In this document: positions 1 to 55,128 of the stretch, piece by piece
How positions within the stretch are numbered: the first letter of the stretch is position 1
Layout: every line of letters begins with the position of its first letter
Origin: Lactiplantibacillus plajomi
GTDB lineage: Bacteria; Bacillota; Bacilli; Lactobacillales; Lactobacillaceae
Direction: 5' to 3'
Assembly (NCBI RefSeq): GCF_005405405.1
Contig: NZ_BJDZ01000018.1
Coordinates: forward strand, 1 to 55,128
Length of the DNA: 55,128 nt
Notes under the pieces: model-generated
What the model saw: the letters and a program-made list of their open reading frames with translations, nothing else
Databases searched by the model: none
Told to the model about the DNA's origin: nothing
Made by a program: the position numbers and the translations under genes

Positions 1-34
1 CGTTCGTCCTGAGCCAGGATCAAACTCTCAAATT
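1..34 (-). rRNA. 16S ribosomal RNA, 5' end only
   Basis: Read on the minus strand, the first bases of the window contain GAGTTTGATCCTGGCTCAG, the universal 16S 5' region, followed by the conserved GACGAACG. The gene runs off the left edge of the window, so only about 34 nt are present. The exact mature 5' end is uncertain by a few bases. Confidence 0.95.
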
Positions 35-205
35 AATGATGAGTTCTAAAAAGCTCATTTAAAGTTGTTCAAAAATTTATTTGCTAGCGAATTGACTTCA
101 CAAATGTTTGCTCTTGATTCAAAATCGAGAGACCCTACACATTTGATTCGTCGAAACTTTGTTCAGTTTTCAAAGGTCTAATTCGTTACATCGATAACTC
201 AATGC
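35..205 (-). promoter_or_regulatory. rRNA operon leader
   Basis: This stretch lies between the proximal rRNA promoter and the mature 16S end and has no open reading frame with a start signal. Read on the minus strand it has an A/T-rich leader with a short inverted repeat (GAGCTTTTTAGAACTC) just before the 16S, as expected for pre-rRNA processing stems. No boxA/boxB is assigned with confidence. Confidence 0.6.
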
Positions 206-214
206 AGTTTAGTC

Positions 215-243
215 ATCATAGCATTTAAAGCGCTTACTGTCAA
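215..243 (-). promoter_or_regulatory. rRNA promoter, proximal (P2-like)
   Basis: On the minus strand a perfect -35 TTGACA (complement of 238-243) is followed after exactly 17 nt by TATGAT (complement of 215-220). Its position, about 180 nt upstream of the 16S, and near-consensus boxes fit a strong growth-regulated rRNA promoter. Confidence 0.85.
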
Positions 244-305
244 TAACTTTTTTCAAAGCATCGAGCGCCAATAACAATGACGTTGTCGTTGCGACAACAG
301 GAAAT

Positions 306-334
306 ATCATAACAATTATCAAACAACCTGTCAA
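306..334 (-). promoter_or_regulatory. rRNA promoter, distal (P1-like)
   Basis: On the minus strand TTGACA (complement of 329-334), a 17-nt spacer and TATGAT (complement of 306-311) form a second promoter with the same boxes and spacing as the one 91 bp downstream. Tandem promoters are usual for rRNA operons. Between this site and the gene ending at 527 I see only A/T-rich spacer. Confidence 0.85.
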
Positions 335-526
335 CAACCAATTTCAAATTAATTAAATAATCATTTAACACTGGTCGAAACAACAACGTTTATTACTATA
401 TCAATTCGTATAGCACCCGTCAACACTTTTCTACCCGTTTTCCAAAATAAAAGTGCGTCAGTCTAATCACTGCCGCACCACTCTCTTACTTTAACCTACT
501 AAGGAAATACCATTCAACCTTCAAAC

Positions 527-1051
527 CTAAGCGTTCAATTCAGGACCAACGTGATGTTTGATCCGTGCAACAACGGGACCCGCAATCAGTGCACCGACCG
601 CCGCTTGAAACGCGTTGGTTGGAATGCCGACTAACCCAGTCTGCACTGTATATAGTAATGAATCAGAAATAAAGTAGCCGACGACCATCACTAAGCAAGC
701 TGCGCCCAGGGCAATCGCTTGACGCCCCTTACGCTGGTCCGCACCGAATTGGCCGGCCACCCAGCCCTCTAATCCGTGAACAATCAGTGAGAAAACCATG
801 TACTGAGTATACCCGAGTAACAAATCCAATAATAATCCGCTAGCACCACCCACGATGGCACCCCCGCGCCGACCGAACGTCAACGCGGCAATAAAGATGC
901 CCGCATCGCATAAGTTGATATAGCCCTGAGTCCCCGGAACTGGAATATGGAAGAATAGTGAAATCACAACCGTCACGGCAATTAAAATCCCTAAAGTCGT
1001 AACGGTTTTCGTTGTAAAGCGCGTTGTTTGCTTTTGTGCCACCCTAACCAT
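527..1051 (-). CDS. ECF transporter S component (substrate-binding membrane subunit)
   Basis: The protein has 174 aa and about five to six hydrophobic segments. It begins with a short basic N-terminus followed by a transmembrane helix near residues 15-35, then the stretch GYINLCDAGIFIAALTFG and a glycine-rich segment GGAIVGGASGLLLDLLLGY, a pattern typical of S components of energy-coupling-factor vitamin transporters (ECF-type riboflavin-transporter S family, PF07155-like). These proteins capture a vitamin and dock on the shared EcfAA'T module, which is not in this window. The substrate cannot be read from the sequence; a pyridoxine, thiamine-precursor or similar vitamin is possible. It stands alone, downstream of tyrS on the same strand, with a terminator between them. 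Confidence 0.75.
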   Translation of the reverse strand: MVRVAQKQTTRFTTKTVTTLGILIAVTVVISLFFHIPVPGTQGYINLCDAGIFIAALTFGRRGGAIVGGASGLLLDLLLGYTQYMVFSLIVHGLEGWVAGQFGADQRKGRQAIALGAACLVMVVGYFISDSLLYTVQTGLVGIPTNAFQAAVGALIAGPVVARIKHHVGPELNA

Positions 1052-1134
1052 CCTCTCTCAAACTTAACCTAATCAATGGCATCCCCTTATTGGCTTTCAT
1101 TTTACTACAAATAACCGTTTAATTATTAAGAAAA

Positions 1135-1160
1135 AGGCCGACCCAATTAGGGTCCAGCCT
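1135..1160 (-). terminator. Rho-independent terminator after tyrS
   Basis: Read on the minus strand, AGGCTGGACCC, a five-base loop and GGGTCGGCCT form a stable stem followed by a T run. It lies 15 bp past the tyrS stop codon and before the ECF gene. Confidence 0.85.
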
Positions 1161-1174
1161 CTTGAACAGAATAT

Positions 1175-2431
1175 TTATTTAACGCGTGCGAGGAAGTAAC
1201 GTTTCTTCCCGCGCCGAACAATCACAAACTTGCCATCAAACGCGGCTGATGGATCGATTTCAGCGTCAACATCGGTCACTTTCTCACCGTTGATCCGAAT
1301 TGCACCGTTCTTAACGTCTTCACGCGCCTGCCGCCGCGACGGTTCAAACTTGGTTGCGTCTACTAACCACAGAACAATGTTTTGCTTTTCAGCTGACACT
1401 TCTGCGGACGGCACCCCTTTAAAGCCCTGTTCAATTTCTTCAGCGTTCAGGTTTTGGACATCCCCCGTGAATAACGCCTTGGTAATGTTTTCGGCTTCAA
1501 CCACCGCTTCCTTACCATGCACGAATGCGGTCACTTCTTCAGCCAGCCGCCGTTGTGCTTCACGCTTTTCCGGCGCCGTCTTAACGGTTTCAGCTAAGCG
1601 GTCAATTTCTTCGTGACTCAGGAACGTAAAGTACTTGAGGTACTTCACAACGTCACGGTCATCCTGGTTGATCCAGAATTGGTAAAATTCATATGGTGAC
1701 GTCCGTTCAGGATTTAACCAAACGGCACCACCGGCCGTCTTGCCAAACTTAGTTCCGTCAGCCTTCAACATCAACGGGATCGTTAACCCGTATGCCTTGG
1801 CGTCGTTACCTTCCAAGCGGTGAATTAAGTCGGTTCCGGCCGTGATGTTCCCCCACTGGTCAGCGCCACCGATTTGAAGGTGAACGTGTTCCGCTCTGTA
1901 TAAGTGTAAGAAGTCAACTGATTGTAGAATCTGGTACGTAAATTCCGTGTACGAAATCCCGACTTCCAAACGACTGGCGACGACTTCCTTGTTCAACATA
2001 TTGTTCACACTGAACAACTTACCGTAGTCGCGCAAAAATTCGAGCAGTGAAATCTTTGATAACCAGTCGTAGTTGTTCACAATTGAAAAGTTCTTATCCG
2101 AACCGAACAGCTTATGCATCTGCGCGTTCAGAGCTTCCTGATTATGCTTAACCTGGTCCATCGTTTGTAATTTCCGTTCAGAATTCTTACCCGACGGATC
2201 ACCGATCGCACCAGTCCCGCCACCGACAACCACGTAAGGATGGTGGCCGGCTAATTGGAACCGTTTCAAGATCATGAACGGAATCAAGTGCCCAATATGC
2301 ATACTGTCACCAGTCGGGTCAATCCCACAGTAGAGGGCGACTGACTGGTTCTCAGTCAATTCTTTTAAGCCGGCTTCGTCGGTCTGTTGGTTAATGGCGC
2401 CACGCCATTTTAAATCGTCAATAATGTTCAT
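1175..2431 (-). CDS. tyrS: Tyrosyl-tRNA synthetase
   Basis: This 418-aa class I aminoacyl-tRNA synthetase charges tRNA-Tyr with tyrosine in the cytoplasm. The Rossmann catalytic core contains the HIGH signature at residues 45-48 and the second ATP-binding motif in the TyrRS form KFGKT near residue 230. The tyrosine-pocket segment SYTEFTYQILQSVDF lies near residue 160. The C-terminal ~70 residues form an S4 RNA-binding domain (RRQAREDVKNGAIRINGEKV). The length matches bacterial TyrS. The ATG is preceded by GAGGAGGAAAACGG on the minus strand. It is transcribed alone from a T-box leader that ends just upstream, so expression should rise when uncharged tRNA-Tyr accumulates. Confidence 0.98.
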   Translation of the reverse strand: MNIIDDLKWRGAINQQTDEAGLKELTENQSVALYCGIDPTGDSMHIGHLIPFMILKRFQLAGHHPYVVVGGGTGAIGDPSGKNSERKLQTMDQVKHNQEALNAQMHKLFGSDKNFSIVNNYDWLSKISLLEFLRDYGKLFSVNNMLNKEVVASRLEVGISYTEFTYQILQSVDFLHLYRAEHVHLQIGGADQWGNITAGTDLIHRLEGNDAKAYGLTIPLMLKADGTKFGKTAGGAVWLNPERTSPYEFYQFWINQDDRDVVKYLKYFTFLSHEEIDRLAETVKTAPEKREAQRRLAEEVTAFVHGKEAVVEAENITKALFTGDVQNLNAEEIEQGFKGVPSAEVSAEKQNIVLWLVDATKFEPSRRQAREDVKNGAIRINGEKVTDVDAEIDPSAAFDGKFVIVRRGKKRYFLARVK

Positions 2432-2464
2432 CCGTTTTCCTCCTCAGATTAGGACCGGATAAAA

Positions 2465-2690
2465 TAAAAAACTCGCCCCTGTCATTACAACAGGGACGAG
2501 TTTTCCGCGTTACCACCCAAGTTACTACCAGCAAACTGGTAGTCGCTCATTGATTGGTAACGAAATCATCCGGCCGATTGGCAGTTCACTTTATGTAATT
2601 CACGTCCGACCACAGTCCGGTTTCCATCAACCACCGGCTCGCTGTGCTGTTGGATCGGCCGCTACTCATTAAAGATCACTACTTTTAATT
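2465..2690 (-). promoter_or_regulatory. T-box leader of tyrS (tyrosine-specific)
   Basis: On the minus strand the leader carries the conserved T-box TGGGTGGTAACGCGG (complement of 2505-2519), directly followed by an intrinsic terminator hairpin (about 2469-2503) with the arms ACTCGTCCCTGT and ACAGGGGCGAGT and a T-rich tail. Further upstream, in the expected 3' side of stem I, GTGAATTACATAA contains a UAC triplet (complement of 2595-2597) followed by a purine, which fits a tyrosine specifier codon. Uncharged tRNA-Tyr would stabilise the antiterminator. The specifier assignment is by position and not by full folding. Confidence 0.92.
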
Positions 2691-2724
2691 ATTACAATCA
2701 TCATAAGCACCGAGCTACAAAAAG

Positions 2725-4106
2725 TCAATCACGTTTTCGGGTTTGCATCGCGCGCACCTGTGCAACTAGGTTCAGTAAAATCAAAATCATCAGTCCAATT
2801 AGGGCAACCGTCGAACCAAGGGCAACGGCGTGTGCTTGGGCGCCACCGACCCGCTCTTGAACCAGGGTGATGGTAGCGGAAACTAGCGAAGTACCGGTCG
2901 CGCCGGCAAACTGTTGTAAAGTGTTAAAGACCGCGTTACCATCCGCTTGCAGGTCGGTAGTTAATTGTCCCAGACCGCTAGTCATTGTGTTGCCCATTGT
3001 AATGCCCATTCCGAGCATCAGTAGAATATAAAAACCAATCACCAACGGCCCCGTTAGCCGCATGCCAAAAATCGTGAACAGCGTCACCGCCAACGCCAAG
3101 ATAACTGAACCCGTCAAAATCGGTTTAGCAGCACCAAAGTTATCCAGAATCCGGCCACCAAACGGCGCGAGCACCGCTCCGATCGCGGCACCGGGTAAAA
3201 TAAAAAGTCCGGCTAATAAGGCACTCTTACCATCAACCAGTTGTAAGTAGTTCGGTAAAATGAAAGCTAGCCCGAGTGCGTTGACCTGAACTAAGAAGAA
3301 CCCCGTCAGGTGCCAGTTAAACGAACGAACTTTGAACAAATTCAGGTTGATCAGTGGCCGCCGCGAGTGGCGGGTCACGGTGATGAAGCCAATCATCCCC
3401 ACGATACCAACCACCCGCAAACGAGCAACGGATTATTGAACAAATGCTGTAAATTGCTGAACGCAAAGGTGAAGCCAACAAAAATTAACATCACCATCAG
3501 CCAGGCCGGCACGTCGAAACTCGCTTTAACCGGCGGAGTTGCTTGACGAATCGAAAAAATTCCCATAAAAAGCGAGATAACGAGTAGCGGCAGCAGCAAG
3601 ATAAAAATCCAGTGCCGATCCATATTGTTGACCACGATGCCACCAAACGTCGGTCCCAGCGCTGGAGCAATCGCGGTAATCAGGGTCCCAATGCCCATTA
3701 GCGTTCCCCGCTGATTATCGGGGACCCAATCCAAAATGATGTTAAACATTAACGGTAACGCGATCCCCGTACCAAGGCCTTGGACAACCCCGCCGGCCAC
3801 TAATATCGGAAAGGCCGTCGCGGTTGCATCAATGACCAGTCCCGCAATAAAAAGTAAGTTAGCGGTCACAAACAGGGTCTTGGTTTTAAACCGTCGCTTT
3901 AAGAAGGCGGAAATCGGCACAATGATGGCCACCACCAGTAAATAGGCGGTCGTCATCCACTGAACGGTCGCCGTGTTCAGGTCAAACTCGTTCATCAGGA
4001 CCGGGAACGTTATGTTCATCGCCGTTTCAACGATGACCCCGCAAAAGGACAGTAGCCCCGCTGCCAGTACGGACAAGATCAACTTCGCATCGACTTTTTT
4101 AGTCAT
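2725..4106 (-). pseudogene. DHA2-family MFS drug exporter, broken by a frameshift
   Basis: Two adjacent minus-strand reading frames (3393-4106, 237 aa; 2725-3420, 231 aa) together make one DHA2 (EmrB/QacA-like, normally about 470-490 aa, 14-helix) exporter. The first contains the N-terminal helices, motif A region and the FxxVPDNQRGTLMG loop; it runs to NNPLLV and then goes out of frame. The second picks up with RVVGIVGMIGF, exactly what should follow. The shift lies at the AAA run 3419-3421, where one base appears to be missing; restoring an A would give a continuous protein. The divergent marR gene and its operators look intact, so the break seems recent, or it is an assembly error in a homopolymer. 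Confidence 0.85.
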
Positions 4107-4128
4107 TTAATCACTCCATTTTCGTAAT

Positions 4129-4144
4129 AGTTCTAATACGAACT
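4129..4144. promoter_or_regulatory. Operator 1 for the adjacent MarR regulator
   Basis: AGTTCTAATACGAACT is a 16-bp inverted repeat (AGTT, 8 nt, AACT) located about 22 bp upstream of the exporter start. A second site with the same arms and spacing is at 4230-4245, in the same divergent intergenic region. Paired palindromes between a marR and its target exporter are the usual arrangement; binding is inferred. Confidence 0.7.
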
Positions 4145-4193
4145 AGTTTGATAATCTAACACATAATCAGCGTAAAATAAACTATTTAAACAA

Positions 4194-4222
4194 TTGACTT
4201 TATCTATTTAGCTCCCTATAAT
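4194..4222 (+). promoter_or_regulatory. Promoter of the marR gene
   Basis: TTGACT (4194-4199), a 17-nt spacer and a perfect TATAAT (4217-4222) form a near-consensus vegetative promoter. The palindromic operator at 4230-4245 sits right over the expected start point, which would allow autorepression. Confidence 0.85.
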
Positions 4223-4229
4223 GCGAATT

Positions 4230-4245
4230 AGTTAGAACACGAACT
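4230..4245. promoter_or_regulatory. Operator 2 for the adjacent MarR regulator
   Basis: AGTTAGAACACGAACT repeats the arm pattern AGTT-N8-AACT of the site at 4129-4144, just after the -10 box of the marR promoter and before its AAAAGGAG ribosome binding site. Confidence 0.7.
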
Positions 4246-4259
4246 AAAAGGAGAAAACC

Positions 4260-4721
4260 ATGCAACATTCACTTGGCGTTGCCATTCAAAGAGCGAATAA
4301 CGCGCTTGCTCGCGATACGGACCAGTTTGCCAAAACGCTGGGCCTGACCGGTCGACAAGTTAGCGCCATCAACTACATCGCCGACCACGAAACCGAACGC
4401 GACGTTTTTCAGCGCGACCTTGAACAAGAATTCAACATTCGTAAGGCCACGGCCTCCAGCCTAGTCACCGCCATCGTCGCCAAGGACCTGATCATCCGGG
4501 TGCCGGCTACTAACGATGCTCGTTATAAGCGGCTCTTGCTCACCCCTAAGGCCCACCAAATAGCCCAAAAAATCGCCGCTTTTTTCGCGGCCAGCGAACG
4601 CCGGATGCAGGCCCTGCTCGCCAACGACTTCGAACCGACCCGTCAGCACCTGCAACTAATTAGTCGCACCTTCACGGCCAATACCACGGCCGACCACGAT
4701 AGCGACAACGATTTCAACTAG
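4260..4721 (+). CDS. MarR-family transcriptional regulator
   Basis: The 153-aa protein has the all-helical dimerisation ends and central winged helix-turn-helix of MarR proteins: the recognition region around residues 35-75 includes LTGRQVSAINYIADHE and FNIRKATASSLVTAI, and the wing motif NDARYKRLLLTPKA follows at about residues 79-95. It is divergent from a DHA2 exporter and is preceded by a strong promoter with a palindromic operator, so it most likely represses both itself and the exporter and is released by a small-molecule ligand. A conserved ribosome binding site (AAAAGGAG) precedes the ATG. The target exporter is now frameshifted, so the regulator may control only itself. Confidence 0.9.
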   Translation: MQHSLGVAIQRANNALARDTDQFAKTLGLTGRQVSAINYIADHETERDVFQRDLEQEFNIRKATASSLVTAIVAKDLIIRVPATNDARYKRLLLTPKAHQIAQKIAAFFAASERRMQALLANDFEPTRQHLQLISRTFTANTTADHDSDNDFN

Positions 4722-4728
4722 CATTAAA

Positions 4729-4766
4729 ACACAAGGGGCGGTGACTAATGTCACCGCCCCTTGTGT
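4729..4766. terminator. Terminator between convergent genes
   Basis: A 17-bp perfect stem (arms ACACAAGGGGCGGTGAC and its complement) closes a 4-nt TAAT loop just past marR. The T-rich side is on the minus strand (GTTTT), so it may serve the converging secreted-protein gene as well. Confidence 0.8.
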
Positions 4767-4785
4767 GTCTCCGAATATTGGTAGT

Positions 4786-4837
4786 CGAAACGTGCGCCAA
4801 AAGTCAGCTGGCTCCGCTTAACCAACTTTTGTCACAC
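4786..4837. repeat. GTGCGCC-type intergenic hairpin repeat, copy 1
   Basis: CGAAACGTGCGCCAAAAGT starts an imperfect hairpin: GTGCGCCAAAAGT (4792-4804) pairs with ACTTTTGTCACAC (4825-4837). Bases 4786-4821 recur almost exactly, inverted, at 54229-54265, and shorter relatives are at 8779-8820 and 44354-44389. All are intergenic, just past gene ends. Confidence 0.7.
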
Positions 4838-4868
4838 GCTCTGTGCATCCTCGAAACGCAGCTTTTCT

Positions 4869-5531
4869 TTATTGATCAGCCTTCGCCGCAATCTTCAAAA
4901 CGGTATTAGCTTGCTGGCCCTTAACCTGAGCAACTTGGTCAGCTTGTTGCCACTTCACCGAATTAGCCTGACCACTCTGGGTCTGGTTGTAAACGGTGAC
5001 CGCACCAGTTGTGACTTTCTTAGCCGTCAACTTTTGGGCTTTGATCTGCTGATTAACGGTATTGGCAAACTTAGCCGGGTCGTTAGCAACGTCCGGCGTG
5101 TTGGCAATGGCGGTCACCGACCAGTTACCGGTATTCCAGTGAACATAGATTCGGCCCATAACTCCTTGCACGGTCGCCTTTTCGCCACCCCGCAACGTCA
5201 CTTGATCGCCTTGGGTCGTGCCGAGGTGCTCAACCTTGGCTTGCGCGGTTTGGGTCGAATTATAATCCGTTTTTTTATACGTTGCAGTCTTTTGTGACTG
5301 CTGATCCGTATACTTCACGCTGTAATTCGCCTTCGTCCCACTGGCGGACTTAGCACTAACCGTTTGATTAGTTGCTTTGACCGTTAACGGGGCCGTCGTC
5401 TGACTGACCGACGTCACGTTGTTCGATGCCGCGTGTAACGTATTCGTCACTAGTGGTGTCACCGCTAACCCCACAACCACTGCACTGGCTGCTGTAACCA
5501 GTCCAAGTTTAACCTTCCGTTTCAACTGCAT
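4869..5531 (-). CDS. Secreted protein of unknown function
   Basis: The 220-aa product starts with a clear Sec signal peptide: basic MQLKRKVK, a hydrophobic core around residues 9-28 and a likely cleavage after LHA (about residue 34). There is no lipobox, LPxTG or membrane anchor, so it should be released or loosely wall-bound. The mature part is rich in Thr, Gln, Lys, Ala and Asn with few Cys or aromatic residues, apart from a short conserved-looking core GRIYVHWNTGNWSVTAIA around residue 128. That core, which follows TVQGVM, recalls lactobacillar extracellular proteins of unknown role, but I do not recognise a family. It sits next to a secreted C39-type peptidase gene on the same strand, with about 230 bp between them, so they are probably separate transcripts. 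Confidence 0.75.
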   Translation of the reverse strand: MQLKRKVKLGLVTAASAVVVGLAVTPLVTNTLHAASNNVTSVSQTTAPLTVKATNQTVSAKSASGTKANYSVKYTDQQSQKTATYKKTDYNSTQTAQAKVEHLGTTQGDQVTLRGGEKATVQGVMGRIYVHWNTGNWSVTAIANTPDVANDPAKFANTVNQQIKAQKLTAKKVTTGAVTVYNQTQSGQANSVKWQQADQVAQVKGQQANTVLKIAAKADQ

Positions 5532-5727
5532 GAAACCATCCTCCTACAGCTAATCACCGGGATGCCCCGGCGATTGCTTTTTCAATCATTATGTAATAAA
5601 AAACAGTTCAATCATTCATAGCCATAATTATTAACCGATTATTAATTTGGCTATATTTTAATCATAACCGTTTTCATTTGTAAAAACGACCACATTTTCA
5701 TTTCAATTTGGTTACAAGTCGAAAACA

Positions 5728-5752
5728 CCCCCGCTCGAAACCGATGCGGGGG
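5728..5752 (-). terminator. Terminator of the C39-like peptidase gene
   Basis: On the minus strand CCCCCGC and GCGGGGG form a 7-bp all-GC stem around an 11-nt loop, followed by TGTTTTCG, eight bases past the stop codon of the peptidase gene. Confidence 0.8.
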
Positions 5753-5760
5753 ATGTTAGC

Positions 5761-6576
5761 TTATTTTGAATTGTGATTCAGGGTCAACACGATGGCTTGT
5801 TGCCCCATCTGGTTGTACGCGCCAACGAAGTTATCCCAATCAACGGCCTGTTGTTTCTGGCCATAGGGATTATTGACGTAAATTTTTTTCTGTTTGCGGT
5901 CAAAGCCCACGATGACAACACTATGGACGTCGTAAGTCACCTTCACGTCACCCTGCGGCGTATCCCACGTTTCCATCGTATTTACCGGTGCAAAGCTGGT
6001 CGTTGTCACGGTCCAAACCGGGCGTCCGGCTTCTAACTGCTTAACGACCTGCTTGAAGCTGGCCCCACTTAAATCCTTAACCTGGCTAGTTTCCGTCTTG
6101 GCGACCTTATAAATTGGCGTGTGGTACACACCTAGGCCCGGGTTCGCGCCAGTCACGTCACCAACAAAGCCAACGTTCGGGTTACCGCGCTGACCGTTAT
6201 CGTAGGTCAACGGCACGCTCGTTAGTCGGTCAGCCAAGGTATTCTTACTTACATTAATCCCATAATAATTCATCATCATCGTTAACGACGTGATTTCACA
6301 CCCGTTATACAGACGCGGCGCGGTCATCTGATTCACCAGTGGCACGTCTAGGAGCACCCGATTAACAGCCGGCGTTGTCTGCTTGTTCTTAGTGGCGGAC
6401 TTCGACGCCCGCCCCTTTTTAGCCGTTTTATCCCGCTGAGCCCACGAAAACGACGCGTCGATCCAATCAGCATCCCGAATGGCGGATACCCCCATCACCA
6501 TCAATACGACGGCGACAATAATGACCAGCGACAGGCGAATCCGCCCCCGCAATGAGCGTTTATGCTGCTTTGGCAT
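5761..6576 (-). CDS. Membrane-anchored or secreted C39-like cysteine peptidase
   Basis: A 271-aa protein when started at the ATG complement to 6574-6576, which has AGTGAGG eight bases upstream; a longer 285-aa reading from 6618 has no ribosome binding site. Residues about 16-33 form one hydrophobic helix after a basic N-terminus (signal anchor), so the catalytic part faces outside. The papain-like fold of the peptidase C39-like family (PF13529) is indicated by LLDVPLVNQM, the catalytic Cys93 in NGCEITSLTMMMNYYG, His218 in DVHSVVIVGFD and the following NNPYG (Asn235/236). Members of this group are extracellular proteins of mostly unknown substrate; no ABC exporter is near, so a bacteriocin-leader role is unlikely. 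Confidence 0.85.
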   Translation of the reverse strand: MPKQHKRSLRGRIRLSLVIIVAVVLMVMGVSAIRDADWIDASFSWAQRDKTAKKGRASKSATKNKQTTPAVNRVLLDVPLVNQMTAPRLYNGCEITSLTMMMNYYGINVSKNTLADRLTSVPLTYDNGQRGNPNVGFVGDVTGANPGLGVYHTPIYKVAKTETSQVKDLSGASFKQVVKQLEAGRPVWTVTTTSFAPVNTMETWDTPQGDVKVTYDVHSVVIVGFDRKQKKIYVNNPYGQKQQAVDWDNFVGAYNQMGQQAIVLTLNHNSK

Positions 6577-6844
6577 GCTTGATTCCTCACTTCTGATTTT
6601 CTTCCAAAAATAAGACACTCTTAATTATGTATCATACCATGAATGGTTCTCAAATGGTGCTTTTTAATGATTTCCTACTTTTTAATTTTCAGCACGACTT
6701 TAGCAGCGCAAGTCCGGCCGATGGCTAAACATCCGCAACTTACTCCAACTACTATCAATCTTTAATGGCAATCAATCAAAAATGTTTTATGATAGTAATG
6801 TCAACTTACTAACTAAAATGATCAACTTTTAGGGGGGAGCCACT

Positions 6845-8119
6845 TTGCCAACTTTCACACCACAATTAATTCTGCTGACTGGTCTCGCAACCAGCCTGAT
6901 CTTAGGCTTGGCTGGTCGGGAGTTCTTAACTTGGCGAGTCGGTTTACTTTGGGGAACGTTGCTTATCGGTAGCGGCTTGCTGATTACCGGCCCGTTGACG
7001 CCCCTAACTCACAGTATGCCAATAATGAGTGCCCTGGTGCCCACTTTAATGATCAACGGCTGGATAACTGGCCGGCTTGCCAGCCTGAGCTGGGGCGTTA
7101 GCCTGGTCACCAGCATGCTGGTCACCGCCCTCGGGAGTTTTCTCGCGACGCTTGCAACCAACGTTAGCCAATTACTCACGGGGACCACGCCGCTTGCTCT
7201 GATCAGCTTGCTTACACTACTACTCAGTTTATTAGCCGGAAACGCCTTGCACCGGTTAGTCCTTAAAAGTTGGGCCGTCGACTACCTCCAACAAACCTGG
7301 CTGACACGCCGCGACCAAACCAGCCTCGTCGCGTTAACGTTACTAACGCTCGGCTTTGCCCACGCCGGCTTGACCTGGCCCGCTATCGATCAGGTCCTGC
7401 TAATCGTCATCGCGGGGTGTGGGTGGGCCGGCTTACTCGGGTGGGGTCTTCGTCACCGCAGCGGGCGCGTGTCCGATGCCCGACTACTGGCCGACGTCGC
7501 GCAGTATAACCGCCTTTTAAGTAGCCGCAATCAAGAACTGCACCTGTTCAAGCATGACTATCAAAACGTCCTACTGAGCCTAGCCCAGTATATCGAAAAC
7601 GAGGATATGACCGGCTTAAAGGCCTACTTTGAACGTGAAGTCGTGCCGAACAGCCAGTCGCTGACCCACACAACGGTCCCCGAACAGCTGCGCTACCTGC
7701 ACGCGCCGGCCGTTAACGGACTGATTTATGCCAAATACGTTGCAGCGGCAGAACATCAAGTACAATTACAAATTGAACTGCTCGAAACCATCACGCTACC
7801 AAACGTGAACCAGTTACACGTTGTCCGAATTCTGGGTAACTTGTTAGATAATGCCATCGACGCCGCCATCCCGACCAACGGCCTGGTCCGGCTCGCAATC
7901 GAACGTCACCAACAAACGGTCGTTATAACGGTTCAAAACCAGCTACCGCCCGGAGGAGCAATCGACCTCGACCGGCTTAGCCGTCAGCACGTGACCACCA
8001 AACCCGGTCACCACGGTTACGGGTTAAGCAGCATCCGTCAACTAACCAATCACCAATTAAGTGTTGCCTACACGGTTCATCAGGACACGTTCACGGCCCG
8101 GTTGACGATTGAACGGTGA
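6845..8119 (+). CDS. AgrC-like sensor histidine kinase (HPK10 type), orphan
   Basis: The 424-aa protein begins at a TTG with the strong site AGGGGGGAG ahead. Residues 1-210 hold about six to seven hydrophobic helices, a polytopic sensor. The cytoplasmic part starts near residue 215 with ADVAQYNRLLSSRNQELHLF, the phosphoacceptor His237 in FKHDYQNVLLSL, an N-box NLLDNAIDAA around residue 333-342 and a G-box GHHGYGLSSI around residue 388-397. This is the GHKL layout of peptide-pheromone kinases (AgrC, PlnB, ComD). It should phosphorylate a LytTR-type regulator, but no response regulator or peptide gene is adjacent: the next gene encodes a YueI protein. Either the partner is elsewhere in the genome or the kinase has lost it. 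Confidence 0.88.
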   Translation: MPTFTPQLILLTGLATSLILGLAGREFLTWRVGLLWGTLLIGSGLLITGPLTPLTHSMPIMSALVPTLMINGWITGRLASLSWGVSLVTSMLVTALGSFLATLATNVSQLLTGTTPLALISLLTLLLSLLAGNALHRLVLKSWAVDYLQQTWLTRRDQTSLVALTLLTLGFAHAGLTWPAIDQVLLIVIAGCGWAGLLGWGLRHRSGRVSDARLLADVAQYNRLLSSRNQELHLFKHDYQNVLLSLAQYIENEDMTGLKAYFEREVVPNSQSLTHTTVPEQLRYLHAPAVNGLIYAKYVAAAEHQVQLQIELLETITLPNVNQLHVVRILGNLLDNAIDAAIPTNGLVRLAIERHQQTVVITVQNQLPPGGAIDLDRLSRQHVTTKPGHHGYGLSSIRQLTNHQLSVAYTVHQDTFTARLTIER

Positions 8120-8208
8120 ATGAACGTTTATCCCGTTCACCCTTGATTAAAACGCTTTCTTTATTACAATAAAGGTAAGTTTGTTATTTCTGAAAGGACC
8201 TGAAGCGC

Positions 8209-8709
8209 ATGTCGCAATCTGAGAACCAAATGGATAAGCACTTACAGACCGCCATCTTTGGCGCGCCGGTTCTGCATCCCGATGAACAGCACCGCAACCT
8301 CGGAACGTTCCACGAACGAATCGACCTTGGCATCACGTTTACCCAGGCACTGACGCACGACTACTCGCACGCACTTGAAGCTGAAATGACCGCCCACCCC
8401 GATTACCAACTATTACTCCACGGGTTGCTCGATCAGGATATCTTGGACCGTTACGTTCACCTGGCTTGCCAGCAAGACGTTCGCTTCGCTATTCGGACCG
8501 ACCTGATGTACCTGCACGCCCCGGACAGCTTAGCCATCGCGCTGGTGGCGGGCACCGCCATTTCCCCAACCAGTATTAACATTGACGAACGCTTTCCAAT
8601 CGATCCGGCGCCAAGTACCGACGTCCCCCACGACTTACTCATTGAACGGATTCACAAACACATTGAACATAACCGGGCGGTCCTGCGTAAGCGCTACCAC
8701 CTCGACTAA
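8209..8709 (+). CDS. yueI: YueI family protein (DUF1694)
   Basis: The 166-aa soluble protein matches the YueI/DUF1694 pattern: an N-terminal MDKHLQTAIFGAPVLHPDEQ, the conserved LGTFHERIDLGITFTQAL, a segment of hydrophobic strands through LMYLHAPDSLAIALVAG, and a C-terminal basic helix ending NRAVLRKRYHLD. The family is widespread in Bacilli and has no established activity; members are small cytoplasmic proteins. The ATG is preceded by AAAGGACC. It follows the kinase gene by 89 bp and is closed by a strong terminator; an operon with the kinase is possible but not required. Confidence 0.85.
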   Translation: MSQSENQMDKHLQTAIFGAPVLHPDEQHRNLGTFHERIDLGITFTQALTHDYSHALEAEMTAHPDYQLLLHGLLDQDILDRYVHLACQQDVRFAIRTDLMYLHAPDSLAIALVAGTAISPTSINIDERFPIDPAPSTDVPHDLLIERIHKHIEHNRAVLRKRYHLD

Positions 8710-8711
8710 TT

Positions 8712-8754
8712 AAAAAAGCGAAGCTGTGACTTTTATTACAGCTTCGCTTTTTTT
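8712..8754 (+). terminator. Terminator after yueI
   Basis: A perfect stem with arms AAAAAAGCGAAGCTGT and ACAGCTTCGCTTTTTT and a 10-nt loop ends in a run of T. Confidence 0.95.
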
Positions 8755-8778
8755 GTTTCCTTATGATAACCATCAAAA

Positions 8779-8820
8779 TGTGCGCCAAAGGTCAGCTAGC
8801 TAGCCAACTTTTGACGCACA
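8779..8820. repeat. GTGCGCC-type intergenic hairpin repeat, copy 2
   Basis: TGTGCGCCAAAGGT and AACTTTTGACGCACA form an imperfect hairpin between convergent genes. It shares the GTGCGCCAAA arm and the GTCAGCT neighbourhood with copies at 4786, 44354 and 54148. On the minus strand it is followed by TTTT and could end the DUF554 transcript. Confidence 0.65.
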
Positions 8821-8832
8821 CCCTTTCTTTTT

Positions 8833-9519
8833 TTAAAACAGCTGCATGATGCCGATGACCACCGGTGGTACCACCAGCGCCGGCAATAAGTTCAGCGTGT
8901 TAATTTGCTTGATTTTCAATAAGCCAAGGCCGGACGCTAGGATCAAAATCCCACCAACAATCGTAATTTCGTCCAGGATGGCGGTACTCAGGGCACCTTG
9001 TAGAACGAGTGCTAGCAGGTACAGACCCCCCTGCCAGATAAACAGGATCCCCGCCGCAATCGCGATGCCAAAGCCAAAGGTCGAGGCAAGGACGATCGAG
9101 GTAATTCCGTCTAACATGCCGTTCGTAAATAAAAACGTGTAATCGTGTTTTAAAGCCGCCTGAATCGGGCCTAAAATCGACAGTGAGCCGATGCAATAAA
9201 GTAAGACCGCCGTGGCTAAGCCTTCAGCGAGGTTGCCACCGGAAAAGCGCCCAACCAGCCGGTCAAAACGTTGTTGCAAGTTCAGGGCCTGGCCGATGAC
9301 CGCGCCCACGGCCAAACTGACGATAAAGAGCACCGGGTACTTGCTATTCGGCATCCGGCTGACGACCGCGTTGATTCCAATCATGCAGGCCGCTAAGCCG
9401 AGCGCCTGCATTAAAATGTCGTGATACGCCGGCTTAATACCGCGCTTAAATAAACTGCCGACCGTGCAACCAGCCAAAATCATGCCCACGTTAAAAATCG
9501 TCCCGATCATGCCATCCAC
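8833..9519 (-). CDS. DUF554 family membrane protein
   Basis: The 228-aa integral membrane protein has about six to seven helices and the family signature at the start: IGTIFNVGMILAGCTVGSLF, then a long hydrophilic loop before GLAACMIGINAVVSRMP, and FTNGMLDGITSIVLASTFGFG in the middle. DUF554 proteins (YdfK/YqgA of Bacillus and E. coli) are putative transporters of unknown substrate. It lies 25 bp downstream of the symporter gene on the same strand, so the two are probably co-transcribed. Confidence 0.88.
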   Translation of the reverse strand: MDGMIGTIFNVGMILAGCTVGSLFKRGIKPAYHDILMQALGLAACMIGINAVVSRMPNSKYPVLFIVSLAVGAVIGQALNLQQRFDRLVGRFSGGNLAEGLATAVLLYCIGSLSILGPIQAALKHDYTFLFTNGMLDGITSIVLASTFGFGIAIAAGILFIWQGGLYLLALVLQGALSTAILDEITIVGGILILASGLGLLKIKQINTLNLLPALVVPPVVIGIMQLF

Positions 9520-9543
9520 TCCGTCTCATCAATTTGGTAGGAA

Positions 9544-10827
9544 TTAGCGCCCACCCGCTTTAATCGTTTCCAAGTAACGTTCACTTTGCGGCGCATCGAA
9601 CTCGTGCTCCGACTTGCCAATGATGACCGCCGCCAGCGAATTACCGACCACGTTGACCACCGTTCGACCCATGTCAACGAGCCGGTCAATGCCGGCAATG
9701 AAGGCTAACCCCTGAACCGGTACCCCGATGGTTGAAATCGTCGCGAGTAACACGACGAACGAGGCCCCCGGCACCCCGGCGATTCCCTTCGAGGTAATCA
9801 TCAGCACGATCAGCAACGTAATTTGTTGGCTGATGGTCAAGTGAATCCCGTAGGCCTGGGCCAAAAAGAGTGCGGCTAACGATTGGTAAATCGCCGAGCC
9901 GTCTAGGTTGAAAGTGTAACCGGTCGGGATAACGAACGACACGATGCCTTCACTAACCCCGAACTTACCCATTTTATCAATAATCCGTGGCAGCGCGGCC
10001 TCCGAACTGGCCGTTGAAAAGCCGAGTACCATTTCATCGCGGATCACCCGCAGTAAGTGCCAAATATTGAGACCAAACAACCGCGCGACTAACCCCATCA
10101 CGATGACGATAAACAGCGCCATCGTAACGTAAGCAAGAATGATGAAGAAGCCCAGCGGTGCTAGGGCTTTCAATCCCATTTCAGCGACCGTGACACCAAT
10201 CAACGCACACACCCCGATCGGCGCGGTGTGCATGACCCAGTTTGTGACCTTAAACATTGTCTCGGCAACCGCGTTCATAAAGTCCAGGATGACCTGTCCC
10301 TGCTTGCCGATTGCCGCCGTGCCTAAACCGAAGAAGACCGCGAAGAAAATGACCGGGATCATGTCACCATCCGCCAACGACTTAAAGACGTTGGTCGGGA
10401 TAATGCCCATCACGGTCGACCAAATGCCGTTATGCGAGACCGTCTTGGCAGTTTGCACGTACTGACTGATATTCGACGAGTGCAACTGGTGAATATTAAT
10501 GTAATCACCAGGATGGAATAAGTTTCCCATCAGTAACCCAAGGGCAATCGCAATCGTGGTCATCACTTCGAAATAAATGATGGTTTTACCACCGATCCGG
10601 CCTAACTTTTTCAAGTCACCCATGTTAGCAATCCCGGTAATCAGGCACGCCACCACGATTGGTAACACAATCATTTGAATCAAACTAATAAACATCGTCC
10701 CGATATTTTGCATGGCGGTAATCGCCGGCTTATTGCCGTAAAAAACGACGCCTAAAATAATTCCGAGAACCAACCCAATCAGTATCTGCCACCCTAAGCT
10801 CAGGCGAAAGTGGTGATACCGTTTCAT
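9544..10827 (-). CDS. Dicarboxylate/amino acid:cation symporter (GltP/GltT-like)
   Basis: I start this gene at the ATG complement to 10825-10827, with AAGGAAGAG just upstream, giving 427 aa; an upstream TTG would add six residues but lacks its own site. The protein has the glutamate-transporter fold: eight helices and two re-entrant hairpins. HP1 carries the serine-rich GFSTASSEAALPRI, TM7 the cation motif YTFNLDGSAIY (family NMDGT), and HP2 the segment KGIAGVPGASFVVLL. These place it in the DAACS family, which imports glutamate, aspartate or C4-dicarboxylates with H+ or Na+. NLDGS in place of NMDGT is a variation seen in bacterial members; the substrate is not settled by sequence alone. Confidence 0.92.
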   Translation of the reverse strand: MKRYHHFRLSLGWQILIGLVLGIILGVVFYGNKPAITAMQNIGTMFISLIQMIVLPIVVACLITGIANMGDLKKLGRIGGKTIIYFEVMTTIAIALGLLMGNLFHPGDYINIHQLHSSNISQYVQTAKTVSHNGIWSTVMGIIPTNVFKSLADGDMIPVIFFAVFFGLGTAAIGKQGQVILDFMNAVAETMFKVTNWVMHTAPIGVCALIGVTVAEMGLKALAPLGFFIILAYVTMALFIVIVMGLVARLFGLNIWHLLRVIRDEMVLGFSTASSEAALPRIIDKMGKFGVSEGIVSFVIPTGYTFNLDGSAIYQSLAALFLAQAYGIHLTISQQITLLIVLMITSKGIAGVPGASFVVLLATISTIGVPVQGLAFIAGIDRLVDMGRTVVNVVGNSLAAVIIGKSEHEFDAPQSERYLETIKAGGR

Positions 10828-11025
10828 CTTTGTCTCTTCCTTCAAAACTCGTTCGCTCCGTTCCTATTAATGGATAATTTGGCTAAAATCGCCACGAATA
10901 TAAATAGTTTAGCACAACCATTAGTTATATGAGAAGACTATTAGAAACTGCTAACGTTACTGAAAGCCCCGCCATTTGCGTCACCGTCCCTATTTTAACC
11001 GGTCATTTTTTCTGAACGCAAAAAA

Positions 11026-11066
11026 AGACACCCAGTGAAATTCCGAACGAAAAGTCACTGAGCGTA
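11026..11066 (-). terminator. Terminator after the YagU-like gene
   Basis: On the minus strand GCTCAGTGA and TCACTGGGTGT form the stem of a hairpin followed by TTTTTTTGC, about 20 bp past the stop codon at 11088. Confidence 0.75.
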
Positions 11067-11087
11067 CATTTTAAATAGTCGTTAATT

Positions 11088-11585
11088 TTACTTCGTCAGC
11101 CGGCGGTAAACCGTGTCGCTAACCCAATCAGCCGTCCACATCCATAAGACGTGGCCTAGCGCTTCGGAGACGTGCTCCGTCATTGGCTGGTCCTTCGCAC
11201 TCGGTACCGTCTTTAAGGCTGGTAAGATCACTTGGTGAAACGCACTGAAAATTCCTAAACCGAACAGGGCACTGCTCCCCGCCTTGGCACGTGGGTGTTT
11301 GCGGGCCCACAAACTGTAACTAACCGCAAAGGTCGTTGAAAAGCCGAAGTGCATCATGTAACTGACCACCGGCAAGTCGTGGCCCGAATACGAATAAGTC
11401 GCGTGGGTGATGCTGGCCGGGACACCGACCTGTTGCAATAACCGCTGTGGCGGGTTAGTTTGATTCCGTTCCGGCGTCCGCGGCGGCAAAATATTTTCCC
11501 AGCCTAGCTTGACCAACCCGGAAATCACACCGCCGGTAACGCCCGCAATCACGGCCGCGCGGTGGTTAAATGGTTGTTTCGTCAT
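11088..11585 (-). CDS. YagU family inner-membrane protein (DUF1440)
   Basis: The 165-aa protein matches the YagU/DUF1440 layout: an N-terminal glycine-rich helix (AAVIAGVTGGVISGLVKLGWE), the conserved PPRTPERNQTNPPQRLLQQ loop, a helix with HFGFSTTFAVSYSLW, a GSSALFGLGIFSAFHQVILPAL segment, and a final EALGHVLWMWTADWV. In E. coli YagU is linked to acid resistance; a matching role in a lactobacillus is plausible but not shown here. It is a single-gene unit, divergent from the FtsX-type ABC gene, with AGGGAGGC before its ATG. Confidence 0.88.
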   Translation of the reverse strand: MTKQPFNHRAAVIAGVTGGVISGLVKLGWENILPPRTPERNQTNPPQRLLQQVGVPASITHATYSYSGHDLPVVSYMMHFGFSTTFAVSYSLWARKHPRAKAGSSALFGLGIFSAFHQVILPALKTVPSAKDQPMTEHVSEALGHVLWMWTADWVSDTVYRRLTK

Positions 11586-11743
11586 AATAAAAGCCTCCCT
11601 ATTTCACTACGTTTATCATACCAGTCCCGCCGGCGGAGCGGTATCAATTTACCTTGAGACAAATGGTTGCTTTTTTAAAATCAGCGTGCTACACTTTGGT
11701 CATTCATTTATCAGGTGATAAACGAAATTAGGAGGAATTTACC

Positions 11744-12808
11744 ATGTATTTAGGCTTAAAGGAAATGTGGCACGAAAAGTTACGCTACGGGCTACTCAGT
11801 GGCGTCCTACTACTCATCGCACTCGTGGTCTTCATGCTCTCCGGCTTGGCGAACGGACTCTCGGTCGGGAACCGGCAGGCCGTTGACCAGTGGCGCGCTA
11901 AAACTGTTTATTTAAATAAAAACGCAAATCAATCGCTCGCCGCCTCGCAACTAAAAATCAGCGATCAAACGACGGTCAGTGGTACCCACGCCCCGCTGGC
12001 CAACCTGTCCGGTACTTTGCGGACCACGACCAACAAGTTAAAAACGTCGGCCAGTGCGTTCGGGACCAGCCGCGACAGCTTCATCATGCCCAAGGTTATT
12101 AAGGGCCACCGAATTAACGGGAAGGACCAGCTGTTGATTTCAGCCGGCTTATTGGATAAGGGCTACCACCTCGGTCAAAAGGTTCGAATCGGGACGACCA
12201 CCCACAGTGTCAAAATCGTGGGGACTTACCAAACCAGCACGTACAGCATTGCGCCGACCGTCTATACCGATACCAGCACCCTGAACCGGTTAAAAGGCAG
12301 TCCAATCACCAGCGGCAAGGACCAACCAATCAACGCCATCGTTGCCAAGAACAGTCAGTTTAAGTCCAGCGACCACGACAACCTGGAACGACTGAGCATC
12401 ACGACCTTCGTGTCAAGCTTACCGGGCTACAGTGCCGAGCAATTGACCTTAAACACGATGATTTACTTCCTATTCGTGATGGCACTGGCCGTCATCGGGA
12501 TCTTTATGTTCGTCTTAACGCTACAAAAATCCGCGCTGTTTGGTGTCTTAAAAGTTCAAGGCATCGGGACGCGCCACATTATCGGCGCCCTGCTCAGCCA
12601 AAGTATCGCCATGGCCCTAATCGGGATTGGGCTTGGCTTAGCAATTACCATCGGGTTGGCACAAATTATGCCGGCCGGGTTACCGTTCGTTATTGACTGG
12701 AACGCGTTTGGTATTTATAGTGTCGCCCTACTAGCCGCCGCCGTCATCGGCGCGTTGCTATCGTGGCGGACGGTTGCTAACATCGACCCCGCCGTTGCCA
12801 TTGGATAA
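11744..12808 (+). CDS. ABC transporter permease, FtsX/MacB type
   Basis: This 354-aa subunit has the FtsX topology: one N-terminal helix (residues 15-37), a large extracellular domain of about 190 residues (roughly 40-235) and three C-terminal helices, starting at about residue 240 (NTMIYFLFVMALAVIGIFMF), 280 and 325. The loop LTLQKSALFGVLKVQGIGTRHI after the first of these is the typical coupling region. It pairs with the ATPase gene 13 bp downstream. Such single-permease systems export peptides or sense cell-wall agents; there is no adjacent two-component system to indicate bacitracin-type resistance. AGGAGG lies before the ATG. Confidence 0.9.
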   Translation: MYLGLKEMWHEKLRYGLLSGVLLLIALVVFMLSGLANGLSVGNRQAVDQWRAKTVYLNKNANQSLAASQLKISDQTTVSGTHAPLANLSGTLRTTTNKLKTSASAFGTSRDSFIMPKVIKGHRINGKDQLLISAGLLDKGYHLGQKVRIGTTTHSVKIVGTYQTSTYSIAPTVYTDTSTLNRLKGSPITSGKDQPINAIVAKNSQFKSSDHDNLERLSITTFVSSLPGYSAEQLTLNTMIYFLFVMALAVIGIFMFVLTLQKSALFGVLKVQGIGTRHIIGALLSQSIAMALIGIGLGLAITIGLAQIMPAGLPFVIDWNAFGIYSVALLAAAVIGALLSWRTVANIDPAVAIG

Positions 12809-12821
12809 GGAGGAAACAACC

Positions 12822-13511
12822 ATGACAAATCCAGTTCTGAAATTAGACGCGATCACCAAGCAGTTTGGCAGTGGGCATACCGCGGTGACCGCCCTGACCG
12901 ACGCCAACTTTGAAGTCAACGCCGGCGAATTCGTTGCCATTATCGGTCCATCCGGTTCCGGCAAGAGTACCTTTCTCACGATTGCGGCCGGGTTGCAGAC
13001 GCCGACTAGCGGCCAGGTTTACCTCAATGGTCAGCCGCTGACCCACCAAAGCGAACGCCAACGCCTCGCTTACCGCTTTAACGACGTTGGCTTCATTTTA
13101 CAAGCTTCCAATTTAATCCCATTTTTAACCGTCCGCGAGCAGTTCAAGCTGGTTGATAAACTGGCCAAGCGCCCGTTTCAAAAAGAGAAAACGGAAAAGC
13201 TATTAGCGGAATTGGCGCTCAGCGACGTCCAGAACGCCTATCCCAACCAACTTTCTGGCGGGGAACGCCAACGGGTCGCCATCGCACGGGCGCTTTACAA
13301 CGACCCGAGCGTGATCTTAGCTGACGAACCGACCGCCAGTCTGGACACGCCGCGTTCAATCGACGTGGTCAAGCGCCTAGCTGACGAGGCTCACCACCAC
13401 AATAAGGCCATCGTGATGGTCACCCACGACCAACGCTTGATCAGTCACTGCGACGTGGTTTACCGCATCGAAGACGGCCACCTCGCCCGTACGGAAACTA
13501 CCAAGGCCTAA
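12822..13511 (+). CDS. ABC transporter ATP-binding protein (LolD/MacB-like)
   Basis: The start is the ATG at 12822, with TAAGGAGG just ahead; the reading frame extends further upstream but without a site, giving a 229-aa protein here. It has Walker A GPSGSGKST at residues 42-50, Q-loop region GFILQASNLIPFLTV, the ABC signature [15 protein letters not shown] around residue 144, Walker B VILADEPTASLD around residue 163-174 and the switch His in VTHDQ. It belongs to the MacB/LolD/FtsE group that works with FtsX-type permeases, and its partner is the preceding gene. Both genes end at a shared terminator. Confidence 0.95.
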   Translation: MTNPVLKLDAITKQFGSGHTAVTALTDANFEVNAGEFVAIIGPSGSGKSTFLTIAAGLQTPTSGQVYLNGQPLTHQSERQRLAYRFNDVGFILQASNLIPFLTVREQFKLVDKLAKRPFQKEKTEKLLAELALSDVQNAYPNQLSGGERQRVAIARALYNDPSVILADEPTASLDTPRSIDVVKRLADEAHHHNKAIVMVTHDQRLISHCDVVYRIEDGHLARTETTKA

Positions 13512-13512
13512 T

Positions 13513-13549
13513 AAAAAGCGGTCGCGACTTTGCTGTCGCGACCGCTTTT
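13513..13549 (+). terminator. Terminator after the ABC pair
   Basis: AAAAAGCGGTCGCGAC and GTCGCGACCGCTTTT form a perfect stem around a 6-nt loop, between the ABC operon and the converging riboflavin operon; it is symmetrical enough to act in both directions. Confidence 0.92.
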
Positions 13550-13565
13550 GACTGTCCAAATCTAA

Positions 13566-14027
13566 TTATAATTGGCGCTTCAAATCAATCATTTCCAACA
13601 CGCTTTGCGCGCAGTCGGCCCCCTTGTTGCCGCTCTTAACGCCGGCACGGTTAATCGCCTGGTCAACGGTATCGGTCGTCAGCACCCCGAACATGGTCGG
13701 AACGCTGGTCTCCAAGCCTACCTGGGCGACGCCACGGCTAACGGCGCTGCAGACGTAGTCGTAGTGCGAGGTTTCCCCACGAATGACGGCGCCCAACGTA
13801 ATAATGCCGTCGTAGCGGCCACTTTTCGCCAACTGGTTGGCAATCGTCGCAATCTCAAACGCACCGGGTACCCAAGCGACGTCAATGTCGTCGCTCGCCA
13901 CCCCGTAGCGGACCAGGGCGTCCTGCGCACCATTCAATAACTGGGTGGTCACAAAGCTGTTAAACCGGGCCACCGCGATGGCGATTTTGCGTCCCTGACC
14001 AGTTACGTTACCATTAAAAGTTGTCAT
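13566..14027 (-). CDS. ribH: 6,7-dimethyl-8-ribityllumazine synthase
   Basis: The 153-aa protein condenses the RibD product 5-amino-6-ribitylamino-uracil with 3,4-dihydroxy-2-butanone 4-phosphate to form lumazine, the penultimate step of riboflavin synthesis. Hallmarks are [14 protein letters not shown] near residue 22, the [10 protein letters not shown] loop near residue 54-63, [18 protein letters not shown] near residue 76-93 with the catalytic His in TSHYDYV, and GVLTTDT near residue 114. The length is normal. It is the last gene of the ribD-ribE-ribBA-ribH operon, 12 bp after ribBA. Confidence 0.98.
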
Positions 14028-14039
14028 ATTAAATTCCTC

Positions 14040-15242
14040 CTATAATTCTGCTGAAAGTTGGTGGTGGAAGCGGTCGCGCTTCGTCCGCAAGTAGGCGCGG
14101 TCAGTCGTAGTTGCCGGAATTTCCAACGGCACCCGTTCAACGACTTCGATACCAGCCGCCTTCAGTTGAGCCACCTTATCCGGATTATTAGTCATCAAGC
14201 ACACCTTCGTAATGCCCAGTTCGCGCAAAATGGCAACCGCAGCGTCGTAGTGGCGTTCATCCGGTTGGAACCCGAGTTGCACGTTGGCATCGTAAGTATC
14301 CACGCCGTTTTCTTGTAAGTGGTAGCTCCGCAGTTTATTAGCTAAGCCAATGCCACGACCTTCTTGCCGTAAGTAGAGAATCAAACCGCGACCCGCCTGC
14401 TGAACCTTATCCATCGCTGCGTGTAACTGGGCGCCGCAATCACAACGCTGAGAACCAAAGACGTCACCAGTCAGGCATTCGGAATGCAAGCGGACAAGGA
14501 CGGGTTCATCAGTCGTTAGGTCACCGGCAGTTAATGCGAGTTGTAGTTGGTCATCACCGGGCATCTGGTAGCCGGTCAACTTAAAGCGCCCCTGGTTGGT
14601 CGGCAAGTCGACCGTTGGTAAGTGAGTTAACTTAACGGCGTCTTGTTGTAACCGGTAGTTAGTAATGTCTTGGATCGTAATCATCGGAATATTGAGACCT
14701 TCAGCAAGGGCCTTCAAATCATGCCGGCGCGCCATCAAGCCGTTCTTCTTGACGACTTCGCAAATGTAGGCCGCCGGGGTCGCCCCCGCCAACTTGGCCA
14801 GGTCAACCGCCGCTTCGGTATGACCGCGCCGGTTTAGCACGCCACCTTCACGCGCAATCAACGGAAAAATGTGGCCGGGGTGGTAAAAGTCGTCGGCCTT
14901 ACTCTGGCCATCGGCAATCGCCCGAATCGTGGCGGCCCGGTCAGCTGCTGAAATCCCGGTCGTCGTGCTGTGATGGTCAGTTGACACCGTAAAGGCCGTC
15001 CCAAAAGCGTCGTGGCTCTTAGTCGTCATCGGTTCAAAGTCTAGCCGTGTCGCAATTTCTGCGTCGATCGGCACGCACAACAACCCGCGCGCGCTGGTAA
15101 TCATCCGGTTAACGGTGGCCGTAGTCGCGTATTGCGCTAAACCAAGCATGTCCCCTTCGGCTTCACGAGTTTCATCGTCAGCTACGATAATCAGACCACC
15201 ATTTTTTAACTGCTTCAATGCATTTTCAACTTTATCCATCAT
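14040..15242 (-). CDS. ribBA: Bifunctional 3,4-dihydroxy-2-butanone-4-phosphate synthase / GTP cyclohydrolase II
   Basis: The 400-aa fusion supplies both precursors of riboflavin. Residues about 1-200 are the DHBP synthase, with the acidic VADDETREAEGDM, RGLLCVPI and FPLIAREGGVLNRRGHTEAAVDL. Residues about 205-400 are GTP cyclohydrolase II, with the zinc-binding triad in ECLTGDVFGSQRCDCGAQL, then YLRQEGRGIGLANKLRSY and a C-terminal PDKVAQLKAAGI. The ATGATG start overlaps the ribE stop by four bases, indicating translational coupling. All active-site motifs look intact. Confidence 0.98.
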   Translation of the reverse strand: MMDKVENALKQLKNGGLIIVADDETREAEGDMLGLAQYATTATVNRMITSARGLLCVPIDAEIATRLDFEPMTTKSHDAFGTAFTVSTDHHSTTTGISAADRAATIRAIADGQSKADDFYHPGHIFPLIAREGGVLNRRGHTEAAVDLAKLAGATPAAYICEVVKKNGLMARRHDLKALAEGLNIPMITIQDITNYRLQQDAVKLTHLPTVDLPTNQGRFKLTGYQMPGDDQLQLALTAGDLTTDEPVLVRLHSECLTGDVFGSQRCDCGAQLHAAMDKVQQAGRGLILYLRQEGRGIGLANKLRSYHLQENGVDTYDANVQLGFQPDERHYDAAVAILRELGITKVCLMTNNPDKVAQLKAAGIEVVERVPLEIPATTTDRAYLRTKRDRFHHQLSAEL

Positions 15243-15841
15243 GCGAACTTCCTTTCACGAACTAACTTAGCAACGTACTTTCCGATCATATCGGTTTCAA
15301 TATTGACCGGCGCTCCGGGTCGTAACTGACTGAGGGTCGTCACGGCTTGCGAGTGCGGGATTAAATCAATTTCAAATTCGGTTGCGTTAACGGCCACAAC
15401 CGTTAAGCTGACCCCGTCAACGGCTACTGCGCCCTTTTCAACAACGTAGGGTTGGTAGGCTTGCGGTAAGCTGAACCACAAGCGCAACGCATTTTGATCA
15501 TGCTGCTTTCGGACAAAGCGACCACAATAGTCAACGTGCCCCTGAACAAAGTGACCATCCAGACCGTCTTCCGGTTTCAAGGCCGGTTCAACGTTAACGC
15601 GCGCTCCGGCCGTTAACTGGCCCAGGTTCGTCCGGCGAACACTTTCCGGCATGACGTCGGCACTAAAATCGGTTGCGGTTTTCGTCACCACCGTCAGGCA
15701 GGTCCCGTTGATGGCGATGCTGGCACCGATTGGCAACGTGGGGGTCACCACGGCTGGCGCATTAACGGTTAACCGCAACGCCTGACCGAGGTGGCGCACC
15801 GTGGTCACGGTCCCCACCGTTTTAATAATTCCGGTAAACAT
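15239..15841 (-). CDS. ribE: Riboflavin synthase, alpha subunit
   Basis: The 200-aa protein dismutates two lumazine molecules to riboflavin. It has the expected tandem lumazine-binding barrels: MFTGIIKTVGTV with GASIAINGTCLTVV in the first half, and EDGLDGHFVQGHVDYCG with GAVAVDGVSLTVVAVN in the second, ending in the short C-terminal helix typical of the family. Its ATG directly follows the ribD stop codon. Known alternative name: ribC/ribB in some Bacillus nomenclature. Confidence 0.97.
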   Translation of the reverse strand: MFTGIIKTVGTVTTVRHLGQALRLTVNAPAVVTPTLPIGASIAINGTCLTVVTKTATDFSADVMPESVRRTNLGQLTAGARVNVEPALKPEDGLDGHFVQGHVDYCGRFVRKQHDQNALRLWFSLPQAYQPYVVEKGAVAVDGVSLTVVAVNATEFEIDLIPHSQAVTTLSQLRPGAPVNIETDMIGKYVAKLVRERKFA

Positions 15842-16903
15842 TTAAGCCACCCCCGTTCGATAAGCAACTAAGCGAAGATCCGCTCCCAGTTGGGTCACGG
15901 TCACCGGTTCAAACTGTAGGCTCGTCGGTGCCAACTTTGAATCAGCCACCGCCGGGAGCGCCGTACCGCCCCATAGCTGGGGGCTAATATAGCTGACCCA
16001 GGCCTCGACTAACCCGCTGGCGACGAACTGGGCCTGTAAATGGCTGCCGCCCTCAACGAGTAACGATTGCCAGCCGTGCTGGGCACAAAGGTCAGCGATG
16101 GCTGCTGGCGTCCAGTCGCCAACGACAACGTGAACGTTAGCCGCAAAACTCGAATCGGCCGCGTCGGCCTGGCGGGCTAACAGCCAAGTTTCTGCGGAAG
16201 GATCCGTCACAATCTGCTTGCCAACCGCCACCGCACTGCGGTTAACGGTTACTAACCGGACCGGTGGGTGGGCTAACGCCCGTAACCGCACCGTTAATTG
16301 TGGATCATCGGTGGTCAGCGTGCGTTCGCCGACTAAAATCGCGTGGTGGTGACTCCGCAATTGTTGACTATCCCGTTGCGCCGCTTCCTGACTCAAACGA
16401 CTGCGCTTGCCGACCTGGTCGTTAATTTTCCCGTCCAAAGTCTGCGCGGTCTTCAACGTAATCCACGGCCGTTGATGCCGATAAAACCAGTTGTAGTGCC
16501 GGTTTAAGTTCTCAATCGCCGCACCACTTTCCTGCGTGACCTCAACACCGTAAGCCAGTAAATCATCGCGGCCCTTCCCTGCCACAATTTTGTGCGGATC
16601 CAGTTGACCGATAACGACGTGCTTAATCCCAGCCTGAATAATCCGTTGGCTACAAGCCGGCGTTTTACCAACGTGACAGCACGGTTCCAAGGTGACGTAA
16701 AGCGTTGCACCCACCGCTTGTTGCGGGCTCACCTTAGTCAAGCAGTCCACTTCGGCGTGGTTACCACCGAAACGGTGGTGGTAACCCTGACTGATCACCC
16801 GGCCACCTTTAACCAAGACCGCCCCAACTTGTGGATTTTGATACGTTGCGGGTCCGCCCCGTAACGCCTGTTGCACTGCTAATTGCATGTACGCACTTAA
16901 CAC
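15842..16903 (-). CDS. ribD: Bifunctional diaminohydroxyphosphoribosylaminopyrimidine deaminase / reductase
   Basis: The enzyme carries the second and third steps of the riboflavin pathway. I start it at the GTG complement to 16901-16903, with GGAGGTGCC just upstream; 353 aa result. The longer frame from 16939 would begin inside the attenuator hairpin and is unlikely. Residues about 1-145 are the deaminase with the zinc motifs HAEVDCL and PCCHVGKTPACSQ; residues about 150-353 are the reductase with LKTAQTLDGKIND, HHAILVGERTLTTDDPQLTVR and LLVEGGSHLQ. It is the first gene of the operon, 3' of an FMN aptamer and terminator. Confidence 0.96.
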   Translation of the reverse strand: MLSAYMQLAVQQALRGGPATYQNPQVGAVLVKGGRVISQGYHHRFGGNHAEVDCLTKVSPQQAVGATLYVTLEPCCHVGKTPACSQRIIQAGIKHVVIGQLDPHKIVAGKGRDDLLAYGVEVTQESGAAIENLNRHYNWFYRHQRPWITLKTAQTLDGKINDQVGKRSRLSQEAAQRDSQQLRSHHHAILVGERTLTTDDPQLTVRLRALAHPPVRLVTVNRSAVAVGKQIVTDPSAETWLLARQADAADSSFAANVHVVVGDWTPAAIADLCAQHGWQSLLVEGGSHLQAQFVASGLVEAWVSYISPQLWGGTALPAVADSKLAPTSLQFEPVTVTQLGADLRLVAYRTGVA

Positions 16904-16917
16904 GTTTGGCACCTCCA

Positions 16918-16957
16918 TAAAAAAACACCCAGCTATCAAGATGCGATAACCGGGTGT
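16918..16957 (-). terminator. Attenuator terminator of the FMN riboswitch
   Basis: On the minus strand ACACCCGGTTATC and GATAGCTGGGTGT make a 13-bp stem followed by seven T. It ends only three bases before GGAGGTG, the ribD ribosome binding site. A second, weaker hairpin (AAAAAG-ACCC / GGGT-CTTTTT, about 16992-17026) lies between it and the aptamer. Confidence 0.9.
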
Positions 16958-17058
16958 TGATGAGTTGCTAAATCGATTTCGTCAGTAAGGTACGCCAAAA
17001 AGAACCCAGTCCGGGTCGCTTTTTAGCCACTACTGCCCAAAAACAAAGCAATAATTTT

Positions 17059-17178
17059 CTTCTCCCATCCAGACTTTACTGTCGGTCCCAGACTTGCACT
17101 GGGTCAACCGCTCACGCGGGTCACGGACTCCAACTTACGTTGTTACCGTCGGTCGGGAATTACACCCTGCCCCGAAGA
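17059..17178 (-). promoter_or_regulatory. FMN riboswitch (RFN element)
   Basis: On the minus strand the sequence follows the RFN consensus in order: CTTCGGGGCAGGGTG, AATTCCCGACCG, a GCGGT-like pair region, AGTCCGTGACCC, a small variable stem CGCGTGAGCG, GACCCAGTGCAAGTCTGGG, ACCGACAGTAAAGTCTGG and ATGGGAGAAG. It lies about 150 bp upstream of ribD. FMN binding should favour the downstream terminator and shut the riboflavin operon. Confidence 0.97.
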
Positions 17179-17242
17179 AATCGTATTTAGTTTTCACGAA
17201 TTAGTGTAATCGGATTCAACCAAACTTGTCAAGTCACTTTTT

Positions 17243-18004
17243 TCAATCGCGAGCGTTGCGGTCGATAATTTGCGCCAAGCACTTGGTCGCCCCAACCCCG
17301 GCCCGCTGGTCATAGTACGCGCTGAAGCGCTCGTCATTTAAATAAAGTTGGGCTAATCCGCGGTGGGCGGCCGCCGAGTAATTCGGCCAGGTGAAGCTCA
17401 ACCACTCCCGGTGCAGGGCATAAACCCGTTGCTGTTGGTCAGCCGTCGGCGTAGCGTTTGCCACCACGGCGTGTAACGCTTTCATCAAGTTGGCTTCGAC
17501 CGCTTGCATCCGCTGATAATCCGCAGCGGTCAACTGACCATACTTCTGATTGGCCTGCTCGACCACCGTTTCACCATAGCGTTTCCGGCTTTCTTGGCCG
17601 TAGCGTTGTTCGTTAGTTGCTAACTGGGCCGCTTTGAACGCGGCAAATTTACTTTCATCCGTCATCATGCTATCCCCCCGTTGATTTTGAATCGTCGTCT
17701 GCACCAACGTCAGTAGCTGATCCAGCCGCTGGCGCTCGGCGCGCAGCGTTTGGTACTGTCGTTGGAGGCTGATTAGTTGTTGAGCGGGCGATTGCGCAAG
17801 TAACGTTTTGATGGTCGCCAATGGCAGCCGCATCGTTTTATACAGGCAAATTTGTTGCAAGCGGTCGACCTGTTCCTGTTCATAAAGGCGGTAACCATTC
17901 GGCGCAACCCGGGCCGGTGTCAATAACCCGATTTGGTCATAGTACCGCAACGTGCGGACACTGACGCCCGCCAAAGCGGCTAACTGCTTAATTCGATAAG
18001 CCAT
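17243..18004 (-). CDS. MerR-family regulator with TipAS ligand domain
   Basis: The 253-aa protein has an N-terminal MerR winged helix (residues about 1-70: AYRIKQLAALAGVSVRTLRYYDQIGLL, then YRLYEQEQVDRLQQICLYK), a dimerisation coiled coil around residues 85-112, and a C-terminal TipAS-like domain (residues about 125-245) with NEQRYGQESRKRYGETVVEQANQKYGQLT and RGLAQLYLNDERFSAYYDQRAGVG. TipAL/Mta-type regulators bind thiopeptide or other drugs and activate exporters. No obvious exporter is adjacent, so its target is unknown. It is monocistronic, upstream of the riboflavin operon but unrelated in function. Confidence 0.93.
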   Translation of the reverse strand: MAYRIKQLAALAGVSVRTLRYYDQIGLLTPARVAPNGYRLYEQEQVDRLQQICLYKTMRLPLATIKTLLAQSPAQQLISLQRQYQTLRAERQRLDQLLTLVQTTIQNQRGDSMMTDESKFAAFKAAQLATNEQRYGQESRKRYGETVVEQANQKYGQLTAADYQRMQAVEANLMKALHAVVANATPTADQQQRVYALHREWLSFTWPNYSAAAHRGLAQLYLNDERFSAYYDQRAGVGATKCLAQIIDRNARD

Positions 18005-18115
18005 CCGTCATCCTCCCTTTCAACCCCTTCAGCATACAGGCTGACGCAACGTTAGGGTCAAGTCTTTTGGTGTACAAAAAATGAGTTCACCACTGGTCAA
18101 CTCATTTGAATTCAT

Positions 18116-18667
18116 TTAATTATTTGCTTGCGGTAACCGGTGCCGTAACAAGCGGTAAGCCATCGCAACCACCGAAACCGTGATCAAACGGTCGAGGTAG
18201 TCGGTCGCGATTTGAATCACAAACACCGCCGCTACTTTACCGATACCGGTCGCCAACAATAATTGGACCAACATGCTGGAACCAGACGAGGTGACGCCGT
18301 GAAAGAGCGCCACGGTAATTAAGGTACTCACGACCGTGCTCGGTAAAGACACGACCAACGCAAGCCACCAGCTGGACTGCCACTGAAGCGGGGTGACCCG
18401 CCGGTAAAGCAAGCCGGCAACCAGCCCCGTCAGTAACTGAACGGGTAAGTAAAATAACGCGTACAAGTCGGTGGCTCCGGATAACAACGCGGATAGGCCC
18501 CCGGTCGCCATCCCACCCAATGGGCCGAGGAAGGCGGCGGCTAGGACCGTCCCGATGGCATCCAAATAAATTGGTAGGCGCAAAAGTAACGCCAAGTTAG
18601 CCCCGACCACGTTCAACGCAATGCAGAGTGCCATGATTGTCAGGGTGCGGGTCTTTAATCGGTGCAT
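18116..18667 (-). CDS. ECF transporter S component, linked to nucleoside hydrolase
   Basis: A 183-aa membrane protein started at the ATG complement to 18665-18667 (GGGGGTGGCGGC precedes); a longer frame reaching back into the hydrolase gene has no start signal. It has about six helices, with RLPIYLDAIGTVLAAAFLGP and GGMATGGLSALLSGATDL in the pattern of ECF S components. The start lies 13 bp inside the end of the nucleoside hydrolase gene, indicating coupled translation. The inference is that it imports a nucleoside or nucleobase that the hydrolase then splits; the ligand is not readable from sequence. Confidence 0.82.
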   Translation of the reverse strand: MHRLKTRTLTIMALCIALNVVGANLALLLRLPIYLDAIGTVLAAAFLGPLGGMATGGLSALLSGATDLYALFYLPVQLLTGLVAGLLYRRVTPLQWQSSWWLALVVSLPSTVVSTLITVALFHGVTSSGSSMLVQLLLATGIGKVAAVFVIQIATDYLDRLITVSVVAMAYRLLRHRLPQANN

Positions 18668-19647
18668 GCCGCCACCCCCAACTGTTGTAAGACTTGTGTC
18701 AAGTCCGGGTCCGTTGCGCCAGCGACCCGCGTTAGAAACAGGCGCCAAAACGCGTTGACGTCGACCCTGGTCATCACCCGACTGTTCGGCTGGGCGTGCC
18801 AAAAGTCGTGGTCGTCGACGATCGACTGCCCACGGGCAACACCGTCTGCAACCACCGTCGTGTAACTCGTAAAGCCACCCAGTAGTTTAGGCGCCAGTAC
18901 CGCCGCCACGGCCAGCGGATCATTGATCACGCAACCAATGACGCGTTCATACTGCCAGTGAAAGTCAAAGTAGAAGCGGGTAATTTTTTCCATAAACCGG
19001 CCCATTTCGGGATTAACGTCCTTAATGTAAGTCAATAAGCTCGGCGTCAGCACAATTTGCCGGGTCACGTCCAACCCAACTAATTGAATCGGCACCGGCA
19101 ACTGGTCAAAGACAAGCTTAGCCGCGTCCGGATCACACCAAAAATTATACTCGGCGACTGGTGAACAGTTACCATGGCTCTTATAACTGCCACCCATCAA
19201 CGTAAACTGGTCAACTTCGGCAAACAACTGCGGGTCGCGTTGGAGCACCTGAGCGATGTTGGTCAGCGGTCCGAGCGCAATGACCGTGGTCGTCGGCGCC
19301 TCAGTCAGGGTGTCACAAATAAAGCCGACCGCGTCCTTAGCCGGTGCGACCGCGGTCACCGCCGGAATCGCACTGTTACCCAGTCCGTCGTCGCCATGCG
19401 TATCCTGGGCACTGGTATAAGCTACTTTTAACGGCTGGTTAGCCCCTAAATAAACCGGGATGTCGAGCCGGTCAACTAGTTTCAAAATTTTCAACGCGTT
19501 TTGCGCGCCGATGTGGGTCGGAACGTTCCCACACACAATGGTGATGCCGACCACGTTCAATTCGGGCGACTTGAGCGCTAACAGGAGCGCCAAGCTGTCA
19601 TCAATACCCGGGTCGCAATCGATGATGACGTTACGGGGTGCATTCAT
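18655..19647 (-). CDS. Inosine/uridine-preferring nucleoside hydrolase
   Basis: The 330-aa enzyme hydrolyses the N-glycosidic bond of nucleosides, giving base and ribose. I use the ATG complement to 19645-19647, which follows GGAGGTAGGAAAT; the longer frame adds five residues. The diagnostic calcium-binding motif is IIDCDPGIDD at residues about 7-16, followed by ITIVCGNVP, HGDDGLG near residue 79, ALGPLTNIAQ and MGGSYKSHGNCSPVAEYNFWCDP; the late VINDPLAVAAVL carries the last metal Asp. It is the first gene of a two-gene unit with an ECF S component, consistent with nucleoside salvage. Confidence 0.95.
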   Translation of the reverse strand: MNAPRNVIIDCDPGIDDSLALLLALKSPELNVVGITIVCGNVPTHIGAQNALKILKLVDRLDIPVYLGANQPLKVAYTSAQDTHGDDGLGNSAIPAVTAVAPAKDAVGFICDTLTEAPTTTVIALGPLTNIAQVLQRDPQLFAEVDQFTLMGGSYKSHGNCSPVAEYNFWCDPDAAKLVFDQLPVPIQLVGLDVTRQIVLTPSLLTYIKDVNPEMGRFMEKITRFYFDFHWQYERVIGCVINDPLAVAAVLAPKLLGGFTSYTTVVADGVARGQSIVDDHDFWHAQPNSRVMTRVDVNAFWRLFLTRVAGATDPDLTQVLQQLGVAACTD

Positions 19648-19893
19648 ATTTCCTACCTCCATGAAGTGAAGTTCTTGGTTTTTTATACTGGGAAGTTTCC
19701 GAACCAGTCAGTGGCAAAACGCGCCACTAGTGCATAAATGCCCCCTAAGTATACCTGAAAATCTGCCGTTTGAAAATCCACCGTTCTTTCATAAAACTTA
19801 TAGTAGTATTTTTTTGACAATGGGACTATTCTAAGAATTGAGAGTGATAATCTGGCCGGTCGCCCGTGACGCCGGCTTGTGGGAGTGAACGTT

Positions 19894-22662
19894 ATGTCAA
19901 AAAAAGTAATGACGAACGATCAGCTTTGCCAACTACCAACTGACCAATTTTATCAACAATTAGCCAGCCGCTCGAGCGGATTGACTAGTCAGGAAGCCCA
20001 GCAACGACTGGCGCAATACGGTGCTAACACGATCCACCAGGCGCAGCACCGCTCACAATTCAAAACTTTCATCAAGAACTTTACTAGCTTAATGGCCCTA
20101 CTACTCTGGGTCAGCGGTCTGATTGCCATGTTCACTGGCATGGTCGAACTTGGTATCGCCATCTGGGCGGTCAACCTGATCAACGGCTGCTTCAGCTACT
20201 GGCAGGAACACGCCGCGCAAAAGGCGACCGATTCCTTAAAAAAGATGTTGCCAACTTACACCCACGTTCGCCGGGACGGCACGAGCCAACAAATCGACGC
20301 CACCAAGCTGGTCCCAGGCGACGTCTTCACGATTCAAGCCGGCAACAGCATTTCCGCCGACGCCCGCATCGTGGCAGCCACCGCACTGCAAATCGACGAA
20401 TCCGCACTGACCGGTGAGTCGGTCGCCGTGGATAAAAAGCCGGCTTACGCGCACGGTGACGGCAAGTTCGCCGAGCAAAACGTCGTCTATGCCGGGACGG
20501 TCGCCGTTAACGGGACGGCCACCGCGGTCGCCATGCGGACTGGGATGCAAACCGAGTTCGGTCAAATTGCCAGTCTGACCCAACAACAAAAAACGACGGC
20601 TTCACCCCTGACGGCCGAACTCAACCGCTTGACCCGCCAAATTTCCCTAATTACGATTTTAATTGGCCTGGTATTCTTCGTGGCCGCGATTTTCTTTGTC
20701 CACTACCCGGTCGCTAAGTCGTTCGTATTCGCACTCGGGATGATCGTTGCCTTTATTCCCGAAGGACTGCTGCCAACCGTGACGTTATCGCTGGCCCAGG
20801 GCGTGACCCGGATGTCGAAAAAGCACGCGCTGGTCAAGGAACTAAGTAGTGTTGAAACTTTAGGCGAAACGACGGTGATTTGTTCCGATAAGACCGGGAC
20901 ACTCACCCAAAATCAAATGACCATCAACCACGTCTGGCTGCCCGACCGCGAGTACACCGTTAGTGGTCAGGGCTACGTCAATAACGACCACGTCCTTTTA
21001 GAAGGTCAGCCAGTCCAATTAGCCGACCACCCCGCACTCGCCCTAGTCGCACGGGTCGCCGCCCTCGATAATGACACCAAGTTGCAAGCCGAAACTTCGG
21101 ACCACCCCAAAATTTTAGGGACACCGACCGAAGCCGCGCACCTCGTATTGGCTCAAAAATCCGGTTTAGATTTAGACCAATTAGCGCAGCGTTACCCGCG
21201 GCTCCAGGAACTACCGTTTGATTCCGACCGGAAACGAATGACGACCATCCATAGTCGGCCCGAAACGCAGGGCGCCGTCATCTACGTCAAGGGTGCGCTT
21301 GACGGGATACTGCCAATTTGTGACCACCTCCTGGTCGGCAATCAAGCACGACCAATCACCGCCGCTGACCGCGACCGCATCAACGCGGCCAATCAGCACT
21401 ACGCGGCGCAGGGCCTGCGTTCCATGGCAATCGCCTACCGACCGTTTGATGGGAGCAATGGACTCCCCGCCGATACCGCGGATTGTACCGTGGCAAACAC
21501 CGAGCAACACCTGACCTTCGTTGGGCTGACCGTGATGGCCGACCCGCCGCGGCCCGAAATTTACGACGCGGTCGACAAGTGTCACCGGGCCAACATCCGC
21601 ATCATCATGGTCACCGGTGACAGTCCCCTAACCGCCAAGAGTATCGCGATGAAAATCGGGATCGATAGCGATAACGTCCGCGTGATCACCGGTGACGAGC
21701 TGGCCAAAATGTCCGATTCTGAACTACAAACTGCCGTTAAGGGTGAAGTGATCTTTGCACGGGTCGCACCCGAACAAAAGTACCGGATTGTTAAGGCCAA
21801 TCAACATAACGGTGAAATCGTGGCCTCAACTGGCGACGGCGTCAACGACGCGCCGGCACTCAAGCAAGCCGATATCGGGATTGCCATGGGTGTGACCGGG
21901 ACCGACGTTGCCAAGGACGCGGCCGACATGATTTTGACTGACGACAACTTTGCCTCGATCGTCGCAGCAATCGAAGAGGGTCGGACCGTTTACAGTAACT
22001 TACAAAAGTTCCTGCTGTACATTCTAAATAGTAACGTTCCCGAAACCGTTCCGTCCGTACTGTTCCTGTTTTCGCGCGGTTTGATTCCGCTACCGCTGAC
22101 CGTCATGCAAATTTTAACGGTCGACCTGGGGACCGACATGTTGCCGGCACTAGGTTTGGGCGCCGAAAAGAGCGAGCCCGGGATTATGGACCAACCACCG
22201 CGGGCCCGTACCGCCCACCTACTGAACAAGTCAATTATTTGGAAAGCCTTCGGGTGGTACGGCATGATTGCCGCAATCCTGTCGACTTGTGCTTACTTCT
22301 TCGTCAACTGGCTTGCCGGCTGGCCAACCGTTCCACTGGCAGCCAACGGCAACACCTACGTGATGGCAACGACCATGACGTTGGCCGCAATCGTCTTTTG
22401 CCAAATCGCGGCGGCCATCAACTGTCGTGCTAAACTGACTTCCATTTTCAAAATTGGCCTGTTCAGTAACCACCGCGTCTGGTTCGGCATCGGCTTTGAA
22501 ATTATCCTGATTTCACTGTTAATGTACGTGCCGATTTTACAAGAGCTGTTCAATACGACCGGGATTGCTGGTCGTGACTGGGCCTTTCTCTTCAGCATTC
22601 CGATTCCGTTGGTTCTTATCGAAGAAATTCGTAAGGCCGGGGTTCGCAAACGACTAAAATAA
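19894..22662 (+). CDS. Cation-transporting P-type ATPase, type II (Na,K-ATPase-like)
   Basis: The start at ATG 19894 follows GGGAGTG; 922 aa. N-terminal cation-ATPase domain (LTSQEAQQRLAQYGANTI), actuator loop with ALTGES near residue 171, phosphorylation site CSDKTGTLTQNQMT (Asp near residue 332), P-domain MVTGDSPLTAKSIA and GDGVNDAPALKQAD near residue 648, and about ten helices. The ion-site helices resemble type IIC pumps: M4 IPEGLLPTVT (type IIA and most bacterial pumps have PEGLP), M5 NSNVPETVPS and M6 DLGTDMLPALGLGAE, which parallel SNIPE and DLGTDM of Na,K-ATPase. It most likely moves Na+, K+ or Ca2+; the cation is not established. It is monocistronic, with its own terminator. Confidence 0.93.
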   Translation: MSKKVMTNDQLCQLPTDQFYQQLASRSSGLTSQEAQQRLAQYGANTIHQAQHRSQFKTFIKNFTSLMALLLWVSGLIAMFTGMVELGIAIWAVNLINGCFSYWQEHAAQKATDSLKKMLPTYTHVRRDGTSQQIDATKLVPGDVFTIQAGNSISADARIVAATALQIDESALTGESVAVDKKPAYAHGDGKFAEQNVVYAGTVAVNGTATAVAMRTGMQTEFGQIASLTQQQKTTASPLTAELNRLTRQISLITILIGLVFFVAAIFFVHYPVAKSFVFALGMIVAFIPEGLLPTVTLSLAQGVTRMSKKHALVKELSSVETLGETTVICSDKTGTLTQNQMTINHVWLPDREYTVSGQGYVNNDHVLLEGQPVQLADHPALALVARVAALDNDTKLQAETSDHPKILGTPTEAAHLVLAQKSGLDLDQLAQRYPRLQELPFDSDRKRMTTIHSRPETQGAVIYVKGALDGILPICDHLLVGNQARPITAADRDRINAANQHYAAQGLRSMAIAYRPFDGSNGLPADTADCTVANTEQHLTFVGLTVMADPPRPEIYDAVDKCHRANIRIIMVTGDSPLTAKSIAMKIGIDSDNVRVITGDELAKMSDSELQTAVKGEVIFARVAPEQKYRIVKANQHNGEIVASTGDGVNDAPALKQADIGIAMGVTGTDVAKDAADMILTDDNFASIVAAIEEGRTVYSNLQKFLLYILNSNVPETVPSVLFLFSRGLIPLPLTVMQILTVDLGTDMLPALGLGAEKSEPGIMDQPPRARTAHLLNKSIIWKAFGWYGMIAAILSTCAYFFVNWLAGWPTVPLAANGNTYVMATTMTLAAIVFCQIAAAINCRAKLTSIFKIGLFSNHRVWFGIGFEIILISLLMYVPILQELFNTTGIAGRDWAFLFSIPIPLVLIEEIRKAGVRKRLK

Positions 22663-22677
22663 AGCGTCATAAAAAGT

Positions 22678-22718
22678 CCACTGGCCAGCATTAACGCTGA
22701 CCCGTGGCCTCATTTTTT
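22678..22718 (+). terminator. Terminator after the P-type ATPase
   Basis: CCAC and GTGG bracket the inner arms GCCAGC and GCTGAC, and six T follow at 22713-22718. The pairing is imperfect, so strength is uncertain. Confidence 0.7.
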
Positions 22719-22810
22719 CCGTTACCTTACGTTCCCCGCCTTAGTAACGTGGCGCGCGTGCTAGTCATGGTACAATATGCCTACTTAAATTAGATTCGGG
22801 AGACGATAGC

Positions 22811-23350
22811 ATGCGGAAAGTACAATTTTACGGCGCAGTGTCCATCGACGGCTACTTAGCCACCAAGGACCACCGCTTAAACTGGTTGTTTCAAACGGAC
22901 GGGGCTGAAGACGCCCCCACTAAGGCCTTTATGCAAAAAGTCGACATGGCAATTATGGGCCGCCACACTTACGAATACACGATGGAACAAACCACCGATC
23001 AACTGATCAATCCCTTTAATCCGGACACTCAAAGCATCGTCATGACCAGTCAACCGCACCCGGGTGACGTCCACACTCACTTTACCAACACACCGGTCGC
23101 CGAACTCGTTAGTCAGTTACGGCAACTCAACGGCGGCAACATCTGGATTGTCGGCGGCGCCGGCGTTTTAATGCCGTTACTGCAAGCCGACCTGATTGAC
23201 GACTTGTACATTCAGATTGCACCAGTCATTTTGGGCGACGGTCACCCACTGTTCACCGCCATTAATCATCAGCAACGCTTCGAACTGGTCGCAACCAACC
23301 ACTACGGTCAACTCGCCGAACTGCACTTTCAAAAACTGACTGCCCGTTAA
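22811..23350 (+). CDS. Dihydrofolate-reductase-like protein (RibD C-terminal domain)
   Basis: The 179-aa cytoplasmic protein has the RibD-C/YyaP-type reductase fold: the start VQFYGAVSIDGYLATKDHRLNWL, the nucleotide-binding GRHTYEYTM near residue 58, GGNIWIVGGAGVLMPLLQADLIDDLYIQIAPVILG (here in two pieces: NIWIVGGAGVLM and DDLYIQIAPVILGDGHPLF) near residues 112-145. Members often annotated YyaP or YwjB have no firm substrate and are probably NADPH-dependent reductases. It overlaps the antiporter gene on the other strand by four bases, tail to tail. GGGAGACGATAGC gives a weak binding site before the ATG. Confidence 0.88.
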   Translation: MRKVQFYGAVSIDGYLATKDHRLNWLFQTDGAEDAPTKAFMQKVDMAIMGRHTYEYTMEQTTDQLINPFNPDTQSIVMTSQPHPGDVHTHFTNTPVAELVSQLRQLNGGNIWIVGGAGVLMPLLQADLIDDLYIQIAPVILGDGHPLFTAINHQQRFELVATNHYGQLAELHFQKLTAR

Positions 23351-24525
23351 GCCGCCGTGTCGAGTGCCTTCATCCGTTTAACCGCGTGCCGTAACAGAAT
23401 CGGGGCGATCAACGTGGTTAAAATAATGGCCGTAATCACCGCCGAATACCGGTCCTCGGACAGCAACTTACCCTGGTAGCCGATTTGGGCAATAATCAAC
23501 GCCATTTCACCCCGCGAGACCATCCCGGCCCCGATTTCGTAACCACTTAACCAACTAAAACCGGCTAGTTTGGCGCCAATGCCGGCCCCCGCTAGCTTGG
23601 TCACAATGGCCGCAATTGTGATAACCACGATGAACCAGAAGTCCTGTAAGACACCGTCAAACGACATGTTCAGGCCGATACTAACGAAGAAGACCGGGAT
23701 AAACACGGCGTTCCCGATTGGCTGAATATGCTCGTCGATAATCGTGTGGTAATCGGTCTGACCAACTGCGATTCCCGCAAAGAAGGCCCCAATAACGGCG
23801 CTCAGTCCGATCAAGTCGGCTAAGTAGGACAGGCCGAAACAGATGACCAACGACATTAACGTCACCGAGGTCGGCACCAACAGCCCATTCCCGATTTTCA
23901 TCAGGAACGGCACCAGCCACTTCACGACGAAGTACAGCGCGATGAAGAACACCAGCTGAATTGCAAGCGACACGCCGAGGTTAGTTGAGGAATGGCTGCC
24001 GCCCCCGCTAACTTCACTACCGAACAGGCTGATCATCAGGCTTAAAATCAGCACCGCTAAAACGTCGTCCACGACGGCCGCCCCTAAGATGGTCGTCCCT
24101 TCCTTACCTTCGAGTGCGCCCAGCTCCTTTAGAACCGCGACCGAAATTGACACCGAGGTGGCGGCAAACGTCACACCTAAGAAGAGACTTTCAGTGCTGC
24201 CCAGGTGGAATAACTGACTACACCAATCAATCACCGCAACGGGTAAAATCACCCCAAGGACCGCGACGAACAAACTCGGCTTCCAATACTTTTTCAATAA
24301 TTGCAAATCACTTTCCAAACCGGCCATAAACATCAAAATAATGACGCCGAGTTCCGCAAAGTCCTTAATAAAGCTAGTTGCGGTCACCCACCCCAATAAG
24401 GCCGGCCCCAGTATAATCCCGCTGAGCAATTGACCAATGACGGCTGGCAGTCCCATCCGCACACTCAGATGCCCCGCCACGGCCGTCACAATCAAAATTA
24501 AACTTAAACTACCCACATAACCCAT
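23347..24525 (-). CDS. Monovalent cation:proton antiporter, CPA2 family
   Basis: The 392-aa membrane protein has 12-13 helices in the CPA2 pattern (NapA/KefB/GerN-like): LSVRMGLPAVIGQLLSGIILGP in the first helices, the unwound FAELGVIILMFMAGLESDL around residues 50-75, the ion-site helix region LGAAVVDDVLAVLILSLM with the paired Asp residues near 155, and AGMVSRGEMALIIAQIGY near residue 335-352. There is no C-terminal RCK/TrkA-N domain, unlike KefB/KefC, so it is an antiporter of the NapA type exchanging Na+ or K+ for H+. It is preceded by a strong AGGAGG and by a structured leader at 24550-24610. Confidence 0.93.
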   Translation of the reverse strand: MGYVGSLSLILIVTAVAGHLSVRMGLPAVIGQLLSGIILGPALLGWVTATSFIKDFAELGVIILMFMAGLESDLQLLKKYWKPSLFVAVLGVILPVAVIDWCSQLFHLGSTESLFLGVTFAATSVSISVAVLKELGALEGKEGTTILGAAVVDDVLAVLILSLMISLFGSEVSGGGSHSSTNLGVSLAIQLVFFIALYFVVKWLVPFLMKIGNGLLVPTSVTLMSLVICFGLSYLADLIGLSAVIGAFFAGIAVGQTDYHTIIDEHIQPIGNAVFIPVFFVSIGLNMSFDGVLQDFWFIVVITIAAIVTKLAGAGIGAKLAGFSWLSGYEIGAGMVSRGEMALIIAQIGYQGKLLSEDRYSAVITAIILTTLIAPILLRHAVKRMKALDTAA

Positions 24526-24549
24526 TAATTAACCTCCTAAAAAACTAAA

Positions 24550-24610
24550 GAGAACACGCCAAGAAATAACTGCCCAACCCAAAAGCAGTCCCAATTCTTG
24601 AAGTGTTCTC
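24550..24610 (-). promoter_or_regulatory. Structured leader / possible attenuator of the antiporter gene
   Basis: On the minus strand GAGAACAC (from 24610) pairs with GTGTTCTC (ending 24550); inside are CAAGAA/TTCTTG and a third helix ACTGC/GCAGT around TTTTGGGTTGG. A T-rich tail, TTTAGTTTTTT, follows the outer helix, and the AGGAGG of the antiporter comes right after. The layout looks like a terminator-type leader RNA; I cannot assign a known class. Confidence 0.55.
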
Positions 24611-24728
24611 CAACCGAATACTATTATTATTGAAACCAGTATAGCATATTTTCATGGATTTCGCCGTGACGGCTACTCCGTAAAACGGCTATAATAGGTG
24701 CATTACCGAATAGAGAGGATTCTTATGT

Positions 24729-25400
24729 GTGTTTAACATCGTTGATTTTCGCCAACGTTTTTGGTTTCTCGTTTTTTCAATCTTACTAAACTCCGCAATG
24801 AACGCCCTGACGATTGCGGCCAACCTCGGCAGCGCCGTTTGGACCGGGTCAAGCGTTAACCTGGCCAACTGGATTCACGTGCCGCTCGGAACAACGCTAT
24901 TATTGTACGGCATTAGCGTCACCCTGTTGAACCAGTTACTACTGGGACACTTTGACCGCCGGCGCTTCATTTCCAACCTCCTGTACATCGTGCCGTTCAG
25001 CTACTTAGTCGAATTTATCGGTTATTTTTGGCAGTGGCTCGGCGTTCCCGACTGGTCGTTAGCGGTCCGGCTGATTGCCAACTTCACTGGCTTAATCGGG
25101 GTCGCGGCCGCCGTATCAATTTACCAACGCTGTAACCTGATTCAACACCCGAATGACGATCTATCATATATTTTACGGTTCCGTTTCCTCCACGGCTCGG
25201 CGATCATCGCCCAGTGGACGAGCTACCTGCCACCGGTGATCATTACCATCGTGGCCTTCTTGGCGACCGGGCAACTCCACGCTATCGGCATCGGGACGGT
25301 CTTTGCACTGGTAGCGCAGGGCGCCATTATGGGCTGGTCGGACACCCACGTCTTCCCGGGATTAAAGCACCACGTTGACGTGGCCAAAGCGGGCCATTGA
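24729..25400 (+). CDS. YczE/YyaS-like integral membrane protein
   Basis: The 223-aa membrane protein has about six helices and matches the YczE group: RFWFLVFSILLNSAMNALTIAANLGSAVWT (here in pieces FSILLNSAMNALTI and LGSAVWTGSSVNLA), PLGTTLLLYGISVTLLNQLL and FSYLVEFIGYFWQWLG. Family members are predicted permeases with no demonstrated substrate. The start is uncertain: GAGAGGA is 5 bp before ATG at 24725, but that ATG opens only Met-Cys-Val-stop; the long frame starts at the GTG 24729, nine bases from GAGAGGA. It is followed by a possible promoter for the AEC permease. Confidence 0.78.
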   Translation: MFNIVDFRQRFWFLVFSILLNSAMNALTIAANLGSAVWTGSSVNLANWIHVPLGTTLLLYGISVTLLNQLLLGHFDRRRFISNLLYIVPFSYLVEFIGYFWQWLGVPDWSLAVRLIANFTGLIGVAAAVSIYQRCNLIQHPNDDLSYILRFRFLHGSAIIAQWTSYLPPVIITIVAFLATGQLHAIGIGTVFALVAQGAIMGWSDTHVFPGLKHHVDVAKAGH

Positions 25401-25433
25401 CGTGAGCGGGGACCCTAAGCCTACGAATAACCG

Positions 25434-25463
25434 TTGACTTTTAACTCACTTAGCCGCAATAAT
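25434..25463 (+). promoter_or_regulatory. Candidate promoter of the AEC permease gene
   Basis: TTGACT (25434-25439), an 18-nt spacer and AATAAT (25458-25463) lie about 30 bp upstream of the permease start. The boxes are near-consensus; no start site is known. Confidence 0.45.
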
Positions 25464-25495
25464 GAGCATATTCTAATTTAATGGACTGATTTATT

Positions 25496-26422
25496 ATGAA
25501 TTTATCACAATTAACCGGACAAATCGTCCTCATGTTCATCTTGATGCTAGTCGGGCTCCTGATTAACAAGCTGGGCTTCATGCACGCCCAAACGTCGACT
25601 GACCTGACCAACATCTTACTTTACGTGGTTTCACCCTGCCTGATTATTAACGCCTTTCAACAGCGTTTCTCAGCTAGCCGCCTGCAAACCCTCGGCCTGG
25701 TGATCGTGGGTATTCTGATTATCTACGCCGTCATGATCATCGTGACCCAGCTCGTCTTTCGCCGCGTCGCCGACCCTAATTTACGACGGATCATGCGTTA
25801 CGGGTCGGTGTATTCCAACGCCGGTTTCATGGGCATCCCGTTAACGAGTTCGCTCTTCGGTTCGACCGGGGTCTTCTTCGCGGTCGCCTCACTCGCGGCG
25901 TTCAACATTTTCAGCTGGACCCACGGAATCAGCCTTTTCACCGGACGACAGGGCAGTCGCCGCGATAATTTGAAACAGATTATCCTTAACCCGAACATCA
26001 TTGCCATTATCGTCGGTTTGGTACTGTTCGTCACGTCAACCCGGTTACCGGAAATTATTAGTAACGCGGTCACCTACGTCAGTGCCATCAACACACCGCT
26101 ATCAATGATCGTGATCGGTAACAGCCTGGCCGCGGTCAAGCTTAACCGTGAAACGTTGGATAAGCGGCTCTGGGGCGTCTTGTTGCTCCGAAACCTGCTC
26201 TTCCCCTACTTAACAATTGTTGTCCTACAACTGATCGGAATCTCGGGGGTGCCGCTGTTTACGACCGTTTTAATGGCCGCCTGCCCGGTTGCCGGTATCG
26301 TCGTACTCTTTACCTTAAAGGTTCACGGCGAACCCGGTCCCGCCGTGGCGCTGATGAGTGTCTCGACCATTCTCAGCATCGCCACGATTCCGCTCGTCTT
26401 CGCCCTAACTAATTTACATTAA
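25496..26422 (+). CDS. AEC family transporter (auxin efflux carrier / malate permease type)
   Basis: The 308-aa protein has ten predicted helices in the AEC fold with the internal pseudo-symmetry typical of the family. Characteristic segments are LVGLLINKLGFMHAQT in the first helices, LYVVSPCLIINAFQ, YSNAGFMGIPL near residue 105-115 (the conserved crossover of the first half), NPNIIAIIVGLVLF near residue 165 and AACPVAGIVVLFTLKV near the C-terminus. In lactic acid bacteria AEC members include malate transporters (MleP); here no malolactic gene is near, so the substrate is open. It ends in a strong bidirectional terminator. Confidence 0.92.
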   Translation: MNLSQLTGQIVLMFILMLVGLLINKLGFMHAQTSTDLTNILLYVVSPCLIINAFQQRFSASRLQTLGLVIVGILIIYAVMIIVTQLVFRRVADPNLRRIMRYGSVYSNAGFMGIPLTSSLFGSTGVFFAVASLAAFNIFSWTHGISLFTGRQGSRRDNLKQIILNPNIIAIIVGLVLFVTSTRLPEIISNAVTYVSAINTPLSMIVIGNSLAAVKLNRETLDKRLWGVLLLRNLLFPYLTIVVLQLIGISGVPLFTTVLMAACPVAGIVVLFTLKVHGEPGPAVALMSVSTILSIATIPLVFALTNLH

Positions 26423-26470
26423 ACTACAATGAAGCGCGCCTGCCATCCGCAAGCGCGCTTCATTGTAGTT
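26423..26470. terminator. Bidirectional terminator
   Basis: AACTACAATGAAGCGCGC and its exact complement close a 13-nt loop between the AEC permease and the converging DUF47 gene. A/T ends on both sides suit both directions. Confidence 0.85.
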
Positions 26471-26480
26471 CCAAGTCGTT

Positions 26481-27104
26481 TTAACTATTTTTAATCGTGA
26501 GACCGGTCATGACGTCCGCACAATCTTCACAGGCATCCAGCACCTTTTCAAAGCCGGAGTAAACTTTTTGCCAGCGAATGATTTCAATCGGATCAGTTTC
26601 TTCTTCGAACAGTAACCGTAAGTTTTCGGTATAAACGTGGTCACCCATCGATTCGATCCGGTTGGTGTTCTCAATATTTTTCGTCAACGTTTTAGAATTT
26701 TTGAAGTGGGCAAATTCGTGGACGGACTGTTGGACCGCCGTCACCGCCTGACAGGTCAAATCAATAAATTTATCGGTATTCGGGCGCATCTTCTGAATAT
26801 GTAAATAATAAAATTCATAGGTGAGTCCGCTAATGCCATCGATAATGTTGTCCAACTTATCGACTAACTGAACAATGTCTTCACGATCGATCGGCGTGAT
26901 AAATGAAATGTATAATTCGTGCATGATTTCCTTCACGTCGGCGTCACCGTCGCGTTCAATATTATGAATCACCTCACTGTCGGCCACCAACGTCTCCGCG
27001 TCAAAATCATTGATGATTTCCTTTAAAACGTTACTAGCCTGCAACGCATCGGTTGCCATGTGTTCCATCGCGCCAAAAAAGTCGTATCCCCGTTTTCGTG
27101 CCAT
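26481..27104 (-). CDS. DUF47 / PhoU-like phosphate transport accessory protein
   Basis: The 207-aa all-helical protein follows the YkaA/DUF47 pattern: GYDFFGAMEHMATDALQASNVLK, VIHNIERDGDADVKEIMHELY with the acidic metal-binding face, TPIDREDIVQLVDKLDNIIDGISG near residue 75-98, and the second PhoU-like repeat with ENTNRIESMGDHVYTENLRLLF. DUF47 proteins partner PiT transporters and are thought to regulate them. Here it is the second gene, 12 bp downstream of pit, and both use strong binding sites. Confidence 0.94.
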   Translation of the reverse strand: MARKRGYDFFGAMEHMATDALQASNVLKEIINDFDAETLVADSEVIHNIERDGDADVKEIMHELYISFITPIDREDIVQLVDKLDNIIDGISGLTYEFYYLHIQKMRPNTDKFIDLTCQAVTAVQQSVHEFAHFKNSKTLTKNIENTNRIESMGDHVYTENLRLLFEEETDPIEIIRWQKVYSGFEKVLDACEDCADVMTGLTIKNS

Positions 27105-27116
27105 TTTTGCTACCTC

Positions 27117-28130
27117 CTAAAAAATCACCATAAATAGTTTCGACATCAAATAAGCAATCAAACCGCAACCCGGAAAAGTCAGTACCCAGGCCCAAACCAT
27201 ATCACGCACGATTCGCCAGTCGACCGACGACGCCCGCTTAGCAGCACCGGCGCCCATAATCGCGGTCGTTTTCGTATGGGTCGTCGAAACCGGCACCCCG
27301 AAAATCGAGGACAGAAACAACGTGATCGCCGCCCCTAAATCAGCGGAAAAGCCCTGGTATTTCTCCAACTTAACCATGTCCATCCCGACCGACTTAATGA
27401 TCCGCATCCCACCGACCGAGGTCCCGATTCCCATCGTGACCGAACACAACACCATCACCCAAATCGGGATGGCAAAGCCGTTCCCGGTTTTTTCAACTAA
27501 CCCGTTATAATACAGCGTCAGCATGAAGACCCCCATAAATTTCTGGCCATCCTGCGCACCGTGTAAAAAGGCCATCGCCGTCGCACCCAGCGCCTGCCCC
27601 ACCGTAAACAGCTTATTCGCAAAAATCCGGTTAACGCCGCGGAACAGAAAGATAACTAACTTAGTGATCAAGTAGCCCCCACCAAGTCCCAGAATCGTGG
27701 AGACCACTAACCCAATCAACACTTTCCACCACTCATCCATATTCACGGCATCCAACCCACCCAGCGCCATCGCGGCTCCAGTTAATCCAGCAATCAACGC
27801 GTGCGACTCACTCGTTGGAATTCCAAACCACCACGCCGCAACCGCCCAACTAACAATTCCAAACAGCGCGGCCGCTAGCGCAATCTGACTGGTATTCCCA
27901 GTCCCATCAAAACTAACAATGTTACTAATCGTCTCAGCAACCTGGGCGTTGAACAACGTCATGACCAACGCCCCCAAGAAGTTCATGACAACTGCCATCC
28001 CAATCGCAACGTTCGGTCGCAGCACCCGGGTCGAAACCGCGGTTGCAATAGCATTCGGTGCATCTGTCCATCCGTTAACAAAAATCACGCCCATTACCAG
28101 GACGATGGTTATAATTAAGGCAATATTCAA
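27117..28130 (-). CDS. pit: Inorganic phosphate transporter, PiT family
   Basis: The 337-aa membrane protein has about ten helices with the two PiT signature repeats: FVNGWTDAPNAIATAVSTRVL near residue 18-40 (GxNDxxNA-type motif, here GWTDAPNA) and GVPVSTTHTKTTAIMGAGAAKR near residue 275-297; the central IPTSESHALIAGLTGAAMA and GAQDGQKFMGVF support this. It imports phosphate with H+ or Na+ or as a metal-phosphate complex. The start is TTG, preceded by AGAGGAGGCGCCAT; 337 aa is in the normal range. It is co-transcribed with the DUF47 gene. No Pho-box was recognised upstream. Confidence 0.95.
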   Translation of the reverse strand: MNIALIITIVLVMGVIFVNGWTDAPNAIATAVSTRVLRPNVAIGMAVVMNFLGALVMTLFNAQVAETISNIVSFDGTGNTSQIALAAALFGIVSWAVAAWWFGIPTSESHALIAGLTGAAMALGGLDAVNMDEWWKVLIGLVVSTILGLGGGYLITKLVIFLFRGVNRIFANKLFTVGQALGATAMAFLHGAQDGQKFMGVFMLTLYYNGLVEKTGNGFAIPIWVMVLCSVTMGIGTSVGGMRIIKSVGMDMVKLEKYQGFSADLGAAITLFLSSIFGVPVSTTHTKTTAIMGAGAAKRASSVDWRIVRDMVWAWVLTFPGCGLIAYLMSKLFMVIF

Positions 28131-28682
28131 AATGGCGCCTCCTCTAAATCATGAGTTCCATAAATCTTTTTATTCTCTTTTAATTAATGATAGCGTATTC
28201 ACAAAGCAATGTCTTTATGAAAATCAAGGAAAAAACTTTTCATTTTGATAAATTCTAGCTTTCGGCACGCCCAAAGTCTTCGTTGAACGACTTTACCTCA
28301 GATTTATCATTTTACTTACCCTTCCCCTGCAGGTTTAGGTTCGTCGTTAGCGGCTAAATTTCATTGATGAGAAGTAGTCAATAAACACGCTGTTAAATCT
28401 ATCTGTTAAGAACACAATGTTAGACGTACTGAGCAGGCGAAAAACAACCCTTAATTCAATTGATTTAGCTCAATTCCAAGTTAGCATTCCCTTGTCAACC
28501 CTCCGGTCAGCGGGAAGTAGTGGTTGAACTTTATTGATGAGAATCAGCGAGAAAACTCGCTGCCAACAATATTAAGTCATGTTTTGGACTTAGTATTACT
28601 AAACCGAAGAAAGGCAATACTTAATTAAACAAATCTTGCTCGATTCCAAGCTAGCGTTCGCTTACCAGCCCTCCGGTCAGCT

Positions 28683-28804
28683 GGAATCAGTCCGGAACGC
28701 GGTGGCCGCGGGGTTAAGCCCACAACCCAGGTCTTAACCACCGGGCTTTCACTAACCCGCCACAAACCGGCGACCAAGTGAAACTTCACCGCTGGGACTG
28801 TTCC
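28683..28804 (-). ncRNA. Structured intergenic element, copy A
   Basis: Outer arms GGAATCAGTCC and GGACTGTTCC pair, then GCGGTG (28699-28704) with CACCGC (28787-28792). Inside are two hairpins: GGTTAAG (28712-28718) with CTTAACC (28733-28739), and CGCC (28758-28761) with GGCG. The orientation is set by comparison with the copies at 29415 and 42730, which are on the plus strand. It may be an RNA or a structured DNA repeat; transcription is not shown. Confidence 0.55.
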
Positions 28805-29008
28805 CGCTTTCCCTACTGGCTTGAACTGGTCGTTGGCGGGCATTAGTGGTTAAATTTTATTGATGAGAATCAGTGGGAAAACTCGCTGCCAACAACATTA
28901 AGTCGTGTTTTAGACTTAGCGTTACTAAACCGAAGAAAGACAATACCTAGTTAAATAAGTCTTGATCGATTCCAAACTAGTATTCCCTTGCCAGCCCTCC
29001 GGTCAGCT

Positions 29009-29130
29009 GGAATCAGTCCGGAACGCGGTGGCCACGGGGTTAAGCCCAAAATTCAGGTCTTAACCACCGGGCTTTCACTAACTCGCCAAAGGACGGCGAC
29101 CAAGTGAAACTTCACCGCTGGGACTGTTCC
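29009..29130 (-). ncRNA. Structured intergenic element, copy B
   Basis: This is the copy in the second 326-bp unit. The outer arms and the GGTTAAG/CTTAACC hairpin are as in copy A, but the loop between them (ACCTGAATTTTGGG on the minus strand) and the second hairpin loop (GTCCTTT) differ, so variation is concentrated in loops. Confidence 0.55.
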
Positions 29131-29414
29131 CGCTTTCCCTCCAGGCTTGAATTAGTCGTTGGCGGGCACTAGTGCGCTAATTTGTATGAATGGATTGAGT
29201 TAGGCTGATAATTGATTATTGAATGGTGGTCACTATTTAGAGAAACAAACGTCTTAGAATCCGAATGATGGATAAGAGTACTATTTAGAGTTAGTTATCT
29301 ACTAACTTCAATTGAATATGGGGGAGCGTGTACTAAAAATCAACGAATCACGTGAACACCCACGTGGCTGGACTATTAAATCTGAAAGGTTGTTAGTTGA
29401 CGTGCGGTGAGCGA

Positions 29415-29566
29415 GGTCCCGGAGCCCTTCGAAACATGGCTGTGAAATTGTTGTTGGTCGCCGTACTTTGGCGGCTTACAACAAGGTCGACTTAGGAGAC
29501 AATTCGGGCTGTGAATTGGCTACCAAGCGTGCCCACAGCCCTGCTTTCGTGTAGGCGGAGCGGACC
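29415..29566 (+). ncRNA. Structured intergenic element, copy C (diverged)
   Basis: GGTCC and GGACC bracket the copy. GGCTGTG pairs with CACAGCC (in GCCCACAGCC), TCGCC with GGCGG around a GTACTTT loop, and CAATTC with GAATTG around GGGCTGT. Segments CTTAC, GAGACAA, TTGGCT and CCAAGCGTG line up with the copy at 42730, although the stems have different bases. Confidence 0.5.
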
Positions 29567-29639
29567 GGCATGTTAACTAGTGCCTAGTCTTTTTAATAGT
29601 GGCAACTTTTTCGAAGCTAAAGGTAGTCGTTTTCAAAGC

Positions 29640-29695
29640 TAATTGGCTACCAAACGTACGACAACCTTGCTTTCGTGACAGCGTAGACGCCGCCA
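29640..29695 (+). repeat. Partial copy of the structured element (3' part)
   Basis: TAATTGGCTACCAAACGT followed by CAACCTTGCTTTCGTG repeats, with changes, the segment AATTGGCTACCAAGCGTG ... CCTGCTTTCGTG of copy C about 125 bp upstream. Only this part is present; 29567-29639 holds no other recognisable feature. Confidence 0.5.
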
Positions 29696-29722
29696 ACTAG
29701 CCCGGATCGAGCCGGTTGATAA

Positions 29723-29769
29723 AAAGCGTCACCAGTCATCCGCGTACGTGGCGTGACTGGTGACGCTTT
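29723..29769. terminator. Terminator after the MFS gene
   Basis: AAAGCGTCACCAGTCA and TGACTGGTGACGCTTT form a perfect 16-bp stem eight bases past the stop of the minus-strand MFS gene. The T-run lies on the minus strand. Confidence 0.9.
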
Positions 29770-29777
29770 AAATCAAT

Positions 29778-30971
29778 TTAGGAAGCTTGCTGGGTCCGTT
29801 TGCGGACAACGTGGGGATAGTGCACAAAGTGGGCGTAGAAGCCTGCGACGAGGACGATAAAGCCTAAGACGCAGACGCCTTGCCAGCCGGCGAAATCCCA
29901 GAGGAGGTTGCCGAAAAAGGAGCCGAGCGCCCCGCCCATGAAGTAGCCAAACATGAAGACGGAATTGAAGCGACTGCTGGCGCGCGGGTCGATACTTTGG
30001 ACGCGGGCCTGGTTGGCAACTTGGCCGAACTGGGTCCCCAAATCCAAAATCACAATACCGACGATCAGACCGGCCAAGTGGGTGCCAAAGGTTAAGAAAA
30101 CGACGTAGGCCACCGTAGACAAGACCAGGCCGAGGCCGATAATCGTTCGCGGTTTAAACTGGTCGGCTAACCGACCAATCAGCGGGGCCGCTAACACCCC
30201 CGTCACCCCAAGTAATGCGAGTAAGCCGGCTTCCCGACTCCCCCAGTGGTACTGGTGTTGGAGGTAAAAGACCAGCGTTGCCCAGAAAATATTGGAGACG
30301 CCGAATAAAACGAAACCGTTAACGGCTGAAGCTCGTAACACCGGGTATTTTTTGACTAGCCGGGGCACGGTTTTGATCATCGCACGGTAAGTGGTCTGGT
30401 GATTCGTGACCGGGTCGCGCGGTAGCTTTTTGACCAGGACTAATCCAAGTAACGCAATCATGACGGCCGCAATCAGGTAAACCGCTTGCCACGGTAAGAC
30501 ACTGGCAAGCACTCCACTGACGGTTCGTGAAAGCAGGACCCCAACGAGCAGCCCACTCAAGACGTTACCGAGGACCCGTCCCCGCTGACCATCAGGGGCT
30601 AGAAACCCAGCGTACGGAATGATAACTTGCGGGGCGACCGACGTAATCCCGATAAGCAAGCTGGCCGCGGCGTAGACCCAAATGTTAGGGGCGACAAACG
30701 CCAGCATTGCCGAAATAATTGCAAGCGATAATAGTCGCAATATCAGGGTGCGGCGGTTCATAATATCCCCCATTGGGACAATTAATAATAAGCCAAAGGC
30801 ATAGCCCAATTGGGTCAACATGGCGACCGCCCCAACTACCGAATTGGCAAGGTTAAACTGTTGGGCAATGTCGGCTTCAATCGGTTGGATATAGTTAATA
30901 TTAGCAACGATAATCGCTGCGGAAACCGCCATTAACAGGACGGTACTCGAATTCAAAGATTTAGTTTTCAC
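29778..30971 (-). CDS. MFS transporter, DHA1-like (12 helices)
   Basis: The 397-aa protein has twelve helices and the MFS motif A region GLLLIVPMGDIMNRRTLILR after helix 2 (about residues 60-80), motif C-like GVLLSRTVSGVLA in helix 5 and a second motif-A-like GRLADQFKPRTII around residue 268. The layout is that of small drug or sugar efflux exporters of the YnfM/ArsJ-like group; the substrate is unknown. It starts at a GTG after AAAGGACC. A 45-codon reading frame lies 48 bp upstream on the same strand and could be a leader peptide. Confidence 0.9.
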   Translation of the reverse strand: MKTKSLNSSTVLLMAVSAAIIVANINYIQPIEADIAQQFNLANSVVGAVAMLTQLGYAFGLLLIVPMGDIMNRRTLILRLLSLAIISAMLAFVAPNIWVYAAASLLIGITSVAPQVIIPYAGFLAPDGQRGRVLGNVLSGLLVGVLLSRTVSGVLASVLPWQAVYLIAAVMIALLGLVLVKKLPRDPVTNHQTTYRAMIKTVPRLVKKYPVLRASAVNGFVLFGVSNIFWATLVFYLQHQYHWGSREAGLLALLGVTGVLAAPLIGRLADQFKPRTIIGLGLVLSTVAYVVFLTFGTHLAGLIVGIVILDLGTQFGQVANQARVQSIDPRASSRFNSVFMFGYFMGGALGSFFGNLLWDFAGWQGVCVLGFIVLVAGFYAHFVHYPHVVRKRTQQAS

Positions 30972-31018
30972 AATTAGGTCCTTTCTCTCACGTCTAAGTA
31001 ACTAAACACCTAGACGCT

Positions 31019-31156
31019 TTAAAAGGCCTGCTCAACGCGGATAATCAACCAGTGCTGGAGTTGGCAGTCGACCGGGACCAGCTGGCGACTCCCAGCCATG
31101 CAGTGGTCTAGATTCGCGCCCCGCCGCTTGATTGGGGTGGCGCCGTTCATTAACAT
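31019..31156 (-). CDS. Short 45-codon reading frame upstream of the MFS gene (doubtful)
   Basis: An ATG at the complement of 31154-31156 opens 45 codons ending in TAA at 31019. GAAAGGTG lies ten bases upstream, so translation is possible. The product is small, with Cys, His and several Arg, no signal peptide and no family I recognise. It would sit 48 bp before the MFS gene on the same strand, where a leader peptide could act. It may be chance; the rest of 30972-31338 holds only promoters. Confidence 0.35.
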   Translation of the reverse strand: MLMNGATPIKRRGANLDHCMAGSRQLVPVDCQLQHWLIIRVEQAF

Positions 31157-31263
31157 GCTTTTCAATCACCTTTCAGTTATTGTCAGTATTATTTTAGCAC
31201 AGCCTCCGGATTAATCAGCGCCATTTTTTAGTAACAGTATAAATGATATCTAAGTATAAATAT

Positions 31264-31292
31264 TTCAATCGGTATAAGCATCGTGCTATACT
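31264..31292 (+). promoter_or_regulatory. Promoter of the DHA2 exporter operon
   Basis: An extended -10 TGCTATACT (TATACT 31287-31292) is preceded 17 bp upstream by a weak -35 TTCAAT. A small inverted repeat ATCAA-N7-TTGAT at 31309-31325 follows it and could be an operator. Confidence 0.6.
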
Positions 31293-31338
31293 AATAGATT
31301 GTGTATTATCAAATCTAAATTGATGAAAGGATCATATT

Positions 31339-32820
31339 ATGCCAACTCATAATTCGGCGTTACCATTAGATGCTAACGGTCAGCCGTACCACCGGACTTG
31401 GTTAGTTTTAACCTTGCTGGTAGGGACCTTTAGCACTTTTATTACGCAAACTTTATTAACTACGGCATTCCCAACGTTGATGAACTATTTCCACATTTCC
31501 GCAACCGCTGTTCAGTGGTTAACGACCGGATTTATGTTGATTATGGGAATTATGATCCCCGTCAGCGCCTGGATGCTGACCCGGATCAATTCAAAATACT
31601 TATACCTCGCGGCGATGGTGATTTTTGGTGCCGGAACGATTCTGGCCTACTTTGCCGTCAACTTTCAGATGCTACTCGTTGCCCGCATGATTCAGGCGAT
31701 GGGGGTCGGGATTTCCGCACCGGTCTTTCAGACGATCATGTCGTCGGTTTACCCGCCTGAAAAACGGGGCTCGGCAATGGGAACCGCTGGGATCGTTATC
31801 GGGTTAGCCCCGGCGATTGGCCCAACGTTATCCGGTTGGATCATTGATAGTTATAACTGGCGGGCGCTGTTCCTGTTCATTATGCCGATCAACTGGCTCG
31901 TCATTATCGTGTCGTTCTTCACCCTTAGAAAGGTGTTACCAACGTCCAAGCAGCCGATTGACTGGTGGTCCGTGCTGATCTCCACGATTGGCTTTGGGAG
32001 CATGCTCTACGGCTTTTCATCGGTTGGTGAATCCGGCTGGGGCGACCCAGTTGTTATCGCAACGCTGATCATCGGGGCCATCTTCATCGGCCTCTTTGGT
32101 CACCGCCAGTTGCACATGGACAAACCCTTATTGGAACTACGGGTCTTTAAAATTCCCGCCTTTACCCTGTCCGCAATTTTGACCGCCCTCGCCTACATGG
32201 CCATGATGGGGGTCGAAATGATCTTACCAATGTACATTCAAAGCGTACTCGGCCATTCCGCGATGGATTCCGGGCTGATTCTCCTGCCCGGTGCCATCAT
32301 GATGGGAATCATGAGCCCGATTACCGGTCGGATCTTCGACCACATCGGTGCGCGCCGACTGGCCATGACCGGGATGCTGTTACTGACGGTCGGCACCGCG
32401 TTCTTCTTGTCGATCACCGCTTCGACCCCGATCATCTGGTTAATCGTCGTCTACGCAATCCGCATGTTTGGCTTAACGATGGTCACGATGCCAGTCACAA
32501 CGACCGGGATCAACGCCCTGCCATTTAGCTTGATTTCCCACGGGACCGCGGCCAATAACACCCTACGTCAAGTTGCCGCTTCGATGGGGACCGCCGTCTT
32601 GATCAGTGTCTACTCAAGCGTTTCCAAGTGGCACTTACCGAGCCAATCGCTGCTCGCCAGTGCGCCGTTGAAATACAAGGCCGCGACCATTAATGCGACC
32701 CTGACCGGCTACCACATGGCCTTCATCGTCTCGTTGATTTTCTGTGCGTTCGGGTTCGTTCTGACCTTCTTCTTAAAGGCTAACCACTCCACTGAAGTTA
32801 AGGAGGGCGATTTGAAATGA
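31339..32820 (+). CDS. DHA2-family MFS multidrug exporter (LmrB/EmrB-like)
   Basis: The 493-aa protein has 14 predicted helices and a typical EmrB/QacA layout. Helix 1 begins LVLTLLVGTFSTFITQTLLTTAFPTLMNYF (pieces: LVLTLLVGTFSTFI, TTAFPTLMNYFHIS), then AVQWLTTGFMLIMGIMIPVSAW, the motif C region GIVIGLAPAIGPTLSGWII near residue 150-170, and the loop VYPPEKRGSAMG near residue 138. It is intact, in contrast to the DHA2 gene at 2.7-4.1 kb. It ends in ATGA, overlapping by four bases with a DUF4811 gene, so the two are co-expressed. Confidence 0.95.
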   Translation: MPTHNSALPLDANGQPYHRTWLVLTLLVGTFSTFITQTLLTTAFPTLMNYFHISATAVQWLTTGFMLIMGIMIPVSAWMLTRINSKYLYLAAMVIFGAGTILAYFAVNFQMLLVARMIQAMGVGISAPVFQTIMSSVYPPEKRGSAMGTAGIVIGLAPAIGPTLSGWIIDSYNWRALFLFIMPINWLVIIVSFFTLRKVLPTSKQPIDWWSVLISTIGFGSMLYGFSSVGESGWGDPVVIATLIIGAIFIGLFGHRQLHMDKPLLELRVFKIPAFTLSAILTALAYMAMMGVEMILPMYIQSVLGHSAMDSGLILLPGAIMMGIMSPITGRIFDHIGARRLAMTGMLLLTVGTAFFLSITASTPIIWLIVVYAIRMFGLTMVTMPVTTTGINALPFSLISHGTAANNTLRQVAASMGTAVLISVYSSVSKWHLPSQSLLASAPLKYKAATINATLTGYHMAFIVSLIFCAFGFVLTFFLKANHSTEVKEGDLK

Positions 32821-33314
32821 TTCTGATTCTACTGGTCATCGCTACCCTCGTCTTTTCCGGCGCCATGATTTTTGGCCGCAACGGGTTGGTGCGCAGCTTA
32901 ACCGTCATCGTTAGTTTTCTGGTCATTGTCGGTGGGCTGATTGGGCTCGTCGGTAATGATAATTACCATTGGGGGATGCACCAAGTCACGACGACCCGCA
33001 TTCAAGACCTGACGCCGGTCCGTTCTAAGCAGGCGGCGCTGCTGATTAAGCCGTTGGGGCACGGGTCGGAACGCGTCGTCACGTACCGCGTCAACGGCAC
33101 GACCAAGTCTAGCCGGACGCCGAGCGATACGGTCACCACGACTAAGCTCACCCGCGGCCGCAACGCTCAGGTGCAGCTGGCAACCACCCGTTGGCAGTAT
33201 GATAGTGCCTTGATGAAAAGACTCTTCGCACTGGGAACCGGTGCTACCGAAGTCGTTAACCGTCAATTTATCTTTACGATACCAACGACTTGGCAAACCG
33301 TCACCCTTAAATAG
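32817..33314 (+). CDS. DUF4811 membrane protein, partner of the exporter
   Basis: The 165-aa protein has two N-terminal helices (about residues 1-19 and 25-43) and a hydrophilic C-terminal domain of about 120 residues with many Thr, Arg and Val (e.g. KQAALLIKPLGHGSERVVTYRV). This is the DUF4811 pattern, found in lactobacilli directly after LmrB-like exporters. The coupled start (ATGA overlap) with the exporter fits. Its role, possibly as an accessory to export, is inferred from gene order only. Confidence 0.85.
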   Translation: MILILLVIATLVFSGAMIFGRNGLVRSLTVIVSFLVIVGGLIGLVGNDNYHWGMHQVTTTRIQDLTPVRSKQAALLIKPLGHGSERVVTYRVNGTTKSSRTPSDTVTTTKLTRGRNAQVQLATTRWQYDSALMKRLFALGTGATEVVNRQFIFTIPTTWQTVTLK

Positions 33315-33315
33315 C

Positions 33316-33350
33316 AAAAAAAATCTGGATGCTGAGCATCCAGATTTTTT
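33316..33350. terminator. Bidirectional terminator
   Basis: ATCTGGATGC, TGA and GCATCCAGAT (33323-33345) form a perfect hairpin flanked by A and T runs on both sides, between the exporter operon and the converging YeiH gene. Confidence 0.93.
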
Positions 33351-33351
33351 A

Positions 33352-34359
33352 TTATCTTAATAATAACGTGATTAAAATCAAGGCACAAACTACTTGAATG
33401 CTGCCAACGCCCAGCCCGTATAGTGCGAGTCGTTTACCCGCTTTCAAGAAGTTCACCAAGTTCAAGCGTAACCCGATTGCGGCTAACGCGATGATTTCAA
33501 ACCAGCTACTGATGGTATGCGCCGTGGCGCCCACGATGGCGGGTAACGTCACCAAACTATTTAGGGCGCATAAAATCAAGAAACCGGCAACGTACCACGG
33601 TAGCCAGTGGCCGTTCCCGTTACCACTGACCTGGGCGTCTTCCGCCAATTCAGTTTCAACGGTCCGGTTATGCATCCGACCAAAAATCAGCACCACGATC
33701 ACCAGCATCATGATCCGCATGATTTTAAAAATCGTTGCGAACTGAACGGTCGTCTGGTTGACCATGCTGGCCGCGGCCACCACCTGTCCAACCGATTGTA
33801 AGGTCCCACCGATCAGGGCCCCCTTCAAAATGACGCTGCCACCAAAAATGGCGCCACCGAGTAGTGGCAAGGTGAGCATCAAGACGGTCCCCATCAAGTT
33901 GACTAGTGTGATCACCGTTCCCTTATCATCTTCATCAGCATCAATTACCGGGGCAATCGATGCAATCGCGGACGACCCACAAACGGCGTTCCCGCCGGCC
34001 ATCAGCATCCGCATGTTCTGACTGAAGCCCAAGCGGTTACCCAACCACAGTGCGCCCGTAATCGTGACCGTCATCTGAATTAAGATAAAGCCGATGCCCC
34101 AACCACCGATTTGGCCAATGGTCTGAACCGTCATCGTGGCACCCAGCAGCATCACTGAATATTCCAATAATTTACTTTCCGCAAACTTGGTTCCGCGGCC
34201 TAACTGGGGTTGCTTAAAGACCGTGTTTCCCCCTAAAATACCTAACAAAATGGCAATTGTGGCCGCCCCGAGCGCCGGCACAAACTTGGCGAGTACCTGG
34301 CTGATCACCGCAATAATGACGCTCATCACCAATCCCGGCATAATTCCTTTAATTTTCAC
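33352..34359 (-). CDS. YeiH family putative sulfate exporter (UPF0324)
   Basis: The 335-aa protein has about ten helices and the UPF0324/YeiH signature: [32 protein letters not shown] near residue 63-78, and the central [24 protein letters not shown] near residue 122-145. YeiH proteins are annotated as putative sulfate exporters, and in E. coli yeiH is next to a LysR gene (yeiE), as here. Transport has not been shown for lactic members. It is divergent from the LysR gene by 111 bp, the likely control region. Confidence 0.9.
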
Positions 34360-34470
34360 ATGATCCTCTCCCGTCTCTTCAATAGCCCTAAGTATACGGA
34401 ATTAGTTTACATTTGAGAAATAAATTATTATGATAGTTATTATTAATAATCCTAATAGTGAGGCCCGCCA

Positions 34471-35304
34471 ATGTTCAAACAACTCCAAACGTTTTGCGTC
34501 GTCTACGAAACCCGCAACTTTTCGCACGCCGCAACCCAACTATTTATTTCACAACCCACCGTCTCGACCCAGATCAAGCAACTCGAAAGTGAACTGCACA
34601 CCACCCTCTTCACCCGTAACGGACGCCAAGAAATTAGTCCGACCGCTAGCGGTAAGTTACTCTACCAACACGCGCAGATCCTCCTGGAAAGCTGGGCGAC
34701 GACTAAAACCGAGATTCAGGCGACCCACCACCTAGTGAAATTACCTTGCCGGATTGCGGCGTCACACACCACCGCTAGCCTGGTATTACCGGGGCTGTTA
34801 ACCGCGTTAGCGCCCCTCGGTAACCACTTCGACTTTCGCATTAAGCTGGCCAATTCGGCTGAGATTCTCACCGCAATGTCGCAACATAAGCTCGACTTCG
34901 GGTTAGTGGAAAAGCCGCTCGTGACCGACCAACTAGACCGCTGGGGGTTCGGCCACGACCAACTCGTACACGCCGGGGATTTCAATAGTCCGCTTTGGCT
35001 ACTGCGCGAAGCCGAGTCCGGCGTGCGCCACTACACCGACGCCTTCTTAAAGGCGCAAAATATTCAACCGCAACAAACCATGACGATCCATAGTAACCAG
35101 GTGATCGCCGACCTGCTCGCCCGCGGCATTGGCCAATCGGTACTTTCAAAGGATGTCCTCAAGCCGACCGTACCGTTCGAAACGTTGGGAGACCAGTACC
35201 GCCGGCAATTTTTCCTGCTAACGCCAAGTGAAGCGAACCCGTTATTAGCCCCGGTTCAACAACTGGTCACCCCCTATTTACGCCGGTGGACGGTGGTGGA
35301 TTAG
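34471..35304 (+). CDS. LysR-family transcriptional regulator (CysB/YeiE-like)
   Basis: The 277-aa protein has the N-terminal LysR helix-turn-helix around residues 16-38 (FSHAATQLFISQPTVSTQIK) and a periplasmic-binding-type effector domain from about residue 90, with LDFGLVEKP near residue 145 and SNQVIADLLARGIGQSVLSK near residue 212. At 277 aa it is slightly short for the family (usually about 290-310). It is divergent from the yeiH-like gene and most likely regulates it, as YeiE does in enterobacteria. The short intergenic region is A/T-rich, with ATAGTTATTATTAATAATCC as a possible site; no TN11A box was fixed. Confidence 0.9.
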   Translation: MFKQLQTFCVVYETRNFSHAATQLFISQPTVSTQIKQLESELHTTLFTRNGRQEISPTASGKLLYQHAQILLESWATTKTEIQATHHLVKLPCRIAASHTTASLVLPGLLTALAPLGNHFDFRIKLANSAEILTAMSQHKLDFGLVEKPLVTDQLDRWGFGHDQLVHAGDFNSPLWLLREAESGVRHYTDAFLKAQNIQPQQTMTIHSNQVIADLLARGIGQSVLSKDVLKPTVPFETLGDQYRRQFFLLTPSEANPLLAPVQQLVTPYLRRWTVVD

Positions 35305-35314
35305 TCCAAAAGTC

Positions 35315-35353
35315 AAAAAATGCCTAGTCAGCAAACCTGACTAGGTATTTTTT
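35315..35353. terminator. Bidirectional terminator
   Basis: AAAAAATGCCTAGTCA and TGACTAGGTATTTTTT form a stem with one mismatch and a 7-nt loop between lysR and the glycosyltransferase operon. Confidence 0.9.
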
Positions 35354-35367
35354 AGCTAAACAATCTC

Positions 35368-36876
35368 CTATTTCACAACCTGCGCCCATTGTTGCCAGAC
35401 CTGATCCGAACTGTACTGTTGACTCGTCCGGTAAGCCGTATTGCTCAACTTTTGCTGGCGCTTCGGGTTTTCAATGACCTTGGTCATTGCTGTCACCAGT
35501 TGATTAACCGCGCCGGATTTAACCAAGTAACCGTTACGGCCATCCTTAACAACGTCGCGCGGACCGTAATTGATGTCATAAGCAATGACTGGTACCCCGT
35601 GACTGAGCGCCTCGACCAATGAGAGCGGCTGGGCGTCGCTATCACCAGTGTAGACGTAGGCACCGGCCTGGTCATAAGCCGCACTTAAATCCGGTTGATA
35701 ACCGGCAAAGGTCACCACGTCGGTGAGGTTAGCGGTCTTGACCTGTTCTTGCAGCTTGGCCTTGGTCGCCCCGTAACCATAGATCTTCAGGGTCGCATCC
35801 TTAACCTTCCGCCGGACTTGGGTAAACGCCGTGATCAACTGGTCGACGTGGCGTTCATTATCCAACCGACCGGCGTAAATGATTTCGTGCGCGTGGCGGT
35901 CCGTCATGGCAATCGGCTGGCGGTCGGCTTGGGCCTTAGAGACAACCGCGGCCGAAATCGTCATAATCGGCCGTTTCGGCTGACCACCCATCCAGGCCGT
36001 TAAGTCCTGCTTTTGTTGCTCAGTACTGGTAATGACCCCGTCAAGGGAGGTTAAGTACTCGTGTAACCCGTACGTGTAGGCGTTGTTCAGGTTCGAATAG
36101 ACCTGGTCGTTGGGATCGACCGCGTGGGGCGTCGGTAACCATAAGTACTTGCGGGCCTTCGTCTGCATATTAATAATCGGCCATTGCGATGCTAACGGCC
36201 GGTCACCGATAAAGACGTTGTCTTCATCAGTGGCACGGTTTAGTTCGTCTAAGAAGAACCGGTAAAACTCATTTTCACCATTAAAGTAGTAATCCTGCCC
36301 CTGATAATCAATCAACTTACATAGCGACACGTAGTTACCACCGTTGGCGTTGTGGACGAAGTAGGCTTCGATGACCCGCTGCCCATCCGGCCGGTAAAAA
36401 ATATCGGTGACCGGTTCACCGTTCGGCGCGACGAAGCGGTCGCGGGCTTTGAACCCGCGGGCATCGTAATCGGTACGTTGAACCAGGTTGTTAAAGCGGT
36501 CGAAGATTTCCACGTAGTAGACGTGACCGACCGTGCCGGGAACAAAGTGTACCTTGGCTACTAGGCGGTCCCCCGCCAACACTTGGCTAACGTTGGGGTT
36601 CGGCTTAACGTCGTAGGCGTCCGGCCAATTCAAATCGGTCATTTTAACCACTTTCGGCGTCAACGCGGTCGTCCCGCGGAAGAAGTCGAACAGGTTGACT
36701 AATTGGTCATCGGCCAACTCAAAGCGGCGCATATTTTGATGAAGCAAGCCGTCGAACTGACGGGTGACCAACTTTGCCGGGACCCCGTGTTCTTTAAAGA
36801 GTTGTAGTCGCTTAAATTCCGCGTGTTCCACCCCGGAATTTAGGGCCATGATATATTGATTAACGAAATAATACAT
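35368..36876 (-). CDS. Glycosyltransferase, GT4 type, TagE/Gtf-like (second of a pair)
   Basis: The 502-aa protein starts MYYFVNQYIMALNSGVEHAE, the same opening pattern as its neighbour and as the TagE/Gtf group of lactobacilli. The N-terminal ~300 residues are family-specific; the C-terminal half is the GT-B domain: HEIIYAGRLDNERHVDQLI near residue 329, LKIYGYGATKAKL, TFAGYQPDLSAAY and SLVEALSHGVPVIAYDINYGPRDVV near residue 418-442, which carries the nucleotide-sugar E-x7-E region. Relatives in L. plantarum (TagE5/TagE6, renamed GtfA/GtfB) O-glycosylate secreted proteins, and others glucosylate teichoic acid. Its start overlaps the upstream gene's stop by one base (TAATG). Confidence 0.88.
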   Translation of the reverse strand: MYYFVNQYIMALNSGVEHAEFKRLQLFKEHGVPAKLVTRQFDGLLHQNMRRFELADDQLVNLFDFFRGTTALTPKVVKMTDLNWPDAYDVKPNPNVSQVLAGDRLVAKVHFVPGTVGHVYYVEIFDRFNNLVQRTDYDARGFKARDRFVAPNGEPVTDIFYRPDGQRVIEAYFVHNANGGNYVSLCKLIDYQGQDYYFNGENEFYRFFLDELNRATDEDNVFIGDRPLASQWPIINMQTKARKYLWLPTPHAVDPNDQVYSNLNNAYTYGLHEYLTSLDGVITSTEQQKQDLTAWMGGQPKRPIMTISAAVVSKAQADRQPIAMTDRHAHEIIYAGRLDNERHVDQLITAFTQVRRKVKDATLKIYGYGATKAKLQEQVKTANLTDVVTFAGYQPDLSAAYDQAGAYVYTGDSDAQPLSLVEALSHGVPVIAYDINYGPRDVVKDGRNGYLVKSGAVNQLVTAMTKVIENPKRQQKLSNTAYRTSQQYSSDQVWQQWAQVVK

Positions 36877-38417
36877 TAGGCTTCCTCACTTTCCGTTTGG
36901 TAAAACTTTTGTGCGGCGCTCATCAGTGGTTGCCAACGCGTCCACACCGCGTCGGTACTATAACGCTTAGCATCGACGTAGGCCTGTTCACTAAACGCCT
37001 GCAGTTGCTTAGGATCTTGCAAGAGCTTGATCATGGCGTCGGCCAAAGCCTGCTCGTCATTAACCGGGACTAACAGGCCGTCCTGTCCGTCACGAATAAT
37101 GTCCCGTGGGCCGTACTTCACGTCGTAGGCAATCTGCGGTACCCCGTGAGCCTGCCCTTCCAGTAGTGCCAACGCAAAGCCCTCCGCCCGCGACGTTAAC
37201 ATCGCTAGTTGGGCGTGGTTGTAAACGCTGGTCAGGTCGGTGGTATAGTCGTTAAAGGTGACGGCATCCGTGAGCTGCAAGTCCTTAACTAACTGCCGGA
37301 GCTTCTTACCGGTATCCCCGTTAGCGTAACCCCAGAAATTCAGGGTAGCATGGGGGACGCTGGCCTTTACGTGTTTGAACGCGCGAATGACTTGATCCTG
37401 TTGCTTTTCTTCGGCTAGGCGGGCCACAAAAATGATGTTGCCGGGCGTCCGCGTCCGCCACGCCGGGTGCTTGGCGTTGATGACATCGTCGGGAACGATG
37501 CCCACTGGAATGGTATAAGTTGCCGGCGTCTGACCGTAACGTTCCACAAAGTCAGCCGTTTGTTGGGCCGTCGACGCGATCACGCCGTTCCATTGCTGCA
37601 AGTTATTCAACGCGTAGGCGTAGTTAAAGTTAAGCTCGGCCGTCTTCGGCTTGGCCGGGTCGTTAACGTGGTTACTATGCAGGTGCATGACCTTAAACGC
37701 CTTGGTCCGCATGTGTAACGCCGCGTAGGCCAACTCGTAGGTCCGGTCAATCACGAAGACCGCACCGGGCGTTCGCCGGTTCAGTTCATCAAGGAAGAAG
37801 CTGGTCATCGCCGTTTCACCGCTAAACGACCAGTCCTGCCCCTGATACTGAATAAACCGGTACAGTGAGTTCTGCACCTTTCCTTGGCGATCCGGCATGT
37901 GGAAAGTTTGGTAGACCACGTTGCCGCTTGGATCAAAGACCTGCTCGCTAGTCACCTTGCCGTCAAAGGTATAGAACTGTTCCAGCCCTTTGAAGCCGCG
38001 GGTGTCGTACCAGTCGGTCTTCACCAACTTACCGTTTTGATCATAATACTGAACATTATTCACTTGGTGTGCGGGCCGCTTGAACGTGTTGACGCGCATC
38101 ACCAACTGGTCGTGCTGGTAAACCACGTAGTTAGCGCCCTCACTTTCGACGCGCAAGTTCGCCCCTAAATGCAGGTCATCAATGGTGAATTGGACCGGCT
38201 TAAAGGTTTCGGACTGCTGAATAAAGTCAAACAGGTTAACTTGATTACTTTCGGCAATCCCGGCGTCGGCTAACGTTTGATGTAACGATAGCGAAAAAAA
38301 GCGGGTTGCCATCTTAGCCGGCACTTGGTGCTGATTAAACAGTGCGAGCCGCTTCATTTCAGCGTGCTCAATTCCCGATTTTTTGGGATTAATACTCGTA
38401 TTCACAAAATAATACAT
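36876..38417 (-). CDS. Glycosyltransferase, GT4 type, TagE/Gtf-like (first of a pair)
   Basis: The 513-aa protein has the same architecture as the gene product downstream: an N-terminus with MYYFVNTSINPKKSGIEHAE and MKRLALFNQHQVPAKMATRF, a middle region including FSGETAMTSFFLDELNRRTP, and a C-terminal GT-B half with NIIFVARLAEEKQQDQVIRAF near residue 330 and LALLEGQAHGVPQIAYDVKYGPRDI around residue 430-455. The two genes form a translationally coupled pair (TAATG), as expected for enzymes that act together. The gene is divergent from a Ser/Thr-rich LysM protein, which makes protein glycosylation an attractive guess. Poly(glycerol phosphate) glucosylation is the alternative. Confidence 0.88.
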   Translation of the reverse strand: MYYFVNTSINPKKSGIEHAEMKRLALFNQHQVPAKMATRFFSLSLHQTLADAGIAESNQVNLFDFIQQSETFKPVQFTIDDLHLGANLRVESEGANYVVYQHDQLVMRVNTFKRPAHQVNNVQYYDQNGKLVKTDWYDTRGFKGLEQFYTFDGKVTSEQVFDPSGNVVYQTFHMPDRQGKVQNSLYRFIQYQGQDWSFSGETAMTSFFLDELNRRTPGAVFVIDRTYELAYAALHMRTKAFKVMHLHSNHVNDPAKPKTAELNFNYAYALNNLQQWNGVIASTAQQTADFVERYGQTPATYTIPVGIVPDDVINAKHPAWRTRTPGNIIFVARLAEEKQQDQVIRAFKHVKASVPHATLNFWGYANGDTGKKLRQLVKDLQLTDAVTFNDYTTDLTSVYNHAQLAMLTSRAEGFALALLEGQAHGVPQIAYDVKYGPRDIIRDGQDGLLVPVNDEQALADAMIKLLQDPKQLQAFSEQAYVDAKRYSTDAVWTRWQPLMSAAQKFYQTESEEA

Positions 38418-38558
38418 TTATTCTCGCTCCCTCATTGATTCATGTGCCTGACGCCTCTGATTATAGCAAATTTTAGTAGCGCTTTTTCTTTTCATGGGGT
38501 GATCTTAACCATTGCGTTGAGATTTTTAACTGAACTTATGGCTTTTAACCGTTCTTTC

Positions 38559-38585
38559 TAATTAGTGACCCCTAGTCATTAATTA
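38559..38585. promoter_or_regulatory. Palindrome in the glycosyltransferase/LysM intergenic region
   Basis: TAATTAGTGAC and GTCATTAATTA are an 11-bp inverted repeat with one mismatch and a 5-nt loop, about 140 bp from both starts of the divergent genes. It is an operator-like site without a known binder. Nothing else stands out in 38418-38723. Confidence 0.5.
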
Positions 38586-38723
38586 CGCAGGACTTGATTA
38601 ATTCCACGCGTCTTTTTCCAAAAAAATCGGGTTGGCACCAAAAAATAATGATACCGCTTAACTATCCGCCTTCAACATGGTAGAATCAGGGGGTGAATTA
38701 TTAACAATTTTATGGGAGTGAAC

Positions 38724-39803
38724 ATGCGAATGAAAGTTAGAAACGTCCTATTATCGTCACTAGCCGCAACCGGCGCGATTGGCCTCGGCACAACCGCTGC
38801 CAAGGCGGACACGGTAACAGTCAAAGCCGGTGACACGGTCAGCGAACTTGCCGTGACCCATAAGTCGAGTATCAAGCAAATTCAAAAACTGAACCACTTA
38901 AAAAACGTCAACTTAATTTACGTTGGTGACAAGCTGAAGGTCAACACCCGCACCACAACCGTTAAGGTAACCCGTAACCACACTGACGTTCCAATGGGGG
39001 CCGTTAACACTGCTAAAACAACGTCAGCGACTAACCAATCCCCGGTCAGTCAGACTAGTCAAGCTCAAATTAGTCAAGCAGTCACGACCAGCAGTTCCCG
39101 GGCCGAAAGTCGTTCAACCGACTCAACGGCAGTTTCGACAGCGACCGCCCCGGCTTCGCAGCAAGCTAGCCGGGTCCGCGTCGCTAAATCCTTACCGGCA
39201 GCCGCGCAAAGCTCCTCCGCAGCATCAACGGTTGCGAAATCAGCCACTAGCCAAGTCTTACGGCGCGCCACCAGTGCAAGTTCCCAACAGACTAGCCAAG
39301 CCACGAGCGCCACTAGTCAAGCAGCGATTCGCACCACTACGAAAACTGCAACCACGACAACCACTAGTGCTGCGAACAGTTCGGCCACAACCACGACCGT
39401 TGCTACTAAACCAGTCAGCACAGCCGCTAAGAAAACGACTAGCAGTACGACTGCAAGTCAAGCTGCAACGAGTAACGCCAGTACCAGCGTAAGTTCAAGC
39501 ACTAGTGCTAGCACCGCACAGTCAACCACCAGCACCACGAGTTCGTCAACTGCTTCGACAAGCAGTAGCACCAGTACGACTTCCGAAACCAGCGCGCGTG
39601 ATTGGATTTCCGAACGCGAATCCGGTGGCTCCTACACAGCGGTTAACGGTAACTACTATGGCAAGTACCAGTTAACGAAGTCGCTGCTGAACGGCGACTA
39701 CTCACCCGCTAATCAAGAAGCCGTGGCGAACACCTACGTTATGAACCGTTATGGATCGTGGGCCAACGCCAAGACTTTCTGGGAAGCTAACGGCTGGTAT
39801 TAA
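38724..39803 (+). CDS. Secreted LysM / Ser-Thr-rich / Apf-type lysozyme-like protein
   Basis: Start ATG 38724 follows GGGAGTGAAC; 359 aa. A signal peptide occupies about residues 1-28 (cleavage after AKA). A LysM domain (about residues 29-72: TVTVKAGDTVSELAVTHKSS) anchors the protein to the wall. Residues about 85-290 are a low-complexity Ser/Thr/Ala-rich linker, a possible glycosylation region. The last ~70 residues resemble the aggregation-promoting-factor end: WISERESGGSYTAVNGNYYG, KYQLTKSLLNGDYSPANQEA, YGSWANAKTFWEANGWY. Apf proteins have a lysozyme-like fold and take part in wall metabolism and aggregation. The adjacent divergent glycosyltransferase pair may glycosylate the linker (inference). 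Confidence 0.92.
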   Translation: MRMKVRNVLLSSLAATGAIGLGTTAAKADTVTVKAGDTVSELAVTHKSSIKQIQKLNHLKNVNLIYVGDKLKVNTRTTTVKVTRNHTDVPMGAVNTAKTTSATNQSPVSQTSQAQISQAVTTSSSRAESRSTDSTAVSTATAPASQQASRVRVAKSLPAAAQSSSAASTVAKSATSQVLRRATSASSQQTSQATSATSQAAIRTTTKTATTTTTSAANSSATTTTVATKPVSTAAKKTTSSTTASQAATSNASTSVSSSTSASTAQSTTSTTSSSTASTSSSTSTTSETSARDWISERESGGSYTAVNGNYYGKYQLTKSLLNGDYSPANQEAVANTYVMNRYGSWANAKTFWEANGWY

Positions 39804-39823
39804 CAGCAAGCAACCAAAGCTAA

Positions 39824-39862
39824 ACGTGGATCCGGCGCAGCCCGTTGATCCACGTCTTTTTA
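39824..39862 (+). terminator. Terminator after the LysM gene
   Basis: ACGTGGATC and GATCCACGT form a 9-bp stem around a 14-nt loop, followed by CTTTTTAAT. Confidence 0.88.
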
Positions 39863-39881
39863 ATCAGGGGGGACTAATCTA

Positions 39882-40394
39882 ATGAAGCTAACGTTAACTA
39901 AAACGACGATTCAACACCACCACTACTGGCTGGCTAGCAGTCCGGTCGGCCTCGCCTTTATCGGGCGTGTGGACGGGGCCGAAAACGAGTGGCAGCAGTT
40001 TTACCCAACCGCCACGGCAAGTATCGACCAGACCAGCAACCAGACCGCCATTCGGGCGTTACGGGCCTACCTTTCCGGCCAGCCGTTTGACCCCGCCGTT
40101 GTACTCGACCTCACCCCTGGGACCCCGTTTCAACAACGAGTCTGGCAAGCGCTACGGCAAATTCCTTACGGTCAGACCCGTAGCTATTCCGAGCTCGCAA
40201 CTAGTATCGCGCGTCCCCGGGCCGTCCGGGCAGTCGCTAGTGCGGTCGCGCATAATCCCCTCCTAATGGCCGTGCCCTGTCACCGAATCATCCGCAAGGA
40301 CGGTCAATTGGGCAACTACCGTGGCGGCGTGGCCATGAAACGGGCGTTACTGACCTTGGAGGACGCTCACTGTCACGCTTGCGGTCGCCCCTGA
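39882..40394 (+). CDS. ogt: Methylated-DNA--[protein]-cysteine S-methyltransferase
   Basis: The 170-aa DNA-repair protein removes O6-alkyl groups from guanine by transferring them to its own cysteine. The acceptor is Cys133 in the motif PCHRIIRKDGQLGNYRGG, and upstream are the Arg-finger helix QIPYGQTRSYSELA and RPRAVRAVASAVAHNPLL. The N-terminal ~80 residues are the less conserved domain of Ogt proteins. The start ATG follows GGGGGGAC; the gene is followed by an ABC operon after a 43-bp gap. Confidence 0.96.
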   Translation: MKLTLTKTTIQHHHYWLASSPVGLAFIGRVDGAENEWQQFYPTATASIDQTSNQTAIRALRAYLSGQPFDPAVVLDLTPGTPFQQRVWQALRQIPYGQTRSYSELATSIARPRAVRAVASAVAHNPLLMAVPCHRIIRKDGQLGNYRGGVAMKRALLTLEDAHCHACGRP

Positions 40395-40437
40395 GTTATG
40401 GGATGATAAACGTATTCTAAGTATGGGAGGCGCCACT

Positions 40438-41337
40438 ATGTTATCAGTTGTACATATCAGTAAAACCTTTGGTCAAGTCAAAGCGTTGGACGACGTGTCG
40501 TTTGACGTGCACGACGGCGAGATCTTAGGGCTGATTGGTCAAAACGGGGCCGGTAAATCGACCACCTTTCACAGCATTCTGAACTTTCTTTCGTTCGACG
40601 GTCAGATTACCTGGAACGGGCAGCCGTTCACCGAGGCCGACTACGATCAGATCGGCTACTTACCCGAAGAACGCAGCTTAATGCCCAAGTTAACGATCAC
40701 CCAACAAATCGTTTACCTCGCTCGCTTAAAGAACCAACCCGCCAAGGTCACCAAGCCGAAAATTGCGGGCTGGATGGACCGCTTTGCGGTTAAGGGGCAA
40801 CCGACCGACCAAATCAAAAAGTTATCCAAGGGGAACCAACAAAAGGTTCAGCTCATTTGCACACTGATCCACGACCCCCAATTAATTATTTTGGACGAAC
40901 CGTTCAGTGGCTTAGATCCAGTCAACGCCGACCTGTTGAAGCAAGCCATCTTAGCGGCAAAGCAACGCGGCGCCACCATCATCTTTTCCAGCCACGATAT
41001 GACCAACGTCGAAGAACTCTGCGATTCGTTGGTCATGTTAAAAAACGGTCGGGTCGTGTTGAAGGGGACGATTGACAGTGTCCGCGAGCAGTTCGGTCGC
41101 ACCCAGCTTTACCTAACTACCGACTGGTCCAAGGAACGACTAGCGGCCCTCGACGGCGTTAAGCACGTTTACCACCTTGGCACCCATCGCTACCGGCTCC
41201 AACTAAACGACGAAGCTGCCGGCAAGACCATTTTTGACGCGGTTTCCGGTGGTCACTACATTACCGAATTCAGCCAACAACCACCGACCCTGGACGCCAT
41301 TTTCCGGACTGAAGCGGGAGGAACCGACCATGAATAA
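40438..41337 (+). CDS. ABC transporter ATP-binding protein (NatA/YhaQ-like)
   Basis: The ATG at 40438 follows GGGAGGCGCCACT; the frame from 40423 has no site. The 299-aa ATPase has Walker A GQNGAGKST at residues 34-42, the signature LSKGNQQKVQLI near residue 128 and Walker B IILDEPFSGLDP near residue 150, then the switch His in IFSSHDMTN. The C-terminal ~80 residues extend past the core as in NatA/YhaQ-type exporters. The partner permease begins eight bases before this gene's stop. The pair resembles Na+/drug exporters of the NatAB class; the substrate is inferred only. Confidence 0.93.
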   Translation: MLSVVHISKTFGQVKALDDVSFDVHDGEILGLIGQNGAGKSTTFHSILNFLSFDGQITWNGQPFTEADYDQIGYLPEERSLMPKLTITQQIVYLARLKNQPAKVTKPKIAGWMDRFAVKGQPTDQIKKLSKGNQQKVQLICTLIHDPQLIILDEPFSGLDPVNADLLKQAILAAKQRGATIIFSSHDMTNVEELCDSLVMLKNGRVVLKGTIDSVREQFGRTQLYLTTDWSKERLAALDGVKHVYHLGTHRYRLQLNDEAAGKTIFDAVSGGHYITEFSQQPPTLDAIFRTEAGGTDHE

Positions 41338-42547
41338 AACCTGGATTGTGACCCTTGAAACCTACCTCCGCCAAGTCAAGTCGTGGAGCTTTCTGACCTT
41401 GGTGCTGATGCCGTTCCTGTTCGTCGGCCTGTCATTCGGGATTTCCTACGTGGCTACCCCCAGCTCGAGTAAAGATAAGACGGCGGTCGTTAGTAGCGAC
41501 CCGCAACTCCGTAACACCTTCCTCAAGCAAAGCGACCTCACCACGACCAAGCGGTACGCCGCCAAAGCACAGGCCCAAAAGGCAACCGACCGCGGTGACA
41601 TCAATGGCTACCTGACCTTAGGGGTTAAAAAGAACCGTTTAACGGCCACCTTTACCGGTCCCACCGAACTGAACAGCGGCGACCAAGCCAAGATCCAGCG
41701 CTTCTTAACGGCGACCCAGTCAGCACTCAACGTCCAGCAGGCCAAGTTAAGCCCGCAACAGACCCAGGCGTTGGCCGTCCAACCGCAATTTAAGCAGCGC
41801 TTGCAACACAAAACCGCTAGTGACAAGCTGGCCAAACAAATTTCCTTTTACATCGTGGTTTTCTTCGTTTACCTGATTTTAACGACCTACTCGGCGATTA
41901 CCGCCCAGGAAATTGCCGCCGAAAAGGGCACCAAGATTATGGAAGTGATCTTCTCCAGTACGACGCCACGGAAATACTTTAACGGCAAAATCTACGGCGT
42001 TTTACTCGTGATTCTCACGCAACTGCTGGTATACCTGGTTGGTGGCATTGCGGTGGTTGCTTTCGCTCAACGTAGCCGCTTAACGGCCGACTTCTGGCAA
42101 CAAAACCAGACGGTGATCAGCCAGATTCTGCACAACTTGCTGTCGGTTAACATGTTATTCGCGTTGTTAGCCGTGTTGCTCTACACGGTCATTTCCGCGT
42201 TTTGCGGTGCCCTAGTCACCCGGGTGGAAGACGCCGGCAAGGCCTCGCAACCAGCGATTTACCTGAACTTGATTACCTTCGCGGTCGCCCTAGCCTTTCA
42301 GAGCAACCCGACCAACGTGCTGGTCAAAGTGCTGTCCTACGTTCCGTTTTTCTCATCCTACCTGATGCCACTACGGTTGATCAATAGCACCGCTACCGGC
42401 GTGGAAGCCGGCATTTCGCTGCTGATTCTACTGGTCACAATCGTCGCCATCATGCTCTACCTCGGCCGTATCTATGGTGGTCTGATGCTGCAAACCGACG
42501 AACTGGGTTTCTGGAAGAACCTGAAACGTGGGTTGAGTCTGAAGTAA
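41330..42547 (+). CDS. ABC-2 type permease (NatB/YhaP-like)
   Basis: The gene starts at ATG 41330, with GCGGGAGGAACCGACC just ahead; the 405-aa protein overlaps the ATPase by eight bases. It has an N-terminal helix (about residues 18-38), an extracellular domain (about 40-175), and then five helices, including FYIVVFFVYLILTTYSAITA near residue 180-200, MEVIFSSTTPRKYFNGKIYG near 215-233 with the NatB-type cytoplasmic loop, and FSSYLMPLRLIN near 342. This ABC-2 layout exports drugs, peptides or Na+; the neighbour ATPase supplies energy. Confidence 0.92.
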   Translation: MNKTWIVTLETYLRQVKSWSFLTLVLMPFLFVGLSFGISYVATPSSSKDKTAVVSSDPQLRNTFLKQSDLTTTKRYAAKAQAQKATDRGDINGYLTLGVKKNRLTATFTGPTELNSGDQAKIQRFLTATQSALNVQQAKLSPQQTQALAVQPQFKQRLQHKTASDKLAKQISFYIVVFFVYLILTTYSAITAQEIAAEKGTKIMEVIFSSTTPRKYFNGKIYGVLLVILTQLLVYLVGGIAVVAFAQRSRLTADFWQQNQTVISQILHNLLSVNMLFALLAVLLYTVISAFCGALVTRVEDAGKASQPAIYLNLITFAVALAFQSNPTNVLVKVLSYVPFFSSYLMPLRLINSTATGVEAGISLLILLVTIVAIMLYLGRIYGGLMLQTDELGFWKNLKRGLSLK

Positions 42548-42654
42548 CCTTTTTAACACAAAACGGCGATGCCCGTACACGCAGTATTTTCTGCTTTACT
42601 ATTTGAATGATGATTTGCCAACAAACAGTAGTCCAACTCACATTGTTGATTACT

Positions 42655-42701
42655 AAAAAGCGTCCCCCAATGATTGAAATAATCATTGGGGGACGCTTTT
42701 T
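42655..42701. terminator. Strong bidirectional terminator
   Basis: AAAAAGCGTCCCCCAATGAT and its complement form a perfect stem of about 21 bp around GAAAT. It lies about 110 bp past the ABC operon and would also end transcripts coming from the right. Confidence 0.93.
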
Positions 42702-42729
42702 AATTGAGGTTCATTTAAGCCGTGAGGGC

Positions 42730-42863
42730 GGTCCTAAAGTGGCTCAGTGGTGTGGTTTGCGTTAGTCGGGGTTGTTTCCCGACTTACCCAAAGACCGAGC
42801 TTTAAGACAAGTGGGTTGCTTGGCTTAAAGTCGTGTCCACCACGTTCCAGCCGCTTTAGGACC
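42730..42863 (+). ncRNA. Structured intergenic element, copy D
   Basis: The best-paired copy: outer arms GGTCCTAAAG and CTTTAGGACC, then GTGGTGTGG with CCACCAC-like bases, GTCGGG (42765-42770) with CCCGAC (42778-42783), and CTTTAAGACAAG with CTTGGCTTAAAG. The segments CTTACCCAAAGACCG and GGGTTGCTTGGCTTAAAG align with copies A-C near 28.7-29.5 kb. It lies in the 380-bp gap between the ABC permease and the CMD gene; the rest of that gap, apart from the terminator, shows nothing. Confidence 0.55.
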
Positions 42864-42929
42864 AACCGGCAAGGCGAAAAGTTGCCACAATTCAGGCTCG
42901 ACTAATCGTAGGACCGATAATAGACGAAA

Positions 42930-43250
42930 CTAGTCACCATAAACTTCTCTAATGAGTGCCATTGCCGACCACGCTTTGGGCCAGCCGGCGTAAAAGGCCA
43001 GGTGGGTCACGATTTCGACCGCTTCGGCCTTGGTAATCCCGTGGTCCTTCCCCATTTTGAAATGCGCCTTTAACTGGGGAAAGCTCCCACTGGTCATCAG
43101 GCTTGCAATCGTGATCATACTGCGGTCACGGGGGTTCAACTGGTCTTCACGTGACCAGACTTCACCGAATAAGACGTCATCATTTAATTCTGCGAATTTG
43201 GGTGCTAAGTCGCCTAGGTTATCGCGACCGGCCGTTTGCTTTTTTGCCAT
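42930..43250 (-). CDS. Carboxymuconolactone decarboxylase family protein
   Basis: The 106-aa protein fits the CMD/AhpD-like family: the helical core FAELNDDVLFGEVWSREDQL, the central RDRSMITIASLMTSGSFPQL and the end LKAHFKMGKDHGITKAEAVEIVTHLAFYAGWPKAWSAM (pieces HFKMGKDHGITKAEAVEI and LAFYAGWPKAWSAM). The redox Cys pair of AhpD is absent, as in the gamma-CMD subgroup. It follows a cupin gene by 12 bp and both are divergent from a MerR gene, a common lactobacillar set associated with detoxification; the substrate is not known. Confidence 0.93.
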   Translation of the reverse strand: MAKKQTAGRDNLGDLAPKFAELNDDVLFGEVWSREDQLNPRDRSMITIASLMTSGSFPQLKAHFKMGKDHGITKAEAVEIVTHLAFYAGWPKAWSAMALIREVYGD

Positions 43251-43262
43251 ATTTTTTACCTC

Positions 43263-43664
43263 CTAGTCTAACTTGGCGTACGCTTCATCATCCACCGGTT
43301 CCAACCATTCACTAGTTCCCTTGGTAATGGCAACGTGAGTGAACCAACTATCCTTAGTGGCACCGTGCCAATGTTTGACCCCTTCGTGAATCGTCACCGC
43401 GTCACCAGCGTGCAGTAGCTGAGCCGGTTTGCCAGCTTCTTGGTACCAGCCCGCCCCACTCGTCACCAGCAAAATTTGGTAACCGTCGTGATGGATATGC
43501 CAGTTATTACGGCACCCCGGTTCAAAGGTCACGTTCGAAACGTTGACGTCCACGCCGTCACCGCCAGCCAAAGCGTTTAAATAACTTTGACCGATAAAGT
43601 ATTGTTGGTATGCTTCATTTTTTTGTCCTAGTCCGAAAAGCCCTGCTTGTGCGTCGTTTGCCAT
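43263..43664 (-). CDS. Cupin-domain protein
   Basis: The 133-aa protein has a single cupin barrel: GVDVNVSNVTFEPGCRNNWHIHHDGYQILLVTSGAGWYQ (pieces PGCRNNWHIHHDGYQ and ILLVTSGAGWYQEAG) carries motif 1 with His residues around 56-58, and HAGDAVTIHEGVKHWHGA is motif 2 with His residues around 98-100. It is a small metal-binding protein, first gene in a pair with the CMD protein. The neighbouring divergent MerR gene probably regulates both. No enzyme activity can be assigned. Confidence 0.92.
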   Translation of the reverse strand: MANDAQAGLFGLGQKNEAYQQYFIGQSYLNALAGGDGVDVNVSNVTFEPGCRNNWHIHHDGYQILLVTSGAGWYQEAGKPAQLLHAGDAVTIHEGVKHWHGATKDSWFTHVAITKGTSEWLEPVDDEAYAKLD

Positions 43665-43818
43665 TGCTAAAAACTCCTTTAACTTGTCTTGGTTTCAATC
43701 AATGGTCATAGCATATAACTTCAAGTGCACTTTAAGTCAAGGACAAAGTTTAAACTTGCGAAAATAATTTTCCGTGCTATCATCAACCTAAAGTAACTTT
43801 AAGAAAGGTGGTCATCAC

Positions 43819-44253
43819 TTGCCAACGAACACCAAGACTAACTATTCCATCGGCGCCTTTGCCAAGGCGGTCGGCTTAACTGCGCCGACGTTGCGCTACT
43901 ACGAAGATCAGGGACTGATCGAGCCGCACCGCCACGCCAACGGTCGCCGTTACTACCAAGAAGACGACGTTAACTGGGTCAAATTTTTATTACATCTAAA
44001 GGGCACCGGTATGAGTATCAGTGACCTCAAGCAGTACGTCACCTGGCGCGCAGCCGGTGACGCCACGATTCCCCAACGACTGGCGCTCCTCCAACGGGTT
44101 AAAAGTGACTTTCTCGTTCAGTTCAACGAGGTCCAACACCACCTGCAGATTTTGAACGATAAGATCAACTGGTACGAAGAAAAAGAAGCTGGAATTATGA
44201 CCGCGCCGGAGGACTTTGCGAGTTACCTTAAGCGCTTCGGCCACCACGAGTAA
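43819..44253 (+). CDS. MerR-family transcriptional regulator
   Basis: The 144-aa protein starts at TTG 43819, after AGAAAGGTGG. The winged helix covers residues about 8-75 (SIGAFAKAVGLTAPTLRYYEDQGL, YYQEDDVNWVKFLLHLKGTG), followed by a dimerisation coiled coil from about residue 85 to 125 (QRLALLQRVKSDFLVQFNEV). It lacks the Cys residues of metal sensors and a ligand domain, similar to AdhR/NmlR-type regulators responding to aldehydes or oxidants. It is divergent from the cupin-CMD pair and likely controls it. Confidence 0.92.
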   Translation: MPTNTKTNYSIGAFAKAVGLTAPTLRYYEDQGLIEPHRHANGRRYYQEDDVNWVKFLLHLKGTGMSISDLKQYVTWRAAGDATIPQRLALLQRVKSDFLVQFNEVQHHLQILNDKINWYEEKEAGIMTAPEDFASYLKRFGHHE

Positions 44254-44353
44254 GTTTTAAGGGGAGCCACATTGCAACGATAGCTTGTTTGGAGACGAAA
44301 GGCGCCGTGACAAGGGTCCCGGCGTCTTTCACGTGCCCGTTGAATAATATAAA

Positions 44354-44389
44354 GCGTGCGCCCAAAGTCGGTTGACTTTGGGCGCACGC
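44354..44389. repeat. GTGCGCC-type intergenic hairpin repeat, copy 3 (perfect)
   Basis: GCGTGCGCCCAAAGTC, GGTT and GACTTTGGGCGCACGC form a perfect 16-bp stem with a 4-nt loop, 16 bp before the end of the converging M20 peptidase gene. It may work as a terminator but lacks a long T run. Confidence 0.75.
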
Positions 44390-44405
44390 TTCGTGTATTT
44401 GACGG

Positions 44406-45641
44406 CTAAGCAAGTAGCTTAGTCATAAGTTGCTCGTATAACGTAATGAATCGCTGATACATATCAAGATCAACGTACTCGTTCACCTGGTGGGCGGTAA
44501 TGTTCCCCGGCCCAAAGACGATGATCTGCATATCCTCGTTTTTAACAATGTAGGACGACGCATCGGTTCCGCCCGGTGCACCAAAGTACGGTAAGCGTTG
44601 TTCGAGAACCCGTTCACCGACTTCCTTGGCCAGCTGAACCAGCGGCGCGTCTTCCGGCGTGTGAACCGGATAGAAGCTGCTGGAGATGTCCATCGAAAGG
44701 TGGGCGCCCGCCGCGTTGCATTGGTCAATGATGGCCTGTAAGTCAGCAATGATCTTATCATTGCGCAGTTCCGGAATCGTCCGGATCTTGACCCCCATCT
44801 CGGCGCTGCCGGGAACGGTGTTAATTTGTTCGCCACCATTGATCAGCGTGACGACCGGAATCGTGGGACCTAGCACCGGGTTAACGGTCGTCTTGAACCG
44901 GTTAAAGTAGGCGTTTTGCTGCTGATAGTAAGTCATCAGCATGTCAATCGCATTTTGTCCCAACTGCGGCATCGAGCTGTGGGCGGCGACCCCCTGAGCA
45001 CGCACCGTGAAGGTTAGCGAGCCCTTATGTGCCAACTCGATAAAGTGTTGTTCGTTCGTCGGGTTCGCCGCGGCCATCTTTTTAGCGGTGGCGGCATCCG
45101 CGTTCAGCATCGCCTGAATCGTCGGTTGCGCTAATAGCCGTTTATCAGCGCCACTCGGTTCGCCCACGATCACCGCCTGCATGTCGTCGGCGTATCCCAG
45201 GTCAACGAGTTGTTCGGCGCCCAAATGGCCATTTTCTTCACCCACCGTCGCCATAAAGCGCAACGTACCGTGTAGTGGCACCCGCTGGTCGTGTAAATGA
45301 ATCAACGCAAAGGCGCCGGCTAGTAACCCGGATTTCATGTCGGTCGCACCGCGGCCGTATAACCGACCAGCTTGCACGGTCGCACCCAACGCCGGCGTTT
45401 GCCACTTGGCTTCATCGCCCAGCGCCACCGTATCGGCGTGGCCGTCAAAGCCAATCAGCGGTCCGTGACCGTCCCCGATTTCGGCGACCAAGCTGACCCG
45501 GCCGGGCGCGTAGGTGATTTTCTTGGACTCGATTCCGTGCGCCGCAAACAACCGTTCTAAATAGTCCGCCACGAGGCCTTCGTGGTCGTTGACCGTGTTC
45601 ATTTTAACGATATCGGCTAACGCTTGTACCGTTTCATCCAT
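44406..45641 (-). CDS. M20-family metallopeptidase (ArgE/DapE-like deacylase)
   Basis: The 411-aa enzyme has the ArgE/DapE/ACY1 layout: catalytic domain residues about 1-195 and 290-411, with GFDGHADTVALGD near residue 66-78 carrying the first zinc His/Asp, RGATDMKSGLLAGAFAL near residue 95-111 and MATVGEENGHLGAEQLV near residue 129-145 with the catalytic Glu pair; the dimerisation domain has AAHSSMPQLGQNAIDML near residue 222. It cleaves an N-acyl amino acid or a dipeptide; the annotation as succinyl-diaminopimelate desuccinylase is plausible but not assured. It is monocistronic and ends in the GTGCGCC hairpin. Confidence 0.9.
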   Translation of the reverse strand: MDETVQALADIVKMNTVNDHEGLVADYLERLFAAHGIESKKITYAPGRVSLVAEIGDGHGPLIGFDGHADTVALGDEAKWQTPALGATVQAGRLYGRGATDMKSGLLAGAFALIHLHDQRVPLHGTLRFMATVGEENGHLGAEQLVDLGYADDMQAVIVGEPSGADKRLLAQPTIQAMLNADAATAKKMAAANPTNEQHFIELAHKGSLTFTVRAQGVAAHSSMPQLGQNAIDMLMTYYQQQNAYFNRFKTTVNPVLGPTIPVVTLINGGEQINTVPGSAEMGVKIRTIPELRNDKIIADLQAIIDQCNAAGAHLSMDISSSFYPVHTPEDAPLVQLAKEVGERVLEQRLPYFGAPGGTDASSYIVKNEDMQIIVFGPGNITAHQVNEYVDLDMYQRFITLYEQLMTKLLA

Positions 45642-45709
45642 CTTGTCATCCCCAATTAATTTTAATCTTATCAGTTAAATTAGAGCACTTTTACCCGATA
45701 GGTTCAACT

Positions 45710-48286
45710 TTAGTCCACTGATTTCAACGCAGCTAACATGTCGACCCGCTTTAACTTGCGGTGCATGACGGCCATCACTAGTAAACTAAACGCTAGCGTT
45801 AACAACGCTGAGTAGACGTAACTTAGCGGGTGGATCTCCGGTGAGAACATCAACGCGTTGGTCTCGGCCGTTTGTAAGATGTAGGCGTGCAACCAGTTGC
45901 CGAGGAAGCACCCCAGCCCAATTCCGAGTACGGTCAAAATCAAGTTTTCCCGGAAAATGTACATCGTGACTTCGCCATCGTAAAAGCCGAGCACCTTGAT
46001 TGTTGATAATTCGCGAATCCGTTCGGACACGTTGATGTTCGTTAAGTTGTAGAGCACCAGCAACGCTAACGCTCCGGCCGAAATGACGAAAATCAAGACA
46101 ACTAAGTTCATCGTGTCGAGCATCTTAAAGTTGGTGTTTTTCTCAGTTGCCATCAAGGTGACGTTCAAAATTCCCTTAGTTTTCAACAAGTGGTCGGCAA
46201 AGTGATTGCCACGGGTTTCGTTCGTAGATTTAAGCTGAACCAGGTTGGCGTTATAGACTGGTTGGCGCTTAAAAGCCTGCTGGTAAGCCGTCGGGCTCAG
46301 GTACAAGAAGTGGTTCACGTAGTTTTCCACAATCGCGCCAACGCGAACGTGGCGGACTGGTTGCCCAGCCAGCTTAACGTTCAGCCGGTCGCCCACCCGA
46401 ACGTCATATAATTTCGCCAATTTTTCATCAATGACCGCGCCGTGCTTGGGCAAGGGAATCGCGCAGTGACTTTCCCGCTCACGGAGCGTAACGAAGTGCG
46501 GCAACGCCTTGGGCTGATTCGGGACGTCCAGGGTCACGGTTTGTTCCGCGACACCGGACTTCTTGATGGTCGCCTGTTTTGAGAGCAGCGTTAGGTCGGC
46601 TCGATACAACTTAGTGGCCTTAAGCGCACGCCGTTGTGCCGCCGTCTGATTACCGTTCCGGGTCACAATGGCGTCGTAGTGCCACAGTTGGTCGAACTGC
46701 TTGGTACTGATATCACCGATCGAATCTTTCAGTCCGAAACCGGTGATCATCATCGCCATACAGCCCGCAATCCCCAGCACCGTCATCAATAACCGCTGCT
46801 TATAACGGAACAAGTTGCGAAGCGTGATCTTATGGTTAAAGCTCAGCCGGCGCCATAAGCCGTGCCAACGTTCTAACCAGAGCGTCTGCCCCGCCTTAGG
46901 TGCTTTCGGCCGTAACAGCGCGGTCGGGTTGCTGCGCAGGTCGACCCGTAACACCACTAGGGCGGTGCCCAACGTGCACAGTAGCGCAATCGCTAATGCA
47001 ATCAAGATATCCGACCACAAGTACTGAACGTTAATGGCCGGCAAGTTATACATACTGCCGTATGCTTGGGCAATGAAGCGCGGGAAGAAGTTGACCCCGA
47101 AAGCCACCCCTAAAACCGTCCCCAGTAGCGCGGCTAGGCCACCATAAATCAGAAATTCACTACCGATGGCGGCGTTACCGTACCCAAGCGCTTTTAAGGT
47201 CCCCATCTGTAACCGCAGTTCTTCAACCATCCGCGTCATCGTTGTCAAACAGATCAGGGCTGCGATTGCGATAAAGAATAGCGGAAAGACGGTCGCTAAG
47301 GCCTCGATTCGTTGGGTGTTTTCGTGGTATTCGCTGTACCCCGGATTATCGCTTCGGTCGCTGTATAAGTAGGTCGGCGCTTTGATTGCTGCCACTTGAG
47401 CTTGAGCAGTTTTAAGCTGCTTTTGCAAGGTCGTTAACTGCAGCGCATTCGCCGGTAACTGTTGTTGCGCTGCCGCGACCGCTTGTTTAAGCGGCGCGAC
47501 TTTCTTGGTCGCCTGCGCCCGTAAACTTCGTTGCCGTTTTTTGGCTTGCGGCTTCAACCACCGCTTTAGGGCCGCCGTATTTTGGCGGTTTAACCGGCGG
47601 TACTTTTTAGAATACGGTTGAACGTTCGTCAGATTCTTAAAACGCACGTCAATTTGCGAGTAAGCCGGCGCCTTCAACGTCTGCGGCCGGACGTAGACTA
47701 AATAATCGAGGGTCCCCTTACCAATGTTGGTCACACCACGACTCGAACTTTCAACGTAGACCGGTGAATTGACAAAGCCAACCACCTTAAACTGGCGGCG
47801 CTTGAACTGCGCGTTGAGCTTCTTCGAGCTGACGATTCGGTACGTCGCCCCCAGCTTCAACTTCGGGTCCAACTTACGGGCGTACTGATCTAAAACCACT
47901 TCGTTGGCTTTTTGCGGTAAGCGGCCGCTGACCAACCGTAACCGGTTCAGCCGTTGCGACTTCGGCAACTCGGTTACGCGTACGACCCGGTTGTTATTGA
48001 CCTGGTTGACGTCCAAGTACTTTACGGCCTGATAGCTAATTTGGTCGCGGTGGCGATCTAAAACGGCGGTATCGGCCTTCGTCAGTCCGAGCGTCGACTG
48101 GACGCTGTTCGTTGCTAAACGCTGCTTTTGATAATAATCAGCTGCGGCTTGTGACATATCGGGGCCGGTCGCCCGAATACCGGTATAAAAGGCGACCCCT
48201 AAAAAGATAATCAGTAGGATCGACGTAAACCGGGCCTTCGACGACCAAATTTCACGAAAAATCGTTTTTAAATAAGCTTTTGTCAT
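45710..48286 (-). CDS. Large ABC transporter permease with two FtsX domains
   Basis: The 858-aa protein holds a first helix (about residues 18-38: ARFTSILLIIFLGVAFYTG), a long extracellular domain with a basic coiled segment around 230-300, helices near residues 335-440, a second extracellular domain (about 500-720) and three C-terminal helices (about 735, 790 and 825; e.g. LVLIFVISAGALALLVLYNL, LTLAFSLLVMAVMH). Two FtsX/MacB-type modules in one chain match lactobacillar exporters linked to antimicrobial peptide or lipid handling. The ATPase gene lies nine bases upstream. The coupling loop LQMGTLKALGYGNAAI is present. Confidence 0.92.
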   Translation of the reverse strand: MTKAYLKTIFREIWSSKARFTSILLIIFLGVAFYTGIRATGPDMSQAAADYYQKQRLATNSVQSTLGLTKADTAVLDRHRDQISYQAVKYLDVNQVNNNRVVRVTELPKSQRLNRLRLVSGRLPQKANEVVLDQYARKLDPKLKLGATYRIVSSKKLNAQFKRRQFKVVGFVNSPVYVESSSRGVTNIGKGTLDYLVYVRPQTLKAPAYSQIDVRFKNLTNVQPYSKKYRRLNRQNTAALKRWLKPQAKKRQRSLRAQATKKVAPLKQAVAAAQQQLPANALQLTTLQKQLKTAQAQVAAIKAPTYLYSDRSDNPGYSEYHENTQRIEALATVFPLFFIAIAALICLTTMTRMVEELRLQMGTLKALGYGNAAIGSEFLIYGGLAALLGTVLGVAFGVNFFPRFIAQAYGSMYNLPAINVQYLWSDILIALAIALLCTLGTALVVLRVDLRSNPTALLRPKAPKAGQTLWLERWHGLWRRLSFNHKITLRNLFRYKQRLLMTVLGIAGCMAMMITGFGLKDSIGDISTKQFDQLWHYDAIVTRNGNQTAAQRRALKATKLYRADLTLLSKQATIKKSGVAEQTVTLDVPNQPKALPHFVTLRERESHCAIPLPKHGAVIDEKLAKLYDVRVGDRLNVKLAGQPVRHVRVGAIVENYVNHFLYLSPTAYQQAFKRQPVYNANLVQLKSTNETRGNHFADHLLKTKGILNVTLMATEKNTNFKMLDTMNLVVLIFVISAGALALLVLYNLTNINVSERIRELSTIKVLGFYDGEVTMYIFRENLILTVLGIGLGCFLGNWLHAYILQTAETNALMFSPEIHPLSYVYSALLTLAFSLLVMAVMHRKLKRVDMLAALKSVD

Positions 48287-48295
48287 CGCAACCCC

Positions 48296-48997
48296 CTACC
48301 ATTCAATGTCGGCTAGTGGCGTCGGGTGCGCGTTATGGCTGACCGACTGGACGCGGGCGTCGTTGATCCGGATCACCTGGTCACCCATCTGCGCAATCGC
48401 ACTGTTATGGGTCACGATGATAACCGTTGTCTGGGTTTGCCGGGCGGCATCCTGAATCACCTGTAACACCTGCTTCCCGGTTTGATAATCCAACGCCCCG
48501 GTCGGTTCATCGCACAGTAACAACTTCGGCTTTTTCGCGACCGCCCGGGCAATTGCGACCCGTTGTTGTTCCCCACCCGATAATTGAGCGGGAAAGTTAC
48601 CGGCTCGCTTGGTCAGCCCCACTAGTGCCAAGGTCTCGTCGACGTCGAGTGCGTCCTTCGTAATTTGTGACGCCAACTCGACGTTTTCACGGGCAGTCAG
48701 GTTCGGCACTAAGTTATAAAACTGAAAGACGAAACCGACATCCTGGCGCCGGTACGTTGTCAGTTGACGAGCCGATAACTGGGCAATGTCTTGCCCGTCG
48801 ATCAATATTTGGCCACTAGTTGGGCTGTCCATCCCGCCTAAAATATTTAGTAAGGTCGACTTGCCGGCCCCACTCGGCCCCAAAATCGTGACCACGCTGC
48901 CCCGGTCGACTTCGAATGAAATATCCGCGTTAGCAACCGTCGTTTGATCCCCGTTTTTGAAAGTCCGGGTCGACTTGATTACTTCAATGTACGCCAT
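48296..48997 (-). CDS. ABC transporter ATP-binding protein, partner of the FtsX-type permease
   Basis: The gene starts at the ATG complement to 48995-48997, with GGGGTGCCGAA ahead (a rather weak site in a G run); the longer frame from 49036 is not supported. The 233-aa ATPase has Walker [10 protein letters not shown] near residues 42-50, [11 protein letters not shown] at the Q-loop, the signature [15 protein letters not shown] near residue 144 and Walker [13 protein letters not shown] near residue 163, plus VTHNS. It belongs to the MacB/LolD group and works with the downstream large permease. Confidence 0.94.
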
Positions 48998-49136
48998 TTC
49001 GGCACCCCCCCCATGTATCCGTTTACAATTAATCATACCTTATTTTACCGTTTTACGGGCACTTGACGCTAGGGTTGAAGAAAACGAACCTCCGCGCTAA
49101 AATAAATCCAATCACATCAGTTAAGGAGGTGGGCGC

Positions 49137-49295
49137 TTGGTCACCCAAACCGTTGCCACCATTTTATTACTGGCTGTTTTTATGATCGCGTTCGTTTACT
49201 ACCTCAATTCCCTCTTTTTAGGTCGGAACGAAAAGCACGCACAACCGACTAAAAAACACGCTGATCATCAAAATGATCAGCGTGATTCACACTAG
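49137..49295 (+). CDS. Small single-helix membrane protein (52 aa)
   Basis: A TTG at 49137 follows AAGGAGGTGGGCGC, an excellent ribosome binding site. The frame encodes 52 residues: MVTQTVATILLLAVFMIAFV starts a membrane helix, then YYLNSLFLG and a hydrophilic, His/Lys/Gln-rich tail. No family is recognised. The 3' end carries CTGATCAT-CAAA-ATGATCAG, which also works as the terminator of the opposite acetyltransferase gene. The stop overlaps the end of that gene by four bases. The site and composition support a real small protein. Confidence 0.7.
   Translation: MVTQTVATILLLAVFMIAFVYYLNSLFLGRNEKHAQPTKKHADHQNDQRDSH
49251..49284 (-). terminator. Terminator of the acetyltransferase gene
   Basis: On the minus strand CACGCTGATCAT, TTTG and ATGATCAGCGTG form a 12-bp stem directly followed by TTTTTT. 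It lies eight bases past the acetyltransferase stop and inside the coding end of the small plus-strand protein. Confidence 0.88.
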
Positions 49296-49903
49296 CGGTC
49301 CGCTTCGTAGGCCGCTTTTTGCGCTTGCCAATAATCTTTATCCTGCTGGCTAAGTTCGCGCAGGACCCGGCACGGGTTGCCAACCGCCACCACGTTATCG
49401 GGAATGTCGTGGGTCACAATCGAGCCCGACCCAATCACGACGTTGCTGCCAATGGTGACGCCCGGGTTAACAACAACGTTGCCGCCAAACCAGACGTTAT
49501 CACCAATCGTGATGGCCTTGCCGTATTCCAACTGCTCGTTGCGAATCGCGGCGTCGAGCGGATGCCCGGCCGTATACAGGCCGACCCGCGGGCCAAACAT
49601 GACGTTGTCACCAATTGTAATCGGACCAACATCGACAAAAATGGCGTCGTAGTTGGCGTAAAAGTTCTTTCCAATCGTGGTGTTGGTGCCGTAATCGGTG
49701 TGAAACGGCGGCTCCAAGTAGCCGCCCGACCCAATCTGCTTGAACATTTCGCTTAACAAGCGTTGCCGTTCCTGCGGCTAGGCTTCCGTCGTTTGATTAT
49801 ATAGGCGGGTCAGCCGTTTCGCACGGTGATTCTCGCGCCGCAGTTCCGGATCATTGGCGACGTATAATTCGCCGGCCAGCATTCGTTCTTTTTGTGATTT
49901 CAC
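49292..49903 (-). pseudogene. Sugar O-acetyltransferase interrupted by an in-frame amber codon
   Basis: The minus-strand frame runs from a GTG at the complement of 49901-49903 through 203 sense codons, but one codon, TAG (complement of 49778-49780), breaks it after residue 41. Before the stop is the typical N-terminus: KERMLAGELYVANDPELRRE and RAKRLTRLYNQT. After it, in the same frame, comes PQERQRLLSEMFKQIG and the left-handed beta-helix hexapeptide repeats with active-site His in GLYTAGHPLDAA. A CAG-to-TAG change would explain it. A shorter product from an internal ATG (155 aa) keeps the catalytic part but lacks the N-terminal domain. An intact paralogue lies at 53492. Confidence 0.88.
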
Positions 49904-50104
49904 TTTCTCGCACCCCTTCTGACTTAATTACACCACTTAGTTAACCAAACCGGTGCGGGCTTTGCAACCAAATTCCCGCCCATTTTCAAAAGCACCGGGT
50001 CCCATTTTGAAAAATTCGTCAAACTTAATCCTTTCGGGCTCACTAATGACCTGCTATCGTATATAATATAGATTATCAGAAGACAAAACTAAGGGAGTAT
50101 TACC

Positions 50105-50719
50105 GTGAAAACAGCTAAAAGTATTTTGAGTTGGGTCATTCCGATTGCCATCGGTTTAATTTTGGCCCTCCTGATTCGTCAATTTTGGTTCACCATGGTG
50201 CGGGTTGATGGGAGCTCAATGCAACCGAACTTGCAAAATAACGAACGGGTCGTCGCGTTCAAGACGAGTAAGATCAAGGCCGGTTCGGTCGTCGTCTTCC
50301 ACGCAAACGGCGTTGACCCCCAAGCGGCGCAAAAGGACGTTTACGTCAAGCGGGTCATCGGCATGCCGGGGGATTCCGTTCGCTATACCGCCAAGGGGCA
50401 GCTTTACGTGAATAACAAGCTGGTCAAACAAAGCTACCTAAAAAATAATTATCAACAAACTACCGGTTCCTTCATGGCTAACAGCCACAGTAAGTTTACC
50501 GGTTGGACGTTAACCAGCCTGAGTCACGACCAGGGCTGGCAGAAACCGGTGACGACCAATAAAGTGCCAAAGGGTTACTACTTCGTCATGGGGGATCACC
50601 GCAGCGTCTCTAACGACGGTCGCTACTGGGGCCTCGTGCCGAAGAGCAAGATGATCGGGGTCGTTAAGGCTTGGCCGTGGCAGAACCGTAAACAGTACGT
50701 TAACAATTTCCAACCATAA
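50105..50719 (+). CDS. lepB: Signal peptidase I
   Basis: The 204-aa membrane protease cleaves signal peptides from exported proteins. After the N-terminal helix (residues about 9-27) comes DGSSMQPN with the catalytic Ser38, then KRVIGMPGDSV with the general base Lys82, and box E PKGYYFVMGDHRSVSNDGRYWG near residue 154-175 (pieces PKGYYFVMGDHRS, SNDGRYWGLVP). The single N-terminal helix and length fit Gram-positive SPase I (Sip type). The GTG or ATG choice is clear: AAGGGAGTATTACC precedes GTG 50105. A terminator follows. Confidence 0.97.
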   Translation: MKTAKSILSWVIPIAIGLILALLIRQFWFTMVRVDGSSMQPNLQNNERVVAFKTSKIKAGSVVVFHANGVDPQAAQKDVYVKRVIGMPGDSVRYTAKGQLYVNNKLVKQSYLKNNYQQTTGSFMANSHSKFTGWTLTSLSHDQGWQKPVTTNKVPKGYYFVMGDHRSVSNDGRYWGLVPKSKMIGVVKAWPWQNRKQYVNNFQP

Positions 50720-50727
50720 ACACTAAT

Positions 50728-50763
50728 AAAACCGGCGTCGCAAGTATGCGGCGCCGGTTTTTT
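50728..50763 (+). terminator. Terminator after signal peptidase I
   Basis: AAAACCGGCGTCGCA and TGCGGCGCCGGTTTT (one mismatch) around a 4-nt loop, followed by more T. Confidence 0.92.
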
Positions 50764-50784
50764 GGACTTGATTTCAAAAACATT

Positions 50785-50845
50785 TGTGGATAATCCACTA
50801 AGCAAGTTATCCACAGTTCATAACTCATTTCTTACGGGTGGATAA
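50785..50845. promoter_or_regulatory. DnaA-box-like sites, group 1
   Basis: TGTGGATAA (50785-50793) and TTATCCACA (50807-50815) are two perfect DnaA-box 9-mers facing each other across 13 bp, and GGTGGATAA (50837-50845) is an 8/9 match. More such 9-mers follow at 51873 and 52179-52331. Binding is not shown. Confidence 0.45.
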
Positions 50846-51031
50846 GTGGACAACTAAGTGGTTTAGGGCCCGTCCCGGGCGACACTGGTCAACTAGGATC
50901 AAGCCAATCAGCAAGATCACGAACTGCCACCCCTGACTACGGTGTACCAGCACTAGCGCCAAAATAACGAGAACCGTCATTAACGGAACGAGCCACAGGG
51001 CAACCCGGCGTTGACGTTTAATGGCGATCAC
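50825..51031 (-). CDS. Small membrane protein (68 aa)
   Basis: The 68-aa product has a basic N-terminus and two helices, LWLVPLMTVLVILALVLV and QFVILLIGLILVDQ, with a basic C-terminal end. No family is recognised. Its start lies 14 bases inside the end of the preceding gene (TAA at 51018), so it is the last member of a five-gene unit and depends on the genes upstream for expression. Confidence 0.7.
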   Translation of the reverse strand: MIAIKRQRRVALWLVPLMTVLVILALVLVHRSQGWQFVILLIGLILVDQCRPGRALNHLVVHLSTRKK

Positions 51032-51488
51032 CCGCCCGCCAGTCTTTTAGCCAGAAATAACCACAAAACAGTGGACTGAGCGGAACGAAAAACATCGCAA
51101 CGACGATGTTCTTAAAGAAGTTGATGAAGCCGTCCATGAAGTCGCTCTTCGCTTCAACCTGCGGTGTTAACGCCGTTGGTTTCGGCTTGGGCTTCGTCCG
51201 CTTGACCGTCACCGACCACGGCCGACCAGAATCCTGAATGATCTGGTCATCATCCGGCCGCTCACTCGGCGTTTCCTTAGGCGTCTTACGCCAAATTTTG
51301 AACACCCGCGCCCACCGAAATTTGACGATGGGGAAGAATAGCAGCGCACAAACGATGCAGTAAATCACAAACGGGTTAAATTGCATAACAATGTGATTTA
51401 CAGCCTGTTCCGCAGTAAAAAACAGCCATAGAAAAACCGCAATGGCACCGTAAAACCAGCTACTAACTAAATTTTCCATTTTCCACAT
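51018..51488 (-). CDS. Membrane protein of unknown function (156 aa)
   Basis: Three to four hydrophobic segments, at residues about 8-26, 38-55 and 128-148 (FFKNIVVAMFFVPLSPLFCG), flank a basic, proline-rich cytoplasmic stretch (residues about 60-120: RKTPKETPSERPDDDQ, KRTKPKPKPTALTP). No homologue is recognised by eye. GGAGAGGGG lies ahead of the ATG. It is the fourth gene of the small operon beginning at the phosphatase gene. Confidence 0.7.
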   Translation of the reverse strand: MWKMENLVSSWFYGAIAVFLWLFFTAEQAVNHIVMQFNPFVIYCIVCALLFFPIVKFRWARVFKIWRKTPKETPSERPDDDQIIQDSGRPWSVTVKRTKPKPKPTALTPQVEAKSDFMDGFINFFKNIVVAMFFVPLSPLFCGYFWLKDWRAGDRH

Positions 51489-51576
51489 GCTTAGCGCCCC
51501 TCTCCAACCGTTAACCTTAACCGCACCATATTTTTACCTTGAATTCCGGAACAGGCCGCCGCTACCACCCGCGTCA

Positions 51577-51828
51577 TCATCGGTGCGTGCGATGGTCAAC
51601 ACCGCGCTGGTAACCGTTTCCCCAACAAACGTAGGGAATAATCACCGCAATGATCAACAAGAAATAGTCCGGAACGGTTAGCCGCGCCACGTTTTGTAGG
51701 ACGACTACCGCTAACACGACCGTCCAACTCACCGGGATAACGCCCCCCAACCAGAAATAACGACTTCTGGCCAGTAGTAACTGCTCTAGGACCGCGAGGA
51801 CGATGGTGACGATACCTAACCCTAACAC
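51577..51828 (-). CDS. Small membrane protein (83 aa)
   Basis: The frame opens at a GTG preceded by AAAGGGAG, 16 bp after the stop of the gene before it. The product has three predicted helices (GIVTIVLAVLEQLLLA, VIPVSWTVVLAVVVLQ, YFLLIIAVIIPYVCWG) and a short hydrophilic tail with HRTHR at the end. Family not recognised. Its spacing and signal make it a likely real gene and third in the operon. Confidence 0.65.
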   Translation of the reverse strand: MLGLGIVTIVLAVLEQLLLARSRYFWLGGVIPVSWTVVLAVVVLQNVARLTVPDYFLLIIAVIIPYVCWGNGYQRGVDHRTHR

Positions 51829-51844
51829 CCGCTTCGCTCCCTTT

Positions 51845-52153
51845 CTACTTCTTCGGGTTCAACTGCTGAATCGTATCCACAAAGCGGTGGGTCGCTAAGT
51901 TATGCACATCTTCATCCGAAAAGAAGATGATCATTTGTGACCGTTGCTCCGGGGATAAGTTGGCTTGTGAGCCAAAGTAGACCAGGTAAACGTCTGCTTG
52001 CCCGTCCGTTAAGCTCTGCCCGTAGTCCGTATCCAAACTAAGCGTGTAATCGTTGCCCAGTTGTTCTCCTAAAGCATCGATAAAAGCCTGAACATCCGCC
52101 GTTTTAAGGGTTTCCTGTCCGGCCACCACACTCGTAATTACGTTAATTTGCAT
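51845..52153 (-). CDS. Hypothetical cytoplasmic protein (102 aa)
   Basis: I start at the ATG complement to 52151-52153, after GAGGAGTG; a start 18 bp earlier has no site. The 102-aa acidic protein has a mixed alpha/beta composition, beginning MQINVITSVVAGQETLKTAD, and contains YTLSLDTDYGQSLTDGQADV and a C-terminal LATHRFVDTIQQLNPKK. No known family is apparent. It is the second gene of the unit, 42 bp after the phosphatase stop. Confidence 0.7.
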   Translation of the reverse strand: MQINVITSVVAGQETLKTADVQAFIDALGEQLGNDYTLSLDTDYGQSLTDGQADVYLVYFGSQANLSPEQRSQMIIFFSDEDVHNLATHRFVDTIQQLNPKK

Positions 52154-52178
52154 GTTGATAACACTCCTCATTTAAAAC

Positions 52179-52331
52179 TTGTCCACAGTGGATAACTAAT
52201 TTTCCTGCTTAATCGTCAAGTTATCCCCATCGTAGCCGACTTGTACCCAGCTATTCGGCCGTAACTGGGCCTTGGTTGGATTTTCACCGGTTGCTTGGTG
52301 GATAACTGCACGTAAATTTGCACTATCCACA
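52179..52331. promoter_or_regulatory. DnaA-box-like sites, group 2
   Basis: Five single-mismatch matches to TTATCCACA lie in 153 bp: TTGTCCACA (52179), AGTGGATAA (52187), TTATCCCCA (52221), GGTGGATAA (52297) and CTATCCACA (52323). A further one is at 51873 (GTATCCACA). The last three of the five overlap the 3' end of the phosphatase gene, the first two its downstream gap. Confidence 0.4.
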
Positions 52332-52834
52332 ATCACCAGCGCGGTTTGTCCGGCTGGCGTTGCTTGCAAGACGTGCTGCAACCCCTGAAGGTAGCGGGTC
52401 CAAAGATCCGGCCCGTCTTCGGCCAAGCTGGTCTGGTCGTGGTCGTGCAGCAACGTCTGTAATTCATTCGGCGTTTGGTCACTAGCAAAATCGGCGACGC
52501 TGGCATATCCCAAGCGGGTCGCAAAGCTCGACCAAGTATCGGCGCGGTCAGCACCTTCAAAGCCACCAAAAAATGGCGCCCGTAACGCCGCGTCTAGTTG
52601 TAACTTAGGCCGGTGGTCACCCACGGCTAAAATTTGTTCAGCGGTTTGCACACTACGACTCGTATCGGCCGCAAACGCGGTGGCAAAATCCACCGCGGCT
52701 AACTCATCACCGACCGCTGCGCTGGCCCGTTTACCGGCTTCGGTTAGCGGGGTTCCGCTCCACCCTTGGAACCGGTCGAGCTGGCTAAAATAAGTGGCGC
52801 CCGCAACGACTAAGTATAAATTAATTGATTTCAT
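52196..52834 (-). CDS. Histidine phosphatase family protein
   Basis: The 212-aa protein is a phosphoglycerate-mutase-like phosphatase of unusual form: LYLVVAGATYFSQLDRFQGW near residue 5-24 takes the place of the RHG motif (the usual L(I/V)RHGxT is VVAGATYF here), while GTPLTEAGKRASAAVGDEL, AADTSRSVQTAEQIL near residue 55-69 and APFFGGFEGA follow the family. The catalytic Arg-His-Gly appears replaced by AGA, so activity may be lost or altered. It is the first gene of a five-gene unit. The ATG lies after ACGGAGAAACG. Confidence 0.8.
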   Translation of the reverse strand: MKSINLYLVVAGATYFSQLDRFQGWSGTPLTEAGKRASAAVGDELAAVDFATAFAADTSRSVQTAEQILAVGDHRPKLQLDAALRAPFFGGFEGADRADTWSSFATRLGYASVADFASDQTPNELQTLLHDHDQTSLAEDGPDLWTRYLQGLQHVLQATPAGQTALVIVDSANLRAVIHQATGENPTKAQLRPNSWVQVGYDGDNLTIKQEN

Positions 52835-52933
52835 GGTGAACGTTTCTCCGTTATTTTTATCTGTTAAGTTTTTACGCCGGAACCCGTTCCGGCCATTCCT
52901 CTATTCTAGCATATCCCCAGACAGCAATACGAA

Positions 52934-52961
52934 AAATCCCCGGAAAAGCTTCCGGGGATTT
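52934..52961 (-). terminator. Terminator of the universal stress protein gene
   Basis: AAATCCCCGGAA and TTCCGGGGATTT, 12-bp perfect stem with a 4-nt loop, followed on the minus strand by TTCG and T-rich bases, 12 bp past the stop at 52973. Confidence 0.9.
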
Positions 52962-52972
52962 CATCAACCAAT

Positions 52973-53416
52973 TTATCGAATCACTAAAACTGAAATCGGT
53001 GCGTGCTTGGCCATGTAAGCAGCCTGTGAACCGAAGTAGCGGCGAACGCCCTTCTTAGAAATTGATCCGATAACTAATAAATCGGGTTTTACGGCAGGAA
53101 TAACGTCCTTAACAATCGTTTCGCCAGGATCGCCCTCGTCAACCACCACGTGGACGTCGGTAATCCCGAAGTCGAGCGCCAACTTACGGTAACTTAACAC
53201 GTGGTCTTCCAAATCTTTGCGTTGACCGTGGACGTAATCCTTGCTCATCGCTTCGTAGACGTTCATATTATCGTGTTCCAAAATCGATACGATCGTCAAC
53301 TTAGCGCCGTCCGTCTTTGCCCGGTTCATCGCGTAACGAAACGCTAACTGGGCATCATCCGAGTCATCAACCCCAACTAAGATGTGCTTGAATTCTTTAG
53401 GACTCATGTTTGACAT
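52973..53416 (-). CDS. Universal stress protein, UspA family
   Basis: The 147-aa protein has the UspA fold with an ATP-binding pattern: KHILVGVDDSDDAQLAFRYA near residue 10-29, GITDVHVVVDEGDPGETIV, PDLLVIGSISKKGVRRYFGSQAAYMAKHAPISVLVIR (pieces DLLVIGSISKKGV and FGSQAAYMAKHAPISV). The final segment, G-x2-x-G-x9-GS type, is near residues 115-130. Such proteins bind ATP and help in stress survival. It is monocistronic: GGGAGTGG is ahead of the ATG and a terminator follows. Confidence 0.95.
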   Translation of the reverse strand: MSNMSPKEFKHILVGVDDSDDAQLAFRYAMNRAKTDGAKLTIVSILEHDNMNVYEAMSKDYVHGQRKDLEDHVLSYRKLALDFGITDVHVVVDEGDPGETIVKDVIPAVKPDLLVIGSISKKGVRRYFGSQAAYMAKHAPISVLVIR

Positions 53417-53491
53417 TTTGATCCACTCCCATTTTGAAAAAAACTAGTTAGATCTTAACCTTATTTTCACCGCTAAGCGGTCCGTTGTCAA

Positions 53492-54061
53492 TTAGTCTTT
53501 TGGCGGATTTTTCTTCAAAACGCGGGCCGGGTTACCAACAATCACCACGTTGTCTGGAAACGAGTGCGTCACTACTGAACCGGCACCAACAACCACGTTA
53601 TTGCCGAGCGTCACGCCGGGTAAAATGACCGCGCTACCGCCGACCCAAACGTCGTTACCAATCGTAATTGGCGCCGTCCGTTCCGCTTCGGTCCGCCGTT
53701 CCGCTGGATCAAGCGGGTGTTGCGGGGTGTAGAGCCCGACTTTGGGGCCGAACTTACAGTCATTACCAATTTTGACCAACCCCTCGTCACAAATCGTGAC
53801 ACCGTGATTGGCATAAAAGTGGTTCCCAATCGTGATGTTGACGCCGTAACTGAATTCAAAGGTCGGTTCAACGAAGAAGCGGTCGCCCGCCGAACGTAAC
53901 AAACTTTTCATCTTCGTATTGCGTTCATCATTATCCGCGATTTGATTATACTGCATGATCTTCTCACGAACCTCGCGACGCCGTTGTTGCAAGATTGGCG
54001 ACTCCAAGTATAGTTCACCATTGATCATTTGCTGGTACGCTGGATCGTTATCGATAGTCAT
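53492..54061 (-). CDS. Sugar O-acetyltransferase (maltose/galactoside type)
   Basis: The 189-aa enzyme uses acetyl-CoA to acetylate a sugar. It has the N-terminal Mac domain (AYQQMINGELYLESPILQQR), then the left-handed beta-helix with hexapeptide repeats; the active site is shown by GLYTPQHPLDPAER with the catalytic His, VGGSAVILPGVTLGNNVVVG and VTHSFPDNVVIVGNPARVL. Unlike the paralogue at 49292, it is intact. The product, such as maltose or galactoside, is not determined. It has its own unit, upstream of uspA. Confidence 0.94.
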   Translation of the reverse strand: MTIDNDPAYQQMINGELYLESPILQQRRREVREKIMQYNQIADNDERNTKMKSLLRSAGDRFFVEPTFEFSYGVNITIGNHFYANHGVTICDEGLVKIGNDCKFGPKVGLYTPQHPLDPAERRTEAERTAPITIGNDVWVGGSAVILPGVTLGNNVVVGAGSVVTHSFPDNVVIVGNPARVLKKNPPKD

Positions 54062-54147
54062 TAATTTTTAACTTCCTTTAATCATTAATAATATAAGGAT
54101 ACCACATTTATAATTTTTGCTGTATGATGAGCGTATTAACAAAAAGA

Positions 54148-54265
54148 TTGGGCCAAAAGTCGGTTAGTTGGTAAGCGTTAACGGCGTGAGGCAAATAATC
54201 CTGGGCTTGGATTGTTGGACTTACGCCGTTAAGCGGAGCCAGCTGGCTTTGGGCGCACGTTTCGA
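54148..54265. repeat. GTGCGCC-type intergenic hairpin repeat, copy 4 (long form)
   Basis: The end TTAAGCGGAGCCAGCTGGCT plus TTGGGCGCACGTTTCG matches the copy at 4786, inverted. Inside are further arms: TTAACGGCGT with ACGCCGTTAA, and AATAATCC with GGATTGTT. It therefore holds a long nested hairpin of about 115 bp; shorter copies may be deletion products. The gap 54062-54336 holds only this and the next gene's signals. Confidence 0.7.
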
Positions 54266-54336
54266 CTCTTATCCTACGGAGATACAAGGGAGGCCGTGGC
54301 TTTTACCACAGTCTCATTAACAAAGGCGGTGATGGC

Positions 54337-55023
54337 ATGCTCCAATACGTAATTTTTGACTTAGACGACACGTTGCTCGACTTCCATGCCAACGAACAGG
54401 CAAGTCTAACAACCATTTTTCAGCGGTACCAGGTACCCGATATTGAACGGGCCCGTCAAGTCTACCGCGACCATAACCGCCACGTCTGGCAACAAATTGA
54501 ACACGGCGCGCAACGGACCCCGTTGCTCGACCACCGCTTTGAAGTCGTCTTCAAACGTTTAGGCCTGACCGTCAACGGCCCCAAAGCTCAACGGGAATAC
54601 AACGACTTAATTGCCAACGGCTTTCAAATTTTTCCCGGGGCGAAGGCCCTACTTGAACGGTTGGTTGACCGCGGCCTGACCCTGCTCGTTGGTACCAACG
54701 GCGTTCAGGACGCCCAGTTGAACCGAATTAAGGGCGCCGGGATCGCGCCGTTATTTGACCACGTTTTTATTTCCGAAGCAGTCGGCTTTGCCAAGCCCGA
54801 CCCGCACTTCTTCAACGCCATAACCGAACGGTACCCATTAACGAAAACCAATGCAGTGATGGTCGGCGATAGTTTGGTCTCTGACATTGCGGGCGCCCAG
54901 GCGGCCGGACTGCCCAGTGTGTGGTTCAACCCACACCAGGCCCCGCTAACGGGACCCGCGCGGCCAACCGCCACCGTGACGTCGTTGGCGGCGTTACAAA
55001 CCCAGCTGTTAACGTGGGCTTAA
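54337..55023 (+). CDS. HAD-family hydrolase, YjjG/YfnB-like nucleotidase
   Basis: The 228-aa HAD phosphatase has motif I VIFDLDDTLLDF (Asp near residue 8 and 10), a helical cap around residues 20-85, motif II LLVGTNG near residue 114-120, the Lys in FAKPDPHFF near residue 150, and motif IV MVGDSLVSDIAGAQAAGL near residue 171-188. It resembles YjjG/YfnB-type pyrimidine 5'-nucleotidases, but the substrate is inferred. The ATG follows AAAGGCGGTGATGGC. Confidence 0.93.
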   Translation: MLQYVIFDLDDTLLDFHANEQASLTTIFQRYQVPDIERARQVYRDHNRHVWQQIEHGAQRTPLLDHRFEVVFKRLGLTVNGPKAQREYNDLIANGFQIFPGAKALLERLVDRGLTLLVGTNGVQDAQLNRIKGAGIAPLFDHVFISEAVGFAKPDPHFFNAITERYPLTKTNAVMVGDSLVSDIAGAQAAGLPSVWFNPHQAPLTGPARPTATVTSLAALQTQLLTWA

Positions 55024-55030
55024 CTAAAAA

Positions 55031-55128
55031 GGCTCTTTGTCAACCGGTGTTGATGAGGACTAATTTGAGAATCCAATTCATTTACGAATTGGGTTCTTTT
55101 TTGTAATTTTGATTTTAAATGAGACTTG
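55031..55128. mobile_element. Likely left end of an ISL3-family insertion sequence (partial)
   Basis: GGCTCTTTGTCAACCGGTGT at 55031 resembles the inverted repeat ends of ISL3-family elements (for instance the IS1167-type GGCTCTTTGTCAACTG). A terminator-like hairpin, GAATCCAATTC and GAATTGGGTTC, follows at 55068-55097. The transposase would lie beyond the window, so this stays a tentative call. Confidence 0.5.
55068..55102 (+). terminator. Terminator-like hairpin near the right edge
   Basis: AGAATCCAATTC and GAATTGGGTTCT form a 12-bp stem with one mismatch and a 6-nt loop, followed by T6. It may end the HAD gene transcript or insulate the IS end. Confidence 0.8.

Follow-up and report, generated by a model that had tools for sequence, protein, structure and literature searches.

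bcr1, in the Bacillus cereus group, is a structured repeat dispersed over intergenic sites. One source names it as a repeat of that group (PMC2267715). Bacterial MITEs possess terminal inverted repeats and short target duplications, occur in many intergenic copies, carry no gene, and give transcripts that are said to fold (PMC10969869). Candidates of the MRSC-65-2 type combine a covarying structured motif and many copies with a setting that suggests a transposable element, and mobile or repeat sequence candidates are stated there to be often located near transposase genes (PMC11109978). REP sequences are extragenic palindromes present in many copies, which form inverted pairs in REPINs (PMC3733652, PMC3116915).

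In the window, i.e., the whole 55,128-nt stretch of Lactiplantibacillus plajomi DNA under analysis, a first-pass annotation had pointed to four segments, A to D, sharing one folding plan of outer helix, inner helix and two hairpins; both their positions and this common plan were confirmed. The segments probably belong, as modules, to a MITE-like transposable element of the Lactobacillaceae that carries no gene, and the modules would act folded as RNA. A description of such an element was not found in the literature searched, which was largely without subscription papers and does not prove absence in print.

Covarying junction modules in the window

The module is a three-way junction of about 140 nt with fixed mismatches, and all modules belong to one family. 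Modules A and B each sit in one of two direct repeats of 300 nt at a spacing of 326 nt, which corrects the limits first drawn for these segments, and C points away from A and B (Table 1). Within the window, A/B and C constitute a divergent composite, one side of which is duplicated in tandem, and D is a solo module.

Table 1. Modules and associated repeat units in the window (R1, covariance model)
Feature	Position	Strand	Description
Third unit	28420-28521		more degenerate unit beside the A/B tandem units
Tandem units carrying A and B	28510-28809, 28836-29135	-	300 nt each, 90% alike; families D1, D2
Module A	28672-28812	-	A-type three-way-junction module; R1 136.3 bits, E 1.6e-36; this copy was in the model
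Module B	28998-29138	-	likewise A-type, in tandem with A as a copy of it; R1 139.7 bits, E 1.8e-37
Spacer	29139-29404	.	between the outward-facing A/B side and C side
Module C	29405-29575 (copy matches); 29424-29559 (R1 match)	+	58.5 bits, E 1.4e-14
C fragment	29641-29677	+	fragment of second C unit; E 7.5e-4
D repeat	42681-42913	+	about 233 nt; contains solo module D with conserved flanks
Module D	42727-42870 (R1 match)	+	123.1 bits, E 8.4e-33

The covariance model R1 was built from 40 relatives, among them module A and four further A-type copies from the L. plajomi genome; no C- or D-type copy from that genome was used, so that the recovery of both C and D in the window, with the E values of Table 1, represents independent matches. 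On the opposite strand the best R1 match reached 13.7 bits (E 0.06). Scanning the window with this model showed the family membership of all four segments. The compensatory base changes noticed by eye were borne out in a MAFFT alignment, which is not fitted to the structure, where RNAalifold sees double changes at 31 of 44 pairs. Among 63 model-aligned relatives, an alignment biased towards the structure, 97.6% of cells pair, versus a shuffled mean of 70.5% and 32-46% for slid structures, and the covariation score amounts to 0.644, versus 0.166 in shuffled alignments, with none of 500 shuffles reaching this score or pairing level. The T.T mismatch is kept in 57 of 62 copies and the A.G mismatch in all 60 copies that have letters at that place. 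Two blocks described earlier as unpaired had to be reassigned: GGCTTAA falls mostly into the stem of hairpin 2, and CTTAC contains the conserved T.T mismatch inside hairpin 1.

No Rfam family matches at the gathering threshold across the window, in keeping with the initial impression that no known family was present, and a search of both regions at relaxed thresholds returned only chance matches to other hairpins. A known RNA family was rejected as a candidate, the weak Rfam matches lying on other hairpins and being mostly microRNA models over terminators. The strong covariation, the conserved three-way junction, and the lack of an Rfam match support the proposal of an RNA family or structured repeat, and an RNA nature of the module family is likely.

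Strand polarity and rival readings

In the core of the MAFFT alignment, read on the outward strand, G.U pairs (45) clearly exceed A.C combinations (10); the polarity is weaker in the outer helices (24 G.U versus 15 A.C). The excess is seen in both modules of a pair, though these lie on opposite DNA strands, and the outward strand gives the more stable fold in 120 of 139 modules (54 of 109 in the control). Since G.U is tolerated over A.C and the outward strand is the more stable one, the polarity is suggestive of selection on one strand alone, which is probably RNA. Evolution has conserved the shape, apparently as RNA, while the letters changed. The structure might, on the other hand, matter as DNA only: the transposase would recognise hairpins or cruciforms near the ends, and the paired changes would result from this recognition or arise when imperfect palindromes are repaired by template switching. 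This would be in accord with a mobile DNA carrying inverted ends, with the absence of a promoter signal, and with one composite whose interior, between the ends, has the reverse orientation in a related genome, but the outward polarity on opposite strands, the more stable outward fold, and the fixed T.T and A.G mismatches, which argue against simple palindrome repair, render it unlikely. That the modules function as RNA is, on balance, mildly favoured.

Stand-alone regulatory sRNAs, transcribed outward from spacer promoters and merely carried by the mobile element, would likewise explain why both modules are polarised outward and why the junction is conserved and covarying. However, a scan of the window's spacer yielded no promoter-like site, such sites show no excess over shuffles near A-C and do not occur near D, and pairs with modules only 46-68 nt apart leave little room for two promoters; we regard this as quite improbable. 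The intergenic position of the modules, together with the predominance of convergent (26) over divergent (12) gene settings among 66 classed clusters, could also be taken to indicate cis-regulatory leaders or terminators of adjacent genes. Yet the neighbour genes, judged by eye, are unrelated to one another, every orientation occurs, and terminator-like sites are at the shuffle level near A-C and absent near D, so that such a role is very hard to credit. Along these lines, none of the modules A, B, C, and D contains a terminator-like hairpin with T run, and the constant class and orientation of downstream genes typical of a riboswitch or leader was not found.

Ends, target sites and gene content

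Neighbouring modules within 1200 nt are arranged back-to-back, i.e., outward-facing, in 52 of 60 cases (49 of 57 once three repeats in overlapping loci are dropped), and further divergent pairs occur in genera g4, g12, and g15. In two relatives, G008 and G017, module pairs are flanked on both sides by terminal inverted repeats. The element ends resemble ACGCTTGGTGCTAGTT; the end motif is present 172 times in G008 and 174 times in G017, the reversed pattern 2 and 4 times. L. plantarum EGD-AQ4 has a different end motif, which points outward at 11 of 17 ends on the left and at 10 of 15 on the right (0 of 640 shuffles), with terminal inverted repeats in part of the copies; its composites are longer, about 1 kb, compared with 248-408 bp for the 18 composites of G008 and G017. 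Target duplications of 7-9 bp, assigned partly by eye, accompany 13 of these 18. Five of the 18 agree at no fewer than 7 of 8 bases, a level reached by none of the mis-paired flanks, and another five of the 18, all of which have both ends, display no convincing duplication. A clean empty site with an 8-bp target emerged from the comparison of loci L277 and L276: AATCAAGT occurs once in G017, and in G008 a 393-bp element has it on either side.

With loosely called ends in 41 clusters, the target-duplication test gave a mean of 2.56 matches in 9 versus 2.42, with 7 or more in 2 of 41, a near-absent signal that we think is due to miscalled ends. By eye, neither terminal repeats nor target duplications are clearly apparent in the composites of L. 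plajomi itself. Other site comparisons provided no clean empty site: L110/L116 contains an internal remnant, L113/L149 differs by presence of the element, yet also in its flanks, L109/L144 and L131/L141 are too diverged, and L280, set against nine others, shows either rearranged flanks or no more than a short conserved stretch. Outward pairs, inverted termini, duplicated targets, and the empty site lead us to infer a transposable element, the mobility of which we hold to be very probable.

The composites examined have no long conserved open frame, no transposase gene of their own, and no recurring partner gene. A cis partner gene was dismissed because the recurring groups among 791 predicted frames are, by eye, common families or element-borne frames. 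A protein remnant was considered for a frame of 57 codons that lies next to the module in L214 and L220 and shares its first codons with the L. plantarum copies; since most copies contain stops or have lost the frame, the spacer was treated as non-coding. Neither a transposase nor an autonomous parent was found in nine further stretches with such ends, with frames judged by their first residues, or in plasmids searched with 47- and 414-base queries.

Distribution and comparison with known systems

The four copies first counted were an underestimate, as the L. plajomi genome holds 36 matches at E <= 2.3e-11, with 18 A-type copies, 14 long C-type copies, and 4 full plus 6 partial copies of the D core. 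The D copies are located at contig ends. Matches were obtained in 19 of 21 Lactiplantibacillus and 86 of 301 Lactobacillaceae genomes, and none outside this family in a 295-genome sample of the order. Most of the genus Lactiplantibacillus carries 36 to at least 150 modules per genome, with a minimum of 19 where they are present. Genus g48 lends weak support, since its single copies, in L220 and L214, sit in common surroundings and seem to have been acquired horizontally. Plasmid matches, all without annotation, comprise 26 records from Lactiplantibacillus plantarum, paraplantarum, and pentosus and from Ligilactobacillus salivarius; the composite of the window matches one plasmid weakly, and inspection of five plasmid regions gave no clean insertion. 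The L. plantarum composite has no phage match.

In the two relatives, a complete element consists of a 7-9 bp duplication, inverted repeat, leftward module, spacer, rightward module, inverted repeat, and duplication. Solo modules also exist, D being one, which was counted against the transposable-element explanation. A transposase supplied in trans would recognise the inverted repeats and move the DNA, and the modules may function folded as RNA. Because they face outward, a transcript entering from either side would carry one module in the folding orientation. The element could thereby equip host transcripts, in their 3' part, with a folded and probably protein-bound structure, and insertions may in this way be harmless or useful. 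It is conceivable, if distinctly doubtful, that each end encodes an outward-facing structured RNA which, running into the host flank, recruits or steers a trans-acting enzyme, resulting in RNA-mediated mobilisation of a gene-less element.

The element is abundant in genomes that find wide use in food and probiotics, and apparently it had not been recorded before. At roughly 0.4 kb per element, the 174 end motifs of G017 would amount to as many as about 87 elements, close to 1% of the genome. It breaks assemblies, as at the D copies, and could mislead screens for new RNAs. A directional, covarying structure in a gene-less DNA transposon allows persistence via RNA added to host transcripts to be tested.

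In line with bacterial MITEs, the present element is small and high-copy, has inverted ends, short target duplications, and an empty site in relatives, occupies many intergenic positions, and carries no transposase or other gene; unlike them, it combines two three-way-junction modules of opposed orientation, which covary strongly, show strand polarity, and are kept across genera. With structured mobile or repeat sequence candidates it shares a covarying structure and many copies per genome; it differs from those of the MRSC-65-2 type in lacking a partner gene at the loci inspected and in that its ends, the duplicated targets, and an empty site are documented. Like bcr1, to which it is likened by description, it is structured, dispersed, intergenic, and found in one bacterial group; we know of no paired divergent junction modules in bcr1. 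REPs, finally, are palindromes of 20-40 bp, whereas the present modules form junctions of about 140 nt and belong to elements flanked by target duplications of 7-9 bp.

Fold, covariation and distribution of the modules

The intergenic segments A to D were proposed in the first-pass annotation to share one fold kept by compensatory base changes, and ViennaRNA predicts an outer helix, an inner helix and two hairpins in all four. In a MAFFT alignment of 40 copies, consisting of five A-type copies from the own genome (GCF_005405405.1) together with 35 modules taken from relatives' genomes and excluding the own C- and D-type copies, RNAalifold finds at least one pair-keeping double change at 31 of the 44 pairs, which bears out the second half of that proposal. 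The covariance model built on this alignment, R1, recovers B, A, D and C in the window with E values of 1.8e-37, 1.6e-36, 8.4e-33 and 1.4e-14, respectively, followed by an opposite-strand match of 13.7 bits and a chance match of 9.0 bits. Across 63 copies, mostly from other genomes in several genera and aligned by fitting to R1 itself, 97.6% of cells are paired, against only 32-46% for slid structures, and the covariation score stands at 0.644, with 0.166 for shuffles and none of the 500 reaching as high. An Rfam search gave no match to the modules, consistent with the initial impression that they belong to no recognised family.

In the own genome, BLAST detects 18 A-type, 14 long C-type and four full plus six partial D-type copies, besides fragments, and R1 yields 36 matches with E no higher than 2.3e-11, plus two weak matches. 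The 44 stretches returned by a conserved-pattern search in named genomes are all from Lactiplantibacillus, and within this genus R1 matches 19 of 21 genomes (none in G001 and G002), with 19 to at least 150 matches per genome, 150 being the number of candidates scored in each. Wider surveys, which are lower bounds owing to stricter filters and few candidates scored per genome, gave matches in 86 of 301 Lactobacillaceae genomes (14 of 40 genera) and in an order sample of 295 genomes, where the nine that match are all Lactobacillaceae. The single copies in genus g48 look like horizontal acquisitions.

The window also holds a second repeat, likewise dispersed between genes, whose arms are of the type GTGCGCC(A/C)AAAGTC; its outer two occurrences are inverted copies (78%), the middle one is a near-perfect hairpin, and at the end of contig C32 a D copy is followed by a similar stretch.

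Features of the window and of related loci
Feature	Sequence	Positions	Strand	Basis or remark
Module A	window	28672-28812	minus	
Module B	window	28998-29138	minus	
Module C	window	29424-29559	plus	
Module D	window	42727-42870	plus	
Second repeat	window	4747-4822		
Second repeat	window	44352-44393		
Second repeat	window	54228-54303		
AT-flanked hairpin	window	42651-42705		
T-box leader	window	2489-2688	minus	Rfam search
FMN riboswitch	window	17053-17183	minus	Rfam search
PreQ1 riboswitch	window	19669-19713	minus	Rfam search
Third module type	L149	5542-5628		
Third module type	L110	3807-3894		
Third module type	L116	1185-1272		
Third module type	L183	1713-1800		
57-codon frame	L220	9671-9841	minus	
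57-codon frame	L214	1239-1409		
Half-composite	L237	6001-6309		unannotated
Inverted composite	L137	5741-6677		EGD-AQ4
Inverted composite	L151	1858-2787		G019

Architecture of the composite element

An R1 search of 76 loci gave 60 pairs of adjacent modules no more than 1200 nt apart, of which 52 are divergent, seven tandem and one a spurious overlap; divergent pairs make up 49 of 57 once three pairs repeated in overlapping loci are removed. They include genus g16, and the order survey added more from g4, g12 and g15. The window composite, A/B versus C, follows this divergent plan; inspected by eye, composites of the own genome showed no clear terminal repeats or target duplications at their outer ends. 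Of the first 12 regions fetched for A- and C-type parts, 10 contain both. D stands alone as a solo module, and its copies end close to terminator-like hairpins. Immediately before the D repeat is a long hairpin that resembles a terminator for the gene upstream.

Alignment of 17 module pairs from L. plantarum EGD-AQ4 revealed an outward-read end motif, recognisable at 11 of the 17 left ends and at 10 of the 15 right ends examined, and present at both ends in seven (0 of 640 shuffles). In G008 and G017, two relatives' genomes, the end motif is a different one, CTAGYACCAARCGT; with one mismatch allowed it occurs 172 and 174 times, respectively, against two and four times for its reversed pattern. 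Locus L254 displays the complete arrangement, two modules separated by a spacer, enclosed by inverted repeats and, outermost, by 7-bp repeats. At one site the whole composite is flipped in G019 (L151) relative to EGD-AQ4 (L137); the flanking sequence is collinear, and recombination between the inverted ends would produce such an arrangement.

R1 also matches a third type of module at 31-43 bits, over model positions 24-109. This more distant type can substitute for one partner of a divergent pair and appears to have an additional hairpin. The spacer of some composites contains a 57-codon open frame, possibly the remnant of a lost small gene, as its first codons recur in other copies, mostly broken by stops. 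Half of an L. plantarum-type composite (89% identity) was found on plasmid pSF118-44 of Ligilactobacillus salivarius UCC118, and six of seven L. salivarius plasmid records contain it at two places each.

Mobility and strand polarity

Composites with both ends, 248-408 bp long, are carried by 18 of 20 fetched stretches. Exact flanking repeats border six of them (three of 8 bp, three of 7 bp), seven more show repeats of 7-9 bp with one or two differences by eye, and five have no convincing repeat. L247 and L264 represent a single site in two species. In a fixed 8-bp test at least seven bases match in 5 of 18 and in none of the mis-paired flanks; allowing one difference, the 7-bp test gives 5 of 18 (null 1.6%) and the 9-bp test 2 of 18 (null 0.3%). 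An earlier duplication test on 41 clusters with loosely called ends gave almost no signal. Three flank searches for empty sites produced one clean case, in which AATCAAGT occurs once in G017 and flanks a 393-bp element on both sides in G008. At a second site the element is missing from G017, where 14 diverged bases take its place, and the third comparison was uninformative and supplied no empty site. Judged from open frames of at least 110 codons, the genes around the clusters are in tandem in 28 cases, convergent in 26 and divergent in 12, with 31 locus-edge clusters unclassed and four loci dropped, two of them as contained in larger loci.

The modules likely work as RNA, to judge from their sequences. 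Copies being related and non-independent, the counts that follow exceed the true number of events: G.U outnumbers A.C by 45 to 10 cells in the inner helix and hairpins and by 24 to 15 in the outer helix of the MAFFT alignment, by 90 to 21 and 139 to 37 in model-aligned sets, and by 31/3, 15/2, 13/7 and 34/10 in both module classes of two genome groups (75 of 96 rows classed). In 120 of 139 modules the outward strand has the more stable predicted fold, with a mean advantage of 6.6 kcal/mol over its complement, compared with 54 of 109 control segments; these totals likewise overstate independent events. Folding as DNA would be an alternative, but the two modules of one element sit on opposite strands, so that neither a cruciform nor a fixed one-strand ssDNA stage would yield the outward polarity. 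Simple palindrome repair could likewise maintain pairing; the T.T mismatch kept in 57 of 62 copies with letters there and the A.G apposition kept in 60 of 60, numbers inflated by the same relatedness, argue against it. Against the RNA reading counts a scan for promoter-like sites, which found no excess over shuffles near A-C and no such site near D.

Proposed mechanism and comparison with known elements

We favour the following scheme, which we consider quite probable as a whole: a putative transposase acting in trans would move the element as DNA, and the modules would act as folded RNA inside host transcripts. The first half derives from the target duplications and an empty site, whereas we infer the second from covariation and strand polarity. 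The element shows the MITE features that were tested, apart from a known parent. No description of it was found in those parts of the literature available to the search. It also resembles the 'mobile/repeat sequence candidates' of PMC11109978.
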